Assembly: GCA_017436845.1 (NCBI GenBank) | Contig: JAFSCJ010000003.1 | Location: 1 to 64,000 of the forward strand | Source of the DNA: Muribaculaceae bacterium | GTDB taxonomy: Bacteria; Bacteroidota; Bacteroidia; Bacteroidales; Muribaculaceae | Length of the DNA stretch: 64,000 nt | Direction of reading: 5' to 3' | In this document: positions 1 through 64,000 of the stretch, one piece after another | How positions within the stretch are numbered: position 1 is the first letter of the stretch | Layout of the letters: the number at the start of each line of letters is the position of its first letter | The notes under the pieces: generated by a model | Databases searched by the model: none | What the model saw: only the letters and a program-made list of their open reading frames with translations | What the model was told of the DNA's origin: nothing | Program-made: the position numbers and the translations under genes

Positions 1-1
1 G

Positions 2-274
2 GTGATATATACCTCTGAATATGCAGGAGTGGAAAATCTTGTTCAAGATGGGAATAATATCTCGATTGAAATTAGCAATAACAATATAAATATTATTGCA
101 AATCAATCACTAATATCTGTAAAAATAATCAATATGGCAGGCATGGTGGTGATAGATGATGTAACTTCTAAGGAAAATACAATCACAATCCTTACCGATA
201 AATACCACTCGGGCTGTTACATTATCCAAGTCTCAACCGAGAATAATATTGCGACAAAAAAGATAATACTATAA
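2..274 (+). CDS. C-terminal fragment of a secreted protein with a type IX-like sorting tail
   Basis: The reading frame is open at the left edge, so only the last 90 or so residues are seen. They form a beta-rich module: a run of Asn and Ile, then IINMAGMVVIDD, GCYIIQVSTEN and a final KKIIL. This is the usual pattern of type A C-terminal sorting domains in Bacteroidota, where the tail directs export by the type IX secretion system and is removed at the surface. The catalytic or binding part lies outside the window, so the protein's function cannot be told. A weak terminator-like stretch follows the stop. Confidence 0.6.
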   Translation: MIYTSEYAGVENLVQDGNNISIEISNNNINIIANQSLISVKIINMAGMVVIDDVTSKENTITILTDKYHSGCYIIQVSTENNIATKKIIL

Positions 275-294
275 TAATACTACACATTTACAGA

Positions 295-330
295 TGGGAG
301 GGCTGGGGCGTGAGTCTCGGTCCTTTTTTT
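295..330 (+). terminator. Possible intrinsic terminator
   Basis: A G/C-rich stretch that can fold through mostly wobble pairs is followed by seven T residues at 324-330. It lies about 20 nt after the stop of the partial gene. The T-tract is good but the stem is weak. Confidence 0.4.
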
Positions 331-449
331 GCTTAAATTAGGAGGAAACCGGCAATTATGTGTGAATGAAGTAAAAAAATGGGGGAATGATTGTTGATGA
401 AAAAAACAAAACATGTATCTTTATGTTTTATTTGTAAAAGGTGTATTAA

Positions 450-3400
450 TTGAAGTCTCCCATTTTACATAAAATTCTAAATGTGATAAAGTGGACTCTG
501 CTGGGCTTGTTGGCGATGGTAGTGTCTATCTTGTTGTTGATATATCTGCCATTTGTGCAGGATTGGGCTAAGGATATCGCTCTTGCTGAGATAAATAAGT
601 CTACCGGTATGACTATTTCGGTAGAGCGGTTGCGTTTGCTCTTTCCGTTAGATGTTGCTGTTGATGATGCTGTGGTATTAGATGAACATAATGACACAAT
701 GGTATCTGTAGGTAATGTAACTATCGATATCAGTGTTTTGCCATTGTTTAAAGGAGATGTTGTGGTTGACGATGTGTCGGTGGAAAATTGCCGTTACCGG
801 ATGGGAAATAGAGATTCTGTGATGTATCTTAATGCTGTAGTTTCGCAGTTGGTGGTGAAAGATGCGAGAGTGAATCTCGTGAAATCGGTCGTCAATATAG
901 ATGATGTCGAGCTTGATGGCGCAGACATTGATTTATCATTAAAAAAAGATACGACTGAAACGGCGGCGGAGGATGCTACAGCAATAGGTTGGATGATAAA
1001 TGCCAAACATATAGGATTTGCAAATGTTGATTATTGCATGTCAATGGACTCGGTGGCTGATTTTATAGGAACAAATATATTAAAGGTTGACCTTGATGGA
1101 GGTGTGGTGGATATGACCACCGAACAGATATCTATAATGGTTCAAACGATTGCACTAAAAGCATCCGAGGCAAAATATATTGTTGATAACACTATTGCCG
1201 CCCAAAATGGATTGGATTTAAATTATTTGCAAGTCAATGATATCAGCCTTGACGTTGACTCTTTCTTAAATCAAGGTGCGAAGATGAGAGTGCCGTTAAC
1301 GCGATTGTCAGGAATGGAGCATTGTGGAGTGTCGTTTGATGTGTCGGGAGAATTTTTGATGGATAGCGTGATGATGACAGCGAAAAGATTTAATGTTACC
1401 ACAGCTCATTCTTCGGTCTTTGTTGATGGAAAAATGGGAATAGGTGGAGATATCAATAATGCCCAAGTCGCATTACTGGCTGATGTAAATATTGGCCTTG
1501 AAGACATCGAAATGCTATATCCTGCATTGAAGCCGGTATTGGCAGAAATACCTCGACAAAATGGTGTTGTCGCAAAAGCCGATGTTGATGGAACAATGTC
1601 GTCGTTTGAACTCAGAGAGTTGCTTGTTTCGATGCCTCATAGGGCAGAAATATCAATGTCGGGGCATGTAAAAGATATGCTGATTGCTGATAGGTTGTCG
1701 GGTGATATTGAGATAGAAGGAGATATAAAGAATGTCGATTTTGTAGAAACGGCTTTTATAGAAGGAGATATACAAGAGATGATAAATATTCCGCCTCTCA
1801 CTTTGGATGGAAATATCTCAATGCAAGATGGGGTAATTGCCGGATTGATGCAAGCGGTGGCTGAAAATGGGCGTCTTGCTCTTGATGCTAAGTGGAATAG
1901 CCGTGGAGAAGAGTATGACTTGACGATGGCTGTGGACTCGTTTCCTGTAAATCTTTTTTTGCCTACAATGGGAATAGGCGCGCTGACTGCTGATGTAGAG
2001 GTGTCGGGAAAAGAGTATAATCCCATGTCGCCAACGTGTACTCTTGATGCTGATGTTTTGTTGAAACAATTGATTTACAGGGGAAAGGCTTATCACAATG
2101 CTCGTGCATGGGCTAATCTTGCCAATAGTGAAGCAGAGATGGGCATCGTGTCGTTGAATAATAATGCCGATTTTGATGTGGTGGCTAATGCTACGATAAA
2201 GGAGAATGAAGATATTGAGTGGCGCGTGTCGGGAGATGTGAGAAACGCCGACCTGAAAGGATTGGGGTTGTCAGAAACGCAATCAAAAGGCTCGTTGACA
2301 TTGTCGGGTGATGGAGTAGTTAATTTGACAAAAGAAGCCTATGATATTAATCTATCGATCAATCAACTTGAGTGGAGTATGCCTGACATGTATATAAATA
2401 CTCCGAGCCTTGATGCCAAGATGTTTGCATCAGATTCGATAATAAAAGCTTCAATTAATAATAACAATGATTTGAAGGCTGATTTTATCTCTTATTGTTC
2501 AATCGATACATTTGTTGCCAAAATAGTTGATGCCTCAGCAATCCTTGATAGTCAAATTGTTGCGAGAAGGGTGGATGTGTCAAAACTTCAACGTTCATTG
2601 CCAGGGTTTGAATTGAATATGACATCAAAGAATAACAATATACTGAATAGCGTCTTGTCAAATAGCGGTATGGGCGTTGGTGAGATGTCAATGTCGGTCA
2701 ACAATGATAGTGTGTTTAGAATGAAAGGGGATGTGTTGCGATTTAATTCGGGTGATACTCGATTAGATACATTGCGTTTTGATGCATGGCAGCAAACCAA
2801 TGTGTTGAATTATACCGCAATGATAGGCAATCGTCCCGGAACGTTGGATAAGTTTGCTCATGTCGATGTCAAAGGTGCTATTGCCGATGATAAGGTTTTG
2901 GTATTTGTGACCCAACGTAATATTGCCAAAGCCATAGGGTTTAATCTTGGTGCTACAGCGACAATAGGAGACACGACTTTATTGGTACAATTTGTTCCCG
3001 TAACTCCGATTATAGGGTATAAAAATTGGGAAATAAACGAGGATAATTATCTGATGTACAACCTTGCTAATCATCACATTGATGCTAAGATGTTAATGAG
3101 CAGTGATGATAGTCATCTAAACTTATATACTGAACATACTCATACCGACAATCAACAAGAGGATATTGTTTTGAATATCAATAATATAAAATTATCGGAA
3201 TTGATGTCGGTTTCTCCATTTGCGCCACCCATAAAAGGCGTTGTCTCAACTGATATGCGATTCCATTTAGGCGAGGCGTCAATAAGGGGTAATGGTGTCG
3301 TGTCAATAGATGATATGTATTTTGGACGCGACAGGGTGGGCTCATTCCAGTTGGGCGTTGATTTGAATACCGATAAATCGAAGAAAATGACAGCCGATGT

Positions 3401-5120
3401 GTCGTTGCTTGTTGATGGTGTGAAAACGATAACAGCGACCGGTTCATTAAATGACACAACAGCCACCTCGCCCATTAACCTTGATTTTTCTATGATAAAG
3501 TTCCCGTTGCATGTTCTAAATCCGTTCTTGCCTCGCAATACTGCGAAACTAAGCGGATTGTTGAATGGCGAGATGGATGTTACAGGCGATTTGTCATCAC
3601 CTAAGTTTAATGGATATATTGACTTTGATACAACGGCGGTGAAAATCAACATGATAGGCTCATCGTTCTATTTCTCCGAGGATAAAGTGCCTGTGAAAGA
3701 TAATGTGATAACATTCTCCGGCTATGAGATAAAAGGAGCCAATGACAATCCATTGACTATTAATGGTGTGGTGGATATGGGCAACATTATTTCTCCTAAG
3801 ATTGATTTGACGATGAGGGCACGAAATATGCAATTCATGAATAGTTCTCGTGGCAAGGGTGCTGATGTGTATGGCAAGGGGTTTATCAACCTTGATGCCG
3901 GAGTGAAAGGTGATATGTCGGAAATGGATGTCGATGCCTCGCTCACTTTGCTCGGTGGCTCGAACATTACATATATAATGACTGATGCAACCTCGGCGAT
4001 AACGTCGCAAAGCACCGATGAAATGGTGAAATTTGTTCAATTTAGTGATACCATTGAAGTCGCAAAAGCTGATACTGTTGTGTTGTCGTCAATGGCATTG
4101 AATATTGATGCGCTATTGAAGGTGTCAAGTGGAACAACTATAAATGTGGATTTATCTACCGATGGCAAAAACCGTGTACAGTTGCAAGGTAACGGAACGT
4201 TGAATTATACGATGAATAATATGGCTGATAGCCGTTTCACTGGAAGATATAACATTGATAAAGGTTTCGTGAGATATACGCCACCTTTGATGTCGGAAAA
4301 ATTGTTTAATTTCAAGGAGGGTAGCTATGTCGCATTTAATGGAGATATTCTTAATCCAATATTAAATATCCATGCTGTTGATGACATTAAGGCAAATGTT
4401 ACCAAAGAGGGGCAAAATTCGCGGTTGGTTAATTTTGATGTGTCATTGTCGATAACCAATACATTAAGCAACATGAATGTGGTGTTTGATATGGCGGCTA
4501 CCGATGATATCTCTATCCAGAACGAATTGCAGTCAATGAGTGCCGAGCAACGGGCTAATCAAGCAATGAATTTGTTGCTATATAATGTTTATACTGGGCC
4601 GAGTTCAGATGCAAGTGCGAGCATGTCGGGCAATCCGCTATATTCATTCCTTGAATCGCAAATCAACTCTTGGGCAGCAAATAATATCAAATTTGTTGAT
4701 ATATCGTTTGGAATAGACCAATATGATAAGACTCTTGATGGATCAACGACCTCGACCACCAACTATTCTTATAAAGTGTCAAAGACATTGTTTAACGACC
4801 GATTTAAGATTGTGATAGGAGGGAATTATTCTACTGATGTGGATGCTGATGAGGATGTCGCGCAAAATCTGATAAATGATATTTCGTTTGAGTATATGCT
4901 AAATCGCAGTGGCTCAATGTATGTTAAAATATTCCGTCATGTGGGTTATGAAATCCTTGAAGGAGAAATAACACAAACAGGCGTGGGCTTTGTGTATAAA
5001 CGCAAGATACAGAAGTTGAGCGATTTATTCCGTTTTGGTCGCCGTCCGAAAAGGACTGATGGTCCACAACCGAGAGTAGATAATGTAGTTAACCAAAAAG
5101 CCGATGGAAAGAATAAGTAA
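450..5120 (+). CDS. tamB: TamB/AsmA-like inter-membrane bridge protein (DUF490)
   Basis: Very large protein (1556 aa) with one N-terminal membrane anchor (about residues 12-35), a long repetitive beta-strand body and the conserved C-terminal TamB/DUF490 region. That region has the signature of repeated hydrophobic strands ending in SYKVSKTLF and FEYMLNRSGSMYVKIFRH. TamB proteins span the periplasm and help outer-membrane protein insertion or lipid transfer together with an Omp85 partner. The partner gene follows directly and overlaps by 17 nt, which supports the pairing. The start is TTG at 450, immediately after an in-frame TAA; the only nearby alternative is GTG at 483. Family assignment is firm. 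Whether the main role is protein assembly or lipid transport cannot be told from sequence. Confidence 0.88.
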   Translation: MKSPILHKILNVIKWTLLGLLAMVVSILLLIYLPFVQDWAKDIALAEINKSTGMTISVERLRLLFPLDVAVDDAVVLDEHNDTMVSVGNVTIDISVLPLFKGDVVVDDVSVENCRYRMGNRDSVMYLNAVVSQLVVKDARVNLVKSVVNIDDVELDGADIDLSLKKDTTETAAEDATAIGWMINAKHIGFANVDYCMSMDSVADFIGTNILKVDLDGGVVDMTTEQISIMVQTIALKASEAKYIVDNTIAAQNGLDLNYLQVNDISLDVDSFLNQGAKMRVPLTRLSGMEHCGVSFDVSGEFLMDSVMMTAKRFNVTTAHSSVFVDGKMGIGGDINNAQVALLADVNIGLEDIEMLYPALKPVLAEIPRQNGVVAKADVDGTMSSFELRELLVSMPHRAEISMSGHVKDMLIADRLSGDIEIEGDIKNVDFVETAFIEGDIQEMINIPPLTLDGNISMQDGVIAGLMQAVAENGRLALDAKWNSRGEEYDLTMAVDSFPVNLFLPTMGIGALTADVEVSGKEYNPMSPTCTLDADVLLKQLIYRGKAYHNARAWANLANSEAEMGIVSLNNNADFDVVANATIKENEDIEWRVSGDVRNADLKGLGLSETQSKGSLTLSGDGVVNLTKEAYDINLSINQLEWSMPDMYINTPSLDAKMFASDSIIKASINNNNDLKADFISYCSIDTFVAKIVDASAILDSQIVARRVDVSKLQRSLPGFELNMTSKNNNILNSVLSNSGMGVGEMSMSVNNDSVFRMKGDVLRFNSGDTRLDTLRFDAWQQTNVLNYTAMIGNRPGTLDKFAHVDVKGAIADDKVLVFVTQRNIAKAIGFNLGATATIGDTTLLVQFVPVTPIIGYKNWEINEDNYLMYNLANHHIDAKMLMSSDDSHLNLYTEHTHTDNQQEDIVLNINNIKLSELMSVSPFAPPIKGVVSTDMRFHLGEASIRGNGVVSIDDMYFGRDRVGSFQLGVDLNTDKSKKMTADVSLLVDGVKTITATGSLNDTTATSPINLDFSMIKFPLHVLNPFLPRNTAKLSGLLNGEMDVTGDLSSPKFNGYIDFDTTAVKINMIGSSFYFSEDKVPVKDNVITFSGYEIKGANDNPLTINGVVDMGNIISPKIDLTMRARNMQFMNSSRGKGADVYGKGFINLDAGVKGDMSEMDVDASLTLLGGSNITYIMTDATSAITSQSTDEMVKFVQFSDTIEVAKADTVVLSSMALNIDALLKVSSGTTINVDLSTDGKNRVQLQGNGTLNYTMNNMADSRFTGRYNIDKGFVRYTPPLMSEKLFNFKEGSYVAFNGDILNPILNIHAVDDIKANVTKEGQNSRLVNFDVSLSITNTLSNMNVVFDMAATDDISIQNELQSMSAEQRANQAMNLLLYNVYTGPSSDASASMSGNPLYSFLESQINSWAANNIKFVDISFGIDQYDKTLDGSTTSTTNYSYKVSKTLFNDRFKIVIGGNYSTDVDADEDVAQNLINDISFEYMLNRSGSMYVKIFRHVGYEILEGEITQTGVGFVYKRKIQKLSDLFRFGRRPKRTDGPQPRVDNVVNQKADGKNK

Positions 5121-7395
5121 AATAGGGATAAATATCTTATTGATTGTCGTAATAGCAGCGTTGGTATCATGCTCTACCACAAAACGGCTTGGAGAGGATG
5201 ATATATTATATACTGGTGTAAAGAGGATTGATATTATTGCTTATGAGAAAGATAAAATACCATCGGAACTTGAAACGCGTTTAAAAGAGGCTGTCAACGT
5301 AGCACCTAATAATCCATTGTTCTCGCCCTATGTGAGGCATCCGTTCCCTATTGGGCTATGGGTATATAACAATTGGAGCAATCCGCCGAGTGGGTTTAAA
5401 CATTGGTTATATGAGAAACTTGTGGATGAGCCTGTGTTGATTTCAGATGTGCGCCCGGAAGTGCGCACCAAGATGATTGACCAGATATTGGATAACAATG
5501 GTTATTTCAGAGGTCATGCATCTTTTGAGCTGTTGCCTGAACGGAACAAGAAGAAAGCTCGCATATCTTACAATATAAATACCGGTCCGGCATATCTTCT
5601 TGAGGATATACAATTGTTAGAAAATGCCGATCCTTTGAGTGTACTGATTGATTCAATTGCTCGCCGGAGCACCTATCTCGTGCCGGGAAATAGATATTGT
5701 ACCGACTCGCTTAATGCAGAGCGCACACGCATTGCCAATGCGGTGAGAAATCGAGGATATTACTACTTCCGTCCTGAATATCTCGAGTATTTGGCAGATA
5801 GTACTATTACGCCACAACGCATAGCTTTGCGAATGAATATAGCTAAAAATGTTCCATCAACGGGGTTGAAATGTTATCGCACAGGTGATGTTAAGATTTA
5901 TGTTTATAGAAATCGTGGAGGTGGAACCCCAGATACGATTGAGACTTCTCGAGGGACATTGATACAGATGCAACCATCAAAGTTTCGTTCAGATTTAATT
6001 CCCGAGTGTGTAACATTCAGGGAGGGGAGGGTGTTTTCAGTCAGAGATATGAATCGCACTCAAAGTTATTTGTCGCGATTGGGTATATTTAATGCCATAA
6101 ACATTGATGTTCAGCCTGATACGCTGTCAGAAAAGAATCTGCTCGATGTTGCGATTTCTTGTACTTTTGATACTCCGTTGGAAGCGAGCATTGAACTTAA
6201 TGCTTCATCAAAGTCCAATAGCTATCTTGGACCGGGGCTTACGTTTGGAGTTACTAATCGAAATCTATTTGGCGGTGGAGAGCAGTTAAATGTAAATTTA
6301 ACCGGGGCTTATGAATGGCAGACAGGTAATAATAGAGGAAATTCGTCGCTGTTTAACTCCTATGAGTTTGGGATAAACGCCTCATTGGCGTTCCCGAGAC
6401 TCATAGCACCAAAGTTTATACCGCAACGTCGCCGTACTCTTAATTGGACGCGCATCAGTCTAAATGCCGATTTGCTTAATCGCCCACACTTTTTCCGCCT
6501 TGCTCAGTTTGATGCCTCATTTAGCTATGATTGGCGAGCAACACGTTATGCCTCTAATACGTTTACTCCGTTGAAATTGACTTATACAAAACTATTGGAT
6601 ACAACCAAAGAATTTGACTCAATAATGGTTGCCAATCCAGCTATTGCACAAAGCTTCCGCAGTCAATTCATCCCACAGGTGATGTATAGTTACACCTACG
6701 ATAGGGCATATGGGAAAAACAATACTTTGAATTGGCAGTTTACATTGCAGGAAGCCGGAAATATTTGTTGGGCAATGTGGAGCCTTGTGGGGAAGAATGA
6801 CGAAAAGAAATTGTTTAACACTCCATTCTCTCAGTTTGTCAAAGGCTCCACTCAACTTGTCTATAGCCGACGATTGGGTGGTGAACATTGGCTTGTAACA
6901 CGAGCAGCAGTAGGTGCAGCTCACGCCTATGGAAATTCTTCGCAAGTACCTTATAGTGAGCAATTTTATGTGGGTGGGGCAAATTCAGTAAGAGCATTTA
7001 CTGTTAGAAGCATCGGACCGGGGAGTTATCGGGAAGATGATACCGACGGATATTTTGACCAAACGGGAACTTTCAAGGTTGAACTAAATATGGAGTATCG
7101 TTTTCCCATCTATGGACCATTGAAAGGGGCTATGTTCTTAGATGCCGGAAATGTGTGGTTGCTAAAAGATGACGCCCAACGCCCCGGAGGGACACTTCGT
7201 GCATCAACATTCTTGAAAGATTTGGCTTTAGGTACCGGTGTAGGATTGAGATTTGACATAGGGATGCTTGTTGTCAGAGGCGATTTGGGTATTGGAATTC
7301 ATGCTCCTTACACAACCGGTTTTGGTGGGTACTATAATATGGAATCGTTTAAGAAATCACTTGCATTTCACCTTGCAATAGGTTACCCATTCTAA
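5104..7395 (+). CDS. tamL: TamL, lipoprotein Omp85/BamA-family barrel
   Basis: 763 aa with a lipoprotein signal (lipobox VSCS, Cys about residue 23), POTRA-like repeats over residues 40-340, and a C-terminal Omp85 barrel. The barrel region has the GPGLTFGVTNRNLFGGGEQL segment, the QFYVGGANSVRAFTVRSIGPGSY lid-lock-type motif split across about residues 620-645, and a final aromatic residue (GYPF). In Bacteroidota the TamA equivalent carries a lipid anchor and is called TamL. The gene overlaps tamB, so the two are probably translationally coupled and form one trans-envelope complex. It could be annotated simply as BamA/TamA family. Confidence 0.85.
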   Translation: MERISKIGINILLIVVIAALVSCSTTKRLGEDDILYTGVKRIDIIAYEKDKIPSELETRLKEAVNVAPNNPLFSPYVRHPFPIGLWVYNNWSNPPSGFKHWLYEKLVDEPVLISDVRPEVRTKMIDQILDNNGYFRGHASFELLPERNKKKARISYNINTGPAYLLEDIQLLENADPLSVLIDSIARRSTYLVPGNRYCTDSLNAERTRIANAVRNRGYYYFRPEYLEYLADSTITPQRIALRMNIAKNVPSTGLKCYRTGDVKIYVYRNRGGGTPDTIETSRGTLIQMQPSKFRSDLIPECVTFREGRVFSVRDMNRTQSYLSRLGIFNAINIDVQPDTLSEKNLLDVAISCTFDTPLEASIELNASSKSNSYLGPGLTFGVTNRNLFGGGEQLNVNLTGAYEWQTGNNRGNSSLFNSYEFGINASLAFPRLIAPKFIPQRRRTLNWTRISLNADLLNRPHFFRLAQFDASFSYDWRATRYASNTFTPLKLTYTKLLDTTKEFDSIMVANPAIAQSFRSQFIPQVMYSYTYDRAYGKNNTLNWQFTLQEAGNICWAMWSLVGKNDEKKLFNTPFSQFVKGSTQLVYSRRLGGEHWLVTRAAVGAAHAYGNSSQVPYSEQFYVGGANSVRAFTVRSIGPGSYREDDTDGYFDQTGTFKVELNMEYRFPIYGPLKGAMFLDAGNVWLLKDDAQRPGGTLRASTFLKDLALGTGVGLRFDIGMLVVRGDLGIGIHAPYTTGFGGYYNMESFKKSLAFHLAIGYPF

Positions 7396-7440
7396 AATAA
7401 GTGTCAAATAAAACACTATTGTGGTTAAAAAGGAGTAAAG

Positions 7441-7475
7441 CTTGTGCTAAATCGCATTTCATTTGCTATCTTTGC
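7441..7475 (+). promoter_or_regulatory. Bacteroides-type promoter for the lptD-like gene
   Basis: A TATCTTTGC -7 element at 7467-7475 matches TAnnTTTGC. A CTTG at 7441-7444 stands 22 nt upstream in place of TTTG. A start near 7481 would leave a leader of about 25 nt. Confidence 0.55.
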
Positions 7476-7505
7476 ACGGAATTTTACACTTTTTGGAAAT
7501 AACAG

Positions 7506-10223
7506 TTGCGACAATCTCAATTATATATAATCATTTTATTGTTCTTGTGTGCGGTTAGCGCAGGTGCGGTAACTACACGCGATGTGCAGTCGGATATAGA
7601 GACACCGATTGTTAGAGATTCGATTGTCGTAAATAATGCTCCCATTGATACAATGCATCGCGACTCGGTGGCACGTCGTCCTTCGCGAATAAGACGTGTG
7701 AAGGTCGACCTTGATAATCCTGTTGAATTGACAGCTACCGATTCGATGATCATGACAGGCAATAATGATGTTTATCTTTACGGAAAAGGAGTCGTAACCT
7801 ATGGAGATATAAAACTTGATGCCGATCAAATCAAGCTCATGATGGATTCAAGTATTGTCTATGCTATGGGTACGCCTGATAGTTTAGGTGAATTGATGGG
7901 GACTCCTATATTCCAGGATAAAAGTGGAGAATATGCGTCAAAAACGATGCGATATAACTTTAAGTCGGAACGTGGATTAATTACCGATGTAGTAACAGAG
8001 CAAGGAGAAGGATATTTGACAGGTGGAGTAACAAAGAAAGTCGAAGATGTTTATTATCTCAAAAATGGACGATATACTACTTGCGATCATCATGATAATC
8101 CTCACTTTTATTTGCAGTTGACAAAATCGAAGATGCGTCCTAATAAGGACGTAGTAACGGGACCGGCTTATATGGTACTTGCAGGTCTTCCATTACCATT
8201 GGCAGTGCCTTTTGGCTATTTCCCATTTTCCAAGAAATATTCTTCAGGGGTAATATTCCCAACTTTCGGAAGTGACTATCAACGAGGATATTATTTAAGT
8301 GACGGAGGATATTACTTTGCTATAAATGATAATATGGATTTGGCTCTGCGTGGCGAGATATACACTAAAGGTTCATGGGGGATATCGGCGCAATCCAATT
8401 ATGTAAAACGATATAAATATTCGGGTAACTTCAATTTCAGTTATTTGAAATCAATATATGGAGAAAAAGGCTCGCCTGACTATTCAAAGCAGACAAACTT
8501 TCAAATTCTTTGGAGTCATAGTCAGGATGCTAAGGCAAATCCAAATATGAGTCTATCGGCAAGCGTGAATTTCACCACTACCGGATATACTCGTAATAAC
8601 ATGAATAGTTATTATAGCAATGCTTTTACTGAAAACACCAAGAGTAGTACGATAAACATGACCTATCGTTTCCCTCAATCAAAATGGTCAATTTCAACTA
8701 CCGCAAATATTGCTCAGCGCACTCAGGACTCTACTCTGTCTGTGTCGTTCCCTAATTTTACAGTAACAATGTCTCAGACCTATCCTTTCAAGCGCAAACG
8801 TGCTGTTGGTGATGAGAAATGGTATGAAAAAATCAAATTATCATATTCCGGTCAATTCCAAAACTCATTGACAGCAAAGCAAGACGAATTTTTCAAGAAA
8901 AGTCTGATAAAGGATTGGCGCAATGGGATGAAGCACAATATTCCTATCTCGGCAACGTTCAATCTATTTAAATATTTGAATTTAACTCCGCAGATAAACT
9001 TTACTGACCGCATGTACACCAACAAGGTGCGTCGTCAATGGAATCCAAATGCCGCTGCTGAGGTGTGTGACACAAGTTATAGCTTTTATAATGTGTGGGA
9101 TTTCAATGCGTCGATGTCGTTGGATACAAAGATTTATGGATTCTTCCAGCCAAAGAAATTCTTGGGTGATAAGGTAAAAATGATACGCCATGTTTTAACT
9201 CCTACTATTTCATTTAGTGCTTCTCCCGACTTTTCGTCAAGCTTCTTTGGGTATTACGATACTTACCAATATACTAATTCTCGTGGTGAGTTGATAACAA
9301 AGAAATATTCGTTGTTCCCCAATAGCCTTTATGGAGTACCGGGGCAAGGGAAAACCGGTATGGTGTCGGTATCGCTTGCCAATAATGTTGAAATGAAAGT
9401 CAAGAGCGATAATGATAGTATTGGTGAAAAGAAAATCTCTTTGATAGAGAATTTTACAGTGTCTCAAAGTTACAACTTTGCCGCTGACTCGCTCCGTTGG
9501 AGTAATATCAATACATCATTGATGTTGCGCCTGATGAAGGGCTTCAATCTTAATCTATCGGCGGTGTGGGATGTTTATACCTATCAATTGAACGAAAGCG
9601 GAAATCCGGTCAGGGTTGATAGAACTCGCTTGCAGGCAGGAAAGGGCTTGGCTAAGTTGGCAAGTACGGGAACATCATTCTCTTATACATTTAATAATGA
9701 CACGTTTAAACGCAAGTCAAAGGATGACAAAGGAAATAAAACAGAGGAAGATGTTTCCGAGAATAATTCATTGGAGAATTCGAGCGAGAGACATCGCGGG
9801 CATTCTCATCAGGATAAGGAAGATGAAGGTGTTGAAATGGGTGCAGATGGATATGCCAAATGGAGTGTGCCCTGGAACTTGTCAATAAACTACTCAGTAA
9901 ACTATGGCTATGGTGAATTTGACAAGGAAAAACTTGAGTATAAAGGGAAAGTAACACAGAATTTGAGCTTTTCGGGAAATATACGCCCAACCAAGAATTG
10001 GAACTTTGGGTTTAATGCAAGTTATAATTTTGACACCAAGAAGATTGCGTATATGAATTGTAATATCGCTCGTGATATGCACTGTTTCACAATGCGCGCA
10101 AGTTTCATCCCGGTAGGACCTTACAAATCATATAATTTCCACATTTCAGTCAAATCCTCTCTATTATCTGACCTCAAATATGACAAACGCTCGTCTTATT
10201 CCAATGGTATAACTTGGTATTAG
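7506..10223 (+). CDS. lptD: LptD-like outer-membrane LPS assembly protein
   Basis: 905 aa with an N-terminal signal peptide (about residues 4-22). An OstA/LptA-like jellyroll follows (about residues 70-240), with repeated strands such as DVYLYGKGVVTYGDIKLDAD and GRYTTCDHHDNPHFYLQL across two neighbouring segments. A long beta-barrel runs to the C-terminus. This is the layout of LptD, which places lipopolysaccharide in the outer leaflet. A lysine/glutamate-rich, low-complexity loop (about residues 735-785) probably faces the surface. The start is TTG at 7506, the first usable codon after the promoter at 7467-7475. There is no LptE partner next to it. It sits downstream of tamB-tamL, which gives an envelope-biogenesis cluster. 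Confidence 0.8.
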   Translation: MRQSQLYIIILLFLCAVSAGAVTTRDVQSDIETPIVRDSIVVNNAPIDTMHRDSVARRPSRIRRVKVDLDNPVELTATDSMIMTGNNDVYLYGKGVVTYGDIKLDADQIKLMMDSSIVYAMGTPDSLGELMGTPIFQDKSGEYASKTMRYNFKSERGLITDVVTEQGEGYLTGGVTKKVEDVYYLKNGRYTTCDHHDNPHFYLQLTKSKMRPNKDVVTGPAYMVLAGLPLPLAVPFGYFPFSKKYSSGVIFPTFGSDYQRGYYLSDGGYYFAINDNMDLALRGEIYTKGSWGISAQSNYVKRYKYSGNFNFSYLKSIYGEKGSPDYSKQTNFQILWSHSQDAKANPNMSLSASVNFTTTGYTRNNMNSYYSNAFTENTKSSTINMTYRFPQSKWSISTTANIAQRTQDSTLSVSFPNFTVTMSQTYPFKRKRAVGDEKWYEKIKLSYSGQFQNSLTAKQDEFFKKSLIKDWRNGMKHNIPISATFNLFKYLNLTPQINFTDRMYTNKVRRQWNPNAAAEVCDTSYSFYNVWDFNASMSLDTKIYGFFQPKKFLGDKVKMIRHVLTPTISFSASPDFSSSFFGYYDTYQYTNSRGELITKKYSLFPNSLYGVPGQGKTGMVSVSLANNVEMKVKSDNDSIGEKKISLIENFTVSQSYNFAADSLRWSNINTSLMLRLMKGFNLNLSAVWDVYTYQLNESGNPVRVDRTRLQAGKGLAKLASTGTSFSYTFNNDTFKRKSKDDKGNKTEEDVSENNSLENSSERHRGHSHQDKEDEGVEMGADGYAKWSVPWNLSINYSVNYGYGEFDKEKLEYKGKVTQNLSFSGNIRPTKNWNFGFNASYNFDTKKIAYMNCNIARDMHCFTMRASFIPVGPYKSYNFHISVKSSLLSDLKYDKRSSYSNGITWY

Positions 10224-10231
10224 ACAAGAGG

Positions 10232-10777
10232 CTATTTCATGCAAAATTCTTTTTCAAGCGATAGCCATCGTTCAAGAGAGGCGGGGGAGTGGCGTTCCAT
10301 TGAGCGACGGATGTTTTCGATGGATTTTTCTTTCATTTCACCGCTTTTGGAGAAAAACTTGTCGGCATAGCACACAAGACGTTCAAGTATTGTTTCCGGA
10401 CAATAGTCTTGTCGTGGTAAAGGTAGATTTTGTGTGTCAATATCATCAATCGTAATGCCTGCTCCGGTGTGTCTTTCAGCTACGCGAGCATATATCTCAG
10501 GATACCCCTCTTTGCGAAGTAATTCTGCGCCTATGATTCCATGCTTGATATATGGTTCTGGCCCATTGCACCCGATTGATGGAGCATTGGTAAGGCAGAT
10601 GCCTATATCGTGTAGCATTGCCGCTGCACGCACTTCGTCAATATTGAGGTCGAGTTTACAAACTGTGGCTGTCTGGATAGCCTTGTTGGTAACTTGTTGG
10701 GCATGGCGCATGTATATCTCTCTTGAAGAAGTGCCTTCGGGATAATATTTGTCTATAATTGCCTGAAAATCTACCAT
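10232..10777 (-). CDS. HD-domain metal-dependent phosphohydrolase
   Basis: 181 aa. The HD signature is clear: His25 in MRHAQQV, His56-Asp57 in AAMLHDIG, then KHGIIGAELL and AERHTGAG, and Asp near 138 in CYADKFFS. HD proteins of this size are small metal-dependent phosphohydrolases acting on nucleotides or similar phosphates. The substrate of this one is not known. The gene converges on lptD with only 8 nt between the stops. It resembles the short uncharacterised HD proteins common in Bacteroidales. Confidence 0.75.
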   Translation of the reverse strand: MVDFQAIIDKYYPEGTSSREIYMRHAQQVTNKAIQTATVCKLDLNIDEVRAAAMLHDIGICLTNAPSIGCNGPEPYIKHGIIGAELLRKEGYPEIYARVAERHTGAGITIDDIDTQNLPLPRQDYCPETILERLVCYADKFFSKSGEMKEKSIENIRRSMERHSPASLERWLSLEKEFCMK

Positions 10778-11245
10778 TGGTAATGTCCTGTTGCTAAAAG
10801 AATTGATATTTTAAATTGTAAACGCCGAAGGCGTTTTTTTATAGTAACCCTAAGATGTAGCGAAGCGAACACCCGCTTTGTTTTATGTCCGTCGGTTGCT
10901 TAGTGATAGGTTGCGGTAAACCGCGAGCTTTCCGAGGTTTCCTAAATAAGTGGAGTAACTCGTTGGTGCTGAGCGTCAATAGCTTATATCAAATAAAACA
11001 GCTCTCTCCCTGGGATAGGGAGAGTACGGCGAAGCCGGGAGAGGGTACGAAAAGCTAAGTGCCGGGTGGGTACGATAGTTGTGTGTAATACCCCTTCCCC
11101 TCTTTGAGGTACTTCCCCTATTTTAGGGGAAGAGTTTTATATTTTGATCTCAAAAGTGTAATGGCTGTTAATTAACACTCCCAGGGGAGTGGCACGAAGT
11201 GCCGAGGGGGTATAAATTTAATTTTGCCGCAACGTCTTTTTTATC
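10778..11245. repeat. Gene-free spacer with clustered GAA-capped palindromes
   Basis: No plausible gene is seen in these 468 bases. Several small perfect hairpins share a C-GAA-G cap: AACGCC-GAA-GGCGTT at 10821-10835, CGGC-GAA-GCCG at 11027-11037 and GGCAC-GAA-GTGCC at 11191-11203. Two of the three have a C-run/G-run hairpin just before them (11004-11024 and 11176-11191) and a G-rich tail after. A further palindrome, CTTCCCCTA-TTT-TAGGGGAAG, lies at 11112-11132. The repeated plan suggests related copies of an intergenic repetitive element rather than chance. I do not recognise a named family. Confidence 0.55.
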
Positions 11246-12268
11246 TTATTCTACGATTGTGTTCCAATTGTGGATGTCCTCCTCTTCGCCAAGTTGGATA
11301 GCACGCAACTTGTTGTATAGTGCTGTCGTAATGGGACCTGGGTTACCATCTTTTGAAACAATGTATTTTTTACCTGTGTCAATGTCATGTATTTCGGCAA
11401 TAGGAGACGCTACAGCAGCTGTACCACATGCTGCAGCTTCTTGTATTGTTTCAAGTTCTTCAAGTGGAATGTGGCGACGTTCAACCTCTATGCCGAGGTC
11501 TTGTGCCAATTGCTGAAGACTCATGTTGGTTATTGATGGTAGGATTGATTCTGACGCCGGAGTGATGTATTTGCCATCTTTGATTGCAAAGAAATTGGCA
11601 GGACCACATTCATCAAGATATTTCTTTTCTTTAGGATCGAGATATAGCACAGCCGAGTAGCCCAATTCGTGAGCTTTTTCGCCGGCTTCAAGGCTGGCGG
11701 CATAGTTTCCACCCACTTTCCATCGTCCGGTACCTTTTGGCGCTACACGGTCAAATTCGCGCATGATGCAGATATTGGTAGGTTTGAACCCTTCTTTGAA
11801 ATATGGACCTACAGGAGTTACGAGGATGAGGAATAGATATTCTTTAGAGGGTTTCACCCCTACTTGTGCTGATGTGCCGATTTCAAGAGGACGGATATAA
11901 AGAGATGCACCACTTCCGTAAGGTGGCACAAAACGCTCGTTGAGCTTAACCACTTTTTTTACCATTTCGGTAAACAACTCAACAGGAATTTCTTGCATTT
12001 TAATCCCTTTGGCTGACTCAATAATACGTTTCGCATTTTCTTCAAGGCGGAAAACACGCACTTTACCATCTTTGCCACGGAAAGCTTTTAATCCTTCAAA
12101 AATTTCTTGTCCATAGTGTAGCGCTGTTGCCGCGATGTGCAAATCTACTGTTTCAGAGCTTGATACTTCGATTTCGCCCCATTTGCCATCACGATAGTAG
12201 CACCGCACGTTATAGTCAGTGGGAATGTATCCGAATGATAAATTTCCCCAATCTAATTCTTTCTCCAT
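11246..12268 (-). CDS. ilvE: Branched-chain amino acid aminotransferase
   Basis: 340 aa class IV PLP-dependent aminotransferase that interconverts Leu, Ile and Val with their 2-oxo acids using 2-oxoglutarate. Motifs include IFEGLKAFRGKDGKVRVFR (about residues 57-75), the Lys region GRWKVGGNYAASLEAG (PLP lysine about residue 181), ECGPANFFAI, and the C-terminal AACGTAAVASP phosphate-binding segment. Length is normal for the family. It completes the ilvDBNC operon located 18 kb to the right. A TATTTTTGC -7 element lies just upstream, so it is probably monocistronic. Confidence 0.93.
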   Translation of the reverse strand: MEKELDWGNLSFGYIPTDYNVRCYYRDGKWGEIEVSSSETVDLHIAATALHYGQEIFEGLKAFRGKDGKVRVFRLEENAKRIIESAKGIKMQEIPVELFTEMVKKVVKLNERFVPPYGSGASLYIRPLEIGTSAQVGVKPSKEYLFLILVTPVGPYFKEGFKPTNICIMREFDRVAPKGTGRWKVGGNYAASLEAGEKAHELGYSAVLYLDPKEKKYLDECGPANFFAIKDGKYITPASESILPSITNMSLQQLAQDLGIEVERRHIPLEELETIQEAAACGTAAVASPIAEIHDIDTGKKYIVSKDGNPGPITTALYNKLRAIQLGEEEDIHNWNTIVE

Positions 12269-12289
12269 AGTGATTTAATGTTATTTTGT

Positions 12290-12298
12290 GCAAAAATA
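12290..12298 (-). promoter_or_regulatory. -7 element of the ilvE promoter
   Basis: Read on the minus strand this is TATTTTTGC, an exact TAnnTTTGC match 22 nt before the ilvE ATG. The upstream -33 box is poor (GTTG at shorter spacing). The predicted leader is only about 16 nt. Confidence 0.45.
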
Positions 12299-12422
12299 CT
12301 AATAATTCTTTATCTCAACCCACATTCTGCTTGAAAATTTACAACACCATCATCCTTTTAAGCTATAAAAACTACAATCCCCGAAAATTACCATTGAAGA
12401 ATAGTCCAATTTGCATTGCTAT

Positions 12423-12487
12423 AAAAAAGGAGGTTACGGTTTCACAACCACAACCTCCAGCAAAACTAATTATTTTGATAAGGTTTA
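12423..12487 (-). terminator. Operon-end 3' UTR and terminator, near-identical to 30431-30495
   Basis: Starting right after the stop of the 221-aa gene, the minus strand has a 12-13 bp stem (GGAGGTTGTGGTT with AACCGTAACCTCC, loop GTGA) followed by six T residues. The whole 65 nt matches the 3' end of the opposite operon at 30431-30495, with four substitutions and one small gap by my alignment. It therefore forms one arm of an inverted repeat around the 18-kb locus. Confidence 0.85.
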
Positions 12488-13153
12488 TTAGTCCTTAAAA
12501 AAATCAACAACAAGTAATAAGCTCTCAGGCTTTTTCCATCTTATTTTGTTATTTTTTAAAAATAACTTCCATGATTCCTTGCTGTCGGCAGGTAGAATTT
12601 TCTCTACATCTTTTTTGTTTGCTTCTATATCAATTTTGCCTATTCGCAAAAAATATTTTTTACGCATACCAATCTCTTTTCCATCATGCTTTTCTTGCAA
12701 CATCAAACCATGACGTTGATTATTCAAACCGGCAAGTTCCAATGATGAAAGATTTCTACCTGAGCCTGTGTTAAGACTAGTACCATAAGCTCCTATTTGA
12801 GTAAATAATGCGTCAAAATCGGCATAATCATATCGTAGCACCATCCCTGCACTACTTTTCGCCATAACCTGCATTATTTTCCCATCACATTGCACATAGG
12901 TAGTCCCTGATATAACAACACTATCAATTTCACTATATTTTGCTGTATATATTTTATCATCATCAGGATTGATGTAGTGCAACACATTATCAACTAAGTG
13001 AATGTTGAATTTTGCCACACTATGTTCCTTCCCTCGATAGACTGTACCTTCGGCAAAATTCTCATTCAAATAGGGCCATTTGGTATTTGGAGAATAAGCA
13101 TTTGCAATAGTCGCAACAAAAAATATCAAGATTGTTAATATCTGATTTCTCAT
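12488..13153 (-). CDS. Secreted protein of unknown function next to a C10 peptidase
   Basis: 221 aa with a signal peptide (residues 1-19, cut after IANA). The mature part begins WPYLNENFAEGTVYRGKEH and continues with a repeating beta pattern (FNIHLVDNVLHYINPDDDK), then a basic C-terminal half. I do not recognise a named domain; similar secreted proteins are widespread but uncharacterised in Bacteroidales. It is the last gene of the minus operon, 12 nt downstream of the C10 peptidase. Some Bacteroides C10 peptidases are encoded beside a small inhibitor, so an immunity or inhibitor role is possible. Nothing in the sequence proves it. The plus operon has an unrelated gene at this position. Confidence 0.6.
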   Translation of the reverse strand: MRNQILTILIFFVATIANAYSPNTKWPYLNENFAEGTVYRGKEHSVAKFNIHLVDNVLHYINPDDDKIYTAKYSEIDSVVISGTTYVQCDGKIMQVMAKSSAGMVLRYDYADFDALFTQIGAYGTSLNTGSGRNLSSLELAGLNNQRHGLMLQEKHDGKEIGMRKKYFLRIGKIDIEANKKDVEKILPADSKESWKLFLKNNKIRWKKPESLLLVVDFFKD

Positions 13154-13165
13154 AATAATATATTC

Positions 13166-14740
13166 TTAAATATTTGCATTGATGAGAACCTTAGAAAATT
13201 TATTTCCTTGACGTTTAACATAAATACCTGGAGTCAGATCAGTATTATTTATTCTAACTCCGTGTAAATTATAGTATTCAGCAGGAGAATTGTCATTATA
13301 GATAACATCATCAATTCCTGCAGATGGTTTTATTTCAATTGTGAATGTACGAGAGACAGAAGCTCCGGAAACCGTATTAGTAGCAATAATTGTTACTGAA
13401 CATGATGTTGCTCCGGTAACAGAATCGGCATAATCACTTGCTGATATTACTTCTGTTGTTACCAAATTTCCATCGACTACTTCAAATGGAACTTTAGCAT
13501 AACCAAATAAAGTTTTCTTCCCTTGTACTTTATAGGTATAAGAAGGATTAGACGCCTCACTAACAACAGTTACCTCACCAACGATAGTTCCTGTCGGTTG
13601 ATTTTCTGAAACTGATGTATTTGACAATGTTATATCTGTCGGATTTTCGCTTGGAGCTCGAATACCTATCACCATGCCATGTTGCGCAGTATAGTTTGCT
13701 CCTATTTGGCTATCTTGAAGATTATCGATTGTAAACCATCCATCGCCATAGCCTCCCCAACCCCAATTGATGTGGAAATAAGCGCTACCATCATATCCGT
13801 CAAGATTAAAGGCATGTCCATATCCTTTTGTTAGATCGGCACCACTATAACAAATTGCACGACCTTCATTAAGCTCTGTTAATATTAAATCTTTCCATGT
13901 AGTGTTACTATTTATTGCATCACGTGAATAATAAGTAACAGAATTAGGATAAGAGAAATAGGTCTTTAGTGCATTTACGATATAGGAATTTTGTGTACCT
14001 GACCCATCAATGCCGTAATCCATTTTCACTGATACTCCACAATGCCACAATAAACGAGCGACATCATCCTTGCCATTTGCTCCACTCAATATATTTGACC
14101 AATTATAAGTCGGCTCTGCATCATAGTTACATGCTACGTCTCCAAAGTTTGAGCTAACATAGGCACAATAGCCATTTGGGCGCTCCGGATATTGAGCAAC
14201 ACTCATTGCTTGCGCCATTGAAACAGCAACGCACCCAACGACAGCTGTTCCACTTGAATTACTTGGACAATATTTATTATAGGGGCTTCCTTGATTCCAA
14301 TATACTGAAATTATAGGTTCGATTTTGCCAACTGAAACAGCCATAGGCTCTATTGTCTCAGTTTCGATCCACCCGCGTGCTTGAATTCCATTCAATTTAG
14401 AATTTTCGACAACTTGTTTGCCATATTCCTCAAGCCACATTTTAGCATTATCGGGAACTCGTGTTATTTGATATTCCGATTTTTCCGAATATCCGATAAG
14501 AGGATTTGACATATCATCAGCACTTATAAGCGCCCATCCCTGTGGTGCAAAGTTAATTACATAATAGGCTTTCACTCCACTGTTATACACAGGCATTATT
14601 GACTTAACGCTTTCTACCGAGATATCTTTTTGTTGCATTAGGCGTATAGCGACAGCTGAAGCTTCACTCTGCGAAACCTCTTTTGCCGTTCCCGACATTG
14701 CAACTACCAATCCTAATAAGAACAATCTGATTTTCTTCAT
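13166..14740 (-). CDS. C10-family cysteine peptidase (streptopain-like) with C-terminal sorting tail, copy A
   Basis: 524 aa. Signal peptide residues 1-19. An N-terminal propeptide-like inhibitor region follows (about 20-135, with YYVINFAPQGWALISADD). The C10 catalytic domain (about 140-355) has Cys170 in VVGCVAVSMAQAMS, His309 in GYGHAFNLDGYDG and the NWGWGGYGDGWF segment. A cadherin-like strand domain starts near 366 with LSNTSVSENQPTGTIVGEV. The C-terminus has YNLHGVRI and PGIYVKRQGNKFSKVLI, typical of type IX-secreted surface proteins. It should be an extracellular endopeptidase activated by loss of its propeptide. The gene lies behind a strong hairpin in the minus operon and is paralogous to 27674-29290. 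Confidence 0.88.
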   Translation of the reverse strand: MKKIRLFLLGLVVAMSGTAKEVSQSEASAVAIRLMQQKDISVESVKSIMPVYNSGVKAYYVINFAPQGWALISADDMSNPLIGYSEKSEYQITRVPDNAKMWLEEYGKQVVENSKLNGIQARGWIETETIEPMAVSVGKIEPIISVYWNQGSPYNKYCPSNSSGTAVVGCVAVSMAQAMSVAQYPERPNGYCAYVSSNFGDVACNYDAEPTYNWSNILSGANGKDDVARLLWHCGVSVKMDYGIDGSGTQNSYIVNALKTYFSYPNSVTYYSRDAINSNTTWKDLILTELNEGRAICYSGADLTKGYGHAFNLDGYDGSAYFHINWGWGGYGDGWFTIDNLQDSQIGANYTAQHGMVIGIRAPSENPTDITLSNTSVSENQPTGTIVGEVTVVSEASNPSYTYKVQGKKTLFGYAKVPFEVVDGNLVTTEVISASDYADSVTGATSCSVTIIATNTVSGASVSRTFTIEIKPSAGIDDVIYNDNSPAEYYNLHGVRINNTDLTPGIYVKRQGNKFSKVLINANI

Positions 14741-14759
14741 AAAATTTACTTTAATTGCA

Positions 14760-14807
14760 AAAGAGGTCTTATTTTTCCTCGATATTCAAGAAAAATAAGA
14801 CCTCTTT
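14760..14807 (-). terminator. Perfect 18-bp hairpin just before the C10 peptidase start (copy A)
   Basis: Arms 14760-14777 and 14790-14807 are exact reverse complements around a 12-nt loop. On the minus strand the stem ends in CTCTTTT only 19 nt before the peptidase ATG. It may be an internal terminator that lowers peptidase expression, or an mRNA-stabilising or processing hairpin. A hairpin of different sequence holds the same place before copy B. Confidence 0.75.
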
Positions 14808-14837
14808 ATTATCTATTAATAAATATATTCGATTCTA

Positions 14838-16490
14838 TTATTTAATAGATTTGGGACTCAAAACAGAGACATTGTTTATACTAAACATTTTTGCGCTACG
14901 AGATAATGATGTTGCAGCTACAGCCTTTGTTCCATATGTTTCCGCAGCAGCGTCATACCAACCAAGACCATCAATATAATATCCCCACAATGTAGGAGAT
15001 GAGAATGAGCCATCGGCTGAGAATTGTAAAATAATATCATCATCTGAACCTCCATTCGAGAAAAAGACCTCAGCTATAGTTGTATTACCCTGTGCGTCTA
15101 TTCTAAATTCATATTTGCCCAAACTTTGATCAATTGGGATAGCAATTGTTCCATAATCGCCATTGCATATACCTTTTATTGATGTTCCTTCAGCAAATAA
15201 ATTAGAAATAACAACACCTGTTTCTGATTCTGGATCAGCGGTTATACTAATATTTTCTGCATATACAGAATTATCAAAATAGCTTTTCCATTGCATAGTA
15301 TAATCTCCTAAGAAATTTTCACGAGTAAAGCCATAAGAGTACAACCATGCTTCAGCAAATTCTATTTCTTCATTAGGGTTCCCATAAGCATCGACAAATG
15401 CTCCGGCAGGAATTTTAATTCCTACATAATCGCCATATGCAGGCGCTTGTGGAAGAACAAATGCAAAATTGTTTCTTGTTGTCATCCATTGACTTGACGA
15501 CAACTTAATCGATGTTTCAGACTGAGCGTTAACGTATGTTACTACAACTTCTTTTCTTATGACATTTCCGTCTTCATCAACAGGATAGTAAACAGCACCA
15601 TTCATAGTTAAAACGCCCATAAAATCAGCCCATTTATTGAAAGCTGAGCCTAATTCAGGAGCTGTAACATTTTCTTCTGAAATTGCAAAAGGCACATTAG
15701 TATTTTGACCTGACAAACCAACAAAATCGCCTTCTGATTCACTAAATCCGCTTGTGATAGCTGCACACTTGTGTCCATAAGAATCAACAAATGCACCTTC
15801 TTCCCAACTGAATGACACATAAGCACCTGCAGGAGCTGATTTAGTCAAGATTGCAATCTGGTTATCTTGTACTTCCACTACAATTGAATCAGCGTCCACA
15901 TCAACAGGCGCAACTACTCCATTGTATAGTTCCATAATTTTGTAGTATTTAGCTGTTACAGCCACATCTTCTACACGAGTGATCGCTTCAGAAAATGCAA
16001 CATACATCACGCCATTATCGGGATCATATTCATAATCTACAGGTTTTGGGGCGAGAGCATCGGTAGTTGTAACAGATTCAACAGCAATTTCTCCTATAAC
16101 ACTTTTCTCATTAGCAGCAACAGCATAGATTTGATATGTAGTGTTGGGGGATGCGATAGGAGCACCTTCAGCATTACGCATATTGTAGGTAAAAGTTGCT
16201 TGTTCTTTAGCATCAACTACAATAGTTCCATAAGTACTTGAATAAAGTCCTTTGTAAAGTGATTCTGCATTTAATGCAACAGGTGCATCAGCTTCATCAA
16301 CCAAAACAGAGTAGAACATAGTACCCTCTGAAGGTGTTACAGTAAATGTAAATGTAGAGTCGGTTGTTTCTGTTACCTCAATCGCAACAGAAGGAGCATC
16401 TCCATATTTTTCTGTAACAGGATCATCAAAGTCAGCACAACCGGTCATTAATAGACCCATTGTCATTAAGCTATATATAATCTTTTTCAT
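14838..16490 (-). CDS. Surface lipoprotein with Ig-like SbsA-type repeats
   Basis: 550 aa with lipobox LMTGCADF (Cys18). The mature protein is a string of beta-sandwich modules. One about residues 30-130 resembles a fibronectin type III fold (TTYQIYAVAANEKS). Two related modules follow around 135-245 and 265-385; each ends in a shared motif, EEGAFVDSYGHK and PAGAFVDAYGNP, as in SbsA-type Ig domains. A C-terminal lipocalin-like or BT-type domain starts near FLGDYTMQWKSYFD. It is probably a surface binding protein working with the SusCD pair upstream. The plus operon has no counterpart. The ligand is unknown; without carbohydrate enzymes nearby, a protein or peptide is as likely as a glycan. 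Confidence 0.7.
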   Translation of the reverse strand: MKKIIYSLMTMGLLMTGCADFDDPVTEKYGDAPSVAIEVTETTDSTFTFTVTPSEGTMFYSVLVDEADAPVALNAESLYKGLYSSTYGTIVVDAKEQATFTYNMRNAEGAPIASPNTTYQIYAVAANEKSVIGEIAVESVTTTDALAPKPVDYEYDPDNGVMYVAFSEAITRVEDVAVTAKYYKIMELYNGVVAPVDVDADSIVVEVQDNQIAILTKSAPAGAYVSFSWEEGAFVDSYGHKCAAITSGFSESEGDFVGLSGQNTNVPFAISEENVTAPELGSAFNKWADFMGVLTMNGAVYYPVDEDGNVIRKEVVVTYVNAQSETSIKLSSSQWMTTRNNFAFVLPQAPAYGDYVGIKIPAGAFVDAYGNPNEEIEFAEAWLYSYGFTRENFLGDYTMQWKSYFDNSVYAENISITADPESETGVVISNLFAEGTSIKGICNGDYGTIAIPIDQSLGKYEFRIDAQGNTTIAEVFFSNGGSDDDIILQFSADGSFSSPTLWGYYIDGLGWYDAAAETYGTKAVAATSLSRSAKMFSINNVSVLSPKSIK

Positions 16491-16510
16491 CTTGTTTTAA
16501 TTTTAAATTA

Positions 16511-17350
16511 TTATTGCTTAGTCCAAACTGCATTCACCATGATATTATACCATGAATTTGTTCCTGTTAAGTTAGATCCAAACCAGTCATTAATAACAAT
16601 TGTTCCATTATCATTAATTACCGCAGTAATATTACCTCCCGTTGGAATAGATTCATCTCCGCTTGGTCCATAAAATCCTTCAAGTTTAGCATCGTTAACA
16701 AGATCTTGTCCTACAGGAATTGCAATTTCAGTTTTGTCAGCATTTACGATACCATATACCATATATCCAGTAGCTGTTCCTGCAGGAACCATAGGATATA
16801 TCCAAACTTTTTGAATATCTTGATCATCTTTCAATATTTGGAAGCTCCATTCGGTTTCGCCATTAAAATATGATTCACCTTTACCCACATATTTGCCTAA
16901 AATTGCTTGCAATGGATGTTCGTTATCAGCGATTGTTACTACACATGTAGAAACAGCGCCCATGTTAACACCTGTTACAGCAGTAATTTTTAACACAATC
17001 TTTTTGTCACCGCCAAATTCATCATTATCAATAATTTGAATGTTAAAATTTTGTGTTGGAGCATCTTTTGTGAAAGTTATTGTATTGCTTTCAGGTAGAG
17101 TAAAATGCACTCCTTCTATAGCTGTAGAAGTAGAATCAACCTCTATTACAGCTTCTCCATCAAGACCGGCAAGAGAGGTAAGCAACACAGGAACATCGAT
17201 TGAGCCGCCAAATTCATCAACGCTCAAAGCTGTATTTGTAAATGCAATAAATGCATCAGCATCATTAAATTCCGGTTGATCATTACTACAAGAAGCAAAA
17301 AGCATCATGCTTGCAACTGCCGCACCGTATATAAAATTAAACTTTTTCAT
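16511..17350 (-). CDS. Calx-beta-like surface lipoprotein, copy A
   Basis: 279 aa with lipobox LFASCSND (Cys20). Residues about 35-145 form a Calx-beta-type domain: VDEFGGSIDVPVLL, IEGVHFTLPES, NFNIQIIDNDEFGGDKKIVLKI and VTIADNEHP. The C-terminal half (GKYVGKGESYFNGETEWSF onward) is a separate beta-rich domain. Calx-beta modules bind calcium or act as structural spacers. The gene follows SusD with 27 nt between and is matched in position and domain order by 26715-27593 in the other operon. It is likely an accessory surface lipoprotein of the import complex. Confidence 0.7.
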   Translation of the reverse strand: MKKFNFIYGAAVASMMLFASCSNDQPEFNDADAFIAFTNTALSVDEFGGSIDVPVLLTSLAGLDGEAVIEVDSTSTAIEGVHFTLPESNTITFTKDAPTQNFNIQIIDNDEFGGDKKIVLKITAVTGVNMGAVSTCVVTIADNEHPLQAILGKYVGKGESYFNGETEWSFQILKDDQDIQKVWIYPMVPAGTATGYMVYGIVNADKTEIAIPVGQDLVNDAKLEGFYGPSGDESIPTGGNITAVINDNGTIVINDWFGSNLTGTNSWYNIMVNAVWTKQ

Positions 17351-17377
17351 TTTAGTAATTCTCTATTAAAAGATTAA

Positions 17378-18808
17378 TTAATAACCTGGGTTTTGTTCCA
17401 TGTTAGGATTAGCCTCCATTTCGCGTTTAGGAATAGGCAAAGCCCACATATAGCTTGGGAACTCAACATTTTGATTTACGTTGTCATCAAAATCAGTACG
17501 AGTCATAGATTTTTTACAACGTGCATAGTCATAGTGAATGTGACCTTCAAAAGCAAGTTCACGACGACGTTCATCAAAGATTCCTTGATCTGTAGCCGCG
17601 GCAGCAGTACATCCACGTTTTTCAGCTATTGCAGCAAGGTCTCCAGCTGCAGTAGCACCTGCAACTGATGCACCATTTAACAATGCCTCAGCACGATTCA
17701 AATACATTTCAGAAATACGAATCAATGGCACATTAGTTGTACGTGGTTGAACCCCTTCTTTACCGGTATATTTACCACAATAGTATTCACCATTGTGCTC
17801 TTGGTACATAGCTAAACGCACATCACCATCTTCATAAAGATTGATTAGATCCATTGTTGCACAAACATCAGCTGATCCATTGTCGCCAAAATTAGTTATA
17901 TAAGGTAAGTGAGTCCAACCTGAAGCATCCCAATAAGAATTGAGTTTATCTCCAAACACTTCAAAGATATATTCCCCACCTTCAGTAGCTATTGAAGCAC
18001 TGAACATAGTTTTGTAAGTATTAGCATCAGCAAGGCTGAATTTACCGCTATTAATAACTTTTGTTGCATAGTCAGCAGCACCTTGCCAATTACCCATATA
18101 TAGGTACACACGAGACAAGAATGCTTGGATAGCAGGTTTTGTAGCAGCCGCTACAGGGTCATTAACACCTGCACGTTGATATCCATCAGCCATTAACGCT
18201 TCGGCATCGGTCAAGTCTTTTACGATTTGAGTATAAACTTCTGCAACAGTATTACGTGCCGGAGTGCCATTTTCGGTTACAAGAACTACAGGCACACCTA
18301 AACTCTCAGGTTGATAAGTATATGGTTGTGCATAAGTTGTAACCAAATTATGATAGCAGAATGCACGAACAAAAAGAGCTTCGGCCATGAGATTATCAAG
18401 ATCGGCTTGAGTTGCATTGCGCTCTTGATTGATATCTATATTAGGAATTGCATTAATCACGTTATTTGCCCATGCAATAGTATAATATGCATAAGACCAC
18501 ACAGGCGATGTTGAATTTTCATTATAAATCCATGTTGTGTAACCTGTATAACGTCCTGACCCCGGCTCTTGCAAAGGTTTTTTTGCATTACCACAACGCA
18601 TTTCCGAACTTAAAATGTATTCGCCATCAAACCAAGATGCACTTTGAAACATAGTGTATAATCCGGCAGTAGCATTATTAATACCATCGTAAGACGATAG
18701 CGTCAATTCATTGCTTTGTGACAGTTCCGGTTCTTGTTCCAAGAATCCATCGCAAGAAACAAGCATCATTGCCGAAAGAACTGCGCAACTAAATAATATC
18801 TTTTTCAT
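17378..18808 (-). CDS. SusD/RagB-family surface substrate-binding lipoprotein, copy A
   Basis: 476 aa. Lipobox MLVSCDGF (Cys19). The helical TPR-like SusD core is visible through FLEQEPELSQ at the N-terminus, ALFVRAFCYHNLVTTYAQPY (about residues 143-162), RVYLYMGNWQGAADYATKVI, LIRISEMYLNRAEALL and the conserved end LPIPKREMEANPNMEQNPGY. SusD proteins form the lid of a SusC barrel and capture the substrate. It lies 29 nt after the SusC gene. With peptidases in the operon, the RagB model (peptide binding) fits better than glycan binding. Confidence 0.92.
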   Translation of the reverse strand: MKKILFSCAVLSAMMLVSCDGFLEQEPELSQSNELTLSSYDGINNATAGLYTMFQSASWFDGEYILSSEMRCGNAKKPLQEPGSGRYTGYTTWIYNENSTSPVWSYAYYTIAWANNVINAIPNIDINQERNATQADLDNLMAEALFVRAFCYHNLVTTYAQPYTYQPESLGVPVVLVTENGTPARNTVAEVYTQIVKDLTDAEALMADGYQRAGVNDPVAAATKPAIQAFLSRVYLYMGNWQGAADYATKVINSGKFSLADANTYKTMFSASIATEGGEYIFEVFGDKLNSYWDASGWTHLPYITNFGDNGSADVCATMDLINLYEDGDVRLAMYQEHNGEYYCGKYTGKEGVQPRTTNVPLIRISEMYLNRAEALLNGASVAGATAAGDLAAIAEKRGCTAAAATDQGIFDERRRELAFEGHIHYDYARCKKSMTRTDFDDNVNQNVEFPSYMWALPIPKREMEANPNMEQNPGY

Positions 18809-18837
18809 ATTTATATTTCTTTTTACGATGATTAAAA

Positions 18838-21813
18838 TTAGAATGTAACATCAAGACCCAATACAAATGTCTTAGTAACTGGATAAATACCATATCCAAG
18901 ACCATCTACACCACGTTCAGGATCCCAGAAATTAACATCATGGAATGTATATAGATTCATTCCTGTTGCATAAACTCTCACATTATCCATTCCTGCTTTT
19001 TTGATAAGTTTTTTAGGCAATGTATATGATAGTGTAACATCTTTGATGCGGAAATAATCGCCATCTTCCAACCAACGGTCAGAACTCATTGAGTTAGAGC
19101 TTGTAGTGTTACCTGCGATTGGTTTTGGATTACATCCTGTATCTCCAGGTTTTTTCCAATAGTTAAGAGCTGAAGTCATTTGATTCATGCTCATTTGTGT
19201 ACCATCACTATTCAAGTAAGAATATTCAGCACCGATATATACTTTATTTCCGGTTTTGAATTCACCTAATACGCTTAGACTAAAGTCTTTCCATGTAACT
19301 GTTGTATTGATACCACCCGTAAATTTAGGCTCAGGGCTTCCGCAATAATACCAACGAGCATCGCTATAGTTGTTAGTTAATTTACCATCTTCAGTTACCC
19401 AAAGAGCTTCACCATTAACAGGATTTACTCCATAATAGTCTTTCAAGTAGAATGTGTACATTCCCTCTCCAACGACATGACGTAAGCGACTGTCTCCTGA
19501 ATAAGAAAGGAATTCTTCACCAGCAAGTTCAAGAATTTTTGTTTTGTTGTGAGATAAATTAAATCCTACATTCCATGACCAATCTTTATTACGAAGAATA
19601 TTAACATCTACTTGCAATTCAACACCTGTATTGCGCATTGAACCAATATTGTCAAGCACCGAGTTGAAACCTGTTGTAGAAGATTGAGTTCTTGTCAAAA
19701 GCATGTCGGTAGTTTTACGAGTATAGAAATCGATAGTACCTGTTACTCTATCGAAGAAACCAAAATCAATACCTACGTTAAATGATTTATTCTTTTCCCA
19801 TGACAAATCAGGATTAGCCGGAGTTGATGGAACAAGACCATTCACACCATTATAGTAAGAAGAAGCGTAAACACCATAGTGAGCATAGTTTCCAATTCCA
19901 TCATTACCATTGATACCATAGCTTACGCGCAATTTAGCCAAATTCAACCATGTGTAATCTCTCAAGAATGCTTCATTATGAGCATTCCATGATGCACCAA
20001 GTGCATAGAAGAAGCCCCATTGCTTGTTAGACCCAAATTTAGAGCTACCATCATAACGACCTGACAATTGCAAGAAATAGCGAGAATCATAACTATAATC
20101 AAGAATACCAAGGAATGACAATAGTGTTGATGTTGAATTGCTATATCCTACTTCATAGTTGGCACCTGAAGAATGATATGGTATTTCAGGATTTAATGTA
20201 TCAGAATATCCATAGTATTGATATCCATAGTCATGAGTAGCTTCTTGACCAAGCAATACGCGCAAATTGTGTACATCATTGTAAACATCCTGCCATGTAG
20301 CAGTATTTGATGTAGTTAATGTGCGGTAAGTAGTATTTGTTGATTGAAGCACAGGATATCCTGTAGAATAATTACTTGCTTCTTGTGACCAATAGCGACG
20401 ACCTTCCTTAAATTTCATCTCAGCACCATTATTTGAACGAAGGGTTAATTGACGAATAGGTTTATATTCTAAGTACATGCTACCTTGAATATTATATGTC
20501 TTTTCCCATTGTTCATCATACTCAGCAGTTGCACGAGGGTTAGTATATGAATTTTCAGGGATATTTGTGTTATGATTACCCATTTCATCATAAGCAGGAG
20601 TCCATGGCAACATGGTCATACCGGCAAATGCAGGGTTTGAATAATACAATGATTGCATTGGTATATCTTCAGAATATGTATACCCAAGATTTAAGCGAGC
20701 ACCTGTCTTAAGATATTTACTCAACTCATGATCAACATTGAAACGAGCTCCAATTTTATTATAATCGACACCATAATAGATACCTTGATTATCGTGATAA
20801 TTCAAAGAACTATAATAGTTTGTTTTGTCGTTACCTCCTGAAGCGTTGATTTCATACTCTTGCATCTTACCAAGACGAGTAAAATGATCCATCCAATTTG
20901 TTTGCTCTTTAGCAAGCAAAGAATATGGGCGATAATATGAAGCTCCTACTGTTGGGTCATCAGGGTTTTTGCCAGCATTAATAACAGCATCACGTTGATA
21001 TTGAAGCAACTCTTGCCCCGACATAACTCCTACATTGTTGTCATTTGCCAATGTTGAGAGACCGAAACGCGCGCGTACATTAAATGTACTCTTGCCTGAT
21101 TTGCCACTTTTTGTTGTGATCAAAATAACCCCATTGGCAGCACGAGAACCATAAACACTTGCAGCTGCAGCATCTTTCAACACTGTAATATTTTCAATGT
21201 CGTTAGGATTGATTGCAGCAATAGCATTGTTAGTGTTTACAAGATCAGCTTCATCTCCACTTGATACAGGAATACCATCAACAACATACAATGGACCATT
21301 CCCTGCATTAATAGAAGATGTACCACGAATACGAATGCTTGTAGATGATCCCGGTTGTCCTGATGATTGTGTAATCATCACACCTGCCATTTTTCCTGAA
21401 AGCATCTTGTCAATAGATGTTGCGGGAATATCAGCAATTTCATCTGCATTTAATGTTGTGATGGCACCTGTTTTAGCTTCGCGCTTTTGGCTACCATAAC
21501 CAACAACAATAACATCATCAAGAGTATTATCACTACTCTCTAATGTGATAAGCATATTATCACTCACGTTTACTGTCTTTGTGGCCATACCCACATAAGA
21601 AACTTTAATTTGCTTAACATTGTCATTAATGTTAAGCACAAAACCACCATCAAAGTCAGTAGCGACACCATTGCCTCCACCTATAGGCAACACAGTAGCC
21701 CCAATCATAGGCTCATTGTCACTTGCGTTAACTACCTTTCCACGCACTGTGCGAGCGTCAGCGGCAAAAGCGATGGTACAAACTGCGATTAAAAAGAATA
21801 ACAGCTTTCTCAT
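18838..21813 (-). CDS. SusC/RagA-family TonB-dependent transporter, copy A
   Basis: 991 aa. Signal peptide to about residue 20 (ADA|RT). A carboxypeptidase-regulatory-like domain follows (about 22-95) with MIGATVLPIGGGNGVATD, then a TonB-box and plug region (VIVVGYGSQKREAKTGAI, IRIRGTSSINAGNGPLYVVDG, VLKDAAAASVYGSRAANGVI) and a 22-strand-type barrel ending in FVLGLDVTF. It imports the substrate captured by SusD, using TonB energy. Its N-terminal domain is unusually close to that of copy B at the DNA level (21641-21711 against 22232-22302, inverted). No ECF sigma or anti-sigma gene lies beside it. Confidence 0.94.
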   Translation of the reverse strand: MRKLLFFLIAVCTIAFAADARTVRGKVVNASDNEPMIGATVLPIGGGNGVATDFDGGFVLNINDNVKQIKVSYVGMATKTVNVSDNMLITLESSDNTLDDVIVVGYGSQKREAKTGAITTLNADEIADIPATSIDKMLSGKMAGVMITQSSGQPGSSTSIRIRGTSSINAGNGPLYVVDGIPVSSGDEADLVNTNNAIAAINPNDIENITVLKDAAAASVYGSRAANGVILITTKSGKSGKSTFNVRARFGLSTLANDNNVGVMSGQELLQYQRDAVINAGKNPDDPTVGASYYRPYSLLAKEQTNWMDHFTRLGKMQEYEINASGGNDKTNYYSSLNYHDNQGIYYGVDYNKIGARFNVDHELSKYLKTGARLNLGYTYSEDIPMQSLYYSNPAFAGMTMLPWTPAYDEMGNHNTNIPENSYTNPRATAEYDEQWEKTYNIQGSMYLEYKPIRQLTLRSNNGAEMKFKEGRRYWSQEASNYSTGYPVLQSTNTTYRTLTTSNTATWQDVYNDVHNLRVLLGQEATHDYGYQYYGYSDTLNPEIPYHSSGANYEVGYSNSTSTLLSFLGILDYSYDSRYFLQLSGRYDGSSKFGSNKQWGFFYALGASWNAHNEAFLRDYTWLNLAKLRVSYGINGNDGIGNYAHYGVYASSYYNGVNGLVPSTPANPDLSWEKNKSFNVGIDFGFFDRVTGTIDFYTRKTTDMLLTRTQSSTTGFNSVLDNIGSMRNTGVELQVDVNILRNKDWSWNVGFNLSHNKTKILELAGEEFLSYSGDSRLRHVVGEGMYTFYLKDYYGVNPVNGEALWVTEDGKLTNNYSDARWYYCGSPEPKFTGGINTTVTWKDFSLSVLGEFKTGNKVYIGAEYSYLNSDGTQMSMNQMTSALNYWKKPGDTGCNPKPIAGNTTSSNSMSSDRWLEDGDYFRIKDVTLSYTLPKKLIKKAGMDNVRVYATGMNLYTFHDVNFWDPERGVDGLGYGIYPVTKTFVLGLDVTF

Positions 21814-21870
21814 AGTTTTACATAAAAATTAAACATATATTATTTACTCTCTTTCTATTTATAATTTGTG

Positions 21871-21892
21871 CAATCTCTTGCTAAGAGATTTC
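21871..21892 (-). repeat. 22-bp inverted repeat, left copy (leader of SusC copy A)
   Basis: This is the exact reverse complement of 22046-22067. The repeat itself folds: arms AATCTCTT and AAGAGATT close a GCT loop, and on this side the flanks TTGTG and CACAA extend the palindrome. It falls at the expected 5' end of the minus-operon mRNA, 79 nt before the SusC ATG when counted from 21892. Confidence 0.9.
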
Positions 21893-22045
21893 ACAACTAT
21901 ACAATTGCCTAATTTTTAAGTAGTAACACGCGTGCTCTGCTGTAAAATATCAAATTTTAGATTTTGGCAAAATGTTAAATCTGGAGAAAAAATGCTTTCA
22001 TTTGTTTATAATAAGAGAATTTATACTATCTTTGCAATTTGATAT
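21893..22045. promoter_or_regulatory. Candidate invertible promoter segment between the two SusCD operons
   Basis: These 153 bp lie between exact 22-bp inverted repeats. A -33 TTTG at 22001-22004 and a -7 TATCTTTGC at 22027-22035 (22-nt spacer) point to the plus operon, with a start near 22041, right at the right repeat. Facing left there is only TATAGTTG, one mismatch from TAnnTTTG, without a TTTG at proper distance. Inversion would turn the good promoter to the minus operon with the same geometry. The repeats and promoter are seen; inversion is inferred. Otherwise the region is an ordinary divergent promoter with duplicated leader hairpins. Confidence 0.55.
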
Positions 22046-22067
22046 GAAATCTCTTAGCAAGAGATTG
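22046..22067 (+). repeat. 22-bp inverted repeat, right copy (leader of SusC copy B)
   Basis: Exact reverse complement of 21871-21892 and itself an 8-bp hairpin with a 3-nt loop. It begins about 5 nt after the predicted transcription start and 81 nt before the SusC copy B ATG. The leader beyond it (CAAATTAAGAATGGAAGAAAG) resembles the opposite leader. Confidence 0.9.
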
Positions 22068-22126
22068 CAAATTAAGAATGGAAGAAAGTTTATTTAATAT
22101 TAATGTATGTCTAATTTAAATTAAGT

Positions 22127-25093
22127 ATGAAAAAGCTGTTTCTATTACTTTTGACAGTCTTGACTATTTCTCTTAGTGCATATGCGCAAAAGAAGGTGTC
22201 GGGTACTGTAATTGATGCCGGAACAGGTGAACCTCTAATTGGTGCGACTGTTTTGCCGGTAGGTGGAGGCAATGGTGTGGCAACTGACCTTGATGGTAAG
22301 TTTACATTGACAGTTCCATCTAAAGTGACTCAGATTAATGTGTCTTATGTGGGTATGCAATCTCAAACTGTTGCTATCTCAGAAAACATGACCATTGCTC
22401 TTGCAGTAAATAACACAACTCTTGATGAGGTAGTTGTAACCGGTTATGGTTCTGCTCGTAAACTTGGTTCTATCGTAGGTTCTGTAACTGCTGTTAGTGG
22501 TGATATCGTAGAAAATTCTCCGGTAGCTAACATCGGTGACGCTCTTCAAGGGCAAGTTGCCGGTCTTCAAGTATTCACTTCAAGTGGTGAGCCAAGTAGC
22601 TCTGCAAGTATGCGTATTCGTGGTGTCAGCTCAATTAACAGTAGCTCTGAACCATTGTTTATCCTTGATGGTTCTCCAATTTCATCAGGCGCATTTACTG
22701 CATTGAACCCTAACGATATTGAAACAATGACAGTATTGAAAGATGCGTCAGCAACAGCTATCTATGGTTCTCGTGCTGCTAATGGTGTTGTAATCTTGAC
22801 AACTAAAAAAGGTAAACGTGGACAAAAAGCAAAAGTTCAAGTTAGCGCTCAATATGGTATCTCTAAAATGACAGGTGACCGTATGGATATGATGAACGCT
22901 GAAGAATGGTTGAACTTCCAAGAAATGCTTGACCCATCAATGAAAAATAATGCAGCATTCCAAGCTGAAAAACAATTCTATATTGATAATGGTATTTCTA
23001 CTGACTGGGCTGATGTATTTTTTGGCGGATCTGCTCCAATGCAACAATATGATCTTAGCATCACTGGCGGTACTGAAGCATTGAACTATTACCTATCATT
23101 CAGCCACTATGATGCAGATGGTATTATGGACGACTCTAATCTACGTCGTGAAACTTTGCGCTCAAACATTGATGCAAGCATCAACCAATGGATTCGCGTA
23201 GGTGCAAACTTGAGCTTGTCTTATCAAAAATATATTACAGCAGCGTTTGGCAATACTGCTAACTCTGTATATAACAAAGCATACGCATCTCGTATCTATC
23301 GTCCTGACCAATCTTACTATGAAATTCTTCGTAATGAAGATGGCTCATTTGCCGGATATGGTGATCGTCTTGACTATTTTGATAAACTTGGTTACTATAA
23401 CCCATATTATTTGTCAGAAATTCAACCAGGTCACAAAGATATGGTTCGTATAAATGGAGGTACATTTATTAACCTTAACCCTATCAAAGGTTTGAATATC
23501 CGAGCAGCACAAGGTGTTGAAGCATTTGACTATCGTTCATCAGGTGTAGCACTTCCTACAGGCCCATTTGAAGGTAACGGTTCTGCAAGCGAATCTTTCC
23601 AACGTTACTATCAATTCACTTATACTAATACTGCTGAATATCGTTTCAACATTGAAAAATTGCACAATGTTACTCTTTTGGCAGGTCAAGAATCTATCAT
23701 TACTAAGAATGAATCATTTGGTGTAAGTGTAGATGGTTTGACTGATACTCGTCTTATGTTGATGAGCTCAGCTTCAATCCCAACTCTTCCTTCTCACAGC
23801 AAATATGACAAAGTATTTAACTCATTCTTTGGAACATTAAGCTACAATTATGATGAAAAATACTTTGCCGACTTTACATTCCGTCGTGACGGGTCTTCAT
23901 TGTTTGCTAAGAATAAACAATGGGGTAACTTCTGGTCAGCAGGTGCTATGTGGAATATCAAGAAAGAAGAATTCATGAAAGACCTTACTTGGCTTAATGC
24001 ATTGCAATTCAAAGCAAGCTATGGTTTGATTGGTAACTCTTCAGGTCTTGACCCATATATGTCTCTTGGTCTTATCGGTGACGGCCCATTGTATAATGGC
24101 GTAGGCGGTACAGCTATTGCTAACTCTGCTAACCCTGACTTGACTTGGGAGGTTGTTAAATCAACTAACTTAGGTATTAGTGCACGTGTATTGGATCGCG
24201 TAAGTGTAGATCTTGAATACTACAACCGTTTGACAGAAGATATGTTGATGGATATTCCTTATTCATTTACAACAGGTTTCTCTTCAGGATGGGGTAACGT
24301 AGCAAGTATGCGCAACCGTGGTTTCGATGCTACAGTTAATGTTGATATCTTCAAAAATTTCTATGGTGTTGACTGGAGTGTATCAGCAAACATTAACTAC
24401 AACCAAAACGAAATTACAGAATTGTTCAACGGCCGTGACGAATATGTATTGGCTAACACTGGTTTGAAACTTCAAGTAGGTAAACCTTATGGTGAATATT
24501 TCTATACTCGTTGGGCAGGTGTTGACCCACGCGATGGTTACAACATGTGGAAAGACAAAAACGGTAACTTGACAAAAGTATTCTCTGAAGATGATGCAGT
24601 ATTTACAGGAAAACAACGTTACGCTCCATGGTCAGGTGGTCTTGGAACTCGCGTAAGCTGGAAAGGTATCACTGTAAGCGCTGACTTCTCATTCATGCTT
24701 GGTCAACACTTGATTAACAATGAACGTTGGTTCGTTGAAAACCCACAATTTGCATCTAAAAATAACCAAACTACTAAGATGTTTACAATGTGGCAAAAAC
24801 CAGGTGATATCACAGAAATTTCAACTCCTGAATCACCAATGCAATTTGATACTCACTTGCTTGAAGATGCTTCATTCATGCGTATGAAGAACTTGACAGT
24901 AAGCTATAATCTTCCTCAAAACATTATCCGTAAAACAGGATTTGTTGAAGGATGTAAAGTATTCTTTATCGGACGTAACTTGTGGACAATTACTGACTAT
25001 CAAGGTTATGACCCTGAAGTTGATAACAACGTTCAACTTGGTAACTATCCTAATACTAAACAAGTTTCTTTCGGTCTTGAGTTAACATTCTAA
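22127..25093 (+). CDS. SusC/RagA-family TonB-dependent transporter, copy B
   Basis: 988 aa. Signal peptide to about residue 20 (AYA|QK). The regulatory-like domain (about 22-95) has LIGATVLPVGGGNGVATD. The plug follows (VVVTGYGSARKLGSIVG, MRIRGVSSINSSSEPLFILDG, VLKDASATAIYGSRAANGVV) and a barrel ends in VSFGLELTF. It is paralogous to copy A and heads the plus operon behind the stronger promoter. The codon choice is strongly biased (many CGT, GGT, AAC), which suggests high expression. Substrate is inferred to be peptide because the operon encodes a C10 peptidase and no glycan enzyme. Confidence 0.94.
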   Translation: MKKLFLLLLTVLTISLSAYAQKKVSGTVIDAGTGEPLIGATVLPVGGGNGVATDLDGKFTLTVPSKVTQINVSYVGMQSQTVAISENMTIALAVNNTTLDEVVVTGYGSARKLGSIVGSVTAVSGDIVENSPVANIGDALQGQVAGLQVFTSSGEPSSSASMRIRGVSSINSSSEPLFILDGSPISSGAFTALNPNDIETMTVLKDASATAIYGSRAANGVVILTTKKGKRGQKAKVQVSAQYGISKMTGDRMDMMNAEEWLNFQEMLDPSMKNNAAFQAEKQFYIDNGISTDWADVFFGGSAPMQQYDLSITGGTEALNYYLSFSHYDADGIMDDSNLRRETLRSNIDASINQWIRVGANLSLSYQKYITAAFGNTANSVYNKAYASRIYRPDQSYYEILRNEDGSFAGYGDRLDYFDKLGYYNPYYLSEIQPGHKDMVRINGGTFINLNPIKGLNIRAAQGVEAFDYRSSGVALPTGPFEGNGSASESFQRYYQFTYTNTAEYRFNIEKLHNVTLLAGQESIITKNESFGVSVDGLTDTRLMLMSSASIPTLPSHSKYDKVFNSFFGTLSYNYDEKYFADFTFRRDGSSLFAKNKQWGNFWSAGAMWNIKKEEFMKDLTWLNALQFKASYGLIGNSSGLDPYMSLGLIGDGPLYNGVGGTAIANSANPDLTWEVVKSTNLGISARVLDRVSVDLEYYNRLTEDMLMDIPYSFTTGFSSGWGNVASMRNRGFDATVNVDIFKNFYGVDWSVSANINYNQNEITELFNGRDEYVLANTGLKLQVGKPYGEYFYTRWAGVDPRDGYNMWKDKNGNLTKVFSEDDAVFTGKQRYAPWSGGLGTRVSWKGITVSADFSFMLGQHLINNERWFVENPQFASKNNQTTKMFTMWQKPGDITEISTPESPMQFDTHLLEDASFMRMKNLTVSYNLPQNIIRKTGFVEGCKVFFIGRNLWTITDYQGYDPEVDNNVQLGNYPNTKQVSFGLELTF

Positions 25094-25120
25094 TTACTAA
25101 CACAAAAGAGATAAAAGGAA

Positions 25121-26683
25121 ATGAAAAAACTAAATATTTTTGCAGCTTCTCTGATTGCGTTGGGACTATTTTCCTGCGACATGGATAAATATCCCTATGA
25201 TGCATTGGAAGAATCTACATACATGACAACTATGAATGACTTCGCTAATGCAAGAGTAGGTCTTTACTCTTACTATAGAAGTCTTACAACCGGTGGTTAT
25301 ATCTTGACACCGGAAATCCAAGCCGATGATTTTAATGCAGTTTCAGGCTTTTCAAACATTTATGGCAACTCCTACCGTTGGGATTTCCAATCAACAGATG
25401 GAAATATTGAAGCTATATGGTCGGCTTATTATGCTCACATAGCACGTGCCAATTATTATATTGACAGCTATACCAAGATTGTAGAAGGTGAAAACACATT
25501 CACAGAAGAAGAAATTGCTACTCTTGGTGCATACGTAGCTGAAGCTTATTTCACTCGTGCTAATGCTTATTTGACATTGGCAGGTTATTTCTGTAAAGGT
25601 TATGATGACGCTACAGCTGAAACAGATTTAGGATTGCCGTTGCAATTGACTTATGCTCCTTCTTCTGATGCTTCAACTTATCCCGGTCGTTCATCGTTGA
25701 AAGCAACTTATGCTCAAATCATGAGCGATATTGCTGAGGCAGAACGTTTGATTAATCCAAATTTGATTTTGTCAAAAGATCAAAAAGCATTGAATTACAT
25801 TTCAGCTGATGTTGTAACAGCGTTGAAAGCTCGTGCTGCATTGCAAATGAAAGATTATGCAACAGCTGTTACAGCTTCTACTTCGCTAATCGCATCAGGC
25901 AATTATCCTTTGATTGATGCAAATACACAAGAAGGCGTTAATGCATTCTATGATTTGTGGGAATTTGACGAAGGTACTGAAGTAATGTGGCAAATTTACT
26001 TGTCTCCTGACGAGCTTGGTTCAGCTACCGGAACAACTTTCTGGGGTCAATACAAAGAAAGCGATCCAAGCCAACAAGTTATGGATTATATCCCATCTCA
26101 AAATTTGGTTGATTTGTATGACGTGAATGATATTCGTTTGTATACATTCTTTGCTCCATTTACTTTGACTGTTGCAACAGGCGCACAAGGTAATATCTAT
26201 GTATTCAACAAATATCCGGGTAACCCGGAATTGAATGCAAGCCTAAATGTTGATGATCACTATACCAACTATCCAAAACCATTCCGCATTTCAGAACAAT
26301 ATCTAATTGCCGCTGAAGCTTATGCAGGAAGCAAAAATTTGGGCAAGGCAAGTGAATACTTGAATGCGTTGAAATCAAAACGTATACTTGGTTATCAAGC
26401 CAATAATTATTCAGATGAGGTTACTTTCATGTCAGCACTTCAAGATGAACGTCACAGAGAGTTGGTAGGTGAAGGTTTCCGTCTTGTTGACTTGAAACGT
26501 TGGGGTCTTGGTGTAAATCGTGGTAATGCTCCACAAAATGCAAATCTTGTACTTTTCCCGGGAGCTGAAACTACAACTGCTCTAAATAAAGCGGCTAACG
26601 ATTTCCGCATGGTATGGCCTATTCCAAAGTCTGAAATGGATGCTAATCCACAACTTAAAGGTCAACAAAACCCCGGTTACTAA
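25121..26683 (+). CDS. SusD/RagB-family surface substrate-binding lipoprotein, copy B
   Basis: 520 aa with lipobox LFSCDMDKYP (Cys19). SusD features include the N-terminal PYDALEESTYMTT region, YVAEAYFTRANAYLTLAGYF (about residues 143-162), ALKARAALQMKDYATAV, FRISEQYLIAAEAYAGSKN, DERHRELVGEGFRLVDLKRWG and the end WPIPKSEMDANPQLKGQQNP. It pairs with the SusC 27 nt upstream. It is clearly longer than copy A, so the binding face may differ. Confidence 0.92.
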   Translation: MKKLNIFAASLIALGLFSCDMDKYPYDALEESTYMTTMNDFANARVGLYSYYRSLTTGGYILTPEIQADDFNAVSGFSNIYGNSYRWDFQSTDGNIEAIWSAYYAHIARANYYIDSYTKIVEGENTFTEEEIATLGAYVAEAYFTRANAYLTLAGYFCKGYDDATAETDLGLPLQLTYAPSSDASTYPGRSSLKATYAQIMSDIAEAERLINPNLILSKDQKALNYISADVVTALKARAALQMKDYATAVTASTSLIASGNYPLIDANTQEGVNAFYDLWEFDEGTEVMWQIYLSPDELGSATGTTFWGQYKESDPSQQVMDYIPSQNLVDLYDVNDIRLYTFFAPFTLTVATGAQGNIYVFNKYPGNPELNASLNVDDHYTNYPKPFRISEQYLIAAEAYAGSKNLGKASEYLNALKSKRILGYQANNYSDEVTFMSALQDERHRELVGEGFRLVDLKRWGLGVNRGNAPQNANLVLFPGAETTTALNKAANDFRMVWPIPKSEMDANPQLKGQQNPGY

Positions 26684-26714
26684 TCTATTTAATCAATAAA
26701 AGACTATTTTAATT

Positions 26715-27593
26715 ATGAAACTAAATAAAATATTTGCACTGATGCTCGCTGCTACAATGTTTACAGCTTGTTCTGATGATGACAAGAGCTGGAACAGCAA
26801 CGATGTAACAGTAAATATGCTTGAAAGCGAAGTTTCCGTTAAGGAAAACAATGGAATATTTAATGTTCCTGTTTCTGTCGACGGTGAAATGAATGGTCCA
26901 GTAGAGGTAACTGTTGAAGTTGCAGAGGCAGGAGCAAATCCAGCTATGGATGATGTTCATTACGTTGTTACAGAAAAAACTATTGTGATTGTTGCTGAAG
27001 ATGGTGTTGGCAATATTGAAATCAGAGCGGTAGATGATGATGAAATCAATGAAGCTCGCACATTTACAGTTACAATTGTAGATGTTAAGGGTGGTGTTGT
27101 CGGTCAAAATGCAACTGCTACTGTTTACCTAAAAGATAATGACTCGGTATTCTATGAAAAATTGCAAGCTAATTGGAAAATGAACGTAACAAGTAAGTAC
27201 GACGGTGCTGTTGCATGGAATACTAAAATCGTTGGTTATCAAGAAGGAGATGCCGGTTATAACAAAACTCTATTTGTAACAGGAGTTCTTGGTTATGATT
27301 TCTGTCAACTTGAATTGAATTATTATTTCGACATGGACACTAAAACAGGCTATGTTGAAATTCCTTTGGGACAAGTTGTTGCAGCTTATGATGCCTCTAA
27401 TGACATCTTTGCTTGTGGTCTGACTCCTGAAGGGAATCTTACACTAAGTGGCTCAGTTAAGGGTACATGGAATGAAGACATGACAGAAATTACATTTGAA
27501 GACAAAGATATTGTGTTCTATGTAATGAATGGTTCTACTGGTGCCGGTCTTGGTCCATTTGACTGGGTTTGGGGTGTCACAATGACTCGTTAA
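26715..27593 (+). CDS. Calx-beta-like surface lipoprotein, copy B
   Basis: 292 aa with lipobox MFTACSDDD (Cys19). Residues about 30-142 match the Calx-beta pattern (VSVKENNGIFNVPVSVDG, DDVHYVVTEKT, NIEIRAVDDDEINEARTFTVTI, VYLKDNDS). The C-terminal half (WKMNVTSKYDGAVAWNTKIV onward) is a second beta domain with acidic loops. Same place and domain order as 16511-17350 in the minus operon, which supports common origin, although the sequences have diverged. It probably serves the surface complex; the ligand is unknown. Confidence 0.68.
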   Translation: MKLNKIFALMLAATMFTACSDDDKSWNSNDVTVNMLESEVSVKENNGIFNVPVSVDGEMNGPVEVTVEVAEAGANPAMDDVHYVVTEKTIVIVAEDGVGNIEIRAVDDDEINEARTFTVTIVDVKGGVVGQNATATVYLKDNDSVFYEKLQANWKMNVTSKYDGAVAWNTKIVGYQEGDAGYNKTLFVTGVLGYDFCQLELNYYFDMDTKTGYVEIPLGQVVAAYDASNDIFACGLTPEGNLTLSGSVKGTWNEDMTEITFEDKDIVFYVMNGSTGAGLGPFDWVWGVTMTR

Positions 27594-27622
27594 TATTCTG
27601 AAAAGATTAAGATTCTATAATT

Positions 27623-27657
27623 AAAGATTGGCACACAAAATGTGTGTGCCAATCTTT
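27623..27657 (+). terminator. Perfect 15-bp hairpin just before the C10 peptidase start (copy B)
   Basis: Arms AAAGATTGGCACACA (27623-27637) and TGTGTGCCAATCTTT (27643-27657) close a 5-nt loop and are followed by one more T and CC. The stem ends 16 nt before the peptidase ATG. Position matches the hairpin at 14760-14807, yet the sequences are unrelated, so structure rather than sequence is kept. Confidence 0.78.
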
Positions 27658-27673
27658 TCCATCTCTATAGTTT

Positions 27674-29290
27674 ATGAAGAATTTCATTAGTTTTTTATTG
27701 TTGCAATTCGTTGTTATATCGGCGTTTGCAACGTTGATAAGCCCTGAAAAAGCACAATCGGTGGCAGAACGATATATCGAGAGCCGTGCCGGTAAAGATT
27801 TCACCGTAAGGTCATCACAAAAAGCTGATGGCGCTTTCTATATTGTTAATTTTGCACCAAAAGGATGGGTTATCGTCGCTGCCGACGATGTTGTAAAGCC
27901 CATTATCGGTTATTCATTATCAGGAAGCCTTGATATGAATAAAATGCCTGATAATGTGTCATATATTCTTGATGGCTATAAAAAACAGATAAAATATATA
28001 GTGAGCACTGAAACAAAAGCACATGTAGGATGGGATAATCCGGAATATGTGCGTTCTCGTTCAGGGAATGAAGTGGAACCACTCATTAAAGTTAATTGGA
28101 ATCAAAGTGCCCCTTATAATGTGTATTGTCCCCGCCAAACAGCTCTTGTGGGGTGTGTAGCGGTTGCGATGAGTCAGGCAATGAGCGTGCAGAGACATCC
28201 GTCTCGTCCTGTTGGCTCTGTTTCATACAGCAGTGCTAATTATGGTTCATTGAGAATAAATTTTGATGAGCAACGTGCCTATAATTGGGATGATATAATG
28301 TCAGGAGCAAATAATTATGATGAAGCAGCTCGATTGATGTATCATGCCGGAATGAGTGTTAAGATGGACTATGGAGAAGATGGCTCCGGAATACCATCAA
28401 ATCAAGTGAGTCGCATTTCTAATGCTTTAAAAGAAAATTTCTCATATTCTGATGATGTAACCTATTATTGGCGAGACCAATATAGTGGCGATTGGAAACA
28501 ATTAATTGTTAATGAATTGAATGCCGGTCGTGCCGTCATTTATAACGCCATTGACTCAAAAGGTGGTTATGGACACAGTTTTAACCTTGATGGATATGAC
28601 AGCAATGGCTTGTTTAATGTCAATTGGGGTTGGGGTGGATATGGTGATGGCTATTTCTCTATTGACAACTTGCGTGATGGTCGCATGGGTATGAATTATG
28701 ACACCGGTCATGTTGTAGTTGTAGGTATTGGAGCTCCTGATCAACCACTCAAAAGTATTTCTTTGAGTCACAATCGCATCGAAGAAAACTTGCCTGCCGG
28801 CTCGGTAGTTGGTGCTATTGAAGTAAATGGAGAAGCTCCCAAGTCAACTTATAAGTTGAGTGTTCATGGTGTTTACCAAAGTAACATAGGAGGATATGCC
28901 GAAGTCCCATTTGTAATAGAAAATGGTCTATTGAAGACTACTGAATTATTGACAACAACAGGAAAAACATGGAATATTGAAATTTCTGTTGCAGATCCCG
29001 AAAGTGGAGCAGAGCTTACTCAAGGATTTAAAGTTACAGTAGATGCTTGGGCAAGTTTGGAGGAAAAGACTAAATTGAGTTATGATAGACTTAGTCGCAT
29101 GTTCAAGATTGTTACAAAGCACAATGTAACGTATAAGATTTATGACGCAAATAGTAATTTGATTCAAAGTGGGGAATTATCTCCATTGCCTGAATTAGAA
29201 TTTAATGCATCAATTCTTCCTGCGGGAAAAAACAGAATTGAATTGCGTTGTAATGATGAGATTAAGAAACTAAACATTGTCACAAAATAA
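27674..29290 (+). CDS. C10-family cysteine peptidase (streptopain-like), copy B
   Basis: 538 aa. Signal peptide residues 1-19. Propeptide-like region about 20-130 (FYIVNFAPKGWVIVAADD). Catalytic C10 domain about 135-350 with Cys161 in LVGCVAVAMSQAMS, His301 in GYGHSFNLDGYDS and the NWGWGGYGDGYF segment. A cadherin-like segment near 365 (SHNRIEENLPAGSVVGAIEV) parallels copy A. The tail (LPAGKNRIELRCNDEIKKLNIV) is beta-rich like a sorting domain but lacks the PGIY-type ending of copy A. Predicted to be an exported endopeptidase producing peptides for the SusCD pair of its operon. Confidence 0.88.
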   Translation: MKNFISFLLLQFVVISAFATLISPEKAQSVAERYIESRAGKDFTVRSSQKADGAFYIVNFAPKGWVIVAADDVVKPIIGYSLSGSLDMNKMPDNVSYILDGYKKQIKYIVSTETKAHVGWDNPEYVRSRSGNEVEPLIKVNWNQSAPYNVYCPRQTALVGCVAVAMSQAMSVQRHPSRPVGSVSYSSANYGSLRINFDEQRAYNWDDIMSGANNYDEAARLMYHAGMSVKMDYGEDGSGIPSNQVSRISNALKENFSYSDDVTYYWRDQYSGDWKQLIVNELNAGRAVIYNAIDSKGGYGHSFNLDGYDSNGLFNVNWGWGGYGDGYFSIDNLRDGRMGMNYDTGHVVVVGIGAPDQPLKSISLSHNRIEENLPAGSVVGAIEVNGEAPKSTYKLSVHGVYQSNIGGYAEVPFVIENGLLKTTELLTTTGKTWNIEISVADPESGAELTQGFKVTVDAWASLEEKTKLSYDRLSRMFKIVTKHNVTYKIYDANSNLIQSGELSPLPELEFNASILPAGKNRIELRCNDEIKKLNIVTK

Positions 29291-29302
29291 ATTTTATAGG
29301 AT

Positions 29303-30430
29303 ATGAAACATTTGAAATTTACAATATTGGCGTTAGGCTTGACAATGTTCTATTCTTGTAGCTCAGGTGGCGAAGATGAGCCAACCCCCCCCGCATCAGA
29401 TGGTGATGTAACAGTTACAATCTCTACTGAGATATTGACGAAAGCTAATGTAACAACTGCTTTTGCAAGTGGTGATGCTATGAATGTGTTTCCAAAGACT
29501 TATGGCAAAATCGATGCTCCTAACCGTGTTGACAATGTGAAAGCAACACTTTCAGGAGCAAATTGGTCAATGTCTCCTGAGGTTAAAATCTCAAAAGGTG
29601 AGAATGCATTTATATATGCAGTAGCTCCTTATAATGCAGCATATACCGATGCAACTGCTATACCTGTAGATGTTTCGCAACAGATAGATTTGCTATATTC
29701 AGGCTCATATGTACCTGTTTCTTATACAACACATAATGCGAAGCTTGTAATGAAACACGCATTGTCGTTGGTGTCTTTTAATATCAGCAAACAAGGATAT
29801 TCCGGTGCCGGAAATCTTTCAAAAATGTCGATATCAGGAGATAATGTATATACCAAAGGAACAATGAAGGTCGATAATGGGAAAATAACCGGAACATCTA
29901 AGGATGTATTTACATTTAATGTCAGCAAAAAGATTTCGGAGGCAGGGTGGAGCGAAGATCTACCACGCATGTGGCAAATTCCATTCTCAACAAAAATAAA
30001 TAAGGTAAACATTGCAATTACGATTGATAATGTAACTTATAATGTTGAATTCCCTGAGGTAGAAATGAAAAGCGGATATCAATATATCTTCCGCATGGTG
30101 TTGACCGATTATGGTCTTGAATTTATTCCCGGAGCAGTAGAAACAATCTCTTTAAATCAGGAAGAAGATGCGATGTCGGCTTTAAATGGTTATGGAGTAT
30201 TGACTATTACTCACGTTGGAAGTGAATTAATGATACCTGCATTCACCGGAGATGATGTCTTTGGTACTATAACATGGGGCGATGGCGCAAGTTCATCATA
30301 TAAGCCTAAGGCAACACATGTTTATTCAGGAACCTCAGAAAAAGAAGTTGTGATTGAAAGTTGGAATTCTACCGGGTTTGAACTTGACAAATTGACCGGA
30401 ATCGAAACAATCGATTTGACTTCTTATTAA
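29303..30430 (+). CDS. Fimbrillin-like lipoprotein
   Basis: 375 aa with lipobox FYSCSSGGED (Cys19). The fold signature of fimbrillin-like proteins is visible: TVTISTEILTKANVTTAFASGDAMNVFP, then AFIYAVAPYNAAYTD, AKLVMKHALSLVSFNIS, and SGYQYIFRMVLTDYGLEF. A short C-terminal module with TWGDGASSSYKP and HVYSG looks PKD-like. Fimbrillin-like proteins can be pilus subunits or single surface lipoproteins. No other pilus gene is near, so a surface accessory role is more likely here. It ends the plus operon, and its 3' UTR is nearly identical to that after the unrelated 221-aa gene of the minus operon. Confidence 0.65.
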   Translation: MKHLKFTILALGLTMFYSCSSGGEDEPTPPASDGDVTVTISTEILTKANVTTAFASGDAMNVFPKTYGKIDAPNRVDNVKATLSGANWSMSPEVKISKGENAFIYAVAPYNAAYTDATAIPVDVSQQIDLLYSGSYVPVSYTTHNAKLVMKHALSLVSFNISKQGYSGAGNLSKMSISGDNVYTKGTMKVDNGKITGTSKDVFTFNVSKKISEAGWSEDLPRMWQIPFSTKINKVNIAITIDNVTYNVEFPEVEMKSGYQYIFRMVLTDYGLEFIPGAVETISLNQEEDAMSALNGYGVLTITHVGSELMIPAFTGDDVFGTITWGDGASSSYKPKATHVYSGTSEKEVVIESWNSTGFELDKLTGIETIDLTSY

Positions 30431-30495
30431 TACCCTTATCAAAATAATTAGTTTTGCGGGAGGTTGTGGTTGTGAAACCGCAACCTCTTTTTTTT
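30431..30495 (+). terminator. Operon-end 3' UTR and terminator, near-identical to 12423-12487
   Basis: Stem GAGGTTGTGGTT (30460-30471) pairs with AACCGCAACCTC (30476-30487) around a GTGA loop and is followed by eight T residues. Similarity to the opposite operon begins at the stop codon and runs through the T-tract. Confidence 0.9.
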
Positions 30496-30541
30496 GTAGC
30501 TTGCATTTGGAAAGTAAATAATGTGTTTTTTGTGGAAATTA

Positions 30542-30574
30542 TTTGGTTATTTAGGAGAAAGACTATAATTTTGC
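30542..30574 (+). promoter_or_regulatory. Promoter of the ilv operon
   Basis: TTTG at 30542-30545, a 20-nt spacer and TAATTTTGC at 30566-30574 form an exact Bacteroides-type promoter. Transcription should start near 30580, about 20 nt before the leader peptide ATG. Confidence 0.8.
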
Positions 30575-30598
30575 AATCTAAATAGTGAAAATAGCAAT

Positions 30599-30664
30599 AT
30601 GATAAATCAATACACTCAACTGCTACAAGTCGTGGTCGTCGTCCTAAGATCTCAGGAGGGTTAA
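30599..30664 (+). CDS. ilv operon leader peptide (attenuator)
   Basis: A 21-codon reading frame starts with ATG shortly after the promoter. Nine residues are branched-chain, including the run LLQVVVVVL at residues 8-16 with five Val codons in succession. A terminator hairpin follows at 30700-30733, and ilvD begins 25 nt after it. This is the arrangement of leader-peptide attenuation: when charged tRNA-Val or tRNA-Leu is scarce, ribosomes stall in the run and prevent terminator formation. GAGGG at 30656-30660 can pair with CCCTC at 30708-30712 as part of an antiterminator. Too short for routine gene callers. Confidence 0.85.
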   Translation: MINQYTQLLQVVVVVLRSQEG

Positions 30665-30699
30665 GTTGTCGTGTATTTATAATTGAATAAAATATAATC

Positions 30700-30739
30700 G
30701 ATGCCTTCCCTCTCTTCAAGAATGGAAGGCATCTTGATT
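30700..30739 (+). terminator. Attenuator terminator before ilvD
   Basis: GATGCCTTCC (30700-30709) and GGAAGGCATC (30724-30733) form a perfect 10-bp stem with a 14-nt loop, followed by TTGATTT. It lies between the leader peptide and ilvD. Confidence 0.82.
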
Positions 30740-30757
30740 TAATAAAATAATCAGATT

Positions 30758-32587
30758 ATGAGCAAACCGCTTAGAAGTGCAGCAAGCACACAGGGCCGTA
30801 GAATGGCAGGCGCACGCGCATTGTGGCGTGCCAATGGTATGAAAGAAGAACAAATAGGTCGTCCAATCATCGCTGTTGTGAATTCATTTACACAGTTTGT
30901 GCCCGGACACACTCATTTGCATGAAATAGGTCAAATTGTTAAGCAAGAGATTGAAAAACTTGGTTGTTTTGCTGCTGAGTTTAACACAATTGCTATTGAC
31001 GATGGTATTGCAATGGGACACGATGGTATGTTATATTCATTGCCATCACGTGATTTGATTGCTGATAGCGTAGAGTATATGGTTAATGCACATAAAGCTG
31101 ATGCAATGGTGTGCATTTCAAATTGCGACAAGGTAACTCCCGGAATGTTGATGGCAGCGATGCGTCTTAATATTCCTGCAATATTTGTATCTGGAGGACC
31201 AATGGAAGCTGGCCGACTTGGAGACCGCCCGCTTGACTTGATTGATATAATGATTGATTCTGCCGACGAGTCGGTTGATGACGAGATGGTAACAAAACTT
31301 GAACAACGTGGTTGCCCAACGTGTGGCTCTTGTTCGGGAATGTTTACTGCAAATTCAATGAACTCGTTGAACGAAGCTATCGGTCTTGCTCTTCCGGGAA
31401 ATGGGACTATTGTTGCAACACATGCCAATCGCACAGAACTGTTCCGTAAAGCTGCACAAATTATAGTTAAGAATACGCTTGCCTATTATAATGACGACGA
31501 TGATAGTGTGCTTCCTCGTAGCATTGCGACTCGTCAGGCAATGTTGAATGCTATGACTCTTGATATTGCAATGGGAGGCTCAACAAATACAGTGCTTCAC
31601 CTTCTTGCTGTTGCAAATGAGGCAGGTGCTGATTTTACGATGGCCGATATTGATGCATTATCTCGCAAAACACCTGTGTTGTGTAAGGTTGCCCCGAATT
31701 CAAAGTATCATATTCAGGATGTAAATCGTGCAGGTGGTATTATTTCTATTATGAAAATTCTTGCCGAAAATGGCATCGTTGACAAATCGGTAAAACGTGT
31801 TGATGGATTAACTCTTGGTGAGGCTATAGAGAAATATGCGATAGGTGGAGCAGAATTTGGTGCCGATGCTGAAAATTTGTGGAAAAGTGCTCCCGGAGAG
31901 AAGAAAAACCTTGTTCTCGGCTCTCAAAATGCTACTTATGCAGAGCTTGACAGCGATCGCGAAAAAGGATGTATTCGCGATTTTGAACATGCCTATGTCA
32001 AAGATGGCGGTCTTGCCGTTTTGAAAGGGAACATTGCTCTTGACGGCTGTGTAGTGAAAACCGCAGGAGTAGATGAAAGCATCTTCCATTTCCGCGGGAC
32101 AGCTAAGGTATATGAATCACAAGAAGATGCTGTTAATGGAATCTTGCGTGATGAGGTTGTGGCAGGAGATGTAGTGGTTATTACTCATGAAGGGCCTAAG
32201 GGAGGTCCCGGTATGCAAGAAATGCTTTACCCAACAAGCTATATCAAATCAAAACACCTTGGTAAAGAGTGTGCATTGATTACTGATGGCCGTTTTTCTG
32301 GTGGTACGTCAGGATTGTCAATAGGGCACATTTCACCCGAAGCTGCCGCCGGAGGGAATATAGGGCTTGTACGCACCGGTGATATAATTGATATTAATAT
32401 ACCTGAGCGAACAATAAATGTTGAACTTAGTGATGACGAACTTGCTGAACGCCGTGCTGAAGAAGAAGCTCGTGGAAAAGCAGCATTTACACCGGTAAAA
32501 CGCAATCGTGAAATTTCAAAAGCATTGCGAGCTTATGCCGCAATGGTAACATCGGCAGATAAAGGTGGTGTGCGTGAACTTAATTAA
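30758..32587 (+). CDS. ilvD: Dihydroxy-acid dehydratase
   Basis: 609 aa, close to the Escherichia coli enzyme in length and sequence. It converts 2,3-dihydroxy-isovalerate and -methylvalerate to the 2-oxo acids of valine and isoleucine synthesis. Iron-sulfur cluster cysteines are seen at Cys123 ([11 protein letters not shown]) and Cys192 ([15 protein letters not shown]). Other motifs are [40 protein letters not shown] and [20 protein letters not shown]. First gene of the ilvD-B-N-thioesterase-C operon, under the attenuator. Confidence 0.97.
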
Positions 32588-32631
32588 GGTAGGAGGTCTC
32601 TCATAATTATAATACATAGATTAGAAAGTAT

Positions 32632-34347
32632 ATGAGTGAAAAGATAACAGGTGCTGAAGCATTGATAAAATCGTTGATAGCCGAGGGTGTTGACCGCGTG
32701 TTTGGTTATCCCGGAGGTGCGATTATTCCCGTATATGATAAGTTATATGATTACACAGAAGAGTTGAAACATATACTTGTGCGTCATGAACAGGGTGCTA
32801 CACATGCAGCTCAAGGGTATGCACGTGTGTCAGGTCGCACAGGGGTGGTGGTTGTAACATCGGGCCCTGCGGCAACAAATGTCATAACTGGGTTGAGCGA
32901 TGCATTGATGGATAGTACACCTATGGTGGTCATTACCGGTCAAGTTGCCTCATCATTCCTTGGATCTGATGCGTTTCAAGAAACAGATGTTGTGGGAATA
33001 ACACAGCCTATTACAAAATGGGCATATCAAATACGTAAAGCAGAGGATATTCCTTGGGCAGTAGCTCGTGCATTTTATATCGCAAATTCAGGTCGTCCCG
33101 GTCCTGTAGTGCTCGACTTGGCAAAAGATGCACAAGTGGGAACGCTTGATTGGAGTTACAAAAAATGTGATTTTATACGCAGTTATATCCCATATCCTGA
33201 AATCGATGAAAATGATGTTCAGACAGTGGCTGACTTGATTAATGCTGCTGAACGTCCAATGATAATTTCCGGACATGGAGTGATGATCTCAGGTGCCGAA
33301 AAAGAACTTGCTGCTCTTGCTGAAAAGGCTGATATCCCTGTTGCCGCAACTCTTTTAGGTCTCTCAACAATGCCTTCTGATCATAAACTATATAGAGGAA
33401 TGTTGGGGATGCATGGGAATATTGGCCCTAATGTAAATACCAATCGTTGCGACTTGTTAGTGGCAATAGGTATGCGTTTTGATGATCGAGTAACCGGTGA
33501 TACCTCAAAATATGCGCGTCAGGCAAAAATTGTTCATATAGATATTGATTCATCGGAATTTGACAAAAATATCAAAACAACAGCAACAGTACATGGCGAT
33601 GCTAAAGAGGTGCTCATTAAACTATTGCCGTTGATAAAAGAAACTAAACACACAGAATGGTTAAAGACATTTGATGAGTGTGATGCCGTTGAATATGAAA
33701 AGGTAGTTAAGCGCGAAGTATTCCCGGAATCAGGTCCAATGAACATGGGTGAGGTCGTACATAAAGTATCTAAGGCCACAGAGGATAAAGCGGTATTAAT
33801 AACTGATGTGGGGCAAAACCAAATGTTCTCTTCTCGCTATTTCCGATACACATTACCTAAGAGTATCATTACATCTGGAGGTCTTGGAACAATGGGATTT
33901 GGTTTGCCGGCTGCGATTGGCACCAAAATGGGAGCTCCTGAACGAACAGTGTGCTTCTTTACCGGTGATGGTGGATTGCAGATGACAATTCAAGAACTTG
34001 GAACAATATTGGAGTATGGAGTAGCGGTTAAAATTATATTGTTAAATAATAATTTCCTTGGCAATGTGCGTCAATGGCAAGAATTATTCTTCCGTAGCCG
34101 TTTCTCTCAAACACCAATGATAAACCCTGATTTCGTTCAAATAGCGCAAGCCTATGGCATTGCATCAGAGAATGTTGAAACAAGAGAGCAACTTGATGCC
34201 GCAATTGAACGAATGGTGTCTCATGATGGTGCATATCTGTTGAATGTTAATATAGACCCCACAGATATGATTTTCCCAATGACACCAGCCGGTGCTGCGG
34301 TAGATGATATTATGCTCACTCCAACAGAAAAATATAAACTCGATTAA
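32632..34347 (+). CDS. ilvB: Acetolactate synthase, large (catalytic) subunit
   Basis: 571 aa thiamine-diphosphate enzyme joining two pyruvates, or pyruvate and 2-oxobutyrate. The catalytic Glu is Glu53 in LVRHEQGATHAAQGYARVSG. The central FAD-associated region is normal (GMLGMHGNIGPNVNTNRCDL). The TPP/Mg motif GDGGLQMTIQELGTI lies near residue 445, followed by NNNFLGNVRQWQ. It needs the small subunit encoded 14 nt downstream for full activity and feedback inhibition. Confidence 0.96.
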   Translation: MSEKITGAEALIKSLIAEGVDRVFGYPGGAIIPVYDKLYDYTEELKHILVRHEQGATHAAQGYARVSGRTGVVVVTSGPAATNVITGLSDALMDSTPMVVITGQVASSFLGSDAFQETDVVGITQPITKWAYQIRKAEDIPWAVARAFYIANSGRPGPVVLDLAKDAQVGTLDWSYKKCDFIRSYIPYPEIDENDVQTVADLINAAERPMIISGHGVMISGAEKELAALAEKADIPVAATLLGLSTMPSDHKLYRGMLGMHGNIGPNVNTNRCDLLVAIGMRFDDRVTGDTSKYARQAKIVHIDIDSSEFDKNIKTTATVHGDAKEVLIKLLPLIKETKHTEWLKTFDECDAVEYEKVVKREVFPESGPMNMGEVVHKVSKATEDKAVLITDVGQNQMFSSRYFRYTLPKSIITSGGLGTMGFGLPAAIGTKMGAPERTVCFFTGDGGLQMTIQELGTILEYGVAVKIILLNNNFLGNVRQWQELFFRSRFSQTPMINPDFVQIAQAYGIASENVETREQLDAAIERMVSHDGAYLLNVNIDPTDMIFPMTPAGAAVDDIMLTPTEKYKLD

Positions 34348-34361
34348 ACGCTCAATAGATA

Positions 34362-34907
34362 ATGGAAAAACAATTATTTACGGTAACGGTATTTTCGGAA
34401 CATCAAGTTGGGTTGCTTAACCAAATCTCGATTATATTTACACGCCGTTGTCTCAATATTGAGAGTCTATCTGTTAGCCCTTCATCAATAGAAGGTGTTC
34501 ATAAATTCACAATCACTTGTTATAGTGATAGAGTGATGATGGAAAAGGTTGTGAAACAGATAGAAAAACGCATCGATGTGTTGAAATCGTTTCTATATAC
34601 CGATGAAGAGATTGTTTATCAAGAGGTGGCTTTGTATAAAGTGCCAACAGACAAATTACTTGATGAGAAAAATCTTGAAGTGATAATACGTAATCACAAT
34701 GCTCGTATCCTTGAGATAACACGAGAATATACTATTATTGAAAAAACAGGTCATTCTGATGAGACAGAGGCATTGTTTGAGGAGTTGAAACGTTACGATA
34801 TACGTCAATTTGTGCGTAGTGGTCGTGTAGCTGTTACAAAATCTCCTGTTGAATATGTTGATAGATTTATAGAGGAACAAAATCGCAGAAAAGAAAGTTT
34901 GAAATAA
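34362..34907 (+). CDS. ilvN: Acetolactate synthase, small (regulatory) subunit
   Basis: 181 aa. An ACT domain at residues 1-80 (FTVTVFSEHQVGLLNQISIIFTRR then NIESLSVSPSS) should bind valine. The C-terminal domain (EVALYKVP to VRSGRVAVTKSP) is the usual activation part. Length and position are typical of the ilvN/ilvH family. Confidence 0.93.
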   Translation: MEKQLFTVTVFSEHQVGLLNQISIIFTRRCLNIESLSVSPSSIEGVHKFTITCYSDRVMMEKVVKQIEKRIDVLKSFLYTDEEIVYQEVALYKVPTDKLLDEKNLEVIIRNHNARILEITREYTIIEKTGHSDETEALFEELKRYDIRQFVRSGRVAVTKSPVEYVDRFIEEQNRRKESLK

Positions 34908-34910
34908 AAT

Positions 34911-35645
34911 ATGTCAGAAAGAGTCCTCAAAGAATATTGCCACGAATATTTTCTTACTGCTGGGGAATGTAATGCTAAGCAGCAGATGCCTTTTATGATG
35001 CTTGCACAGCGAGTGATTGAGGTGGCAACTGAGCATGCCAATAGAATAGGTGTGGGATATGATGTAATGATTAAAGATAACCTTGCTTGGGTATTGAGTC
35101 GCTTATCAATAGAAATGACTCGTATGCCTAAAGTTAATGAGACTTATCGTTTAATTACATGGATTGAAAACTATAATCGTCATTTCTCTGAACGTAATAT
35201 GGAGGTACAGGCTGAGAATGGTGAAGTGTTGGGTTATATTCGCACAATATGGGTTGCTATTGATATGACAACTCGCACACCTGGCGATTTGTCAAAGTTA
35301 GAATTATTGGCCGTAACGGTTTCTGATCGTCCATGCCCAATTGCTAAGCAAGGTCGTATGCGTCCAATTGCTGATGTGTCACAACAAAGCGAGTATCGTT
35401 TCCGTTATAGTGATATTGATTTTAATATGCATGTCAATAGTGTAAAATATATCGAATTGCTGATTAATCAATGGTCACTTGACTATCATCTTACTCATGA
35501 TATTTCTCGTTTTGAAATTGCCTATCTCCAAGAGTCTCATTTTGGAAATGATGTAAAAGTAAATATTCTTCAGTCCGAAAATGTAGCAGATGCAGAGATT
35601 GTGGGTGAAAAAGGTGTGCTGTGTCGCTCTCATATTGTGTTTTGA
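34911..35645 (+). CDS. Acyl-ACP thioesterase (FatA/FatB-like)
   Basis: 244 aa with two hotdog domains. The second holds the catalytic pattern DIDFNMHVNSVKY with Asp170, Asn172 and His174. The first has TEHANRIGVGYDVM and WVLSRLSIEMTRMP. It releases free fatty acids from acyl carrier protein in the cytoplasm. It lies 3 nt after ilvN and before ilvC, so it is co-transcribed with valine synthesis. I recall the same arrangement in other Bacteroidales; the reason could be a link to branched-chain acyl groups, but this is not proven. Confidence 0.86.
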   Translation: MSERVLKEYCHEYFLTAGECNAKQQMPFMMLAQRVIEVATEHANRIGVGYDVMIKDNLAWVLSRLSIEMTRMPKVNETYRLITWIENYNRHFSERNMEVQAENGEVLGYIRTIWVAIDMTTRTPGDLSKLELLAVTVSDRPCPIAKQGRMRPIADVSQQSEYRFRYSDIDFNMHVNSVKYIELLINQWSLDYHLTHDISRFEIAYLQESHFGNDVKVNILQSENVADAEIVGEKGVLCRSHIVF

Positions 35646-35686
35646 TGAAAAAATGACACGAAAATATGTAAAATAATAGCAAAATA

Positions 35687-35718
35687 TTTTATTTTAAGGA
35701 TAAAATAAGTAAATTTGC
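35687..35718 (+). promoter_or_regulatory. Possible internal promoter before ilvC
   Basis: A -7 element TAAATTTGC at 35710-35718 matches TAnnTTTGC, with TTTT at 35687-35690 and a 19-nt spacer. The 112-nt gap before ilvC is the largest within the operon, so ilvC may have its own supply of transcripts. Confidence 0.5.
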
Positions 35719-35757
35719 AACGAATTTAAAATAGCAAATAAACAAAATTAAATAATT

Positions 35758-36801
35758 ATGGCAAAAATGAATTTTGGCGGAGTAGAAGAAAATGTAGTCC
35801 TCCGCGAAGAATTTCCTTTGGAAAAAGCAAGAGAAGTACTTAAAGACGAGACAATTGCGGTAATCGGTTATGGCGTTCAAGGTCCCGGTCAAAGTATGAA
35901 CCTTCGCGATAATGGATTTAATGTGATAGTAGGTCAACGTCAAGGAAAAACTTTTGAAAAGGCTATCGCTGACGGTTGGGTGCCCGGTGAAACTCTTTTC
36001 AGTATTGAAGAAGCTTGCGAAAAAGCAACTATCATCATGTGCTTGCTTTCCGACGCAGCGGTTATCTCAGTGTGGCCTACAATCAAACAATATTTGACTC
36101 CGGGTAAAGCTCTTTATTTCTCTCATGGTTTTGCTATCACTTGGAGTGATCGCACAGGCGTAGTTCCTCCTGCTGATATTGATGTTATCTTAGTTGCACC
36201 TAAGGGCTCAGGTACATCTCTTCGTACAATGTTCCTTGAAGGTCGTGGCTTGAACTCGTCATATGCTGTTTACCAAGATGTAACAGGACGAGCAATGGAT
36301 CGTGCTCTTGCACTTGGTATCGGAATTGGTTCTGGCTATTTGTTTGAAACAACTGTAGAACGTGAAGCTACATCAGACCTTACAGGTGAACGTGGCTCGT
36401 TGATGGGTGCAATCCAAGGTTTGTTGCTTGCTCAATATGAAGTATTGCGCGAAAACGGACACACTCCATCAGAAGCATTCAACGAAACAGTGGAAGAATT
36501 GACTCAATCTTTGATGCCATTGTTTGCTAAAAATGGTATGGACTGGATGTACGCTAACTGTTCAACAACTGCTCAACGCGGTGCTCTTGACTGGATGGGC
36601 CCATTCCACGATGCGATCAAGCCTGTTGTTCAAAAACTTTATAATAGCGTTAAAACAGGTAATGAAGCTCAAATTTCAATCGACAGCAACTCTCAACCTG
36701 ACTATCGTGTGAAACTTGAAGAAGAATTGAAAGCATTGCGTGAAAGCGAAATGTGGCAAACAGCAGTTACTGTTCGTAAACTTCGTCCAGAAAACAATTA
36801 A
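35758..36801 (+). CDS. ilvC: Ketol-acid reductoisomerase
   Basis: 347 aa. The Rossmann motif is VIGYGVQGPGQSMNLRDNGF (about residues 37-56), and the cofactor-binding loop reads VGQRQGKTFEKAIADGW. The knotted C-terminal domain has the metal-binding Asp/Glu region TSDLTGERGSLMGAIQGLLLAQYEVL and EAFNETVEELTQSL. It reduces and rearranges acetolactate to dihydroxy-isovalerate. Codon use is strongly biased, as for an abundant enzyme. A good terminator follows. Confidence 0.95.
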   Translation: MAKMNFGGVEENVVLREEFPLEKAREVLKDETIAVIGYGVQGPGQSMNLRDNGFNVIVGQRQGKTFEKAIADGWVPGETLFSIEEACEKATIIMCLLSDAAVISVWPTIKQYLTPGKALYFSHGFAITWSDRTGVVPPADIDVILVAPKGSGTSLRTMFLEGRGLNSSYAVYQDVTGRAMDRALALGIGIGSGYLFETTVEREATSDLTGERGSLMGAIQGLLLAQYEVLRENGHTPSEAFNETVEELTQSLMPLFAKNGMDWMYANCSTTAQRGALDWMGPFHDAIKPVVQKLYNSVKTGNEAQISIDSNSQPDYRVKLEEELKALRESEMWQTAVTVRKLRPENN

Positions 36802-36827
36802 TCAGAATAGATTTTTTTCATAATCCC

Positions 36828-36863
36828 AAACGCTCCGACTTGTGATAAGCCGGAGCGTTTTTT
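36828..36863 (+). terminator. Terminator of the ilv operon
   Basis: AAACGCTCCG (36828-36837) pairs with CGGAGCGTTT (36851-36860), followed by further T residues, 27 nt after the ilvC stop. Confidence 0.9.
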
Positions 36864-37175
36864 GGTCTTTAGAGTTATGACCGGAGCTATAACATCTGTT
36901 GCCTATGGCGATGGATTACTCTGCAAAATCGCCGAGTATTTAGTACAATCGCATGGTCGGGAGGTCTTGATGCGCAATACAAAATGGCAAAGCAAAGAGA
37001 TAATACCACGAAGTAGTTACACAATTGGGAACACCATAATGGAGCGTTAGCGTAATTGAGGGAAAGGTGACTCACACTCCTCACTACATCGAAGAAGTTG
37101 CACAATGAGTTAACTTTTTAATTTGAGAGTAGGAGGAGTAAGGGAAGAAAGTATTAGTAATGTGACTGAGGGGTA
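36864..37175. other. Gene-free spacer
   Basis: Between the ilv terminator and the terminator of the OmpA-like gene I see no credible gene, RNA or repeat. A 62-codon open frame at 36862-37050 has no support: it begins in the T-tract and resembles nothing. Confidence 0.5.
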
Positions 37176-37207
37176 TAAAAAGAGGCCGTATCCATGATAC
37201 GACCTCT
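37176..37207 (-). terminator. Terminator of the OmpA-like gene
   Basis: On the minus strand AGAGGTCGTATC pairs with GATACGGCCTCT around ATG and runs into TTTTTATA. It lies 24 nt after the stop. Confidence 0.85.
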
Positions 37208-37230
37208 AAGTATGGCTTTTAATGGAGTTA

Positions 37231-38463
37231 TTATTCTGCTTCTTCGATAGTAACAGCACGACCAAGAGCTTGGTATTTTTCACCAAGGTCAACAAGGTTG
37301 TTATGGTTGATTGTTACTTCAAATTGTTCAGCTGGAACACCTTCACGGATAAGTTGTTTTTCTACACTTGCTGCACGGTTTTTGCGAAGGCGAGTATTGA
37401 TTTTATCATTACCTGTGTAGTTATCAGCCCAACCTGTAATAACGTATTTTGTGTTAGGATTATCTTTCATTACTTCAGCACAAGATTTAACAATCTCAAT
37501 ATCTTTGCGAGTAAGTTTAGATACATTGATAGGGAAATATACTGTAGCAAGAGGAGCTTTTTCTTCGATAACCTCTTTTTCAACAGGACGTTCCAAACAA
37601 GCTTTGAGTTGTTGCTCTAAATCAGCGATTTTAGCATCGGCAGCTTGAAGACGAGCAAGGATTGCATCGCAGTTTTCGGGCTCTGGACATACTGGAACGA
37701 TAGGAGCGCTCCATTCACGTTTCTTGAACAAGTAGGTTACTCCAAGATAGGCTTGAAGATCGTGGGCTGTTTTATTCCAACCATCACCTGCTTCGTCTTT
37801 ATGGTTGTCTATTCCTGTGTAGCGTAGGTCAAGAGAAAGTTGAACTTGTTCGCTTACATTAAATGAGTTAATGATACCAGCACGGAACGCGATAACACGG
37901 TCTTGTGAATCTCTCCATCCATCCTTTTCATAGGTGTTTTCTCTGGTTTCTTTAAAATCTTTAATGAATGACCAGTATCCGCCACCTCCGACATAGGCTG
38001 TGAGGTTGTATTTTCTGCCAGGTTTGTAGCCACATACCATGTTTGTTACATTAAACATAAGATCAAACACTGGACCAACGTGAGCATATGTTTGTTTATA
38101 ATATTCTCCATTAATTACGTTGTCATCCATTTCGATGCCACCGTAATTAGGTCCATCGGCGAGACCTTTGGTCTTAAGCCAGTTTACACCTAAACGCGCT
38201 CCAATTATTGGAGAAAACCATTTTCCTACATAGATAGATGCCGCAGGTGACCAGCGATCTAAGAAATTGCGCTCTGAATCATTTGGTGAGAGAAAGATTC
38301 CTGCACCACCTTCTGCTGAAACAAACCAATTGTCTTTTAGTGCATTGAAAAGATAACCTTGGCTTGGGTCCTCTACATATGTTACTTCTGCTTCATTTTG
38401 CGCAAAAAGACTTTGGCTCATGAATAGAGTACATAATAAGGCAATTAATGTACATTTTTTCAT
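37231..38463 (-). CDS. OmpA-family outer-membrane protein
   Basis: 410 aa. Signal peptide residues 1-21 (SLFA|QN). An N-terminal eight-strand-type barrel covers about 40-250, ending in AYLGVTYLFKKREW. A Pro/Cys linker and short coiled segment (ILARLQAADAKIADLEQQLKAC) precede the C-terminal OmpA peptidoglycan-binding domain (about 300-405) with VYFPINVSKLTRKD, YVITGWADNYTGNDKIN and LRKNRAASVEKQLI. It anchors the outer membrane to the wall and is usually among the most abundant proteins in Bacteroidales. Two Cys in the linker (EPENCD, KACLE) could form a disulfide. Confidence 0.92.
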   Translation of the reverse strand: MKKCTLIALLCTLFMSQSLFAQNEAEVTYVEDPSQGYLFNALKDNWFVSAEGGAGIFLSPNDSERNFLDRWSPAASIYVGKWFSPIIGARLGVNWLKTKGLADGPNYGGIEMDDNVINGEYYKQTYAHVGPVFDLMFNVTNMVCGYKPGRKYNLTAYVGGGGYWSFIKDFKETRENTYEKDGWRDSQDRVIAFRAGIINSFNVSEQVQLSLDLRYTGIDNHKDEAGDGWNKTAHDLQAYLGVTYLFKKREWSAPIVPVCPEPENCDAILARLQAADAKIADLEQQLKACLERPVEKEVIEEKAPLATVYFPINVSKLTRKDIEIVKSCAEVMKDNPNTKYVITGWADNYTGNDKINTRLRKNRAASVEKQLIREGVPAEQFEVTINHNNLVDLGEKYQALGRAVTIEEAE

Positions 38464-38607
38464 AGAAATATAATTTAATTGTTGTTATTTGATTATCTAT
38501 TAAGTTATTGGGTGCTAAGTTACGCAAAAAAAATCATAAGACATTAAAAATTGCTAATTTTTTTACAATATAAATGATATAATTGATTTTTTGTAACTAA
38601 CCAAAGC

Positions 38608-40638
38608 CTAAGCGTTAATAAATTGTTTAACTTTTTCAAGGATATTTGGAGTTGTAAACCCAAATTTTTCGTCTAATACTTTAAATGGAGCTGAGGCTCC
38701 GAAGCGAGTAAGTCCATATATCATGCTATTTGCCCCAACAACACTATAAAGTGTAGAAGGAAGACCTGCTGTTAAGCCAAATACTGGTGTCCCTTGAGAA
38801 ATAACGCTTTCTTTGTATTCAGTATCTTGCATATTGAATAATCCGATAGATGGGATTGAAACAACTCGAGATGCAATTCCTTCTTTTTCTAATTCAGTAG
38901 CAACATCACAAAGAAGAGATACTTCAGAACCGTTACCCACGAGGATGACTTTAGGATGTGGCGCATCTATTACGGTGTATCCACCACGGCGTATACCTTG
39001 AGCTTCAGAGTATCTGTTGCCTGCAATAGCAGGAATGTCGTTTACATCTTGGCGAGTAAGGATAAGTGCAGTAGGGGTATCTTTGTTTTCAAGAGCCATT
39101 TCCCATGCTATAGTTGTTTCTGCACTATCAGCAGGGCGAAGTACTAATACGCTTGGTTTGCCATCAGAGTTGCGTATTTCTTCAAGAAGACGCATTTGAG
39201 CTTCTTGTTCGATAGGTTCATGAGTAGGACCATCTTCTCCGACACGGAATGCATCGTGTGAGAATATATATTTCACAGGAAGTTTCATTAGAGCGGCCAT
39301 GCGGATTGCCGGTTTCATATAGTCAGAGAATACAAAGAATGTTCCACATGCAGCCATCATTCCACCATGGAGTATGATACCATTCATGATTGATGCCATT
39401 GTGAGTTCGGCAACGCCTGCATGCAGGAATGCTCCTGAAAAATCACCGTTGGCAAGAGCTCCGGTTTTCTTAAGAAATGCTTCGGTCTTATCAGAATTAG
39501 CAAGGTCAGCCGATGAAACAATCATGTTTTTAATCTTTTCTCCAAGAACCGATAGCACGTTTGCTGATGCTGTGCGTGTTGCGCTACCGGGTTTATGTGC
39601 AATTTCTGCAAAATTTATTTCAGGAATATTTCCTTCAATGAAATCATAAAGTTGGGCTGCAAGTTCAGGGTTTTGTTCTGCCCATATTCTTTCTTGCTCA
39701 TGACGTTCTTTTACGATGTCGCGTAGTTCCTCCTGACGTTGCGCATAAAGTTCTTTAACATCATCCCATATTACCCAAGTGTTATCAGGATCTCCACCAA
39801 GATTTTTTACAGTCATAGGGAAATCCGCTCCTGATTTACTTAGAGGTTGTCCGTGGGTGCTACATTGACCTTCGAAATTTTCACCGGAGGCAGTTACACA
39901 TCCACGTCCCATGATTGTGTTACCAATGATGAGTGTGGGACATTTTGTTTCAGCTTTAGCGGTATCAAGAGCTTTTGATATTTCAACAGGATTACATCCG
40001 TCGATTTCAATTACATTCCAACCCCATGCACGATATTTAGCAGCATAGTCTTCTGTCGTTACGGCATCAACATCTGTTGATAGTTGGACTTTGTTGCTAT
40101 CAAAGAACATGATGAGGTTGCTCAATCCCAAGAATCCGGCAATGCGACCTGCTCCTTGTGCAATTTCTTCTTGAATACCACCATCAGAGATGAATGCATA
40201 AGTTTTGTGCTCAATCCAATTGCCAAAGCGAGCAGCGAGGAAACGCTCTGCAATTGCAGCTCCAACAGCCATAGTGTGTCCTTGACCAAGAGGTCCTGAT
40301 GTGTTTTCGATTCCTCTTTCTTGATCAACTTCAGGGTGCCCAGGTGTTACGCTTCCCCATTGGCGGAATTGTAGAAGTTCTTCGATTGAGTATTTCCCTG
40401 TGAGAGCAAGGACACTATAAAGCATTGGAGACATGTGTCCAGGATCAAGGAAGAAACGGTCGCGAGCAATCCATGTTGGGTTGTCGGGGTCTGTTACTAA
40501 ATGACTTGAATAAAGTACATTGATAAAGTCAGCTCCTCCCATAGCACCACCAGGGTGTCCTGATTTAGCTTTCTCTACCATTGACGCAGCGAGAATGCGA
40601 ATATTGTCAGCTGCTTTATCCAATATTTTTGTGTTCAT
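38608..40638 (-). CDS. tkt: Transketolase
   Basis: 676 aa thiamine-diphosphate enzyme of the non-oxidative pentose phosphate pathway. N-terminal GHPGGAMGGADFINVLYSSH and RDRFFLDPGHMSPMLYS, the TPP-binding region ISDGGIQEEIAQGAGRIAG and FFDSNKVQLS, and the pyrimidine-domain motif HDAFRVGEDGPTHEPIEQ are all present. Full length for the family. It stands alone between an OmpA-like gene and a sugar transporter; no promoter of good quality was found in the 185-nt gap upstream. Confidence 0.94.
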   Translation of the reverse strand: MNTKILDKAADNIRILAASMVEKAKSGHPGGAMGGADFINVLYSSHLVTDPDNPTWIARDRFFLDPGHMSPMLYSVLALTGKYSIEELLQFRQWGSVTPGHPEVDQERGIENTSGPLGQGHTMAVGAAIAERFLAARFGNWIEHKTYAFISDGGIQEEIAQGAGRIAGFLGLSNLIMFFDSNKVQLSTDVDAVTTEDYAAKYRAWGWNVIEIDGCNPVEISKALDTAKAETKCPTLIIGNTIMGRGCVTASGENFEGQCSTHGQPLSKSGADFPMTVKNLGGDPDNTWVIWDDVKELYAQRQEELRDIVKERHEQERIWAEQNPELAAQLYDFIEGNIPEINFAEIAHKPGSATRTASANVLSVLGEKIKNMIVSSADLANSDKTEAFLKKTGALANGDFSGAFLHAGVAELTMASIMNGIILHGGMMAACGTFFVFSDYMKPAIRMAALMKLPVKYIFSHDAFRVGEDGPTHEPIEQEAQMRLLEEIRNSDGKPSVLVLRPADSAETTIAWEMALENKDTPTALILTRQDVNDIPAIAGNRYSEAQGIRRGGYTVIDAPHPKVILVGNGSEVSLLCDVATELEKEGIASRVVSIPSIGLFNMQDTEYKESVISQGTPVFGLTAGLPSTLYSVVGANSMIYGLTRFGASAPFKVLDEKFGFTTPNILEKVKQFINA

Positions 40639-40778
40639 TATATTGTAAAAATTGAGTGTTTTTAATTTAATTTACGAAAATACAATAAATCTTTCATTTA
40701 GGCAAATTAGATGTAGTTAAACTGCGATTTTGTAGATATATAATTGTTGTATGCTCCTAATTTATAATATAAAAAATA

Positions 40779-40806
40779 CGTGCCACATAATATGGCACGC
40801 ATTTTT
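40779..40806 (-). terminator. Terminator after the sugar transporter gene
   Basis: CGTGCCA and TGGCACG form a perfect stem (40779-40785 with 40793-40799). On the minus strand it is followed by TATTTTTTATA. It also has T residues on the plus side, but no plus-strand gene precedes it. Confidence 0.72.
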
Positions 40807-40823
40807 ACGCTTGAAATTTAATT

Positions 40824-42131
40824 TTAGTCAATGAGTTTTTTAGATGGTCTTGAGCCTATTAAAGCATAAAATAGCAGGTAGGCTAATCCGGCGACAATAA
40901 CCCAGTAACTTGCTTGATATCCGATGCCACCTTGCATATCGACAATTGCATTTTGGAGTAGGGGTAATACACCACCACCACACACTAATGCCATGAAAAT
41001 ACCTGATGCTCTTTCTGTGTATTTGCCAAGTCCTTCTACTGCAAGATTAAAGATTCCACCCCACATTACTGATGTACAAAGACCTACTGAAACAAGTAAC
41101 ATTGCGTTTACAGGAACATTAACAAAACCAAATAGTCCTTCGGCACTATTTTTAAATACAGGCATATTTACCATTGTTTCGGTTGATGCAAATATTGCTC
41201 CAAGAACTAATGCTATGCCGATGAAAGATACTGTAGTTAACATAGCTTTAGCTGATACTTTAGCTCCGACAGCAGCACCAATAAGGCGTCCGATAAGCAT
41301 TAAGAACCAGTAAGTTGCTGCAACAGAAGCAGCGATAGCTTCTGCTCCATCTGTGACATGGAGGACATTAAGATCTCCATTTTGTAGCCATTTTTGAAGC
41401 ACGTTAGGGATACCAACTTCTACGCCTACATATACGAAAATAGCGACTGCACCAAGAGCAAAGTGACGGAAAGACATAGGCCCAATTTTAGATCCTTCTT
41501 TAACGTCGGTAGTAATTGTGGCAGTTTCTTGTGTCTTTTCTGGAATTTTAGAGAGAATAAGGACCAAAAACGCAAATGCGAAAATTCCTAATGCTGCATA
41601 CATCAATGGGAACACGTCGCTGATTTGTGCTTTTGCAACAGATGGAATCATAATGCCAGAAAGGATGATAACTGCAGTTCCTGCTAATGAGTTGAATGAG
41701 CCACCAAGTTGAATTAGCTGGTTCCCTTTTTTGCCACCGCCACCCAAAGTGTTAAGCATCGGGTTTACAACAGTGTTAAGCATACACATTGAGAAACCGG
41801 CGACGAAAGCGCCTAATAGGTAAACTGCAAAGCTTTCTGCTACACCTGATAATGTTTGAATACCAACGCCAATGAATCCGACAGCTACTGCAATAAGAGC
41901 AGTTTTCTTATAGCCAAGTTTCTGTAGTAAAGCCCCTGAAGGAATACCCATAACTGCATAGGCAATGAAATTGGCAAAAACTCCGAGTGTTCCTTGCCAA
42001 TTAGGTATTTTAAATTGGTTTTTCAAAATATCACCCATTGGCGATGCAAGATTTGTAACGAATGAAATCATCGCAAATAGGAAAATCATTACGATGATTG
42101 GCAATAAATAATTTTTTTTGTCTTGTGCCAT
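40824..42131 (-). CDS. FHS-family sugar/H+ symporter (FucP-like MFS)
   Basis: 435 aa with 12 predicted membrane segments. FucP-like signs include LASPMGDILKNQFKIPNWQGTLGVFANFIAYAVMGIPSG spread over residues 28-66, GFSMCMLNTVVNPMLNTLGGGGKKGNQL (about 118-145), and FVYVGVEVGIPN. Such transporters bring in fucose, galactose, glucose or similar sugars with protons. The specific sugar cannot be read from sequence. It lies 27 nt downstream of yggS. Confidence 0.85.
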   Translation of the reverse strand: MAQDKKNYLLPIIVMIFLFAMISFVTNLASPMGDILKNQFKIPNWQGTLGVFANFIAYAVMGIPSGALLQKLGYKKTALIAVAVGFIGVGIQTLSGVAESFAVYLLGAFVAGFSMCMLNTVVNPMLNTLGGGGKKGNQLIQLGGSFNSLAGTAVIILSGIMIPSVAKAQISDVFPLMYAALGIFAFAFLVLILSKIPEKTQETATITTDVKEGSKIGPMSFRHFALGAVAIFVYVGVEVGIPNVLQKWLQNGDLNVLHVTDGAEAIAASVAATYWFLMLIGRLIGAAVGAKVSAKAMLTTVSFIGIALVLGAIFASTETMVNMPVFKNSAEGLFGFVNVPVNAMLLVSVGLCTSVMWGGIFNLAVEGLGKYTERASGIFMALVCGGGVLPLLQNAIVDMQGGIGYQASYWVIVAGLAYLLFYALIGSRPSKKLID

Positions 42132-42158
42132 GTTCTTATTTTTTTAAAAGGATAATTA

Positions 42159-42824
42159 TTAATATCGATTTCCGAAAATGCTTGACCCTATTCTGATCAT
42201 GTTGCTACCATGTTTTATCGCCAATAGGTAGTCGTCGCTCATTCCCATGCTGATAATGTTAAAATTATCACCCATATTAGGTAACGCTTTTAAAGTATCA
42301 AATGTTTTTTTTATAGCGATGAAATCTTGCTCAATGCGATTGGTCTCGTCGGTGTTTGATGCCATCCCCATTATGCCTCTGATTTGAATATTGTTGAGTG
42401 AAGTTGTTTTCTCGTTTTTAATCAGAGCAATAAGTTTGTCGGGATCAAATCCATATTTTGTTTCTTCTTGTGCTACATGAACCTGAAGCAGGATATCAAC
42501 AACACGATTTATGCGTTTGGCCTCGCTGTCAACAAGTGTCAGAAGTCTTTCCGAGTCAATGCTATGAATTAGTGATACGTGAGGGAGGATTAACCGTACT
42601 TTGTTAGATTGCAGATGCCCAATGAAATGCCATTTAATATCATTTGGCAATGATTTAGCTTTGTCGACAAATTCGTTGGCACGACTTTCTCCAAAAATGC
42701 GTTGTCCTTCATCGTATGCGACAAGAATAGCTTCTTGTGGATGGAATTTGGATACGGCAACAAGTTCAACTCCATTTGGAATAGAGTTGAGATACTTGCG
42801 GATATTTTGGCGTATCATTTCCAT
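42159..42824 (-). CDS. YggS-family pyridoxal-phosphate homeostasis protein
   Basis: 221 aa alanine-racemase-like TIM barrel without a second domain. The PLP lysine is Lys26 in LVAVSKFHPQEA. Other family motifs are FGESRANEFVDKA, WHFIGHLQSNKV, VHVAQEETKYGF and GMSDDYLLAIKHGSNMIRIGSSIFG. These proteins carry PLP and affect amino acid and vitamin B6 balance. It is encoded 5 nt after the DUF4494 gene. Confidence 0.93.
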   Translation of the reverse strand: MEMIRQNIRKYLNSIPNGVELVAVSKFHPQEAILVAYDEGQRIFGESRANEFVDKAKSLPNDIKWHFIGHLQSNKVRLILPHVSLIHSIDSERLLTLVDSEAKRINRVVDILLQVHVAQEETKYGFDPDKLIALIKNEKTTSLNNIQIRGIMGMASNTDETNRIEQDFIAIKKTFDTLKALPNMGDNFNIISMGMSDDYLLAIKHGSNMIRIGSSIFGNRY

Positions 42825-42829
42825 AGAAT

Positions 42830-43291
42830 TTATTCAGCAGTTTGTTCAGCGGGTTTTGTTGTGCCTAATTTTACTTTGTAAACATCCATAATTGGGGTCT
42901 CTGCAATAGAAACAACTTCAAAGTCGGCCATTGTGCCTTTCATCCCTTCCATGAAATTGTCAAGCGCACCTTTGAAATCGTTTGCAGCAACGAGGATGAG
43001 GGTTGTTGACTTTTTTTCAACCGCAGTTTTTTCATCGATTGTAATAAAAGCAACTTTTACAAGATACCATTTATCGGCACTGTCATCCCAAAAGATTTCA
43101 GAGATTTTAGTGCGTTTTACAGCTGAAACAGAGAAATCTCCGGAGATGAAAGGTGTTAATTCTTCTATGATGCGAGCTTCTGCTTCGGTAAAAGAAAGAG
43201 CATCTACCATGTAGGGTTCGTTCACTTTCTTTTGTAAGCCGTTTTCCATCATTTTATCATATCTTACTTTGCATTCAAACCAATTTGCCAT
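42830..43291 (-). CDS. DUF4494 protein
   Basis: 153 aa cytoplasmic protein. The N-terminus MANWFECKVRYDKMMENGLQ and the later FTEAEARIIEELTPFISGDF are hallmarks of DUF4494, a family found almost only in Bacteroidota and of unknown function. The fold looks like alternating strands and helices. It usually sits beside the YggS-type gene, as here, which hints at a shared transcript rather than a known shared function. Confidence 0.85.
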   Translation of the reverse strand: MANWFECKVRYDKMMENGLQKKVNEPYMVDALSFTEAEARIIEELTPFISGDFSVSAVKRTKISEIFWDDSADKWYLVKVAFITIDEKTAVEKKSTTLILVAANDFKGALDNFMEGMKGTMADFEVVSIAETPIMDVYKVKLGTTKPAEQTAE

Positions 43292-43339
43292 AATGTTATT
43301 TTTTTGTTTTTAGAATAATATATTTTATAAAATTAATGC

Positions 43340-44668
43340 TTATCCTTGTCCTTGCGATTTAACGCTGATGTGCTTGTCGGTGCTTTTATGTGCTGTTGCA
43401 TTTATTTTGCGACAATAAGTCTTGTTGTTGACTTTGACAAAAATTGTGTTGCCTGAAAAAGCAAATGCCTCAATATTTTCAGCGCTTGGGTAAGGTAAAA
43501 TAGCCCTGACACGACCATTGTGATCACACACTTGGATGCCTAATTGCGTTGCTACATATAGGTTGCCGAGTGTGTCAAATTCCATTCCTTTGATCTCTTG
43601 TTTTTGGTGGAAAGGGTTGTGAATCCAATAGAATTGTTGTCTATTGGAGAGTGTCCCATCATTGTTGATGGTATAGTTAATGAGCCAATCAGAATTTTGC
43701 TCGGTTGTTGCCATGTGAGTGCCATCAGGGTAAATGGCCATATTGATTGCTTTATCAGGCATTTCTTCAGATGTTTCAACCCAATTTTCACCTGGAACTA
43801 TAATTTGAGAGAGCATATTGTTTTGAGAAATTCCCGGTTTTACTCTTTCGGGGTATCCTTTCCAAAGATATTTCAATGCAGTAGGGAATTCTCTTGCTCC
43901 ATTCTTGATGCTATGATTTCCGTCATCCCACTTTGTCTCTAATTCATATCCCGCAAATTTAAGAGCAGAAGCCATTAGAAGATTGTATTCATACCAATGT
44001 CCAAAAATGGGATTCCACACATCTTGACTACCATCGTGTATGTAAAAACGTATGGCTTGTGGCTCGGTCTTGCGTACCAATGCGGGGAGTTCATTGCCAC
44101 CCCTCATCGCTACATAAGTGCCACATGTGGTATATACGCGACTGAAAAGGTCAGGGCGGAACCATGCAGCCACAAATGAACATATTCCACCGCTGCTTGC
44201 TCCTGAAATGGCTCTATCGTTAGGGTCTTTAGAAATTAGGATTGCTTTTCCGTCGGCTGTTTTATGTCTTTCAACAGCCGGTAGTATTTCGGTTTCAATA
44301 AAATGGGCAAATGTCCCATCAGTACGGTCAAACTCGTTGCTTCGATTGTACCTGATAACATTCCCATCGGTATCTTTTATTACTCCGGGCTGAACAAATA
44401 CACCTATTGTTACAGGCATATCTCCACTTGCAATGAGACTATCCATCACAGCCGTTGCGTTATATAAGATACCATCTAATCCGAAGTATAGGCACGCAGG
44501 TTTTTCCCCATCATATTCTTGTGGAACGTATATTTTATATTCGTGCATTGTGCCGGGATAAATCTTTGATTGATGGAGACTATCTGTTATTATTTCGCCT
44601 TTATAATTGGTGGAAAATAATGATATGGCTGAGATTATATAGATGAATGAAAATAAAATATGTCTCAT
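43340..44668 (-). CDS. Secreted esterase with a C-terminal SMP-30-like propeller segment
   Basis: 442 aa. N-terminal signal peptide (about residues 1-19). An esterase-D-type alpha/beta hydrolase spans about 30-270: nucleophile elbow ISGASSGGICSF, acid region HDGSQDVWNP, and His in DGNHSIKNG. A linker leads to a part-propeller of about 130 residues (MAIYPDGTHMATTEQNSDW, MEFDTLGNLYVATQLGIQV) like the gluconolactonase/SMP-30 family, but it has too few blades for a complete ring. Possible substrates are acyl or feruloyl esters or siderophore esters; none is indicated by neighbours. Confidence 0.72.
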   Translation of the reverse strand: MRHILFSFIYIISAISLFSTNYKGEIITDSLHQSKIYPGTMHEYKIYVPQEYDGEKPACLYFGLDGILYNATAVMDSLIASGDMPVTIGVFVQPGVIKDTDGNVIRYNRSNEFDRTDGTFAHFIETEILPAVERHKTADGKAILISKDPNDRAISGASSGGICSFVAAWFRPDLFSRVYTTCGTYVAMRGGNELPALVRKTEPQAIRFYIHDGSQDVWNPIFGHWYEYNLLMASALKFAGYELETKWDDGNHSIKNGAREFPTALKYLWKGYPERVKPGISQNNMLSQIIVPGENWVETSEEMPDKAINMAIYPDGTHMATTEQNSDWLINYTINNDGTLSNRQQFYWIHNPFHQKQEIKGMEFDTLGNLYVATQLGIQVCDHNGRVRAILPYPSAENIEAFAFSGNTIFVKVNNKTYCRKINATAHKSTDKHISVKSQGQG

Positions 44669-44748
44669 GACTTAGGTGCTTAAGAATTTATTTACAAAGA
44701 TAATGTTTTGTTTAGAATTAAACTCGTTTCCGATGGCTAAAGATTAAA

Positions 44749-44780
44749 TTTGTCAATAAAAAGAGATTATCGTAACTTTG
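44749..44780 (+). promoter_or_regulatory. Promoter of the yigZ-like gene
   Basis: TTTG at 44749-44752, a 20-nt spacer, then TAACTTTG at 44773-44780. This is an exact Bacteroides-type promoter 22 nt before the ATG. Confidence 0.75.
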
Positions 44781-44802
44781 TGGATATATTGATAGAGTAA
44801 TT

Positions 44803-45405
44803 ATGAGCAACGGCGATACATTTTATACATTAGATGCTCCTGCTGAGGGTATTTATAAGGAGAAAATGAGTAAGTTTTTGTCCTTTGCTGTGCCTGTAAC
44901 TTCGGTGGTAGAAGCTAAGGAGGTTGTTGCTCGATATCAAAAGGAGTATTTTGATGCTCGACATGTGTGTTGGGCATACATGATAGGAGCTGCTCGCACG
45001 GAGTTTCTCAGTAATGACAATGGAGAGCCGAGTGGTACGGCCGGGAAACCTATACTTGGGCAAATTAATTCATTTAACTTAACCAATATAGTAATAATTG
45101 TTGTACGCTATTTTGGTGGAATAAAATTAGGAACATCGGGGTTGATTGTTGCTTATAGAGAAGCTGCGCGAGATGCAATAACAGCTGGAAATATAATCGA
45201 GTGTCATGAGATGGCTATAGTTTCTTTTACCTTCCCTTATTTATCAATGAATGAAGTCATGAGAGTGGTAAAGGATACAGGAGTAAAGATTATAGAACAA
45301 GTGTTTGATAATTCGTGTGCTATGACATTAAGTATACGAGCCGATTACCGAGATGCACTTGCTTCTCGGTTGGGAGATATTGATGGGGTTACATTTAAAG
45401 ATTAA
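44803..45405 (+). CDS. YigZ/IMPACT-family protein
   Basis: 200 aa. The N-terminal IMPACT domain is unmistakable: ARHVCWAYMIGA, SNDNGEPSGTAGKPIL and VIIVVRYFGGIKLGTSGLIVAYREAA. The C-terminal ferredoxin-like domain (about 135-200) is the DUF1949 type. The family is linked to translation control through ribosome or GCN1-type interactions; bacterial roles remain unclear. The stop abuts the end of the convergent DUF2148 gene. Confidence 0.9.
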   Translation: MSNGDTFYTLDAPAEGIYKEKMSKFLSFAVPVTSVVEAKEVVARYQKEYFDARHVCWAYMIGAARTEFLSNDNGEPSGTAGKPILGQINSFNLTNIVIIVVRYFGGIKLGTSGLIVAYREAARDAITAGNIIECHEMAIVSFTFPYLSMNEVMRVVKDTGVKIIEQVFDNSCAMTLSIRADYRDALASRLGDIDGVTFKD

Positions 45406-45945
45406 TTATTGTAGTGGCTCCTTTGGCTTTCTGTCAAAGAATGGATTCTTTGACGATGCTGATATAGCTATTGCATAAACTTGTTTACACCCTGGCAAAA
45501 TGTCTAATTGTTGAGCAGCAAGTCCAGCAGAAAACATCACGCGAGTATCCAATCTCAAATCAGCCGCCATAGCACAAGCTGAACCGATAGCAATTCCCAC
45601 ATCGGTGCTATTTATAGCACATGGAACAGCCGATGGTTTCAATTCACATTTTAATTATCCGCAATGACTGCAATTTAATCCCTGTGGGTGGCTGTGCGTT
45701 CCAATAACAATTACGCATTCGGCTTGCATTATGTTTTCTGCATCACGCAAGAAGAATTTCATGCCATGTTCCTCAACCATAGAAATCATTGTATCAGAGA
45801 GCGATTTTAAATCAGCTCCCTCAATTAGTGCTATTTCTATTATGTCAACACCTTTTCCCTTAGGGGCTGTGCGTGCGGCTGTCATCATTTGACAAGCCGC
45901 CGCAAGCACTTGCTTGTGGCGGCTATCACGTTCGTTTAATATCAT
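45406..45945 (-). pseudogene. DUF2148 ferredoxin-like protein interrupted by an in-frame TAA
   Basis: Two pieces in the same frame form one DUF2148 protein of about 179 codons. Residues 1-96 end at GTHSHPQGLNCSHCG, a TAA follows at 45655-45657, then LKCELKPSAVPCAINSTDVG continues to the normal end. The cysteines of the C-x2-C...C...C cluster are all kept, and no base is inserted or lost. So a single nonsense codon sits where the family usually has Phe. Causes could be a recent inactivating mutation, a sequence error, or a suppressed stop. The downstream half could restart at TTG 45642 but would lack the first two cysteines. The gene follows queA by 11 nt. Function of DUF2148 is unknown. Confidence 0.8.
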
Positions 45946-45956
45946 TGATTTTATAA

Positions 45957-47006
45957 TTATATAATCAACATTGCATCGCCATAGGCTCCAAAACGATAAC
46001 CCTCTTTGATTGCAACATCATAAGCATTCATAATATTGTCATAATCTCCAAATGCAGTAACCATCATTAGCATTGTAGAATAGGGGAGATGGAAATTGCT
46101 GATGAGAGATGTGGTAACAGTAAAGTCATAAGGAGGGAAGATAAATTTATTGGTCCATCCTGTATATGTTTTCATGTGTCCACCCATGCTCACAGCGCTT
46201 GCTATCCCACGAAGTACAGAAGTTCCTACTGCGCATACTTGTTTATTGGCATCTTTAGCTTTGTTTACTCGTTCTACAAGTTCGAGTTTTACTTCCATTT
46301 GTTCAGAATCCATTCGGTGTTTAGTGAGGTCTTCTACATCTATTTCACGGAAATTACCTAAACCGGAATGAAGGGTGAGGAACGCTTGGTCAATACCCTT
46401 GATTTCCATGCGTTTCAATAGCTCGCGACTGAAGTGAAGTCCTGCTGCCGGAGCTACAACGGCCCCTTCGTTCTTGGCAAATATACATTGATAGCGTTCA
46501 ACATCGTCTTCAGTCGGTTTGCGCTTGATATATTCGGGGAGTGGAGTCTCTCCAAGATCAAAAAGTGCTTTTTTGAACTCCTCATGGCTGCCATCATAAA
46601 GAAAACGAAGAGTGCGCCCGCGTGAAGTGGTGTTGTCGATAACTTCAGCTACCATTGATTCATCTTCTCCAAAATAAAGTTTGTTGCCGATGCGTATTTT
46701 TCGTGCCGGCTCAACGAGTACATCCCACAGTTTGTGCTCTGTGTTTAGCTCGCGTAGTAAAAATACTTCAATTCGTGCTCCTGTTTTTTCTTTGTTGCCA
46801 TCAAGACGAGCAGGGAAAACTTTTGTGTCATTGAAAACAAAGACGTCTCCTTCGTCAAAGTAACTGATAATATCTTTGAATATTTTATGCTCAATTTCTC
46901 CGGTTTTTCTATTTACAACCATCAAGCGAGATTCGTCACGTTGAGCGGCCGGTTCTTGGGCAATTAACTCTTCAGGGAGCTTAAATTTGAATTGAGATAA
47001 TTTCAT
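45957..47006 (-). CDS. queA: S-adenosylmethionine:tRNA ribosyltransferase-isomerase
   Basis: 349 aa. It adds the epoxy-cyclopentanediol group to 7-aminomethyl-7-deazaguanine in tRNA, making epoxyqueuosine. Motifs include [21 protein letters not shown] at the N-terminus, [27 protein letters not shown] and [21 protein letters not shown], and the end [13 protein letters not shown]. Length is normal. It lies between truB and the DUF2148 gene in a run of same-strand genes, so tRNA modification genes cluster here. Confidence 0.95.
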
Positions 47007-47038
47007 AATGAGTATCTTGAGTTATTAATATTTTCTGT

Positions 47039-47749
47039 TTATTTTTCTTCAGGCATAACCATTTCAATGGAGTCAAGCATTTTTACGGCATCATCAACTG
47101 ACAAGCATTGCCCAATGCTTATCTCACCCACGCGAGTGCGTCGCAATGCGGTGAGGTGTCCACCGGAATTGAGTGCTTTACCGATGTCTCGTGCTAATGC
47201 GCGTATATATGTACCTTTGCTACACACTACACGTATTGTGATACTCTCTTGAGAGTACTCCAATAACTCAATCTCGTCAATGACGAGTAGCTTGGGTTTA
47301 AGTTCAACTTCATGCCCTTTGCGAGCCATTTTGTAAGCACGTTTGCCGTCAATTTTGCATGCTGAAAAAGCCGGTGGAACTTGTTGTATTTCTCCGATGA
47401 ATTGAGATAATACATTATCTACAAGTTCTCGAGTGATGTGCTCTGTTGGAAATGTTGCATCAATTTCAGTCTCAAGGTCAAACGAGGGGGTTGTTGCACC
47501 GAGAGCTATTGTTGCGATATATTCTTTTACATGGGCTTGCAGCTCATCAATGCGTTTGGTGGCTTTTCCTGTGCACACAATCATAACACCGGTTGCCAAT
47601 GGGTCAAGGGTGCCGGCGTGTCCTACTTTGATTTTTTTGAGTTTCAATCGTCGCACAAGCATCCCTCTGATGCGTTTTACCGCATCAAATGAAGACCAAT
47701 GCAAAGGCTTGTCGATATATAATATTTCTCCTTCTATTGGGTTGAACAT
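47039..47749 (-). CDS. truB: tRNA pseudouridine-55 synthase
   Basis: 236 aa. Catalytic Asp49 lies in KVGHAGTLDPLATGVMIV. Further family signs are LHWSSFDAVKRIR, IQQVPPAFSACKIDGKRAYKMAR and CSKGTYIRALARDIG. It makes pseudouridine at position 55 of the T-loop. Four nucleotides before it ends uppP, so the two are probably translated from one message. Confidence 0.95.
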   Translation of the reverse strand: MFNPIEGEILYIDKPLHWSSFDAVKRIRGMLVRRLKLKKIKVGHAGTLDPLATGVMIVCTGKATKRIDELQAHVKEYIATIALGATTPSFDLETEIDATFPTEHITRELVDNVLSQFIGEIQQVPPAFSACKIDGKRAYKMARKGHEVELKPKLLVIDEIELLEYSQESITIRVVCSKGTYIRALARDIGKALNSGGHLTALRRTRVGEISIGQCLSVDDAVKMLDSIEMVMPEEK

Positions 47750-47752
47750 ATG

Positions 47753-48598
47753 TTACATTATTTGTAAATTGACACCACATGCAAGCATAATGAGGATGAT
47801 TGTGCCAACGATTATTCGGTACCATCCAAATGCTTTAAATCCATGTTTTGAGACAAATTCGATGAAAAATTTGATGGCAAGTACTGCTACGATAAAAGCA
47901 ACAACGTTGCCTATGATGAGTGTCGCTAAATTGTCGGTGATAAGTTCTATGCCTCCCACTTTGATGAGCTTGTATACTTTGTAAACTGTAGCGCCAAGCA
48001 TAGTGGGAACAGCAAGGAAGAATGAAAATTCAGCAGCTGCTTTGCGTGTCATCTTTTGGGACATGCCGCCAACGATTGTTGCCATTGAGCGAGATACTCC
48101 TGGTATCATTGAGATACATTGGAATAATCCTACCATGAACGCACGTTTTTGAGTCATGGGCGTGTCTTCGCTCCCTTTGTTGAAAATTTTGTCGCAAAAT
48201 AGCATAAATATTCCTCCTAAAACGAGCATTAATGCCACTACCCACACTTTCTCCAGCATTTCATCTATTGCATCACTGAATATTAAACCGAGAACAGCGG
48301 CAGGAATAAACGCAATGAATAATTTCCAATAGAAATCATATTTATGGAGTAGGCGTTTTAGTGCTGATGCTCCTTCTGGGGCAGGGGTGTTGTTTAGTTT
48401 GAAAAAACGTTTCCAATAGAGCCATACAACTGAAAGTATTGCCCCAAATTGAATGATAAAAGTGAATGCTTTCACATAATCAGTACTTTCAACACCCAAA
48501 AGGTTTTGAGTAATAATCATGTGCCCTGTTGAGGAAACAGGGAGGAACTCGGTGAGCCCTTCAACTATGGCAATTATGATTGATTGAAGAATATCCAT
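47753..48598 (-). CDS. uppP: Undecaprenyl-diphosphatase (BacA-type)
   Basis: 281 aa integral membrane enzyme that recycles the lipid carrier for wall and LPS synthesis. The active-site regions are [18 protein letters not shown] (Glu17, His26) and [16 protein letters not shown]. Seven to eight membrane helices are predicted. Located between truB and the DUF3098 gene. Confidence 0.95.
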
Positions 48599-48606
48599 TA
48601 GGTATT

Positions 48607-48888
48607 TTATTTATCTTTTTTAGATCGATAGATGATGCCAAACCCCATAAATAGAAATCCTAAAAATGCAATAGTAGGACCTATAATAATGCGGCGTGTA
48701 CTGAATATGTCGGGATTAAACTCTTCCGGTGTAGAACTGCTTCCAAGCATCAAAAGAAATCCTATGATAATCATCAATCCGGCAATTGCCATCAATATGA
48801 AATTGATTTTAGCAAGTGGCATACGCACATAAACATTTTTATCTTCAATGTTGCTTTCTTGATTTGGTTTTTTTGTGGATTGTGTCAT
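48607..48888 (-). CDS. DUF3098 membrane protein
   Basis: 93 aa with two membrane helices (about residues 27-48 and 67-86) and a [21 protein letters not shown] motif split over the first helix. DUF3098 is a Bacteroidota family of unknown function, commonly encoded between ftsX and uppP, as here. A role near cell division or envelope assembly is only suggested by context. Confidence 0.85.
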
Positions 48889-48908
48889 TATGTTATTTGT
48901 TTTAGTCG

Positions 48909-49778
48909 TTATTTAAACATGTCATCATAATCAATGCGCAGATATTTGTTAGTTGCCAATAATGCAGCGAGTGCGCAAATTATGATGCCGAGTAATATAA
49001 TAGAGGCAAATACCCATGCAATGGATTCGAGATTGATGACATTGAGTATTGCTGAGTCAAGAGTTTGAATATAGTAAATTGTGCCTGCTAAAATCAGAAT
49101 AGCGATTATGGCAGCAATGAATCCATGCAGAATGTTGTTGATGATAAATGGTCGGCGAATAAATCCGGCAGTAGCTCCAACGAGTTTCATGGTGTGGATT
49201 AAGAAGCGACGAGAATATATCGTGAGTCTGATGGTGTTGTTGATTAGTACAAATGATATGAGCATTAACGCTGCTGAGATGAGTACCAAAATAAATGCGA
49301 TGCTTTGAATGTTGTTGTTGATTGCATCAATCATATCGGAGTGTACTTTAATCTCCGAAATACATTGATTTGATTGGAAGAGTGATGTGATTTTTTTGAT
49401 GCTATCAACATTGGCATACTCATGTTTTACTTTTACCTCAAATTCCGGACTGAATGGATTTACACCAAGCAGTTCAATTAGGTCTTCGCCTGTGTCTTCT
49501 TGCCATTTGCGTAGAGCATCATCGGCCGAGTGAAATTTAAAATTTGAAACATAATTGGCATTGGTCCAATGTTGCTTTAATTGATTTATTTCTTGGATGG
49601 AAACAGACTCTTTTAATATTATATCAAATCCCATGTTAGATTTAATATTATTAGTTACAGAATTGGCTGCTATACCCATTAATGCGACAATGCCAAGTAA
49701 TAATAATACTAAAGCAACGCTTATTGTAGATGTTATTTGAGCGCTGTATGTCGATATGCCTGAACGTTTCTTTTTCAT
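48909..49778 (-). CDS. ftsX: Cell-division ABC-type permease FtsX
   Basis: 289 aa with the FtsX plan: a cytoplasmic N-terminal tail, helix 1 (about 17-40), an extracytoplasmic domain (about 45-160, with DIILKESVSIQEINQLKQHW), then three helices (about 165-285). It works with the ATPase FtsE to activate wall hydrolases at the septum. No ftsE is seen next to it. First gene of the minus run that continues through uppP, truB and queA. Confidence 0.92.
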   Translation of the reverse strand: MKKKRSGISTYSAQITSTISVALVLLLLGIVALMGIAANSVTNNIKSNMGFDIILKESVSIQEINQLKQHWTNANYVSNFKFHSADDALRKWQEDTGEDLIELLGVNPFSPEFEVKVKHEYANVDSIKKITSLFQSNQCISEIKVHSDMIDAINNNIQSIAFILVLISAALMLISFVLINNTIRLTIYSRRFLIHTMKLVGATAGFIRRPFIINNILHGFIAAIIAILILAGTIYYIQTLDSAILNVINLESIAWVFASIILLGIIICALAALLATNKYLRIDYDDMFK

Positions 49779-49823
49779 AAATTTAACGAGGGGGTGTATA
49801 GAGCCTATTCATCCTAATAAACT

Positions 49824-49856
49824 GCAAAATTAATACATAAAAAGCCCCTTGTCAAG
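49824..49856 (-). promoter_or_regulatory. Promoter of the ftsX-queA run
   Basis: On the minus strand CTTG (49856-49853), a 20-nt spacer and TAATTTTGC (49832-49824) match the Bacteroides promoter with one mismatch in the -33 box. Confidence 0.6.
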
Positions 49857-49887
49857 ATTAAAAAGCGAAAAACTGACAAAAAAATGT

Positions 49888-49896
49888 TATCTTTGC
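49888..49896 (+). promoter_or_regulatory. -7 element before the His-rich gene
   Basis: TATCTTTGC is an exact TAnnTTTGC match 22 nt before the GTG start at 49918. No clear TTTG is seen at the -33 distance, so activation by a regulator is possible. Confidence 0.5.
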
Positions 49897-49917
49897 GCTC
49901 AAATTAATTAGTAAAGT

Positions 49918-50259
49918 GTGAAAAACGATAGAAAGCGCATATTGATATCAGTGTTAATGCTGATGCTTTTCTTGTCTTATCAGGCAGGATTTTCGTTATT
50001 TACCCACACCCACACTATTGATGGTATAAAGATTGTCCACTCTCACCCTTATGCGGGAGACAATCACGCTCACACCGATGCTCAAATTTTTGCTATCTCA
50101 CATTTGTCAACTTTTTTGGGAGAGGAAGTTAGTGTCTCGAGTGGCGATTATGTTGTATATGAAATTATAAATAAAATAGGCTCTGAAGTTGAATGTGTCA
50201 ATTTCAAAAAAGTCAATATTGAAAACGTAAACTTTCGTGCACCCCCTTTTTGTTGCTAA
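49918..50259 (+). CDS. Small His-rich exported protein before a TonB receptor
   Basis: 113 aa starting with GTG. One hydrophobic N-terminal segment (residues 8-28), then a His cluster FTHTHTIDGIKIVHSHPY and GDNHAHTDAQ (eight His in about 30 residues). The end is APPFCC. Similar small proteins precede TonB receptors in other Bacteroidales as I recall. The His clusters suggest binding of zinc, copper or another transition metal in the periplasm. I know no named family. It is 61 nt upstream of the receptor gene, so likely one operon. Confidence 0.7.
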   Translation: MKNDRKRILISVLMLMLFLSYQAGFSLFTHTHTIDGIKIVHSHPYAGDNHAHTDAQIFAISHLSTFLGEEVSVSSGDYVVYEIINKIGSEVECVNFKKVNIENVNFRAPPFCC

Positions 50260-50320
50260 ATCATAGGACCTCACTCCTCAAAAAATTACATTATTAATTA
50301 GCAACAAAATAATCCTTATA

Positions 50321-52693
50321 ATGAAAAAGATTTTTATGCTGCTTGCTCTCATTGTTATGAGCGCAACAGTTGTTATGCGTGCAGAATCTTCTGCTCAACA
50401 CCATGGGCACAATCATAACCACAAACATGATCATCGTCAAGGGAACTCTATTTATGGTCATGTAATTGACGATGTTACAGAAGATGATATTGCCTATGCT
50501 GCAGTACTCATAGTAGAAACCGGCCAAGGGCTTAATACTGATGAATATGGTAAATTTCAATTTAATCATATTCCGGAAGGAGAATATACATTGAGAGTTC
50601 AACTCATAGGTTATCATACTCAAGAGCTAAAAGTGAAAGTATCAAAAGATGTCCCTCTTGACGTGCATGTAAAGATGCCTGTAGAAGGTCTTTTGACTGA
50701 AGAAGTTGTCGTTTCTGCAAGTCGCAATGCTGTGCGTCGTTGTGAAGCTCCGGTTGTTGTAAATGTATTGAATACAAAAACTTTTGAGCAGACAAATTCA
50801 ACAGATCTTGCCAAATCATTAAATTATCAATCGGGATTGCGCGTTGAAAACAGTTGTCAAAACTGTGCATTTCCTCAAGTGCGCATAAATGGATTGGAAG
50901 GTCCTTATTCTCAAATTTTGATTAACAGCCGTCCTGTTGTGAGTGCATTATCAGGAGTGTATGGCTTGGAGCAAATACCTGTAAACATGATTGACCGTGT
51001 TGAGGTCGTGCGTGGAGGTGGCTCTGCATTATTTGGCGCAAATGCTGTTGGTGGAACAATTAATATTATTACTAAAGAACCTGTGCAAAACTCGTTTAGT
51101 GTAGCTTCAACATTATCATGCATGGATGGTGACGCATGGGAACAAGTGGTTAATGCCAATGCTTCTTTAGTATCTTCTGATGGAACTTATGGAATTGCTC
51201 TTTACGAAAGTTATCGCAACCGTAATCCCTATGACCGTGATGGGGATAGTTTTTCAGAAGTGGGAAAATTGAATGCAAATACATTTGGTCTTAATGCTTA
51301 TTATAAACCATCACATTATAGCAAAATAAATCTTGAATATCACACGACCAATGAGTTTCGTCGTGGCGGTAATGCCTTTGACTTGGAACCATTCCAATCA
51401 GATATAACAGAGCAAACAAAACACATTATCAATAGTGGTGGTGTGAGTTATGACCAATTTTTTGATGGATATAAACACAAGATGTCAATTTATAGCTCTG
51501 TGCAACACATTGATAGAAATAGTTACTATGGCGCTCAACAAAATCCTGATGCATACGGAAAAACCGATGATATAACATGGGTTGCAGGAGGTATGTATGT
51601 GGGCAATTATAACAAATGTTTGTTTGCTCCTGCTACATTTACTGCCGGAGTTGAGTATCAAAACAATTCTATGCATGATGTGATGATTGGCTATAATCGC
51701 GACATGAAGCAAGATGTTGAGATTTTTGGCGGTTTTTTGCAGAATGAATGGAAAATGCGATTGTTTACTTTGCTTGCAGGTTTCCGTATTGATAATCACA
51801 ATCTTATCGATAATCCTATCTTCAGCCCTCGTGTAAACTTGATGTATAAGCCTACTGACAAATTTCAAACACGCTTGACTTGGTCAACCGGTTTCCGTGC
51901 GCCTCAAGCCTATGATGAAGACCTCCACATTACAGCAGTAGGGGGAGAGGGTACTCTCATTTACCTTGCCGATGGATTGAAACCCGAAAAGTCTAATAGC
52001 TTCAGTGGCTCTATCGACTGGGTATTTAATGTGGGACATTGGCAAGCAAATGTACTTCTTGAAGGATTTTATACTGACTTGCGCGATGCCTTTATCCTTG
52101 AAACAGTAGGACACGATGAGCAGGGAAATATGCTTCAAGAACGTCGCAATGGTAGTGGCGCTCGTGTATATGGTGCAAATCTTGATTTCAAGATAGCCCA
52201 TGGAAATGATATTGCTTTGCAACTTGGATTTACTGCTCAACGTAGCCGTTATAAAGAATATGAGTATTGGAGTGAAAACGAAGAGGTCGCACCAACCAAA
52301 AACATGATGCGTACTCCTGATTATTATGGTTATTTTACATTGTCTGGATCTCCATTTAAGAATTTTGATTGGTCATTGTCAGGTATTTATACTGGTAAGA
52401 TGCATGTCCCTCATTTTGCTCCTGATTTTTCAGAAATTCCGGCTGATTATCCCTATTCATATATCGAAAATGACATATTGGAACACACCCCCTCATTCTT
52501 TGACTTAAATGTTAAGCTCAACTACACATTTATTCTCAAAGATCACCTAAAACTTCAAGTAAATGCCGGCATACAAAATATTCTTGACGAATTCCAAAAA
52601 GACCTTGATAAAGGAGGTTACCGTGATTCAGGATATTTCTATGGGCCCACAGCTCCTCGCACATTCTTCGTAGGCTTCAAGTTCTTCAACTAA
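50321..52693 (+). CDS. TonB-dependent receptor with a His-rich N-terminus (probable metal uptake)
   Basis: 790 aa. Signal peptide to about residue 21. A His-rich stretch follows (AQHHGHNHNHKHDHRQGN, about 25-43), then a carboxypeptidase-regulatory-like domain (about 45-125). The plug has ENSCQNCAFPQVRINGLEGP (a C-x2-C pair) and VEVVRGGGSALFGANAVGGTINI. A beta-barrel ends in FFVGFKFFN. Size and plug fit siderophore, metal-chelate or cobalamin receptors rather than SusC. The His-rich tail and the His-rich neighbour favour free or chelated metal. No Fur- or Zur-type site was identified. Confidence 0.82.
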   Translation: MKKIFMLLALIVMSATVVMRAESSAQHHGHNHNHKHDHRQGNSIYGHVIDDVTEDDIAYAAVLIVETGQGLNTDEYGKFQFNHIPEGEYTLRVQLIGYHTQELKVKVSKDVPLDVHVKMPVEGLLTEEVVVSASRNAVRRCEAPVVVNVLNTKTFEQTNSTDLAKSLNYQSGLRVENSCQNCAFPQVRINGLEGPYSQILINSRPVVSALSGVYGLEQIPVNMIDRVEVVRGGGSALFGANAVGGTINIITKEPVQNSFSVASTLSCMDGDAWEQVVNANASLVSSDGTYGIALYESYRNRNPYDRDGDSFSEVGKLNANTFGLNAYYKPSHYSKINLEYHTTNEFRRGGNAFDLEPFQSDITEQTKHIINSGGVSYDQFFDGYKHKMSIYSSVQHIDRNSYYGAQQNPDAYGKTDDITWVAGGMYVGNYNKCLFAPATFTAGVEYQNNSMHDVMIGYNRDMKQDVEIFGGFLQNEWKMRLFTLLAGFRIDNHNLIDNPIFSPRVNLMYKPTDKFQTRLTWSTGFRAPQAYDEDLHITAVGGEGTLIYLADGLKPEKSNSFSGSIDWVFNVGHWQANVLLEGFYTDLRDAFILETVGHDEQGNMLQERRNGSGARVYGANLDFKIAHGNDIALQLGFTAQRSRYKEYEYWSENEEVAPTKNMMRTPDYYGYFTLSGSPFKNFDWSLSGIYTGKMHVPHFAPDFSEIPADYPYSYIENDILEHTPSFFDLNVKLNYTFILKDHLKLQVNAGIQNILDEFQKDLDKGGYRDSGYFYGPTAPRTFFVGFKFFN

Positions 52694-52715
52694 TAAAGAT
52701 TTATAGATTTAATAC

Positions 52716-52754
52716 AAGTGGTGTCGATATTTATATTTTGGCACCACTTTTTCG
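52716..52754 (+). terminator. Terminator after the TonB receptor
   Basis: AAGTGGTG (52716-52723) pairs with CACCACTT (52742-52749), followed by TTTTCG. It lies 23 nt after the stop. Confidence 0.82.
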
Positions 52755-53078
52755 TTAATTAAAATAAATTTGTTTAATTTGCATTTTGAAAACAACAAAA
52801 AGATTGCCTATGTAACAAAACAGACAAAAGACATATAGATAAAGAGCGTTAGCTTGTATTCTTGCTTATCGAAAATCGCCAATTAGAATAAGCACCAAGA
52901 GTAAAAGTTGATGCTCACGCTATCATATAGCGTGGGCTTTTACTTGTATATGGTGCAGTGGTGTTTGGCGATACCTCGATAAGCGTAGACAAAGTTATTG
53001 GTCCACGCATTTTTATTGTCTATACCTCAATTTTTTGGACTCATATTGTTATAGAATTAATTATTTAGACTTTAAAAA
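52755..53078. other. Gene-free spacer holding a long imperfect hairpin (candidate structured RNA or small palindromic element)
   Basis: No gene is seen. Nested complementary pairs span 52864-52984: GCTTATCG with CGATAAGC (52977-52984), TCGCC (52876-52880) with GGCGA (52967-52971), GCACCA (52892-52897) with TGGTGC (52951-52956), GTAAAAG (52901-52907) with CTTTTAC (52937-52943), and a nearly perfect apex GCTCACGCTAT-CAT-ATAGCGTGGGC around 52913-52937. The order is strictly nested, so the whole forms one 121-nt rod. I recognise no named RNA family. Confidence 0.6.
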
Positions 53079-53750
53079 ATGAGAAAAATAATATTGATGT
53101 TAATGTTCCTGCTGTCGGTATGTTGTTTTGCGCAGGATGTAATCGTGAAGAAAAATGGATCAACAGTTGTATGCCGTGTTGTCAATGTTAATTCATCAGA
53201 GGTAGTATATAAGAAATGGTCAGATTTAAAAGGCGCAAATTATGTTATGAACGCATCTGATGTTTCAACTATAAACTATTCTGATGGAAGGACGGAGACA
53301 CTCTCTATCTCAGCAAAGAATGAATATGCTCCCGGTCTTCAAAATAATGGACAGGCGCATGTCAGTGATAATGCTTTGTTGATGATGAATAGTGAAATGT
53401 CGGGGTATCAAGCAAAATATAAGCGATTAAAAAGAACGGCATGGATTGGGGGTGGAATTTTAGTAGGACTCGGAATAGGAGCAATTTTTATTTTAGGTGA
53501 AGATTCTGTTGATAATCTTAATGCACATGTTGGTGGTGGATTAATTGCTGCTGGGGTTGTATGGACGGGATCTTTTTTGTACTCCGCAAGTAGGTATAAA
53601 AAAGCTAATTTGATGACTCGGGTGAGTCCTATGTGGCAAAATGAGATACATTTAAATGATGGAACCTCATTTGCGTTTGGCGTAGATGCAATTTGCGATA
53701 ATGTCTGTAAAGATAGGACATTTGGTGTAGGCTTGAGATATAATTTCTAA
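53079..53750 (+). CDS. Exported protein of unknown function with a membrane hairpin
   Basis: 223 aa. Signal peptide residues 1-18 (CCFA|QD). The N-terminal part (DVIVKKNGSTVVCRVVNVNSSEVVYKKW) is a small beta domain common in Bacteroidota exported proteins. Two glycine-rich hydrophobic segments follow (about 122-140 and 150-170, WIGGGILVGLGIGAIFIL and GGGLIAAGVVWTGSFLY), and the C-terminus ends in a beta-signal-like GVGLRYNF. I do not recognise a function. It is 10 nt upstream of a lipoprotein gene and likely co-transcribed with it. Confidence 0.65.
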   Translation: MRKIILMLMFLLSVCCFAQDVIVKKNGSTVVCRVVNVNSSEVVYKKWSDLKGANYVMNASDVSTINYSDGRTETLSISAKNEYAPGLQNNGQAHVSDNALLMMNSEMSGYQAKYKRLKRTAWIGGGILVGLGIGAIFILGEDSVDNLNAHVGGGLIAAGVVWTGSFLYSASRYKKANLMTRVSPMWQNEIHLNDGTSFAFGVDAICDNVCKDRTFGVGLRYNF

Positions 53751-53760
53751 TGGACTGATT

Positions 53761-54141
53761 ATGAGAATTAAAACGTTAGTTGTGCTTTTTGCGCTTATTT
53801 GCGCAATATTAATCAGTTCATGTGGCTCATCTCGTTCTGGTGCACATAGCAATAATGCTTATAATGCTCCTAAAACAAGCATTAAAAGTATAAATGAGTA
53901 TGATTTAAATGTGTCATCTGAGGGAGTTACATATACAATTGATATATCCACGCCTGAAGGTAGAGCAAAATTAAATGGATTGTCTGTTAAAGAAGCAGAG
54001 GACTTAGCTCTTACGGAAGCTGTTATAAAATATGGGTGTGCAATGCTTGTCAATCCACAGTATACTAATTTAACAAAAGGGAAAAAGGTGTTGCGTATTA
54101 CTGTTTATGGTTTCCCCGCAAAATATAAAAACTCAAAATAG
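53761..54141 (+). CDS. Small lipoprotein of unknown function
   Basis: 126 aa with lipobox LISSCGSSRS (Cys21). The mature part has YDLNVSSEGVTYTIDISTPEGRAKLNG, then an alpha/beta segment EAEDLALTEAVIKYGCAMLVNPQYTN that ends GKKVLRITVYGFPAKYK. This resembles small Bacteroidales lipoproteins with a conserved MLVNPQY-type core and no known role. Second gene after the exported protein above. Confidence 0.65.
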   Translation: MRIKTLVVLFALICAILISSCGSSRSGAHSNNAYNAPKTSIKSINEYDLNVSSEGVTYTIDISTPEGRAKLNGLSVKEAEDLALTEAVIKYGCAMLVNPQYTNLTKGKKVLRITVYGFPAKYKNSK

Positions 54142-54198
54142 ATAAAATTATGTATTAGATGTACCTTGCATTAAGATAGATAAAAAGTTAGTATTATA

Positions 54199-55395
54199 TT
54201 AACGGAGTTTGTGGCGGTTGAAATGGCTCGCTGTGTGCCATAGAAACGCCACAAACCCTATTATGCATACTCCTGTCGCTACGGCATAGGCTGTGTGATA
54301 GGAGAGATGTTCGGCTATTGAGCCTCCGATGAGAACTCCAATCCCAAGCCCTAAATCCCATGATGTGAGATAGGTAGAATTTGCTGTTCCGCGTCGACTG
54401 TTTGGAGCGAGGTCGATAAATACCGTTTGAAATGATGGGCACATAGCTCCATAGCCACACCCTAATACTAATGCCGATGTGTAGTACCCATCGGGAGTGC
54501 GCCATAGTACAAACATTGCAAAACCGATAATCGTAATCGCCATACCAACACCGATGTTTCGTGTAATCAATCCTTTTTTTATCCATTGGGCTGATAACAG
54601 ACGAGCGCCTATGAGTCCAATTGCAAGCAACAAGAAAAATAATCCGCTACCGCCATCGATGCCCACCTCATCTTTTCCATATATCGCTACATAGGTTGAT
54701 AGTATTCCGTAGGCAAAAGAGTAATACATTACCATTGCACTTTCAGGTATTGCATTTGTGAGGAAAAATCGATCGAGGGAAATGGGTTGTTTCCCTTTAA
54801 TTATCTCTCGTTGTTTATTTTTAATAGTAGAGTTTAGCAATAAACCTAATCCTGAAGTGATGAGTGCAGTGATAAAAATAATATCGGGGTTTATGCCATG
54901 GTCATACATGTACATAGAAAGTGAGGGACCTATTGCCATAGCGAGATTATTACTTACTCCGTAGTAACCAATTCCTTCTGCTCGACGAGAGGAAGCCAAT
55001 ACATCTATTGCCATAGTGCTATTGGCAACAGTTGCTGCACCAAATGTAAATCCATGTAACGCTCGGATTATGGCAAATAGCAGTATGGTGCCGGCAATGA
55101 GATATCCGGCAAAGAAGATAAAGAAAGAGAAATAACACATTAGTAGGACCGGTTTTCGAGGGAAACTGTCAACGATAAATCCACCAAATGGACGTATGAT
55201 GAGTGCAGTAACGGTGTATCCTGAAAGTATGATGCCTATCAACTGCTTGTCGGCGTCAAATGAGTCTCGCAGATAGAAAGGCAACATGGGCAGTAGTAAA
55301 TAGAACGAAAAGAAGAGCAGGAAATTTGCAATGCATACGGCTATATAGTTCCTGTTCCACAGCGCCTCTTTGGGCTGAGAAATCATTTGTGCCAT
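54199..55395 (-). CDS. MFS transporter (drug/metabolite efflux type)
   Basis: 398 aa, 12 membrane helices. The MFS loop motif appears as GGFIVDSFPRKPVLLM (about residues 75-90). Later features are GFTFGAATVANSTMAIDVLASSRRAEGIGYYGVSNNL, typical of the DHA1-like efflux families, and NSRRGTANSTYLTSWDLGLGIG. The substrate is unknown. It lies 13 nt after miaB and may be carried on the same transcript. Confidence 0.82.
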   Translation of the reverse strand: MAQMISQPKEALWNRNYIAVCIANFLLFFSFYLLLPMLPFYLRDSFDADKQLIGIILSGYTVTALIIRPFGGFIVDSFPRKPVLLMCYFSFFIFFAGYLIAGTILLFAIIRALHGFTFGAATVANSTMAIDVLASSRRAEGIGYYGVSNNLAMAIGPSLSMYMYDHGINPDIIFITALITSGLGLLLNSTIKNKQREIIKGKQPISLDRFFLTNAIPESAMVMYYSFAYGILSTYVAIYGKDEVGIDGGSGLFFLLLAIGLIGARLLSAQWIKKGLITRNIGVGMAITIIGFAMFVLWRTPDGYYTSALVLGCGYGAMCPSFQTVFIDLAPNSRRGTANSTYLTSWDLGLGIGVLIGGSIAEHLSYHTAYAVATGVCIIGFVAFLWHTASHFNRHKLR

Positions 55396-55408
55396 ATATT
55401 ACAGAAGT

Positions 55409-56779
55409 TTAGACTAATTCTCCAATGAGTGTTGCCGATGAGACCTCTAAAACTTTGACTTTGACTGTGTCGCCTATGCGGTAATTACCACGAGGGAATA
55501 CCATAGTCTTATTTTGTTGGGTGCGTCCCACAAATTGCTCTTTGCTGCGTTTTGAAACACCTTCGATAAGAACATCAAAAGTCTTGCCTATATCACGTTG
55601 ATTAGATGCGAGTGATAGCTCATTTTGCAACGCAATCATGCGGTTAAGACGCTCGATTTTAATATCTTCAGCGATATTGTCGGGTAGATTCTTTGATGCC
55701 ATTGTACCTGGACGTTCAGAATATTTAAACATGAATGCAGCATCAAATCCCACCTCTCGCATTAATGACAATGTTTCTTGGAAATCCTCTTCACTTTCGT
55801 TGTGGAAACCGGTAAACATATCGGTAGAGATACCGCAATCAGGTATTGCTTTTTTGATTGCCGCGATGCGGTCAAGATACCATTCGCGAGTATAATGGCG
55901 ATTCATCGCTTTAAGCACAGAGTTGCTACCAGATTGTACAGGCAGATGAATGTGGTTACACACATTTGGATAGCGAGCAATTACTGCAATAATTTCGTCG
56001 CTCATGTCCTTAGGGTGAGATGTGGTGAAACGCACTCTCATATTGGGAGCCGCTTCTGCAACCATTGAAAGTAATTGAGCAAAGTTAATTACATTGCCAG
56101 TGGCATCAGTGTATTTGTAGCTATTGACATTTTGCCCTAATAGGGTAACCTCTTTGAATCCTTTGTTACGCAAGTCGGCAAGCTCATTAAGAATGCTGGC
56201 TGCCTCGCGACTGCGTTCACGTCCGCGAGTATAAGGAACTATGCAATAAGAGCAGAAATTATTACATCCTCGCATGATGCTGATATATCCCGATACGATA
56301 TTGCCTGTGATACGAGCCGGAATAATATCACGATAGGTCTCAGTCGTGCTTAATTCTACATTTATGGCTTTCTCTCCGGATTCAACAGCTGCAAAAAGGT
56401 TAGGGAGATCGAGATAAGAGTCGGGACCTGCCACCAAGTCAACTTCGTAATCATTAATCAAGGTGTCGCGAACACGTTCAGCCATACAACCGATAACACC
56501 AACGATGAGTCGGTGATTGCGACGTTTGCGACGCAATGACGACAAAAATGTTAAGCGAGAGATTATTTTTTGTTCAGCATTATCTCTAATCGAACATGTG
56601 TTTAGAAGAATAGCATCAGCGTCATCAATATTGTCGGTAACAGAATATCCCGCCATTTCCATTACTGAAGCTACAACTTCACTATCGGCAACATTCATTT
56701 GACATCCGTAGGTCTCAATGAATAATTTTTTGTCGCAAATAGGGTTATCGAGTGTGGTTGCTTGTGTTGACATAATCAA
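55409..56779 (-). CDS. miaB: tRNA-2-methylthio-N6-dimethylallyladenosine synthase
   Basis: 456 aa radical-SAM methylthiotransferase. Three N-terminal cluster cysteines are Cys26 (TYGCQMNVADSE), Cys62 (NTCSIRDNAEQK) and Cys98 (VIGCMAERV). The radical-SAM Cys172, Cys176 and Cys179 are in RGCNNFCSYCIVPYTRGRERS. A C-terminal TRAM domain begins about residue 392 (FDVLIEGVSKRSKEQFVGRT). It modifies A37 of tRNAs reading UNN codons. The start could be Met1 or Met3, since both are ATG. Confidence 0.95.
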   Translation of the reverse strand: MIMSTQATTLDNPICDKKLFIETYGCQMNVADSEVVASVMEMAGYSVTDNIDDADAILLNTCSIRDNAEQKIISRLTFLSSLRRKRRNHRLIVGVIGCMAERVRDTLINDYEVDLVAGPDSYLDLPNLFAAVESGEKAINVELSTTETYRDIIPARITGNIVSGYISIMRGCNNFCSYCIVPYTRGRERSREAASILNELADLRNKGFKEVTLLGQNVNSYKYTDATGNVINFAQLLSMVAEAAPNMRVRFTTSHPKDMSDEIIAVIARYPNVCNHIHLPVQSGSNSVLKAMNRHYTREWYLDRIAAIKKAIPDCGISTDMFTGFHNESEEDFQETLSLMREVGFDAAFMFKYSERPGTMASKNLPDNIAEDIKIERLNRMIALQNELSLASNQRDIGKTFDVLIEGVSKRSKEQFVGRTQQNKTMVFPRGNYRIGDTVKVKVLEVSSATLIGELV

Positions 56780-56835
56780 ATGATTGTAAATAAGGAAAAT
56801 TCATTTGTTCTATGGGTGATAAACACGCAAAAAAC

Positions 56836-56867
56836 TTTGTAAGAACAATTAGAATTGTCTATTTTTG
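56836..56867 (+). promoter_or_regulatory. Promoter of the succinate CoA-transferase gene
   Basis: TTTG at 56836-56839, a 20-nt spacer and TATTTTTG at 56860-56867 form an exact Bacteroides-type promoter. The leader would be about 100 nt and AT-rich. Confidence 0.75.
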
Positions 56868-56976
56868 TGCAAAATTAGTAAATGCGGTGGATATAGTCAA
56901 CCTAATTTATTGAAAAACTAAACAACAAAATTGAATATAAATTAAAATAAAAATAACCCTAAATTATTTTACCACA

Positions 56977-58470
56977 ATGGCAATCCCTTTTATTTCAGCA
57001 CAAGAAGCTGCTGAGCACATAAAAAATGGAGACAACGTGGGTTTCTCTGGCTTTACAGCCTCAGGAACACCAAAGGTAGTTACTGAAGCTCTTGCTGAAA
57101 AAGCAATAAAAGAGCATGAACAAGGACGCGAGTTCAAAATTAATATGTTCACTGGTGCGTCAACTAATGATCATGTTGATGGTGCACTTGCTCGTGCTAA
57201 TGCGATAAATAGGCGCACTCCCTATCAGAGTAATGCAGACATGCGTAAGCGCTTGAATGCTCATGATGCTCATTATTTTGACTTACATTTATCTGAATTG
57301 GCTCAAAAAATGCGTTATGGCGTGTTTGGTAAGCTTGATGTTGCAATCCTTGAAGTAGCAGATATTGATGACAATGGTGACATTGTTCTTGGTACAGGTA
57401 TGGGCATATCACCAACAATTGCGATGCTTGCCGACAAGGTTATCATTGAGTTAAATGAGGCATTACCCAAGTCTATCCGTGGATTGCATGACGTCTATAT
57501 TCCTGCTGATCCCCCTTATCGTCGCGAAATACCCATCTATAAAGCAAGCGACCGCATTGGTACACCCATCTTGCATGTTGACCCTGCTAAGATTGTAGGT
57601 ATCGTTAAAACTAATGCAAAAGATGGCGTTAAGAGTTTTGCCGACCTTGATGAAACAACAATGTTGATTGGTGCAAATGTATGTAATTTCCTCCTTGGCG
57701 AATTGCGTGCAGGTCGCATTCCTAAATCATTCCTCCCTATGCAATCAGGTGTGGGTAATGTAGCAAATGCGGTGCTTCATGGACTTGGCGAAGTTGCTGA
57801 AATTCCTCAATTTGACATGTACACTGAGGTTATTCAAGACTCTGTTGTCGACTTGATGAAAAAAGGCAAATGTCGTTTCGCAAGTACTTGCTCAATGACG
57901 TTCTCTGACGATATGATGGATGAAGTGTTGGCCAACATGGATTTCTTCCGTGATAAAATCCTTATCCGTCCAGGCGAAATTTCTAACCATCCTGAAATCG
58001 TGCGCCGTTTAGGTCTCATCACAATGAACACTGCACTCGAAGCCGACATCTTTGGTAACATCAACTCAACTCATGTTCTTGGCACTAAGATGATGAATGG
58101 TATTGGAGGTTCAGGGGACTTTACTCGCAATGGCTTCTTGTCAATCTTCAGTTGCCCATCAGTAACTAAGGGCGGATTGATTAGTAACATTGTGCCAATG
58201 GTTTCTCACCTTGACCATAGCGAACACTCAGTAGATGCTCTCATCACTGATCAAGGTATTGCTGACCTTCGTGGCAAAGATCCTGTTCAACGTGCTGAAA
58301 CAATCATCGAAAATTGCGTTAACCCTGAATACAAACAATTACTTTGGGATTATCTCAAACTTGGCAAGGGTGGTCAAACACCTCACTCTCTCAAGGCTGC
58401 ATTTGCATTCCACACAGAGTTTGCTGAGTCAGGCGATATGCGCAACACTGACTGGTCAAAGTTCGCATAA
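56977..58470 (+). CDS. Succinate CoA-transferase / acetyl-CoA hydrolase family
   Basis: 497 aa of the class I CoA-transferase family. The likely catalytic Glu is Glu284 in QFDMYTEVIQDSVVDLMKKG. Other features are VGFSGFTASGTPKVVTEAL (CoA region), GTGMGISPTIAML, LPMQSGVGNVANAVLHGLGE and GSGDFTRNGFLSIFSCPSVTKGG. Such enzymes move CoA between succinate and acetate or propionate and serve the succinate-propionate fermentation of Bacteroidales. Codon use is strongly biased, as for a highly expressed gene. Acetyl-CoA hydrolase is the alternative name in databases. Confidence 0.88.
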   Translation: MAIPFISAQEAAEHIKNGDNVGFSGFTASGTPKVVTEALAEKAIKEHEQGREFKINMFTGASTNDHVDGALARANAINRRTPYQSNADMRKRLNAHDAHYFDLHLSELAQKMRYGVFGKLDVAILEVADIDDNGDIVLGTGMGISPTIAMLADKVIIELNEALPKSIRGLHDVYIPADPPYRREIPIYKASDRIGTPILHVDPAKIVGIVKTNAKDGVKSFADLDETTMLIGANVCNFLLGELRAGRIPKSFLPMQSGVGNVANAVLHGLGEVAEIPQFDMYTEVIQDSVVDLMKKGKCRFASTCSMTFSDDMMDEVLANMDFFRDKILIRPGEISNHPEIVRRLGLITMNTALEADIFGNINSTHVLGTKMMNGIGGSGDFTRNGFLSIFSCPSVTKGGLISNIVPMVSHLDHSEHSVDALITDQGIADLRGKDPVQRAETIIENCVNPEYKQLLWDYLKLGKGGQTPHSLKAAFAFHTEFAESGDMRNTDWSKFA

Positions 58471-58489
58471 CAATTACTTCTTGTATATA

Positions 58490-58521
58490 ACAACGCCTGG
58501 CTTAAGCCGGGCGTTGTCTTT
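58490..58521 (+). terminator. Terminator of the CoA-transferase gene
   Basis: ACAACGCCTGGC (58490-58501) pairs with GCCGGGCGTTGT (58506-58517), with one T-G pair, then CTTTT. It touches the stop of the convergent barrel gene. Confidence 0.85.
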
Positions 58522-59834
58522 TAGAAACCGACGCGGACCATGGCCGAGATGCGGTTGTTGTGGATAGCGGTGTTGTCAAAGGTGCGCTTTATGCCATAGT
58601 TGTATTCAGCACCGATATTGACAAATGGTGATGCACGCCAAATGAAATTAACTGCCGCATAGTGCTCATATTTTAGTTGGCCGTCAAAAGGAATGATACC
58701 GCCAGCATATTCGTTAACATGGTTGCGCATATATCCCCACATTGCAGTAGAGAATAAAGAAGGAGAGAAATCATACTGAACTGCACACAATCCTCCCCAT
58801 GATTTAGTGCGACGATATTGCCCTGTTGCAGGATCGTCTGGGACTAAATCAAGAAATCTATCCTCGTTGTTTTTCAGGTAGTTGGCTATACCCTCACCGC
58901 CTTGCGCCATTAGGAATATAGTGGCATTGCGAGCTGTTAATGCCGATGTTAGCTTCACCCCATATCCCATGAGAGATGTGCGCTTTTGTGTTACGCTGTT
59001 GATGTAGGGTAGTGTGCGAATGACTGATGAAATTCTGACATGGTTGTTTTGATTCCACCCATATTGTAGGTAAAATGGGAAGTCGGGTGTGCTTTGATTT
59101 GGATCTGTTTCCTCTTTGTTGAAGTGAGTCATGCTAAGGCGTGGCATTTCAAGTGCAACGCCAAATTTCCAATAGGGGTTGAGGTATCGTTGATAGTTAA
59201 AAGTCATGTTGGAATGAGCTCCTGACGCTCCTGCACCATTTCCGTCAATGAGGTAGGGATTCACCGATTTATCGTCATAAAGGCTTGATGCGTAGCCGAG
59301 TGTGAAACGAGCTATTTTTATATATGCGTAATCACATTTTGTTATAAACTCGTTTCCTGTTCCACCGTTGAATGTTAGGGCGATAAATATACCGGTGCGA
59401 TATTTATTAGAGGGCATACCCACAATGTTGAAATTCACGCTACTTGATTTTATTGTCATCTGCGTTAATTGTTCATTGCCCGGTGATGCTTTATATAAAT
59501 CGCTGGTTTTGAAATCAGTGGGGTTGTCATAGGGGTTGCACCAATCATATGTTCCAATGGCTTTTACTGTTGCGCCAAGGCTCATGTAAAAGCGTTTGTT
59601 GTTGTCGATGATGGCAAATTGGGGTGCTGTGTATTCTGGATCGACAGGTATGTTGTCAAGAAGTATTTGGTAAGCATCATCGGTAGCTGCTGTGGAATCG
59701 CCTATGACATATTCAATACATTTGTTAGTTGTCTGATTAACATGGTGTTGAGCAACTCCTATTAGATAACAAAACGAGGCTATTGCGAAAAGAGGAAAGC
59801 GTAAAGATTTCATGGCAATAAATATTAATGCCAT
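58521..59834 (-). CDS. Outer-membrane beta-barrel protein (DcaP-like candidate)
   Basis: 437 aa. The better start is probably the internal ATG at 59813, which gives MKSLRFPLFAIASFCYLIGVAQ as signal peptide. An amphipathic-strand barrel fills the rest: MSLGATVKAIGTYDWCNPYDNPTDF, then repeated aromatic strands and a final aromatic residue in MVRVGF. The opening strand and the DNPTDF segment recall DcaP-type porins, but I am not certain. It is the last gene of a minus run that begins with a BtuB-like receptor 2.1 kb upstream, with 36 nt after the beta-propeller gene, so it may share that transcript. Confidence 0.6.
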   Translation of the reverse strand: MALIFIAMKSLRFPLFAIASFCYLIGVAQHHVNQTTNKCIEYVIGDSTAATDDAYQILLDNIPVDPEYTAPQFAIIDNNKRFYMSLGATVKAIGTYDWCNPYDNPTDFKTSDLYKASPGNEQLTQMTIKSSSVNFNIVGMPSNKYRTGIFIALTFNGGTGNEFITKCDYAYIKIARFTLGYASSLYDDKSVNPYLIDGNGAGASGAHSNMTFNYQRYLNPYWKFGVALEMPRLSMTHFNKEETDPNQSTPDFPFYLQYGWNQNNHVRISSVIRTLPYINSVTQKRTSLMGYGVKLTSALTARNATIFLMAQGGEGIANYLKNNEDRFLDLVPDDPATGQYRRTKSWGGLCAVQYDFSPSLFSTAMWGYMRNHVNEYAGGIIPFDGQLKYEHYAAVNFIWRASPFVNIGAEYNYGIKRTFDNTAIHNNRISAMVRVGF

Positions 59835-59870
59835 AAAATTAGTAAAATGTCAGATATAAACAAAAAGATG

Positions 59871-61019
59871 TTATTCAATTGAGCCTTTGAAGGCAAATTG
59901 TGCAGGAATTTCGCCGGTGGTTTGGCTCCAAAGTCTTATGCCATCGGGGGAGTAGCAATGTATGCGACCTGATGACACATAGTTGCGGGCATCGGTAATG
60001 TAAATTTCTCCGGTGATGGGATGTACAGCTATGCCATGAGGCATTTTGATTTCGGTTTCAGTGCCGTCTTTAATGATTTGGTCATCAGCAATTTGCAGAG
60101 TATTGAGATTGAGAATAGAGTATGAAATAGATGTTTTCCCTGTCAAATCGTTGGTCGATGCACTATAAATATATGCCGAATCACCATGTATCCACATATC
60201 GCTTACGGGGGTATCAATTTCTGAGACAACCATATCTAACTGAGGATCAATTACAAACAAGCATGATTGAATGTCGGCATTGTCGCCTCGTGATGTAACA
60301 TAAATCATTCCACGAGAGTCTCGTTTTACACGATGAAGATTTATCGCAACATCAATCTCTTTGGTTACAATAAAATAGTCAAGGTCGATGACTGAAACCG
60401 TTGTATCATAGTTTGGTGCGCGGTAGCCACCTGAGTTGGCAACATACAGTTTACCGTTACTGATAGCCATCTCTTCTGGTTGATATCCCACATCAATGCG
60501 ATCTACAACATTGAGTGAAAGAGTGTCTATTTTAAATATTGCTCCGCGTGGAGCTTTGGGATCATCTTGAATGGGCGAAACATAACTGCTAACATATACA
60601 TATCGGCCATGCCCGAGAGCATATCGGCAATTGGGAATATCTATTTTTGTGATGTGTGTAGCATCACAAGCACGCATTACTTCAACTTTGTGAGAGCAAT
60701 TTATTACGGCATACAATTTTGAGCCATATATCTCCAAATCATTACCGACATCGCCTAATTCTTTTACGGCTGAAGGATTACGTTCGGCATATATGTTTTT
60801 AATATATGTCCCTGTAGTTTCGTCAAAATAGTCAAGGGAGCTTTTGTTTGAGCCCATGTTTCCTTCGTTGAGCAGATAAAAACCGTCAATACCCGTAAAT
60901 CGAGGCTCTCCAACTTCAGTAGATGTAGATTGTTGGATGTATATATCCTCGCGACAACCTATTGTTATTAAGAGCAATAGGAAGGGGAGAAGTTTTATTA
61001 TTGCCGAATTTTTAAGCAT
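59871..61019 (-). CDS. BtuG-like surface beta-propeller lipoprotein (probable corrinoid binding)
   Basis: 382 aa with lipobox ITIGCRED (Cys22). The mature protein is a seven-bladed YncE-type propeller. It opens with GFYLLNEGNMGSNKSSLDYFD and LGDVGNDLEIYGSKLYAVINCS, and later blades carry KLYVANSGG, IYVTSRGDN and PHGIAVHPITGEIYITDAR. BtuG proteins of Bacteroides share this opening and capture vitamin B12 with very high affinity for BtuB. The neighbouring BtuB-like receptor supports this assignment. Its ATG overlaps the previous stop (TAATG), suggesting translational coupling. Confidence 0.68.
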   Translation of the reverse strand: MLKNSAIIKLLPFLLLLITIGCREDIYIQQSTSTEVGEPRFTGIDGFYLLNEGNMGSNKSSLDYFDETTGTYIKNIYAERNPSAVKELGDVGNDLEIYGSKLYAVINCSHKVEVMRACDATHITKIDIPNCRYALGHGRYVYVSSYVSPIQDDPKAPRGAIFKIDTLSLNVVDRIDVGYQPEEMAISNGKLYVANSGGYRAPNYDTTVSVIDLDYFIVTKEIDVAINLHRVKRDSRGMIYVTSRGDNADIQSCLFVIDPQLDMVVSEIDTPVSDMWIHGDSAYIYSASTNDLTGKTSISYSILNLNTLQIADDQIIKDGTETEIKMPHGIAVHPITGEIYITDARNYVSSGRIHCYSPDGIRLWSQTTGEIPAQFAFKGSIE

Positions 61020-61969
61020 TATTCGTATTTTAATCGTTCAATTTTTGCAATCTCGGTAGAACATTCGCCAAGAGGTCCGTTTGACTGCAAAACACCGGTA
61101 TATATTTTTATGAAATTGATGTGGCTCAAATTTACCTTTTTTCCATTAGAATCGATAGCGTTATCGATATCAAGGCAGGATAAATTGGTGTTATTAGGGT
61201 GACAGTCGGCATATCCGTTGTAGCACATCAAATCATATTTTTGAGTTGAGGAGTTGAATTTGCCATTGTCGGGTAATCTTCGTCCATGAAATGTCATTGT
61301 CTCGCTATTTAGCCACATGGGGAAAAAACTTTGCTCATGATGTCCACTATTGTTGATGTAGCCACTATCTCCATTTGATGCTTCCCAATATATATAGTTA
61401 TCGGCAGTTGCATTTTCAGCAGGTTGATGATAGATAACGGTGTAATCATCTATTCCGTTGACTGTCTCACTCCCTTTTAGTTCATACCATGTGTCATCGG
61501 CAAGACCATTTCCATTTGTATCTTGCATCACGAGCACAATTCCGGGCTCTGAACTTCCATATCTGACACTCTCAGTTGATGCGTTGGCGTAAACGGCATT
61601 TCCCACAATGCGCATGTCGGATTTCCCTGAGATGTTTTCTATAGGGCTATTTAGCTTTAAGGTAACATATCCACCCCATGCCCCAAGTGAAATCATGTCG
61701 CCATTGTTTAATAATTCTGTCGCTTTTTTGCATATAATCTCATAGGTGTCACCGGCAGTATATTCAGGCGCTTGATTTACAAATTGACCGGGTGCGGGCT
61801 TGTAGTCAATGACTGTGATGTTTACAATCTCTCCTTGAATCGTATATGTTGGACATATTGTAGGTCCATCATCTCCTTCGTTGCTGTTGCTCTCTCCTTC
61901 ACTGCATGATGTTGCAGTTAGTAATGTTGCAGTTAGTGTCAAATGGAAAATGTTGCGAAATAATTTCAT
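61019..61969 (-). CDS. Surface lipoprotein of a corrinoid-type uptake locus
   Basis: 316 aa with lipobox ATSCSEGE (Cys22). An acidic linker (EGESNSNEGDDGP) leads to a beta-rich body with MISLGAWGGYVTLKLNSPIEN, VLVMQDTNGNGLADDTWYELKGSE (a calcium-binding-type DTNGNGLADD loop) and a C-terminal FIKIYTGVLQSNGPLGECSTEI. Related cell-surface proteins are encoded beside BtuB/BtuG in Bacteroidales as I recall; the exact role is unknown, perhaps an accessory ligand binder. Start and stop overlap the neighbours by single bases on both sides. Confidence 0.6.
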   Translation of the reverse strand: MKLFRNIFHLTLTATLLTATSCSEGESNSNEGDDGPTICPTYTIQGEIVNITVIDYKPAPGQFVNQAPEYTAGDTYEIICKKATELLNNGDMISLGAWGGYVTLKLNSPIENISGKSDMRIVGNAVYANASTESVRYGSSEPGIVLVMQDTNGNGLADDTWYELKGSETVNGIDDYTVIYHQPAENATADNYIYWEASNGDSGYINNSGHHEQSFFPMWLNSETMTFHGRRLPDNGKFNSSTQKYDLMCYNGYADCHPNNTNLSCLDIDNAIDSNGKKVNLSHINFIKIYTGVLQSNGPLGECSTEIAKIERLKYE

Positions 61970-63984
61970 TATATATCGGCTTTTAAAGTTAATTTGAAAT
62001 TGCGTACGGGCATTGGGTAGTTGAGAATTACCTCATAATCTTGGTCGAAGATGTTGTTTATCTCAACTCCGGCACGACACTTTATTTTGTTGATATTGAA
62101 TTTTTTAAATATAGAGGCATCATGGGTGTACCATGGCTGTTCATAATTTGTGGGGATATTCTCTTGTGCGTTATAGCGCTCTCCTGTATATATGAAACTA
62201 TAGTTTAAATCCCACCCTTGAAATGATGCTCTTGCGATGACTGAGCCTGAATGTAAAGGGACATAGGGGATTTGATGACCATAGTAAGCATCATTCCGGT
62301 CAGTAAAATCTCGTGCTTTTTGATAGGTGTAGTTTAGTCTCATTCCGAGACCTATTTTGTCTAATTGGGCTTCTGCCTCTGTAGAAAATTCTAATCCTAA
62401 GATTTCCACCTTGCCAAGATTGAGCATTGTCCAACGGAATTGTTGACCTGATGGGTAGGCTACAATTTTGTTTGTTACTTTATTGAAATAGGCATCTCCT
62501 TGTAAAGATATGCTTTTTATGACGGAGTTGTTGAATTTGTGCCGATAGATTGATGAAATACTATATTGATAAGTGTATTCCGGCTCAAGATATTTATTCC
62601 CTATTTCGGTGTAATATAGGTCATTGAATGTGGGCATTCGAAATGCTTTCTTTGAAAATCCATTGATGTGCCAATCTGCATTTCCCATTGGTTGCCATGA
62701 AACGAATAGGGCAGGAGTCCATTCGGAGCGATAGCTCGTTTTGCGTTTGTGTGTATGTCCGTTACCGGAGCGGTCTTGTAGGAATGTCCCCAGCAAACTT
62801 GCTTGTGCGTCAAAGCCATAGCCTCTCAATGTTGTTGCCAACGCTACCATTTCGGTAAATCGTTCTGGATACACAAAGTTTGCCATATTGGATGTTAGCT
62901 TGTTCCATTGAAAATCGGTTGACAAAGACGCATCCCACCAAGGAGTGATGCGAGTGAGACTCACCATGGAAATGTAAGCTTCCTGCTGGTGATAGCGATT
63001 GTCAATATATAATTCTTTAGGATCATTGCGAAGGAAATGGAGATAGTCGTAGGCGTATTTGGCATTTATCTTCATCTGATAACGTTTAGAGAAGATATTT
63101 TCCCATGAGCCTTGAGCAAATATGTTTCTATCCCATTGGCGTTCTCCGTTTCGGAATACATTATTCACGATTGCACCGGGTATTCCTCGCTCAGAGTCGT
63201 AGAAATAGGCTTTAGCACTCCAACGCCCTGTGTGAGTGAAGCCAAATAGTGATGCTTCAGCTCTGATTGCTTCAATGTCGCCATTTTGGCGAGTTGCTGT
63301 TGTGTCATAGGCTACGGTGTTATCAAGATTGAGTCGGCGATAACGGAATTTGTATTTTCCGTTGGAGCGTGTGTATTCAGCACTTGCTGATAAACTGATG
63401 TGGCTACTTAGCCGTTGTTCCCACACAAATTCAGGATTTACAAGACTGAAACTGCCGGTTTTGAATTGGGCTATGATGCGTTGAGTTTTCCCATCTTCCC
63501 ATCGTGGACGGCGTGTGCGTATATAAATAGTTCCTGAAGATCCGAAATCCTTTGCCCCTTGAAAAATATTGCTCTTTTGACCATTATAAAGTTGGATTTC
63601 TTCAATGTTGTCGAGTGAGTATCTGCCAAGGTCTATTTGTCCGTTTTGGGCATTGCCCAGCTGTATGCCGTCATAAAATACACCTATGTGGTGTGTCCCC
63701 ATCGAGCGAATGTTTACCGTCTTGATACCCCCAATACCCCCAAAATCTTTTATCTGCACGCCTGAAAAATATCTCAGAGCATCGGCTACCGATTGCGAAT
63801 TGAGGTTTTGTAACGCTTTGCCACTCAATGATTGAGCTGGGATAATCTCTTTTTTGCGATTTTCGACAATGGTAACCTCTTGAACTTGAAATATTGAGTC
63901 GAGGTATAAATCATCGTTATCACTTGCAAAAACATTTAAAGCAAATGAGATTAATAGGAATAATATGTTACGTTTAGTTGTCAA
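61969..63984 (-). CDS. btuB: BtuB-like TonB-dependent receptor
   Basis: 671 aa. Signal peptide to about residue 20 (NVFA|SD). A TonB-box-like segment DSIFQVQEVTIVENRK precedes the plug, which has SVADALRYFSGVQIKDFGGIGGIKTVNIRSMGTHH (about residues 66-100), VFYDGIQLGNAQNGQIDLGRYS and IQLYNGQKSNIFQGAKDFGSSGTIYI. The barrel ends in FKLTLKADI. Size and plug fit vitamin B12 receptors. The start is TTG at 63984; an in-frame TAG lies a few codons upstream and no ATG is near. Any cobalamin riboswitch would lie beyond the right edge, so it cannot be checked here. Confidence 0.75.
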   Translation of the reverse strand: MTTKRNILFLLISFALNVFASDNDDLYLDSIFQVQEVTIVENRKKEIIPAQSLSGKALQNLNSQSVADALRYFSGVQIKDFGGIGGIKTVNIRSMGTHHIGVFYDGIQLGNAQNGQIDLGRYSLDNIEEIQLYNGQKSNIFQGAKDFGSSGTIYIRTRRPRWEDGKTQRIIAQFKTGSFSLVNPEFVWEQRLSSHISLSASAEYTRSNGKYKFRYRRLNLDNTVAYDTTATRQNGDIEAIRAEASLFGFTHTGRWSAKAYFYDSERGIPGAIVNNVFRNGERQWDRNIFAQGSWENIFSKRYQMKINAKYAYDYLHFLRNDPKELYIDNRYHQQEAYISMVSLTRITPWWDASLSTDFQWNKLTSNMANFVYPERFTEMVALATTLRGYGFDAQASLLGTFLQDRSGNGHTHKRKTSYRSEWTPALFVSWQPMGNADWHINGFSKKAFRMPTFNDLYYTEIGNKYLEPEYTYQYSISSIYRHKFNNSVIKSISLQGDAYFNKVTNKIVAYPSGQQFRWTMLNLGKVEILGLEFSTEAEAQLDKIGLGMRLNYTYQKARDFTDRNDAYYGHQIPYVPLHSGSVIARASFQGWDLNYSFIYTGERYNAQENIPTNYEQPWYTHDASIFKKFNINKIKCRAGVEINNIFDQDYEVILNYPMPVRNFKLTLKADI

Positions 63985-64000
63985 TAAAACCGACTATAAA

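Follow-up and report, generated by a model that had tools for sequence, protein, structure and literature searches.

Promoter inversions known from Bacteroidales mostly switch an operon on or off, and a single promoter on an invertible segment is reportedly at the heart of the Campylobacter fetus sap S-layer switch described by Dworkin and Blaser in 1996. Three systems of Bacteroides fragilis, each as described in PMC4747536, form the closer background of the locus studied here: the tyrosine recombinase Tsr19/BF2766, which inverts a local and a distant promoter; the serine master invertase Mpi, which has capsule promoters among its 13 target regions; and the SusC/SusD shufflon of Tsr0667, which rearranges multiple SusC/SusD gene-cluster segments. 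More generally, the neighborhoods of SusC/SusD genes are frequent places of inversion in gut Bacteroidales (PMC10939037). In literature searches on inversion or phase variation in Muribaculaceae, Muribaculum, Duncaniella, or S24-7, none of the papers listed dealt with this family. The principle of promoter inversion is known, but the site rule reported below, its spread across the family, and the one-of-two layout of SusCD operons appear to be undescribed.

Here, we analyze a stretch of 64,000 nucleotides from a Muribaculaceae genome (in the following, the 64-kb window) and find that the segment at 21869-22069 is, judging by its sequence and by the fate of related segments in other genomes, a genuine invertible promoter. 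Very probably, this segment forms a one-of-two switch between the two operons that diverge from it.

Two divergent SusC-SusD operons around a single promoter

The operons on either side of the segment are, by sequence comparison, diverged paralogs that are much alike in gene order. They comprise the following genes, with operon membership of the last gene on each side assigned from spacing:

22127 to 25093, plus strand: SusC-like TonB-dependent receptor, 988 aa (Plug, CarbopepD_reg_2)
25121 to 26683, plus strand: SusD-like lipoprotein, 520 aa (SusD_RagB, SusD-like_3)
26715 to 27593, plus strand: Calx-beta protein, 292 aa (PF03160)
27674 to 29290, plus strand: C10 (streptopain-like) peptidase with Spi-type prodomain, 538 aa (PF01640, PF13734)
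29303 to 30430, plus strand: fimbrillin-like protein, 375 aa (Mfa_like_1)
18838 to 21813, minus strand: SusC-like TonB-dependent receptor, 991 aa, 35% identical to the plus SusC
17378 to 18808, minus strand: SusD-like lipoprotein, 476 aa, 27% identical to the plus SusD
16511 to 17350, minus strand: Calx-beta protein, 279 aa, 25% identical to the plus Calx-beta protein
14838 to 16490, minus strand: protein of unknown family, 550 aa, no Pfam match
13166 to 14740, minus strand: C10 peptidase with Spi-type prodomain, 524 aa, 45% identical to the plus C10 peptidase
12488 to 13153, minus strand: last gene of the minus operon, 221 aa, no Pfam match

The operon pair is placed between a branched-chain aminotransferase-like gene (11246-12268) and ilvD/ilvB/ilvN-like genes (30758-34907). 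The nearest congener (G010) has the plus operon at this place and lacks the minus operon there, so that the divergent layout may have been acquired recently; in that genome, the aminotransferase gene is the immediate neighbor of the plus SusC gene, which has a fixed promoter. As a separate observation, the two SusC genes in the window share 84% identity over 70 nt at their 5' ends (21646-21715 and 22228-22297, in inverted orientation), compared with 35% for the whole proteins, and SusC genes across the genus have a similar 5' end.

The intergenic segment between the operons spans around 200 bp and is bounded by two inverted-repeat arms that are exact complements of each other. An exact inverted repeat had been predicted at this place, and it is indeed real and perfect, though its arms measure 25 bp each instead of 22 bp. 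With roughly 64000 x 200 / 4^25 or about 1e-8 inverted 25-mer pairs expected this near to each other, the arms are not a product of chance. The segment combines two hallmarks of an inverton, intergenic inverted repeats around approximately 100-300 bp and an outward-facing promoter inside, beside one of the arms:

21869 to 21893, no strand: left arm of the inverted repeat, 25 bp (TGCAATCTCTTGCTAAGAGATTTCA), perfect complement of 22045-22069
21874 to 21888, plus strand: left recombination site TCTCT-TGCTA-AGAGA of a site class conserved in the family, with half-sites TCTCT and AGAGA and the central 5 bp (N5) at 21879-21883
21894 to 22044, no strand: interior of 151 bp between the arms with the promoter inside, considered invertible from its arms and its homology with loci seen inverted in relatives
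22001 to 22034, plus strand: Bacteroidales-type promoter from a consensus scan, with -33 TTTG at 22001-22004, a 22-nt spacer, and -7 TATCTTTG at 22027-22034, facing the plus operon
22045 to 22069, no strand: right arm of the inverted repeat, 25 bp, perfect complement of 21869-21893
22050 to 22064, minus strand: right recombination site, with its central N5 (22055-22059) reading TGCTA on the minus strand, equal to that of the left arm

When both strands of 21780-22130 were scanned for TTTG/TAnnTTTG, this promoter was the only perfect match, and the best candidate on the minus strand was an imperfect AAAATTTG with TTTA. The original prediction of a good promoter that faces only the plus operon, with no proper counterpart in the minus direction, was therefore borne out by both results. 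The same scan, to which other promoter types are invisible, picked up nothing beyond the segment that could serve the minus operon. The assembly of this species shows one orientation, with the promoter toward the plus operon. Turning 21869-22069 in silico restored the arms unchanged, removed the perfect promoter from the plus operon, and made it face the minus operon. From the -7 box to the ATG, the distance is 92 nt for the plus operon as assembled and 90 nt for the minus operon after this in silico inversion, just as anticipated from the expectation that a flip would give the minus operon a like spacing; the distances from the repeat core to the ATG are similarly matched (59 and 61 nt).

A class of paired sites across the family

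The site in each arm recurs widely among Muribaculaceae. Across 397 family genomes, the pattern ATCTCTTNCTAAGAGAT occurs at 59 places compared with 1 for the reversed control; nearly all of these places form inverted pairs, and N is equal in both arms of 34/34 pairs. Since the same half-sites are found with other centers beside recombinase homologs, the general form of the site can be written as TCTCT-N5-AGAGA. Such sites stand 173-203 bp apart as inverted pairs in 113 of 387 family genomes and in 18 of 30 genera, with 0 control pairs of the reversed pattern in the same 387 genomes. Outside the family, 7 genomes from an order-wide sample of 393 contain site pairs; a few genomes of other Bacteroidales families have up to six pairs each, with N5 almost always equal (L289-L295). 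The only second exact site-like match in the 64-kb window, at 9436-9450, is unpaired.

Among 100 pairs that we examined, N5 takes 34 different values and is nevertheless equal between the two arms in 96 inverted and 3 direct-orientation pairs, while the single discordant pair is a cross-match spanning two adjacent cassettes. Such variation between loci together with equality within each pair is what crossover homology predicts. The identity of the arms per position is 1.0 through the 15-bp site, a value partly imposed by the search (ten half-site bases) and by choosing concordant pairs (the center, with none discordant there), and lies at around 0.3-0.4 just a few bases outside. In most pairs the arms are 17-22 bp long compared with 25 bp in the window, and in 60 of 63 pairs a -7 box adjoins one arm and not the other. 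Most pairs look like simple ON/OFF switches, and 28 of 96 stand between two outward-facing genes; divergent SusC genes with these sites also occur in G214, G148, and G108.

In the 2.25-Mb genome to which the window belongs (G000), the 17-bp core class is found at one further locus, a second site pair on contig C11 (C11:101210/101408, spanning 101210-101424). Its sites lie 198 bp from each other and precede another SusC-like gene, with N5 TACTA, an imperfect right arm (AAGAGTT), and a TAAATTTG -7 box toward this 1098-aa SusC-like gene 166 bp downstream, and it is probably another switch like the segment in the window. A matching site pair, again with N5 TACTA, lies between divergent SusC genes of the congener G001, where the promoter faces the minus gene and the minus SusC has an apparent second fixed promoter outside the segment. 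G001 additionally carries a second site pair elsewhere in its genome.

Several observations on this site class go beyond the layout seen in the window. The divergent SusC genes of G108, G148, and G214 (L248, L249, and L258) have three consecutive sites between them, together with one or two promoters, and neighboring sites in direct orientation at these loci would predict deletion as well as inversion. Judged by eye, some pairs (L116, L145, L118, L147, and others, several of them with an adjacent recombinase) precede UpxY/NusG-type capsule-regulator-like genes, and other pairs precede an HNH-like or DNA methyltransferase-like gene. Contigs of G236 (C11 and C81; L076 1-300 and end of L126) and G322 (C9; start of L131) break off at a distance of exactly 55 nt from the edge of a site, and one 38-bp segment end in G236 is joined to two different flanks. 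These contig ends resemble k-mer graph breaks from mixed orientations, or from exchange between loci with the same N5, and are suggestive only; we rejected them as proof of mixed orientation because repeats between loci could also explain the double flanks in G236. The idea that N5 serves as an insulating address between loci of one genome was likewise not supported, given that N5 is shared in 2/47 within genomes compared with 3.7% between genomes (permutation P = 0.75); selection for different N5 at the loci of one genome therefore does not seem to be at work.

Inversion of orthologous segments between relatives

Three orthologous loci of this site class, none of them the window's own, differ between relatives in the orientation of the bracketed DNA, so that both orientations are on record for these loci and one orientation, from one assembly, for the species of the window. 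The first is that of G128:C49 and G077:C12, whose flanks are 99.6% and 94.3% identical over 1 kb and whose interiors align with 94% identity over 159 bp only as reverse complements; N5 has changed jointly in both arms, reading TGGGA in one genome and TGGCA in the other. Comparing G122 with G147, we found collinear flanks with the promoter half of the segment reversed (100% identity over 63 bp). The asymmetric center (ACT/AGT) of this locus (L133/L134) is turned between the two species relative to both flanks and promoter, which indicates that site polarity is not fixed in evolution. At the third locus, compared between G108 and G148, three sites form two cassettes between divergent SusC genes, and one cassette is reversed while the other is not. 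Taken together with the paired sites in 113/387 genomes and the single promoter in the segment, these three flipped loci support the original prediction of an invertible promoter that chooses between two operons.

A candidate recombinase that would act in trans

The inverted segment had initially been likened to those of the serine recombinase Mpi, with a recombinase expected to act from elsewhere. The first of these proposals fails, since the genome (G000, 99.9% complete) encodes no serine recombinase (PF00239), which excludes an Mpi-type enzyme, and since it is a tyrosine recombinase that adjoins sites of this class; the second gains support from a candidate on contig C20. This protein is one of five tyrosine recombinases in the genome, besides XerD, a XerC-like protein, and two integrases of 371 aa and 508 aa, and it has the Phage_integrase-type architecture with a SAM-like core-binding domain that is expected for a Tsr-type system:

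73936 to 74838 of contig C20 (L082 8934-9782), minus strand: Tsr-type tyrosine recombinase, 282 aa from ATG (PF13102, PF00589)

Homologs of the C20 protein are encoded at most 400 bp from the pair in 28 of 96 cases, or in 22 of 90 without the loci fetched via the recombinase, and the C20 protein is 46-54% identical to recombinases beside site pairs. Of the recombinase families in this genome, only that of the C20 protein turned up next to a pair in the first set of loci, and a search of the genome revealed no other recombinase of the C20 subfamily. A recombinase next to its own target repeat is thus seen in relatives (the 28/96 pairs) and not in this genome, where the C20 gene has no site pair beside it and a search for a degraded pair there gave nothing beyond chance. 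What the C20 gene keeps of its N-terminal arm domain is the initial 43 codons, followed by a TAA and then an open frame of 282 codons that covers the core-binding and catalytic domains with their motifs conserved. With most of its arm-binding domain lost, the enzyme may be weak or dead; arm-less recombinases of 293 aa and 306 aa adjoin intact pairs in G111 and the congener G002. Site pairs are also present in G166 (99% complete) and G001 (84% complete), which have no strong C20 homolog. We further considered recombinase presence as a marker of genomes with TNCTA sites and discarded it, given that the family is found in most genomes with and without sites. Overall, these comparisons make the C20 enzyme, acting in trans, a fair but uncertain candidate.

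Proposed mechanism and alternative explanations

We propose that a Tsr-type enzyme flips the promoter and in doing so selects one of two paralogous operons, a scenario that we regard as probable in its entirety. The recombinase would bind the half-sites TCTCT/AGAGA in each arm, and strand exchange across the 5-bp center (TGCTA here) would turn the bracketed promoter. In the assembled orientation, this promoter would transcribe the plus operon of SusC, SusD, Calx-beta, and C10 peptidase genes and leave the minus operon without a promoter; in the other orientation, it would drive the paralogous minus operon from a near-equal distance at the expense of the plus operon. Single cells would consequently express one of two related import/peptidase systems and not both. 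The C20 enzyme would work in trans, with the C11 pair beside a third SusC gene as its second target. That the segment inverts in this species, that the C20 enzyme is the agent, and that expression follows orientation is what we infer from these data.

Alternatively, the segment could be an inverton that has become frozen in this lineage through decay of its recombinase, leaving the plus operon constitutively on and the minus operon silent. The N-terminal truncation of the only close recombinase in the genome by a stop codon (1 TAA in the match), the lack of another member of the C20 subfamily in this genome, and the single orientation of the assembly would all fit such a history. Nevertheless, we consider it rather unlikely, given that the perfect 25-bp arms exceed the usual 17-22 bp in a way that suggests recent recombination, that the recombinase retains an uninterrupted stretch of 282 aa for its core-binding and catalytic parts, in which the motifs are conserved, that its arm-less relatives adjoin site pairs in G111 and G002, and that the C11 site pair has been retained as well.

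Two further explanations concern what the segment does. It might turn only the plus operon ON and OFF, with the minus operon separately driven or regulated, as could be suspected from the low share of pairs between two outward-facing genes (just 28/96), the apparent second fixed promoter of the minus SusC in G001, and the lack of a minus operon at the corresponding locus of the nearest species, G010. We find this improbable in view of the promoter scan, which matched nothing for the minus operon outside the segment, the matched core-to-ATG distances of 59 and 61 nt, and the paralogy of the two operons with their similar gene order. Still less credible, indeed very improbable, is the idea that the repeats are no recombination sites and flank a fixed promoter as palindromic operators or as hairpins in the transcript: Both arms are hyphenated palindromes in themselves, and the 5' leader contains one of them, but N5 varies by locus and is yet common to both arms, which the spacer of an operator would not need, orthologous loci are flipped between relatives, and recombinase genes adjoin the pairs.

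Implications and comparison with known systems

If the proposed one-of-two switch operates as outlined, a promoter that always has to serve either of two paralogous SusCD-protease systems would turn the choice of nutrient into a heritable either-or state. SusC proteins can serve as phage receptors. They can also be immune targets (PMC10939037). On a practical level, the TCTCT-N5-AGAGA rule enables the listing of such switches in any genome or metagenome of the family, and the orientation of the segment can be counted directly in existing reads. Beyond the window, the data may describe a site system with constant half-sites TCTCT/AGAGA, one tyrosine recombinase family, and a freely evolving 5-bp crossover that is equal within each locus, reminiscent of loxP/FRT, and that here and in several relatives is placed between divergent SusC operons with one selecting promoter and an enzyme in trans; whether this whole is both correct and undescribed is a question on which we are evenly divided.

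With the C. fetus sap switch, the proposed mechanism would share the feature that one promoter serves genes on either side so that one of two products is made, though in another phylum, by another mechanism, and with SusCD-peptidase operons and a small segment instead of S-layer genes and a kilobase segment. Likeness to Mpi, as described in PMC4747536, consists in a small promoter segment between inverted repeats, a recombinase at a distance, and surface functions; the systems differ in that the genome studied here is devoid of serine recombinases and that a tyrosine enzyme adjoins the sites in relatives. As in the Tsr0667 shufflon described in that source, a tyrosine recombinase would alter which SusC/SusD system is expressed. 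Instead of several invertible gene-cluster segments, however, the window would turn only the promoter segment of around 200 bp between two intact operons, with both arms intergenic and the sole extra site (9436-9450) unpaired. The nearest described system in these accounts is Tsr19/BF2766, which has in common with ours a tyrosine-type invertase, short inverted repeats, local and distant targets, and surface operons (PMC4747536). The recombinase of our genome differs in having no adjacent target. What sets the locus apart from Tsr19 as described there is that the promoter in the window is flanked by divergent operons, so that both of its orientations would be productive.

Follow-up and report, generated by a model that had tools for sequence, protein, structure and literature searches.

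The window analysed here is a 64,000-nucleotide stretch of a Muribaculaceae genome, and all positions without a contig label refer to it. It holds two divergent operons, A (12488-21813, minus strand) and B (22127-30430, plus strand), which follow the same SusC/SusD-C10-peptidase plan and lie between ilvE and ilvD. The neighbour on the A side is a class IV aminotransferase gene by Pfam, which we take to be ilvE; on the B side comes ilvD and then branched-chain amino-acid synthesis genes. The genes of the two operons are as follows.

18838-21813, minus strand: operon A, SusC-type TonB-dependent transporter, 991 aa (TIGR04056, over the cut-off)
17378-18808, minus strand: operon A, SusD family lipoprotein (Pfam)
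16511-17350, minus strand: operon A, Calx-beta domain protein (Pfam)
14838-16490, minus strand: operon A, 550-aa protein without a Pfam family
13166-14740, minus strand: operon A, C10 peptidase with I69 inhibitor prodomain (Pfam)
12488-13153, minus strand: operon A, last gene, 221 aa, without a Pfam family
22127-25093, plus strand: operon B, SusC-type transporter, 988 aa (TIGR04056)
25121-26683, plus strand: operon B, SusD family lipoprotein (Pfam)
26715-27593, plus strand: operon B, Calx-beta domain protein (Pfam)
27674-29290, plus strand: operon B, C10 peptidase with I69 inhibitor prodomain (Pfam)
29303-30430, plus strand: operon B, last gene, fimbrillin-like (Pfam Mfa_like_1)

Amino-acid identity between the operons is 35% for SusC, 27% for SusD, 25% for the Calx-beta lipoproteins and 45% for the C10 peptidases. 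We rejected the idea that one operon is a recent duplicate of the other, as the shared genes have only 25-45% protein identity. Between operon B and ilvD, a short open frame at 30599-30664 on the plus strand (MINQYTQLLQVVVVVLRSQEG) contains a run of valine codons and is followed by a hairpin; it looks like an attenuator leader peptide. The same frame occurs in the near relative G010, and in G008 as far as the sequence shown extends.

The two operons end in nearly the same DNA, in opposite orientation. A first-pass annotation of the window had described a 65-nt match here with four substitutions and one small gap, and we found exactly this. In an ungapped comparison 58 of 61 positions are identical, leaving three differences, and the bases directly after the stop codons add one further substitution and a 1-nt gap. 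The longest identical run does lie immediately 5′ of the stem, and is 24 nt long rather than the 23 nt first given.

12423-12483, minus strand: terminator of operon A, stem 12458-12429 (similarity search, terminator scan, folding)
30434-30494, plus strand: terminator of operon B, stem 30458-30489 (similarity search, terminator scan, folding)

Both ends have the form of a rho-independent terminator, a G+C-rich stem and then a T run 3′ of the last gene. Their folding energies are -23.4 kcal/mol for A and -20.3 kcal/mol for B (z -4.45 and -4.03), and at neither end did any of 200 shuffles fold equally well. No such pair arose in 100 shuffles of the window, and no known RNA family reached its gathering threshold in 10000-33000. 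Past the T runs the A and B DNA differs. The last genes themselves are unrelated, as first described: they have no significant BLASTP match to each other, and one is an Mfa_like_1 protein while the other falls in no Pfam family. A search of the whole 2.25-Mb genome (similarity at E<=0.001, and a pattern with at most 3 mismatches) returned these two copies and not the dozens that the first-pass annotation had named as the mark of a generic repeat. Among 99 genomes searched, the only convincing match besides the window's own genome was in G010; the remaining matches of that search (E<=1) had E values of 0.005 or worse, as expected at this threshold.

The region from which both operons start contains a second inverted repeat.

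21869-21893, minus strand: A-side copy of a 25-nt inverted repeat, a candidate inversion site and also a leader hairpin
22045-22069, plus strand: B-side copy, the exact reverse complement of the A-side copy
21894-22044: inter-repeat segment of 151 bp, proposed to invert
22001-22034, plus strand: full TTTG-N(17-23)-TANNTTTG promoter match, the only one in the A-B intergenic region, facing B

The promoter inside the repeats reads TTTG-N22-TATCTTTG, a type known from work on Bacteroides; operon A has no full match. The 25 nt observed compares with a maximum of 13 nt for exact inverted repeats in 300 mononucleotide shuffles of the 450 nt upstream of B. When 16 upstream regions were scanned (the A-B intergenic region being counted twice), a repeat longer than 11 nt was found elsewhere only at a third SusC operon. 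The A-B region thus has the inverted repeats around a short promoter-bearing segment (25 nt, gap 151) that are looked for in an inverton. The promoter now stands at -126/-100 before B; an in-silico flip moves it to -124/-98 before A and leaves B without one. An exact TANNTTTG box within 320 nt is absent for A and present for all 11 other SusC operons compared, namely B, nine from the ilvE-ilvD site in other genomes and that of G051. The missing -7 box is not unique to A, because two of the four remaining SusC genes of the genome also have no exact one within 320 nt, one of these two closely following another gene. Most SusC leaders compared in the genus have a small hairpin, varying in sequence, soon after the predicted start site.

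A second pair of these sites lies around the promoter of the third SusC/SusD operon, on another contig of the same genome, downstream of a DUF6377 gene.

C11:101213-101423: second inverted site pair, 20 nt exact, gap 171

This pair places the same site at a promoter elsewhere in the genome, another property looked for in invertons. It is not a textbook inverted pair: the outer halves of the sites differ, and a direct repeat is also common to both. The upstream copy lies in no leader, the upstream gene pointing the same way and there being a single SusC gene at this place. At one mismatch or fewer the 25-nt site was found at four places in the window's genome, all of them in these two pairs, and nowhere in the other 11 genus genomes. 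A search of viral contigs for the site gave no match. With two or three mismatches it matched in all 12 genus genomes, at a rate in the 11 others roughly equal to that of a reversed control pattern.

The A-B region is probably an either-or invertible promoter. We think it fairly probable, going by the arrangement of the DNA, that the two terminators end a pair of divergent SusC/SusD operons with one control region, that the promoter bracketed by the 25-nt repeats flips to serve either A or B, and that the terminator of A was copied from B. A tyrosine recombinase would act on the two inverted 25-nt copies, and the 151-bp flip would direct transcription into B, as in the assembly, or into A. In the assembly orientation A would be silent. 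Each transcript would stop at its own copy of the common terminator. The first-pass annotation had raised the idea of inversion without mentioning the 25-nt repeat, which encloses the only canonical promoter between A and B and is a much better candidate for the inverting element.

The genome encodes five tyrosine recombinases (PF00589), none beside either site pair, and a search for serine recombinases or invertases (PF00239) gave no match. One of the five is XerD-like, one is XerC-like and one is a free-standing protein of 282 aa, located at C20:73984-74415. The neighbours of the latter look like housekeeping genes, and its comparison with solved proteins gave one weak XerC-like match only. 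By exclusion only, it is a possible candidate for the invertase. Inverted repeats of at least 13 nt with a gap of 60-1500 were found beside none of four of the five recombinase genes; the fifth has one 13-nt inverted pair, inside L088. No inverted repeat of at least 14 nt lies in the 8.5 kb surrounding the C20 gene.

Comparison with relatives bears on the history of operon A. G010, a near relative, is a draft metagenome-assembled genome of Muribaculaceae from sheep rectum. Its layout is ilvE, 245 bp of mostly unalignable DNA, operon B and ilvD. Operon B has there the same orientation and the same neighbours as in the window, and a related terminator (86%). Operon A is missing, together with both of its border elements.

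12344-21966: segment missing in G010 (genome comparison)

Between 21901 and 34000, blocks of 0% and of 10-20% difference to the G010 contig C252 alternate, a pattern that suggests recent recombination or a mosaic assembly.

The 221-aa protein of operon A is found in 2 of 397 family genomes, the window's own included. G051, which belongs to another genus, has a full relative of operon A with the same gene order and other neighbours; identity to A is 74% for SusC, 60% for SusD, 53% for the C10 peptidase and 56% for the 221-aa gene. The G051 operon differs in its promoter and in the start of its leader; 40 nt past its 221-aa gene a polysaccharide deacetylase gene begins. The leader of A in the window begins with the B-like 25-nt element and its end is closed by the B-like terminator; the G051 operon has neither. 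Since the A genes have a full relative with different borders, the genes and the borders of A have different histories. Operon A as foreign cargo within B-type borders is supported by this comparison of sequences. The first-pass annotation had proposed that cargo genes were exchanged between conserved borders; cargo of different origin in matching borders is what the G051 and G010 comparisons uphold, with either capture or conversion as the mode.

A three-way comparison of the A, B and G010 operon B terminators points to a direction. All four substitutions between A and B are specific to A, B agreeing with G010 at each; at several sites A and B agree against G010; and, T-run length aside, B has no private states. 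The likeness of A and B ends at the T run, and B resembles G010 beyond it. (MAFFT misaligns the G010 end by one base around AATAATTAG, which inflates the differences, so this stretch was counted by eye.) Because the four substitutions are private to A, its terminator appears to have been copied from B when A arrived or afterwards. The simplest and most likely reading is that the copy was made after the lineages of the window and G010 had parted at this locus, a direction and timing that rest on one relative, itself a draft metagenome assembly. The G010 end of operon B lies within a diverged block of about 100 nt between near-identical stretches. Such a block amid near-identical DNA, in a draft metagenome assembly, makes mosaicism or recombination at that end possible.

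The sequence of events would then be that operon A arrived at the ilvE-ilvD site beside the resident B and received a copy of the B terminator as its end, either at arrival or through later conversion. The second course is compatible with the promoter switch and had been offered as an alternative in the first-pass annotation; it is about as compatible with the comparison as capture at arrival. Here gene conversion between the inverted ends would keep them alike, and A may have arrived with another terminator. The B end is more like the A end than like the B end of G010, which fits continuing conversion; so does the SusC tract of codons 36-60, where A shares 82% with B and 74% with its G051 relative. 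Against this, the shared tract at the operon ends is bounded by the stop codon and the T run, the extent expected of a single capture, and the SusC tract is short and protein-constrained. We regard conversion as quite possible, if somewhat doubtful. The SusC stretch around codons 36-60 (21646-21715 and 22228-22297) is possibly a small conversion tract, a weak indication on which we do not rely.

The ilvE-ilvD site varies across the genus, for which 12 genomes, the window's and 11 others, were compared. A SusC gene lies within about 6 kb upstream of ilvD in nine of the ten assessable others; G001 has none, and G007, whose sequence ends near ilvD, was excluded from the count. Grouped by SusC identity, the types found there are the B type (99% in G010, 51% in G004), that of G008, that of G002 and G005, and that of G003, G006, G009 and G011. 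None of the other genus genomes has an A-type SusC at the ilvD site. The ends after the last long gene in G004, G008, G002, G005, G003, G006, G009 and G011 are all unlike the terminator pair. Across the genus the site holds non-orthologous SusC/SusD operons in either orientation; it is a hot spot of exchange.

Inversion is not the only way to account for the 25-nt element. It may be an RNA leader element, because small hairpins near the same place are the rule in SusC leaders of the genus, and the B relatives in G004 and G010 have one that is loosely similar. The element would then be a leader-RNA hairpin of co-regulated SusC operons, whose terminators and leaders would be alike because one regulator acts on both operons, and A would have its own weak or sigma-specific promoter. 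Two points speak against a purely RNA-based hairpin: the upstream copy on C11 is not part of a divergent operon's leader, and the likeness of the A and B control regions has its start at the repeat rather than the promoter. We consider a switchless control region of this kind unlikely.

The terminators themselves form a long inverted repeat, with opposed arms of 61 nt each, 17,950 nt apart, and the first-pass annotation had suggested that the whole 18-kb locus might invert between them. This geometry is all that speaks for the suggestion, and we found it unsupported. Arms of 61 nt are short for homologous recombination, and in G010, the one relative available for this comparison, B is oriented as in the window and has the same neighbours, with no sign of the opposite order. 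A flip of the whole locus is thus very improbable. That the terminator is a generic dispersed repeat or an assembly artefact is scarcely credible: we found no point in favour, the genome has two copies only where a REP or MITE would be expected in many, the window lies inside a 230-kb contig, and the A and B ends diverge past their T runs.

Invertible promoters at surface-protein genes and SusC/SusD inversions are well established in Bacteroides, according to the available parts of two papers (PMC4747536, PMC10939037). In B. fragilis, as far as the first of these describes them, invertible promoters serve the capsule (Mpi), IVp-I/IVp-II (Tsr19/BF2766) and SusC/SusD clusters (Tsr0667). The arrangement proposed here is similar in that a promoter lies within inverted repeats before surface-protein operons, and SusC/SusD genes are among the known targets (PMC4747536). 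One B. fragilis invertase can serve distant sites of one genome (PMC4747536), and our candidate site likewise occurs both between A and B and on C11. The likeness is one of layout. The window's genome has no serine recombinase match. There are also differences within the portion of PMC4747536 at hand. IVp-II serves one gene cluster, and the upstream groES/EL genes are unaffected by its orientation, whereas an alternation of two operons is proposed here; SusC/SusD variation there is a shufflon-type inversion, whereas here a single promoter would alternate between two entire SusC/SusD operons.

In gut metagenomes, SusC/SusD systems are among the regions with the most variable orientation (PMC10939037), and SusC/SusD genes are concerned here too. 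A promoter placed between two divergent SusC/SusD operons, as proposed here, is not among the cases in the accessible text of that study. Strains of B. thetaiotaomicron differ in susC/susD within a related fructan locus, to judge from the excerpted account (PMC5967196), and SusC/SusD likewise differ at the ilvE-ilvD site. In contrast to that locus, whole non-orthologous operons differ here, and A has been added beside B and does not replace it.

The fimbriae promoter of Haemophilus influenzae reportedly varies by a change in repeat number, whereas DNA inversion is proposed here to choose one operon or the other. The parallel lies in the layout: two divergent fimbriae genes have one variable combined promoter region, according to the title of a study cited in PMC11868660, and here too one region stands between two divergent surface systems. 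Within the collection of papers covered, our literature search found none on invertible promoters or phase variation in Muribaculaceae. Nor did it turn up, in the partial texts it covered, a case of a promoter alternating two whole operons or of a newcomer fitted with the site and terminator of the resident, though this does not prove that none exists. If our reading is true, one promoter alternating two whole operons, and an incoming operon given the resident's site and terminator, would be new.

A wider proposal is tentative. One invertible promoter may allow only one of two SusC/SusD-protease operons, different in origin, to be expressed at a time, newcomers may take up the resident's inversion site and terminator, and the ilvE-ilvD site may be a plug-in site that collects and alternates uptake systems. 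Should the segment invert, the cells of a clone would carry one or the other uptake system on their surface, a choice between two systems as against the usual on-off. In that case the locus would also be an example of a newcomer operon coming under existing control by taking on the borders of the resident one.
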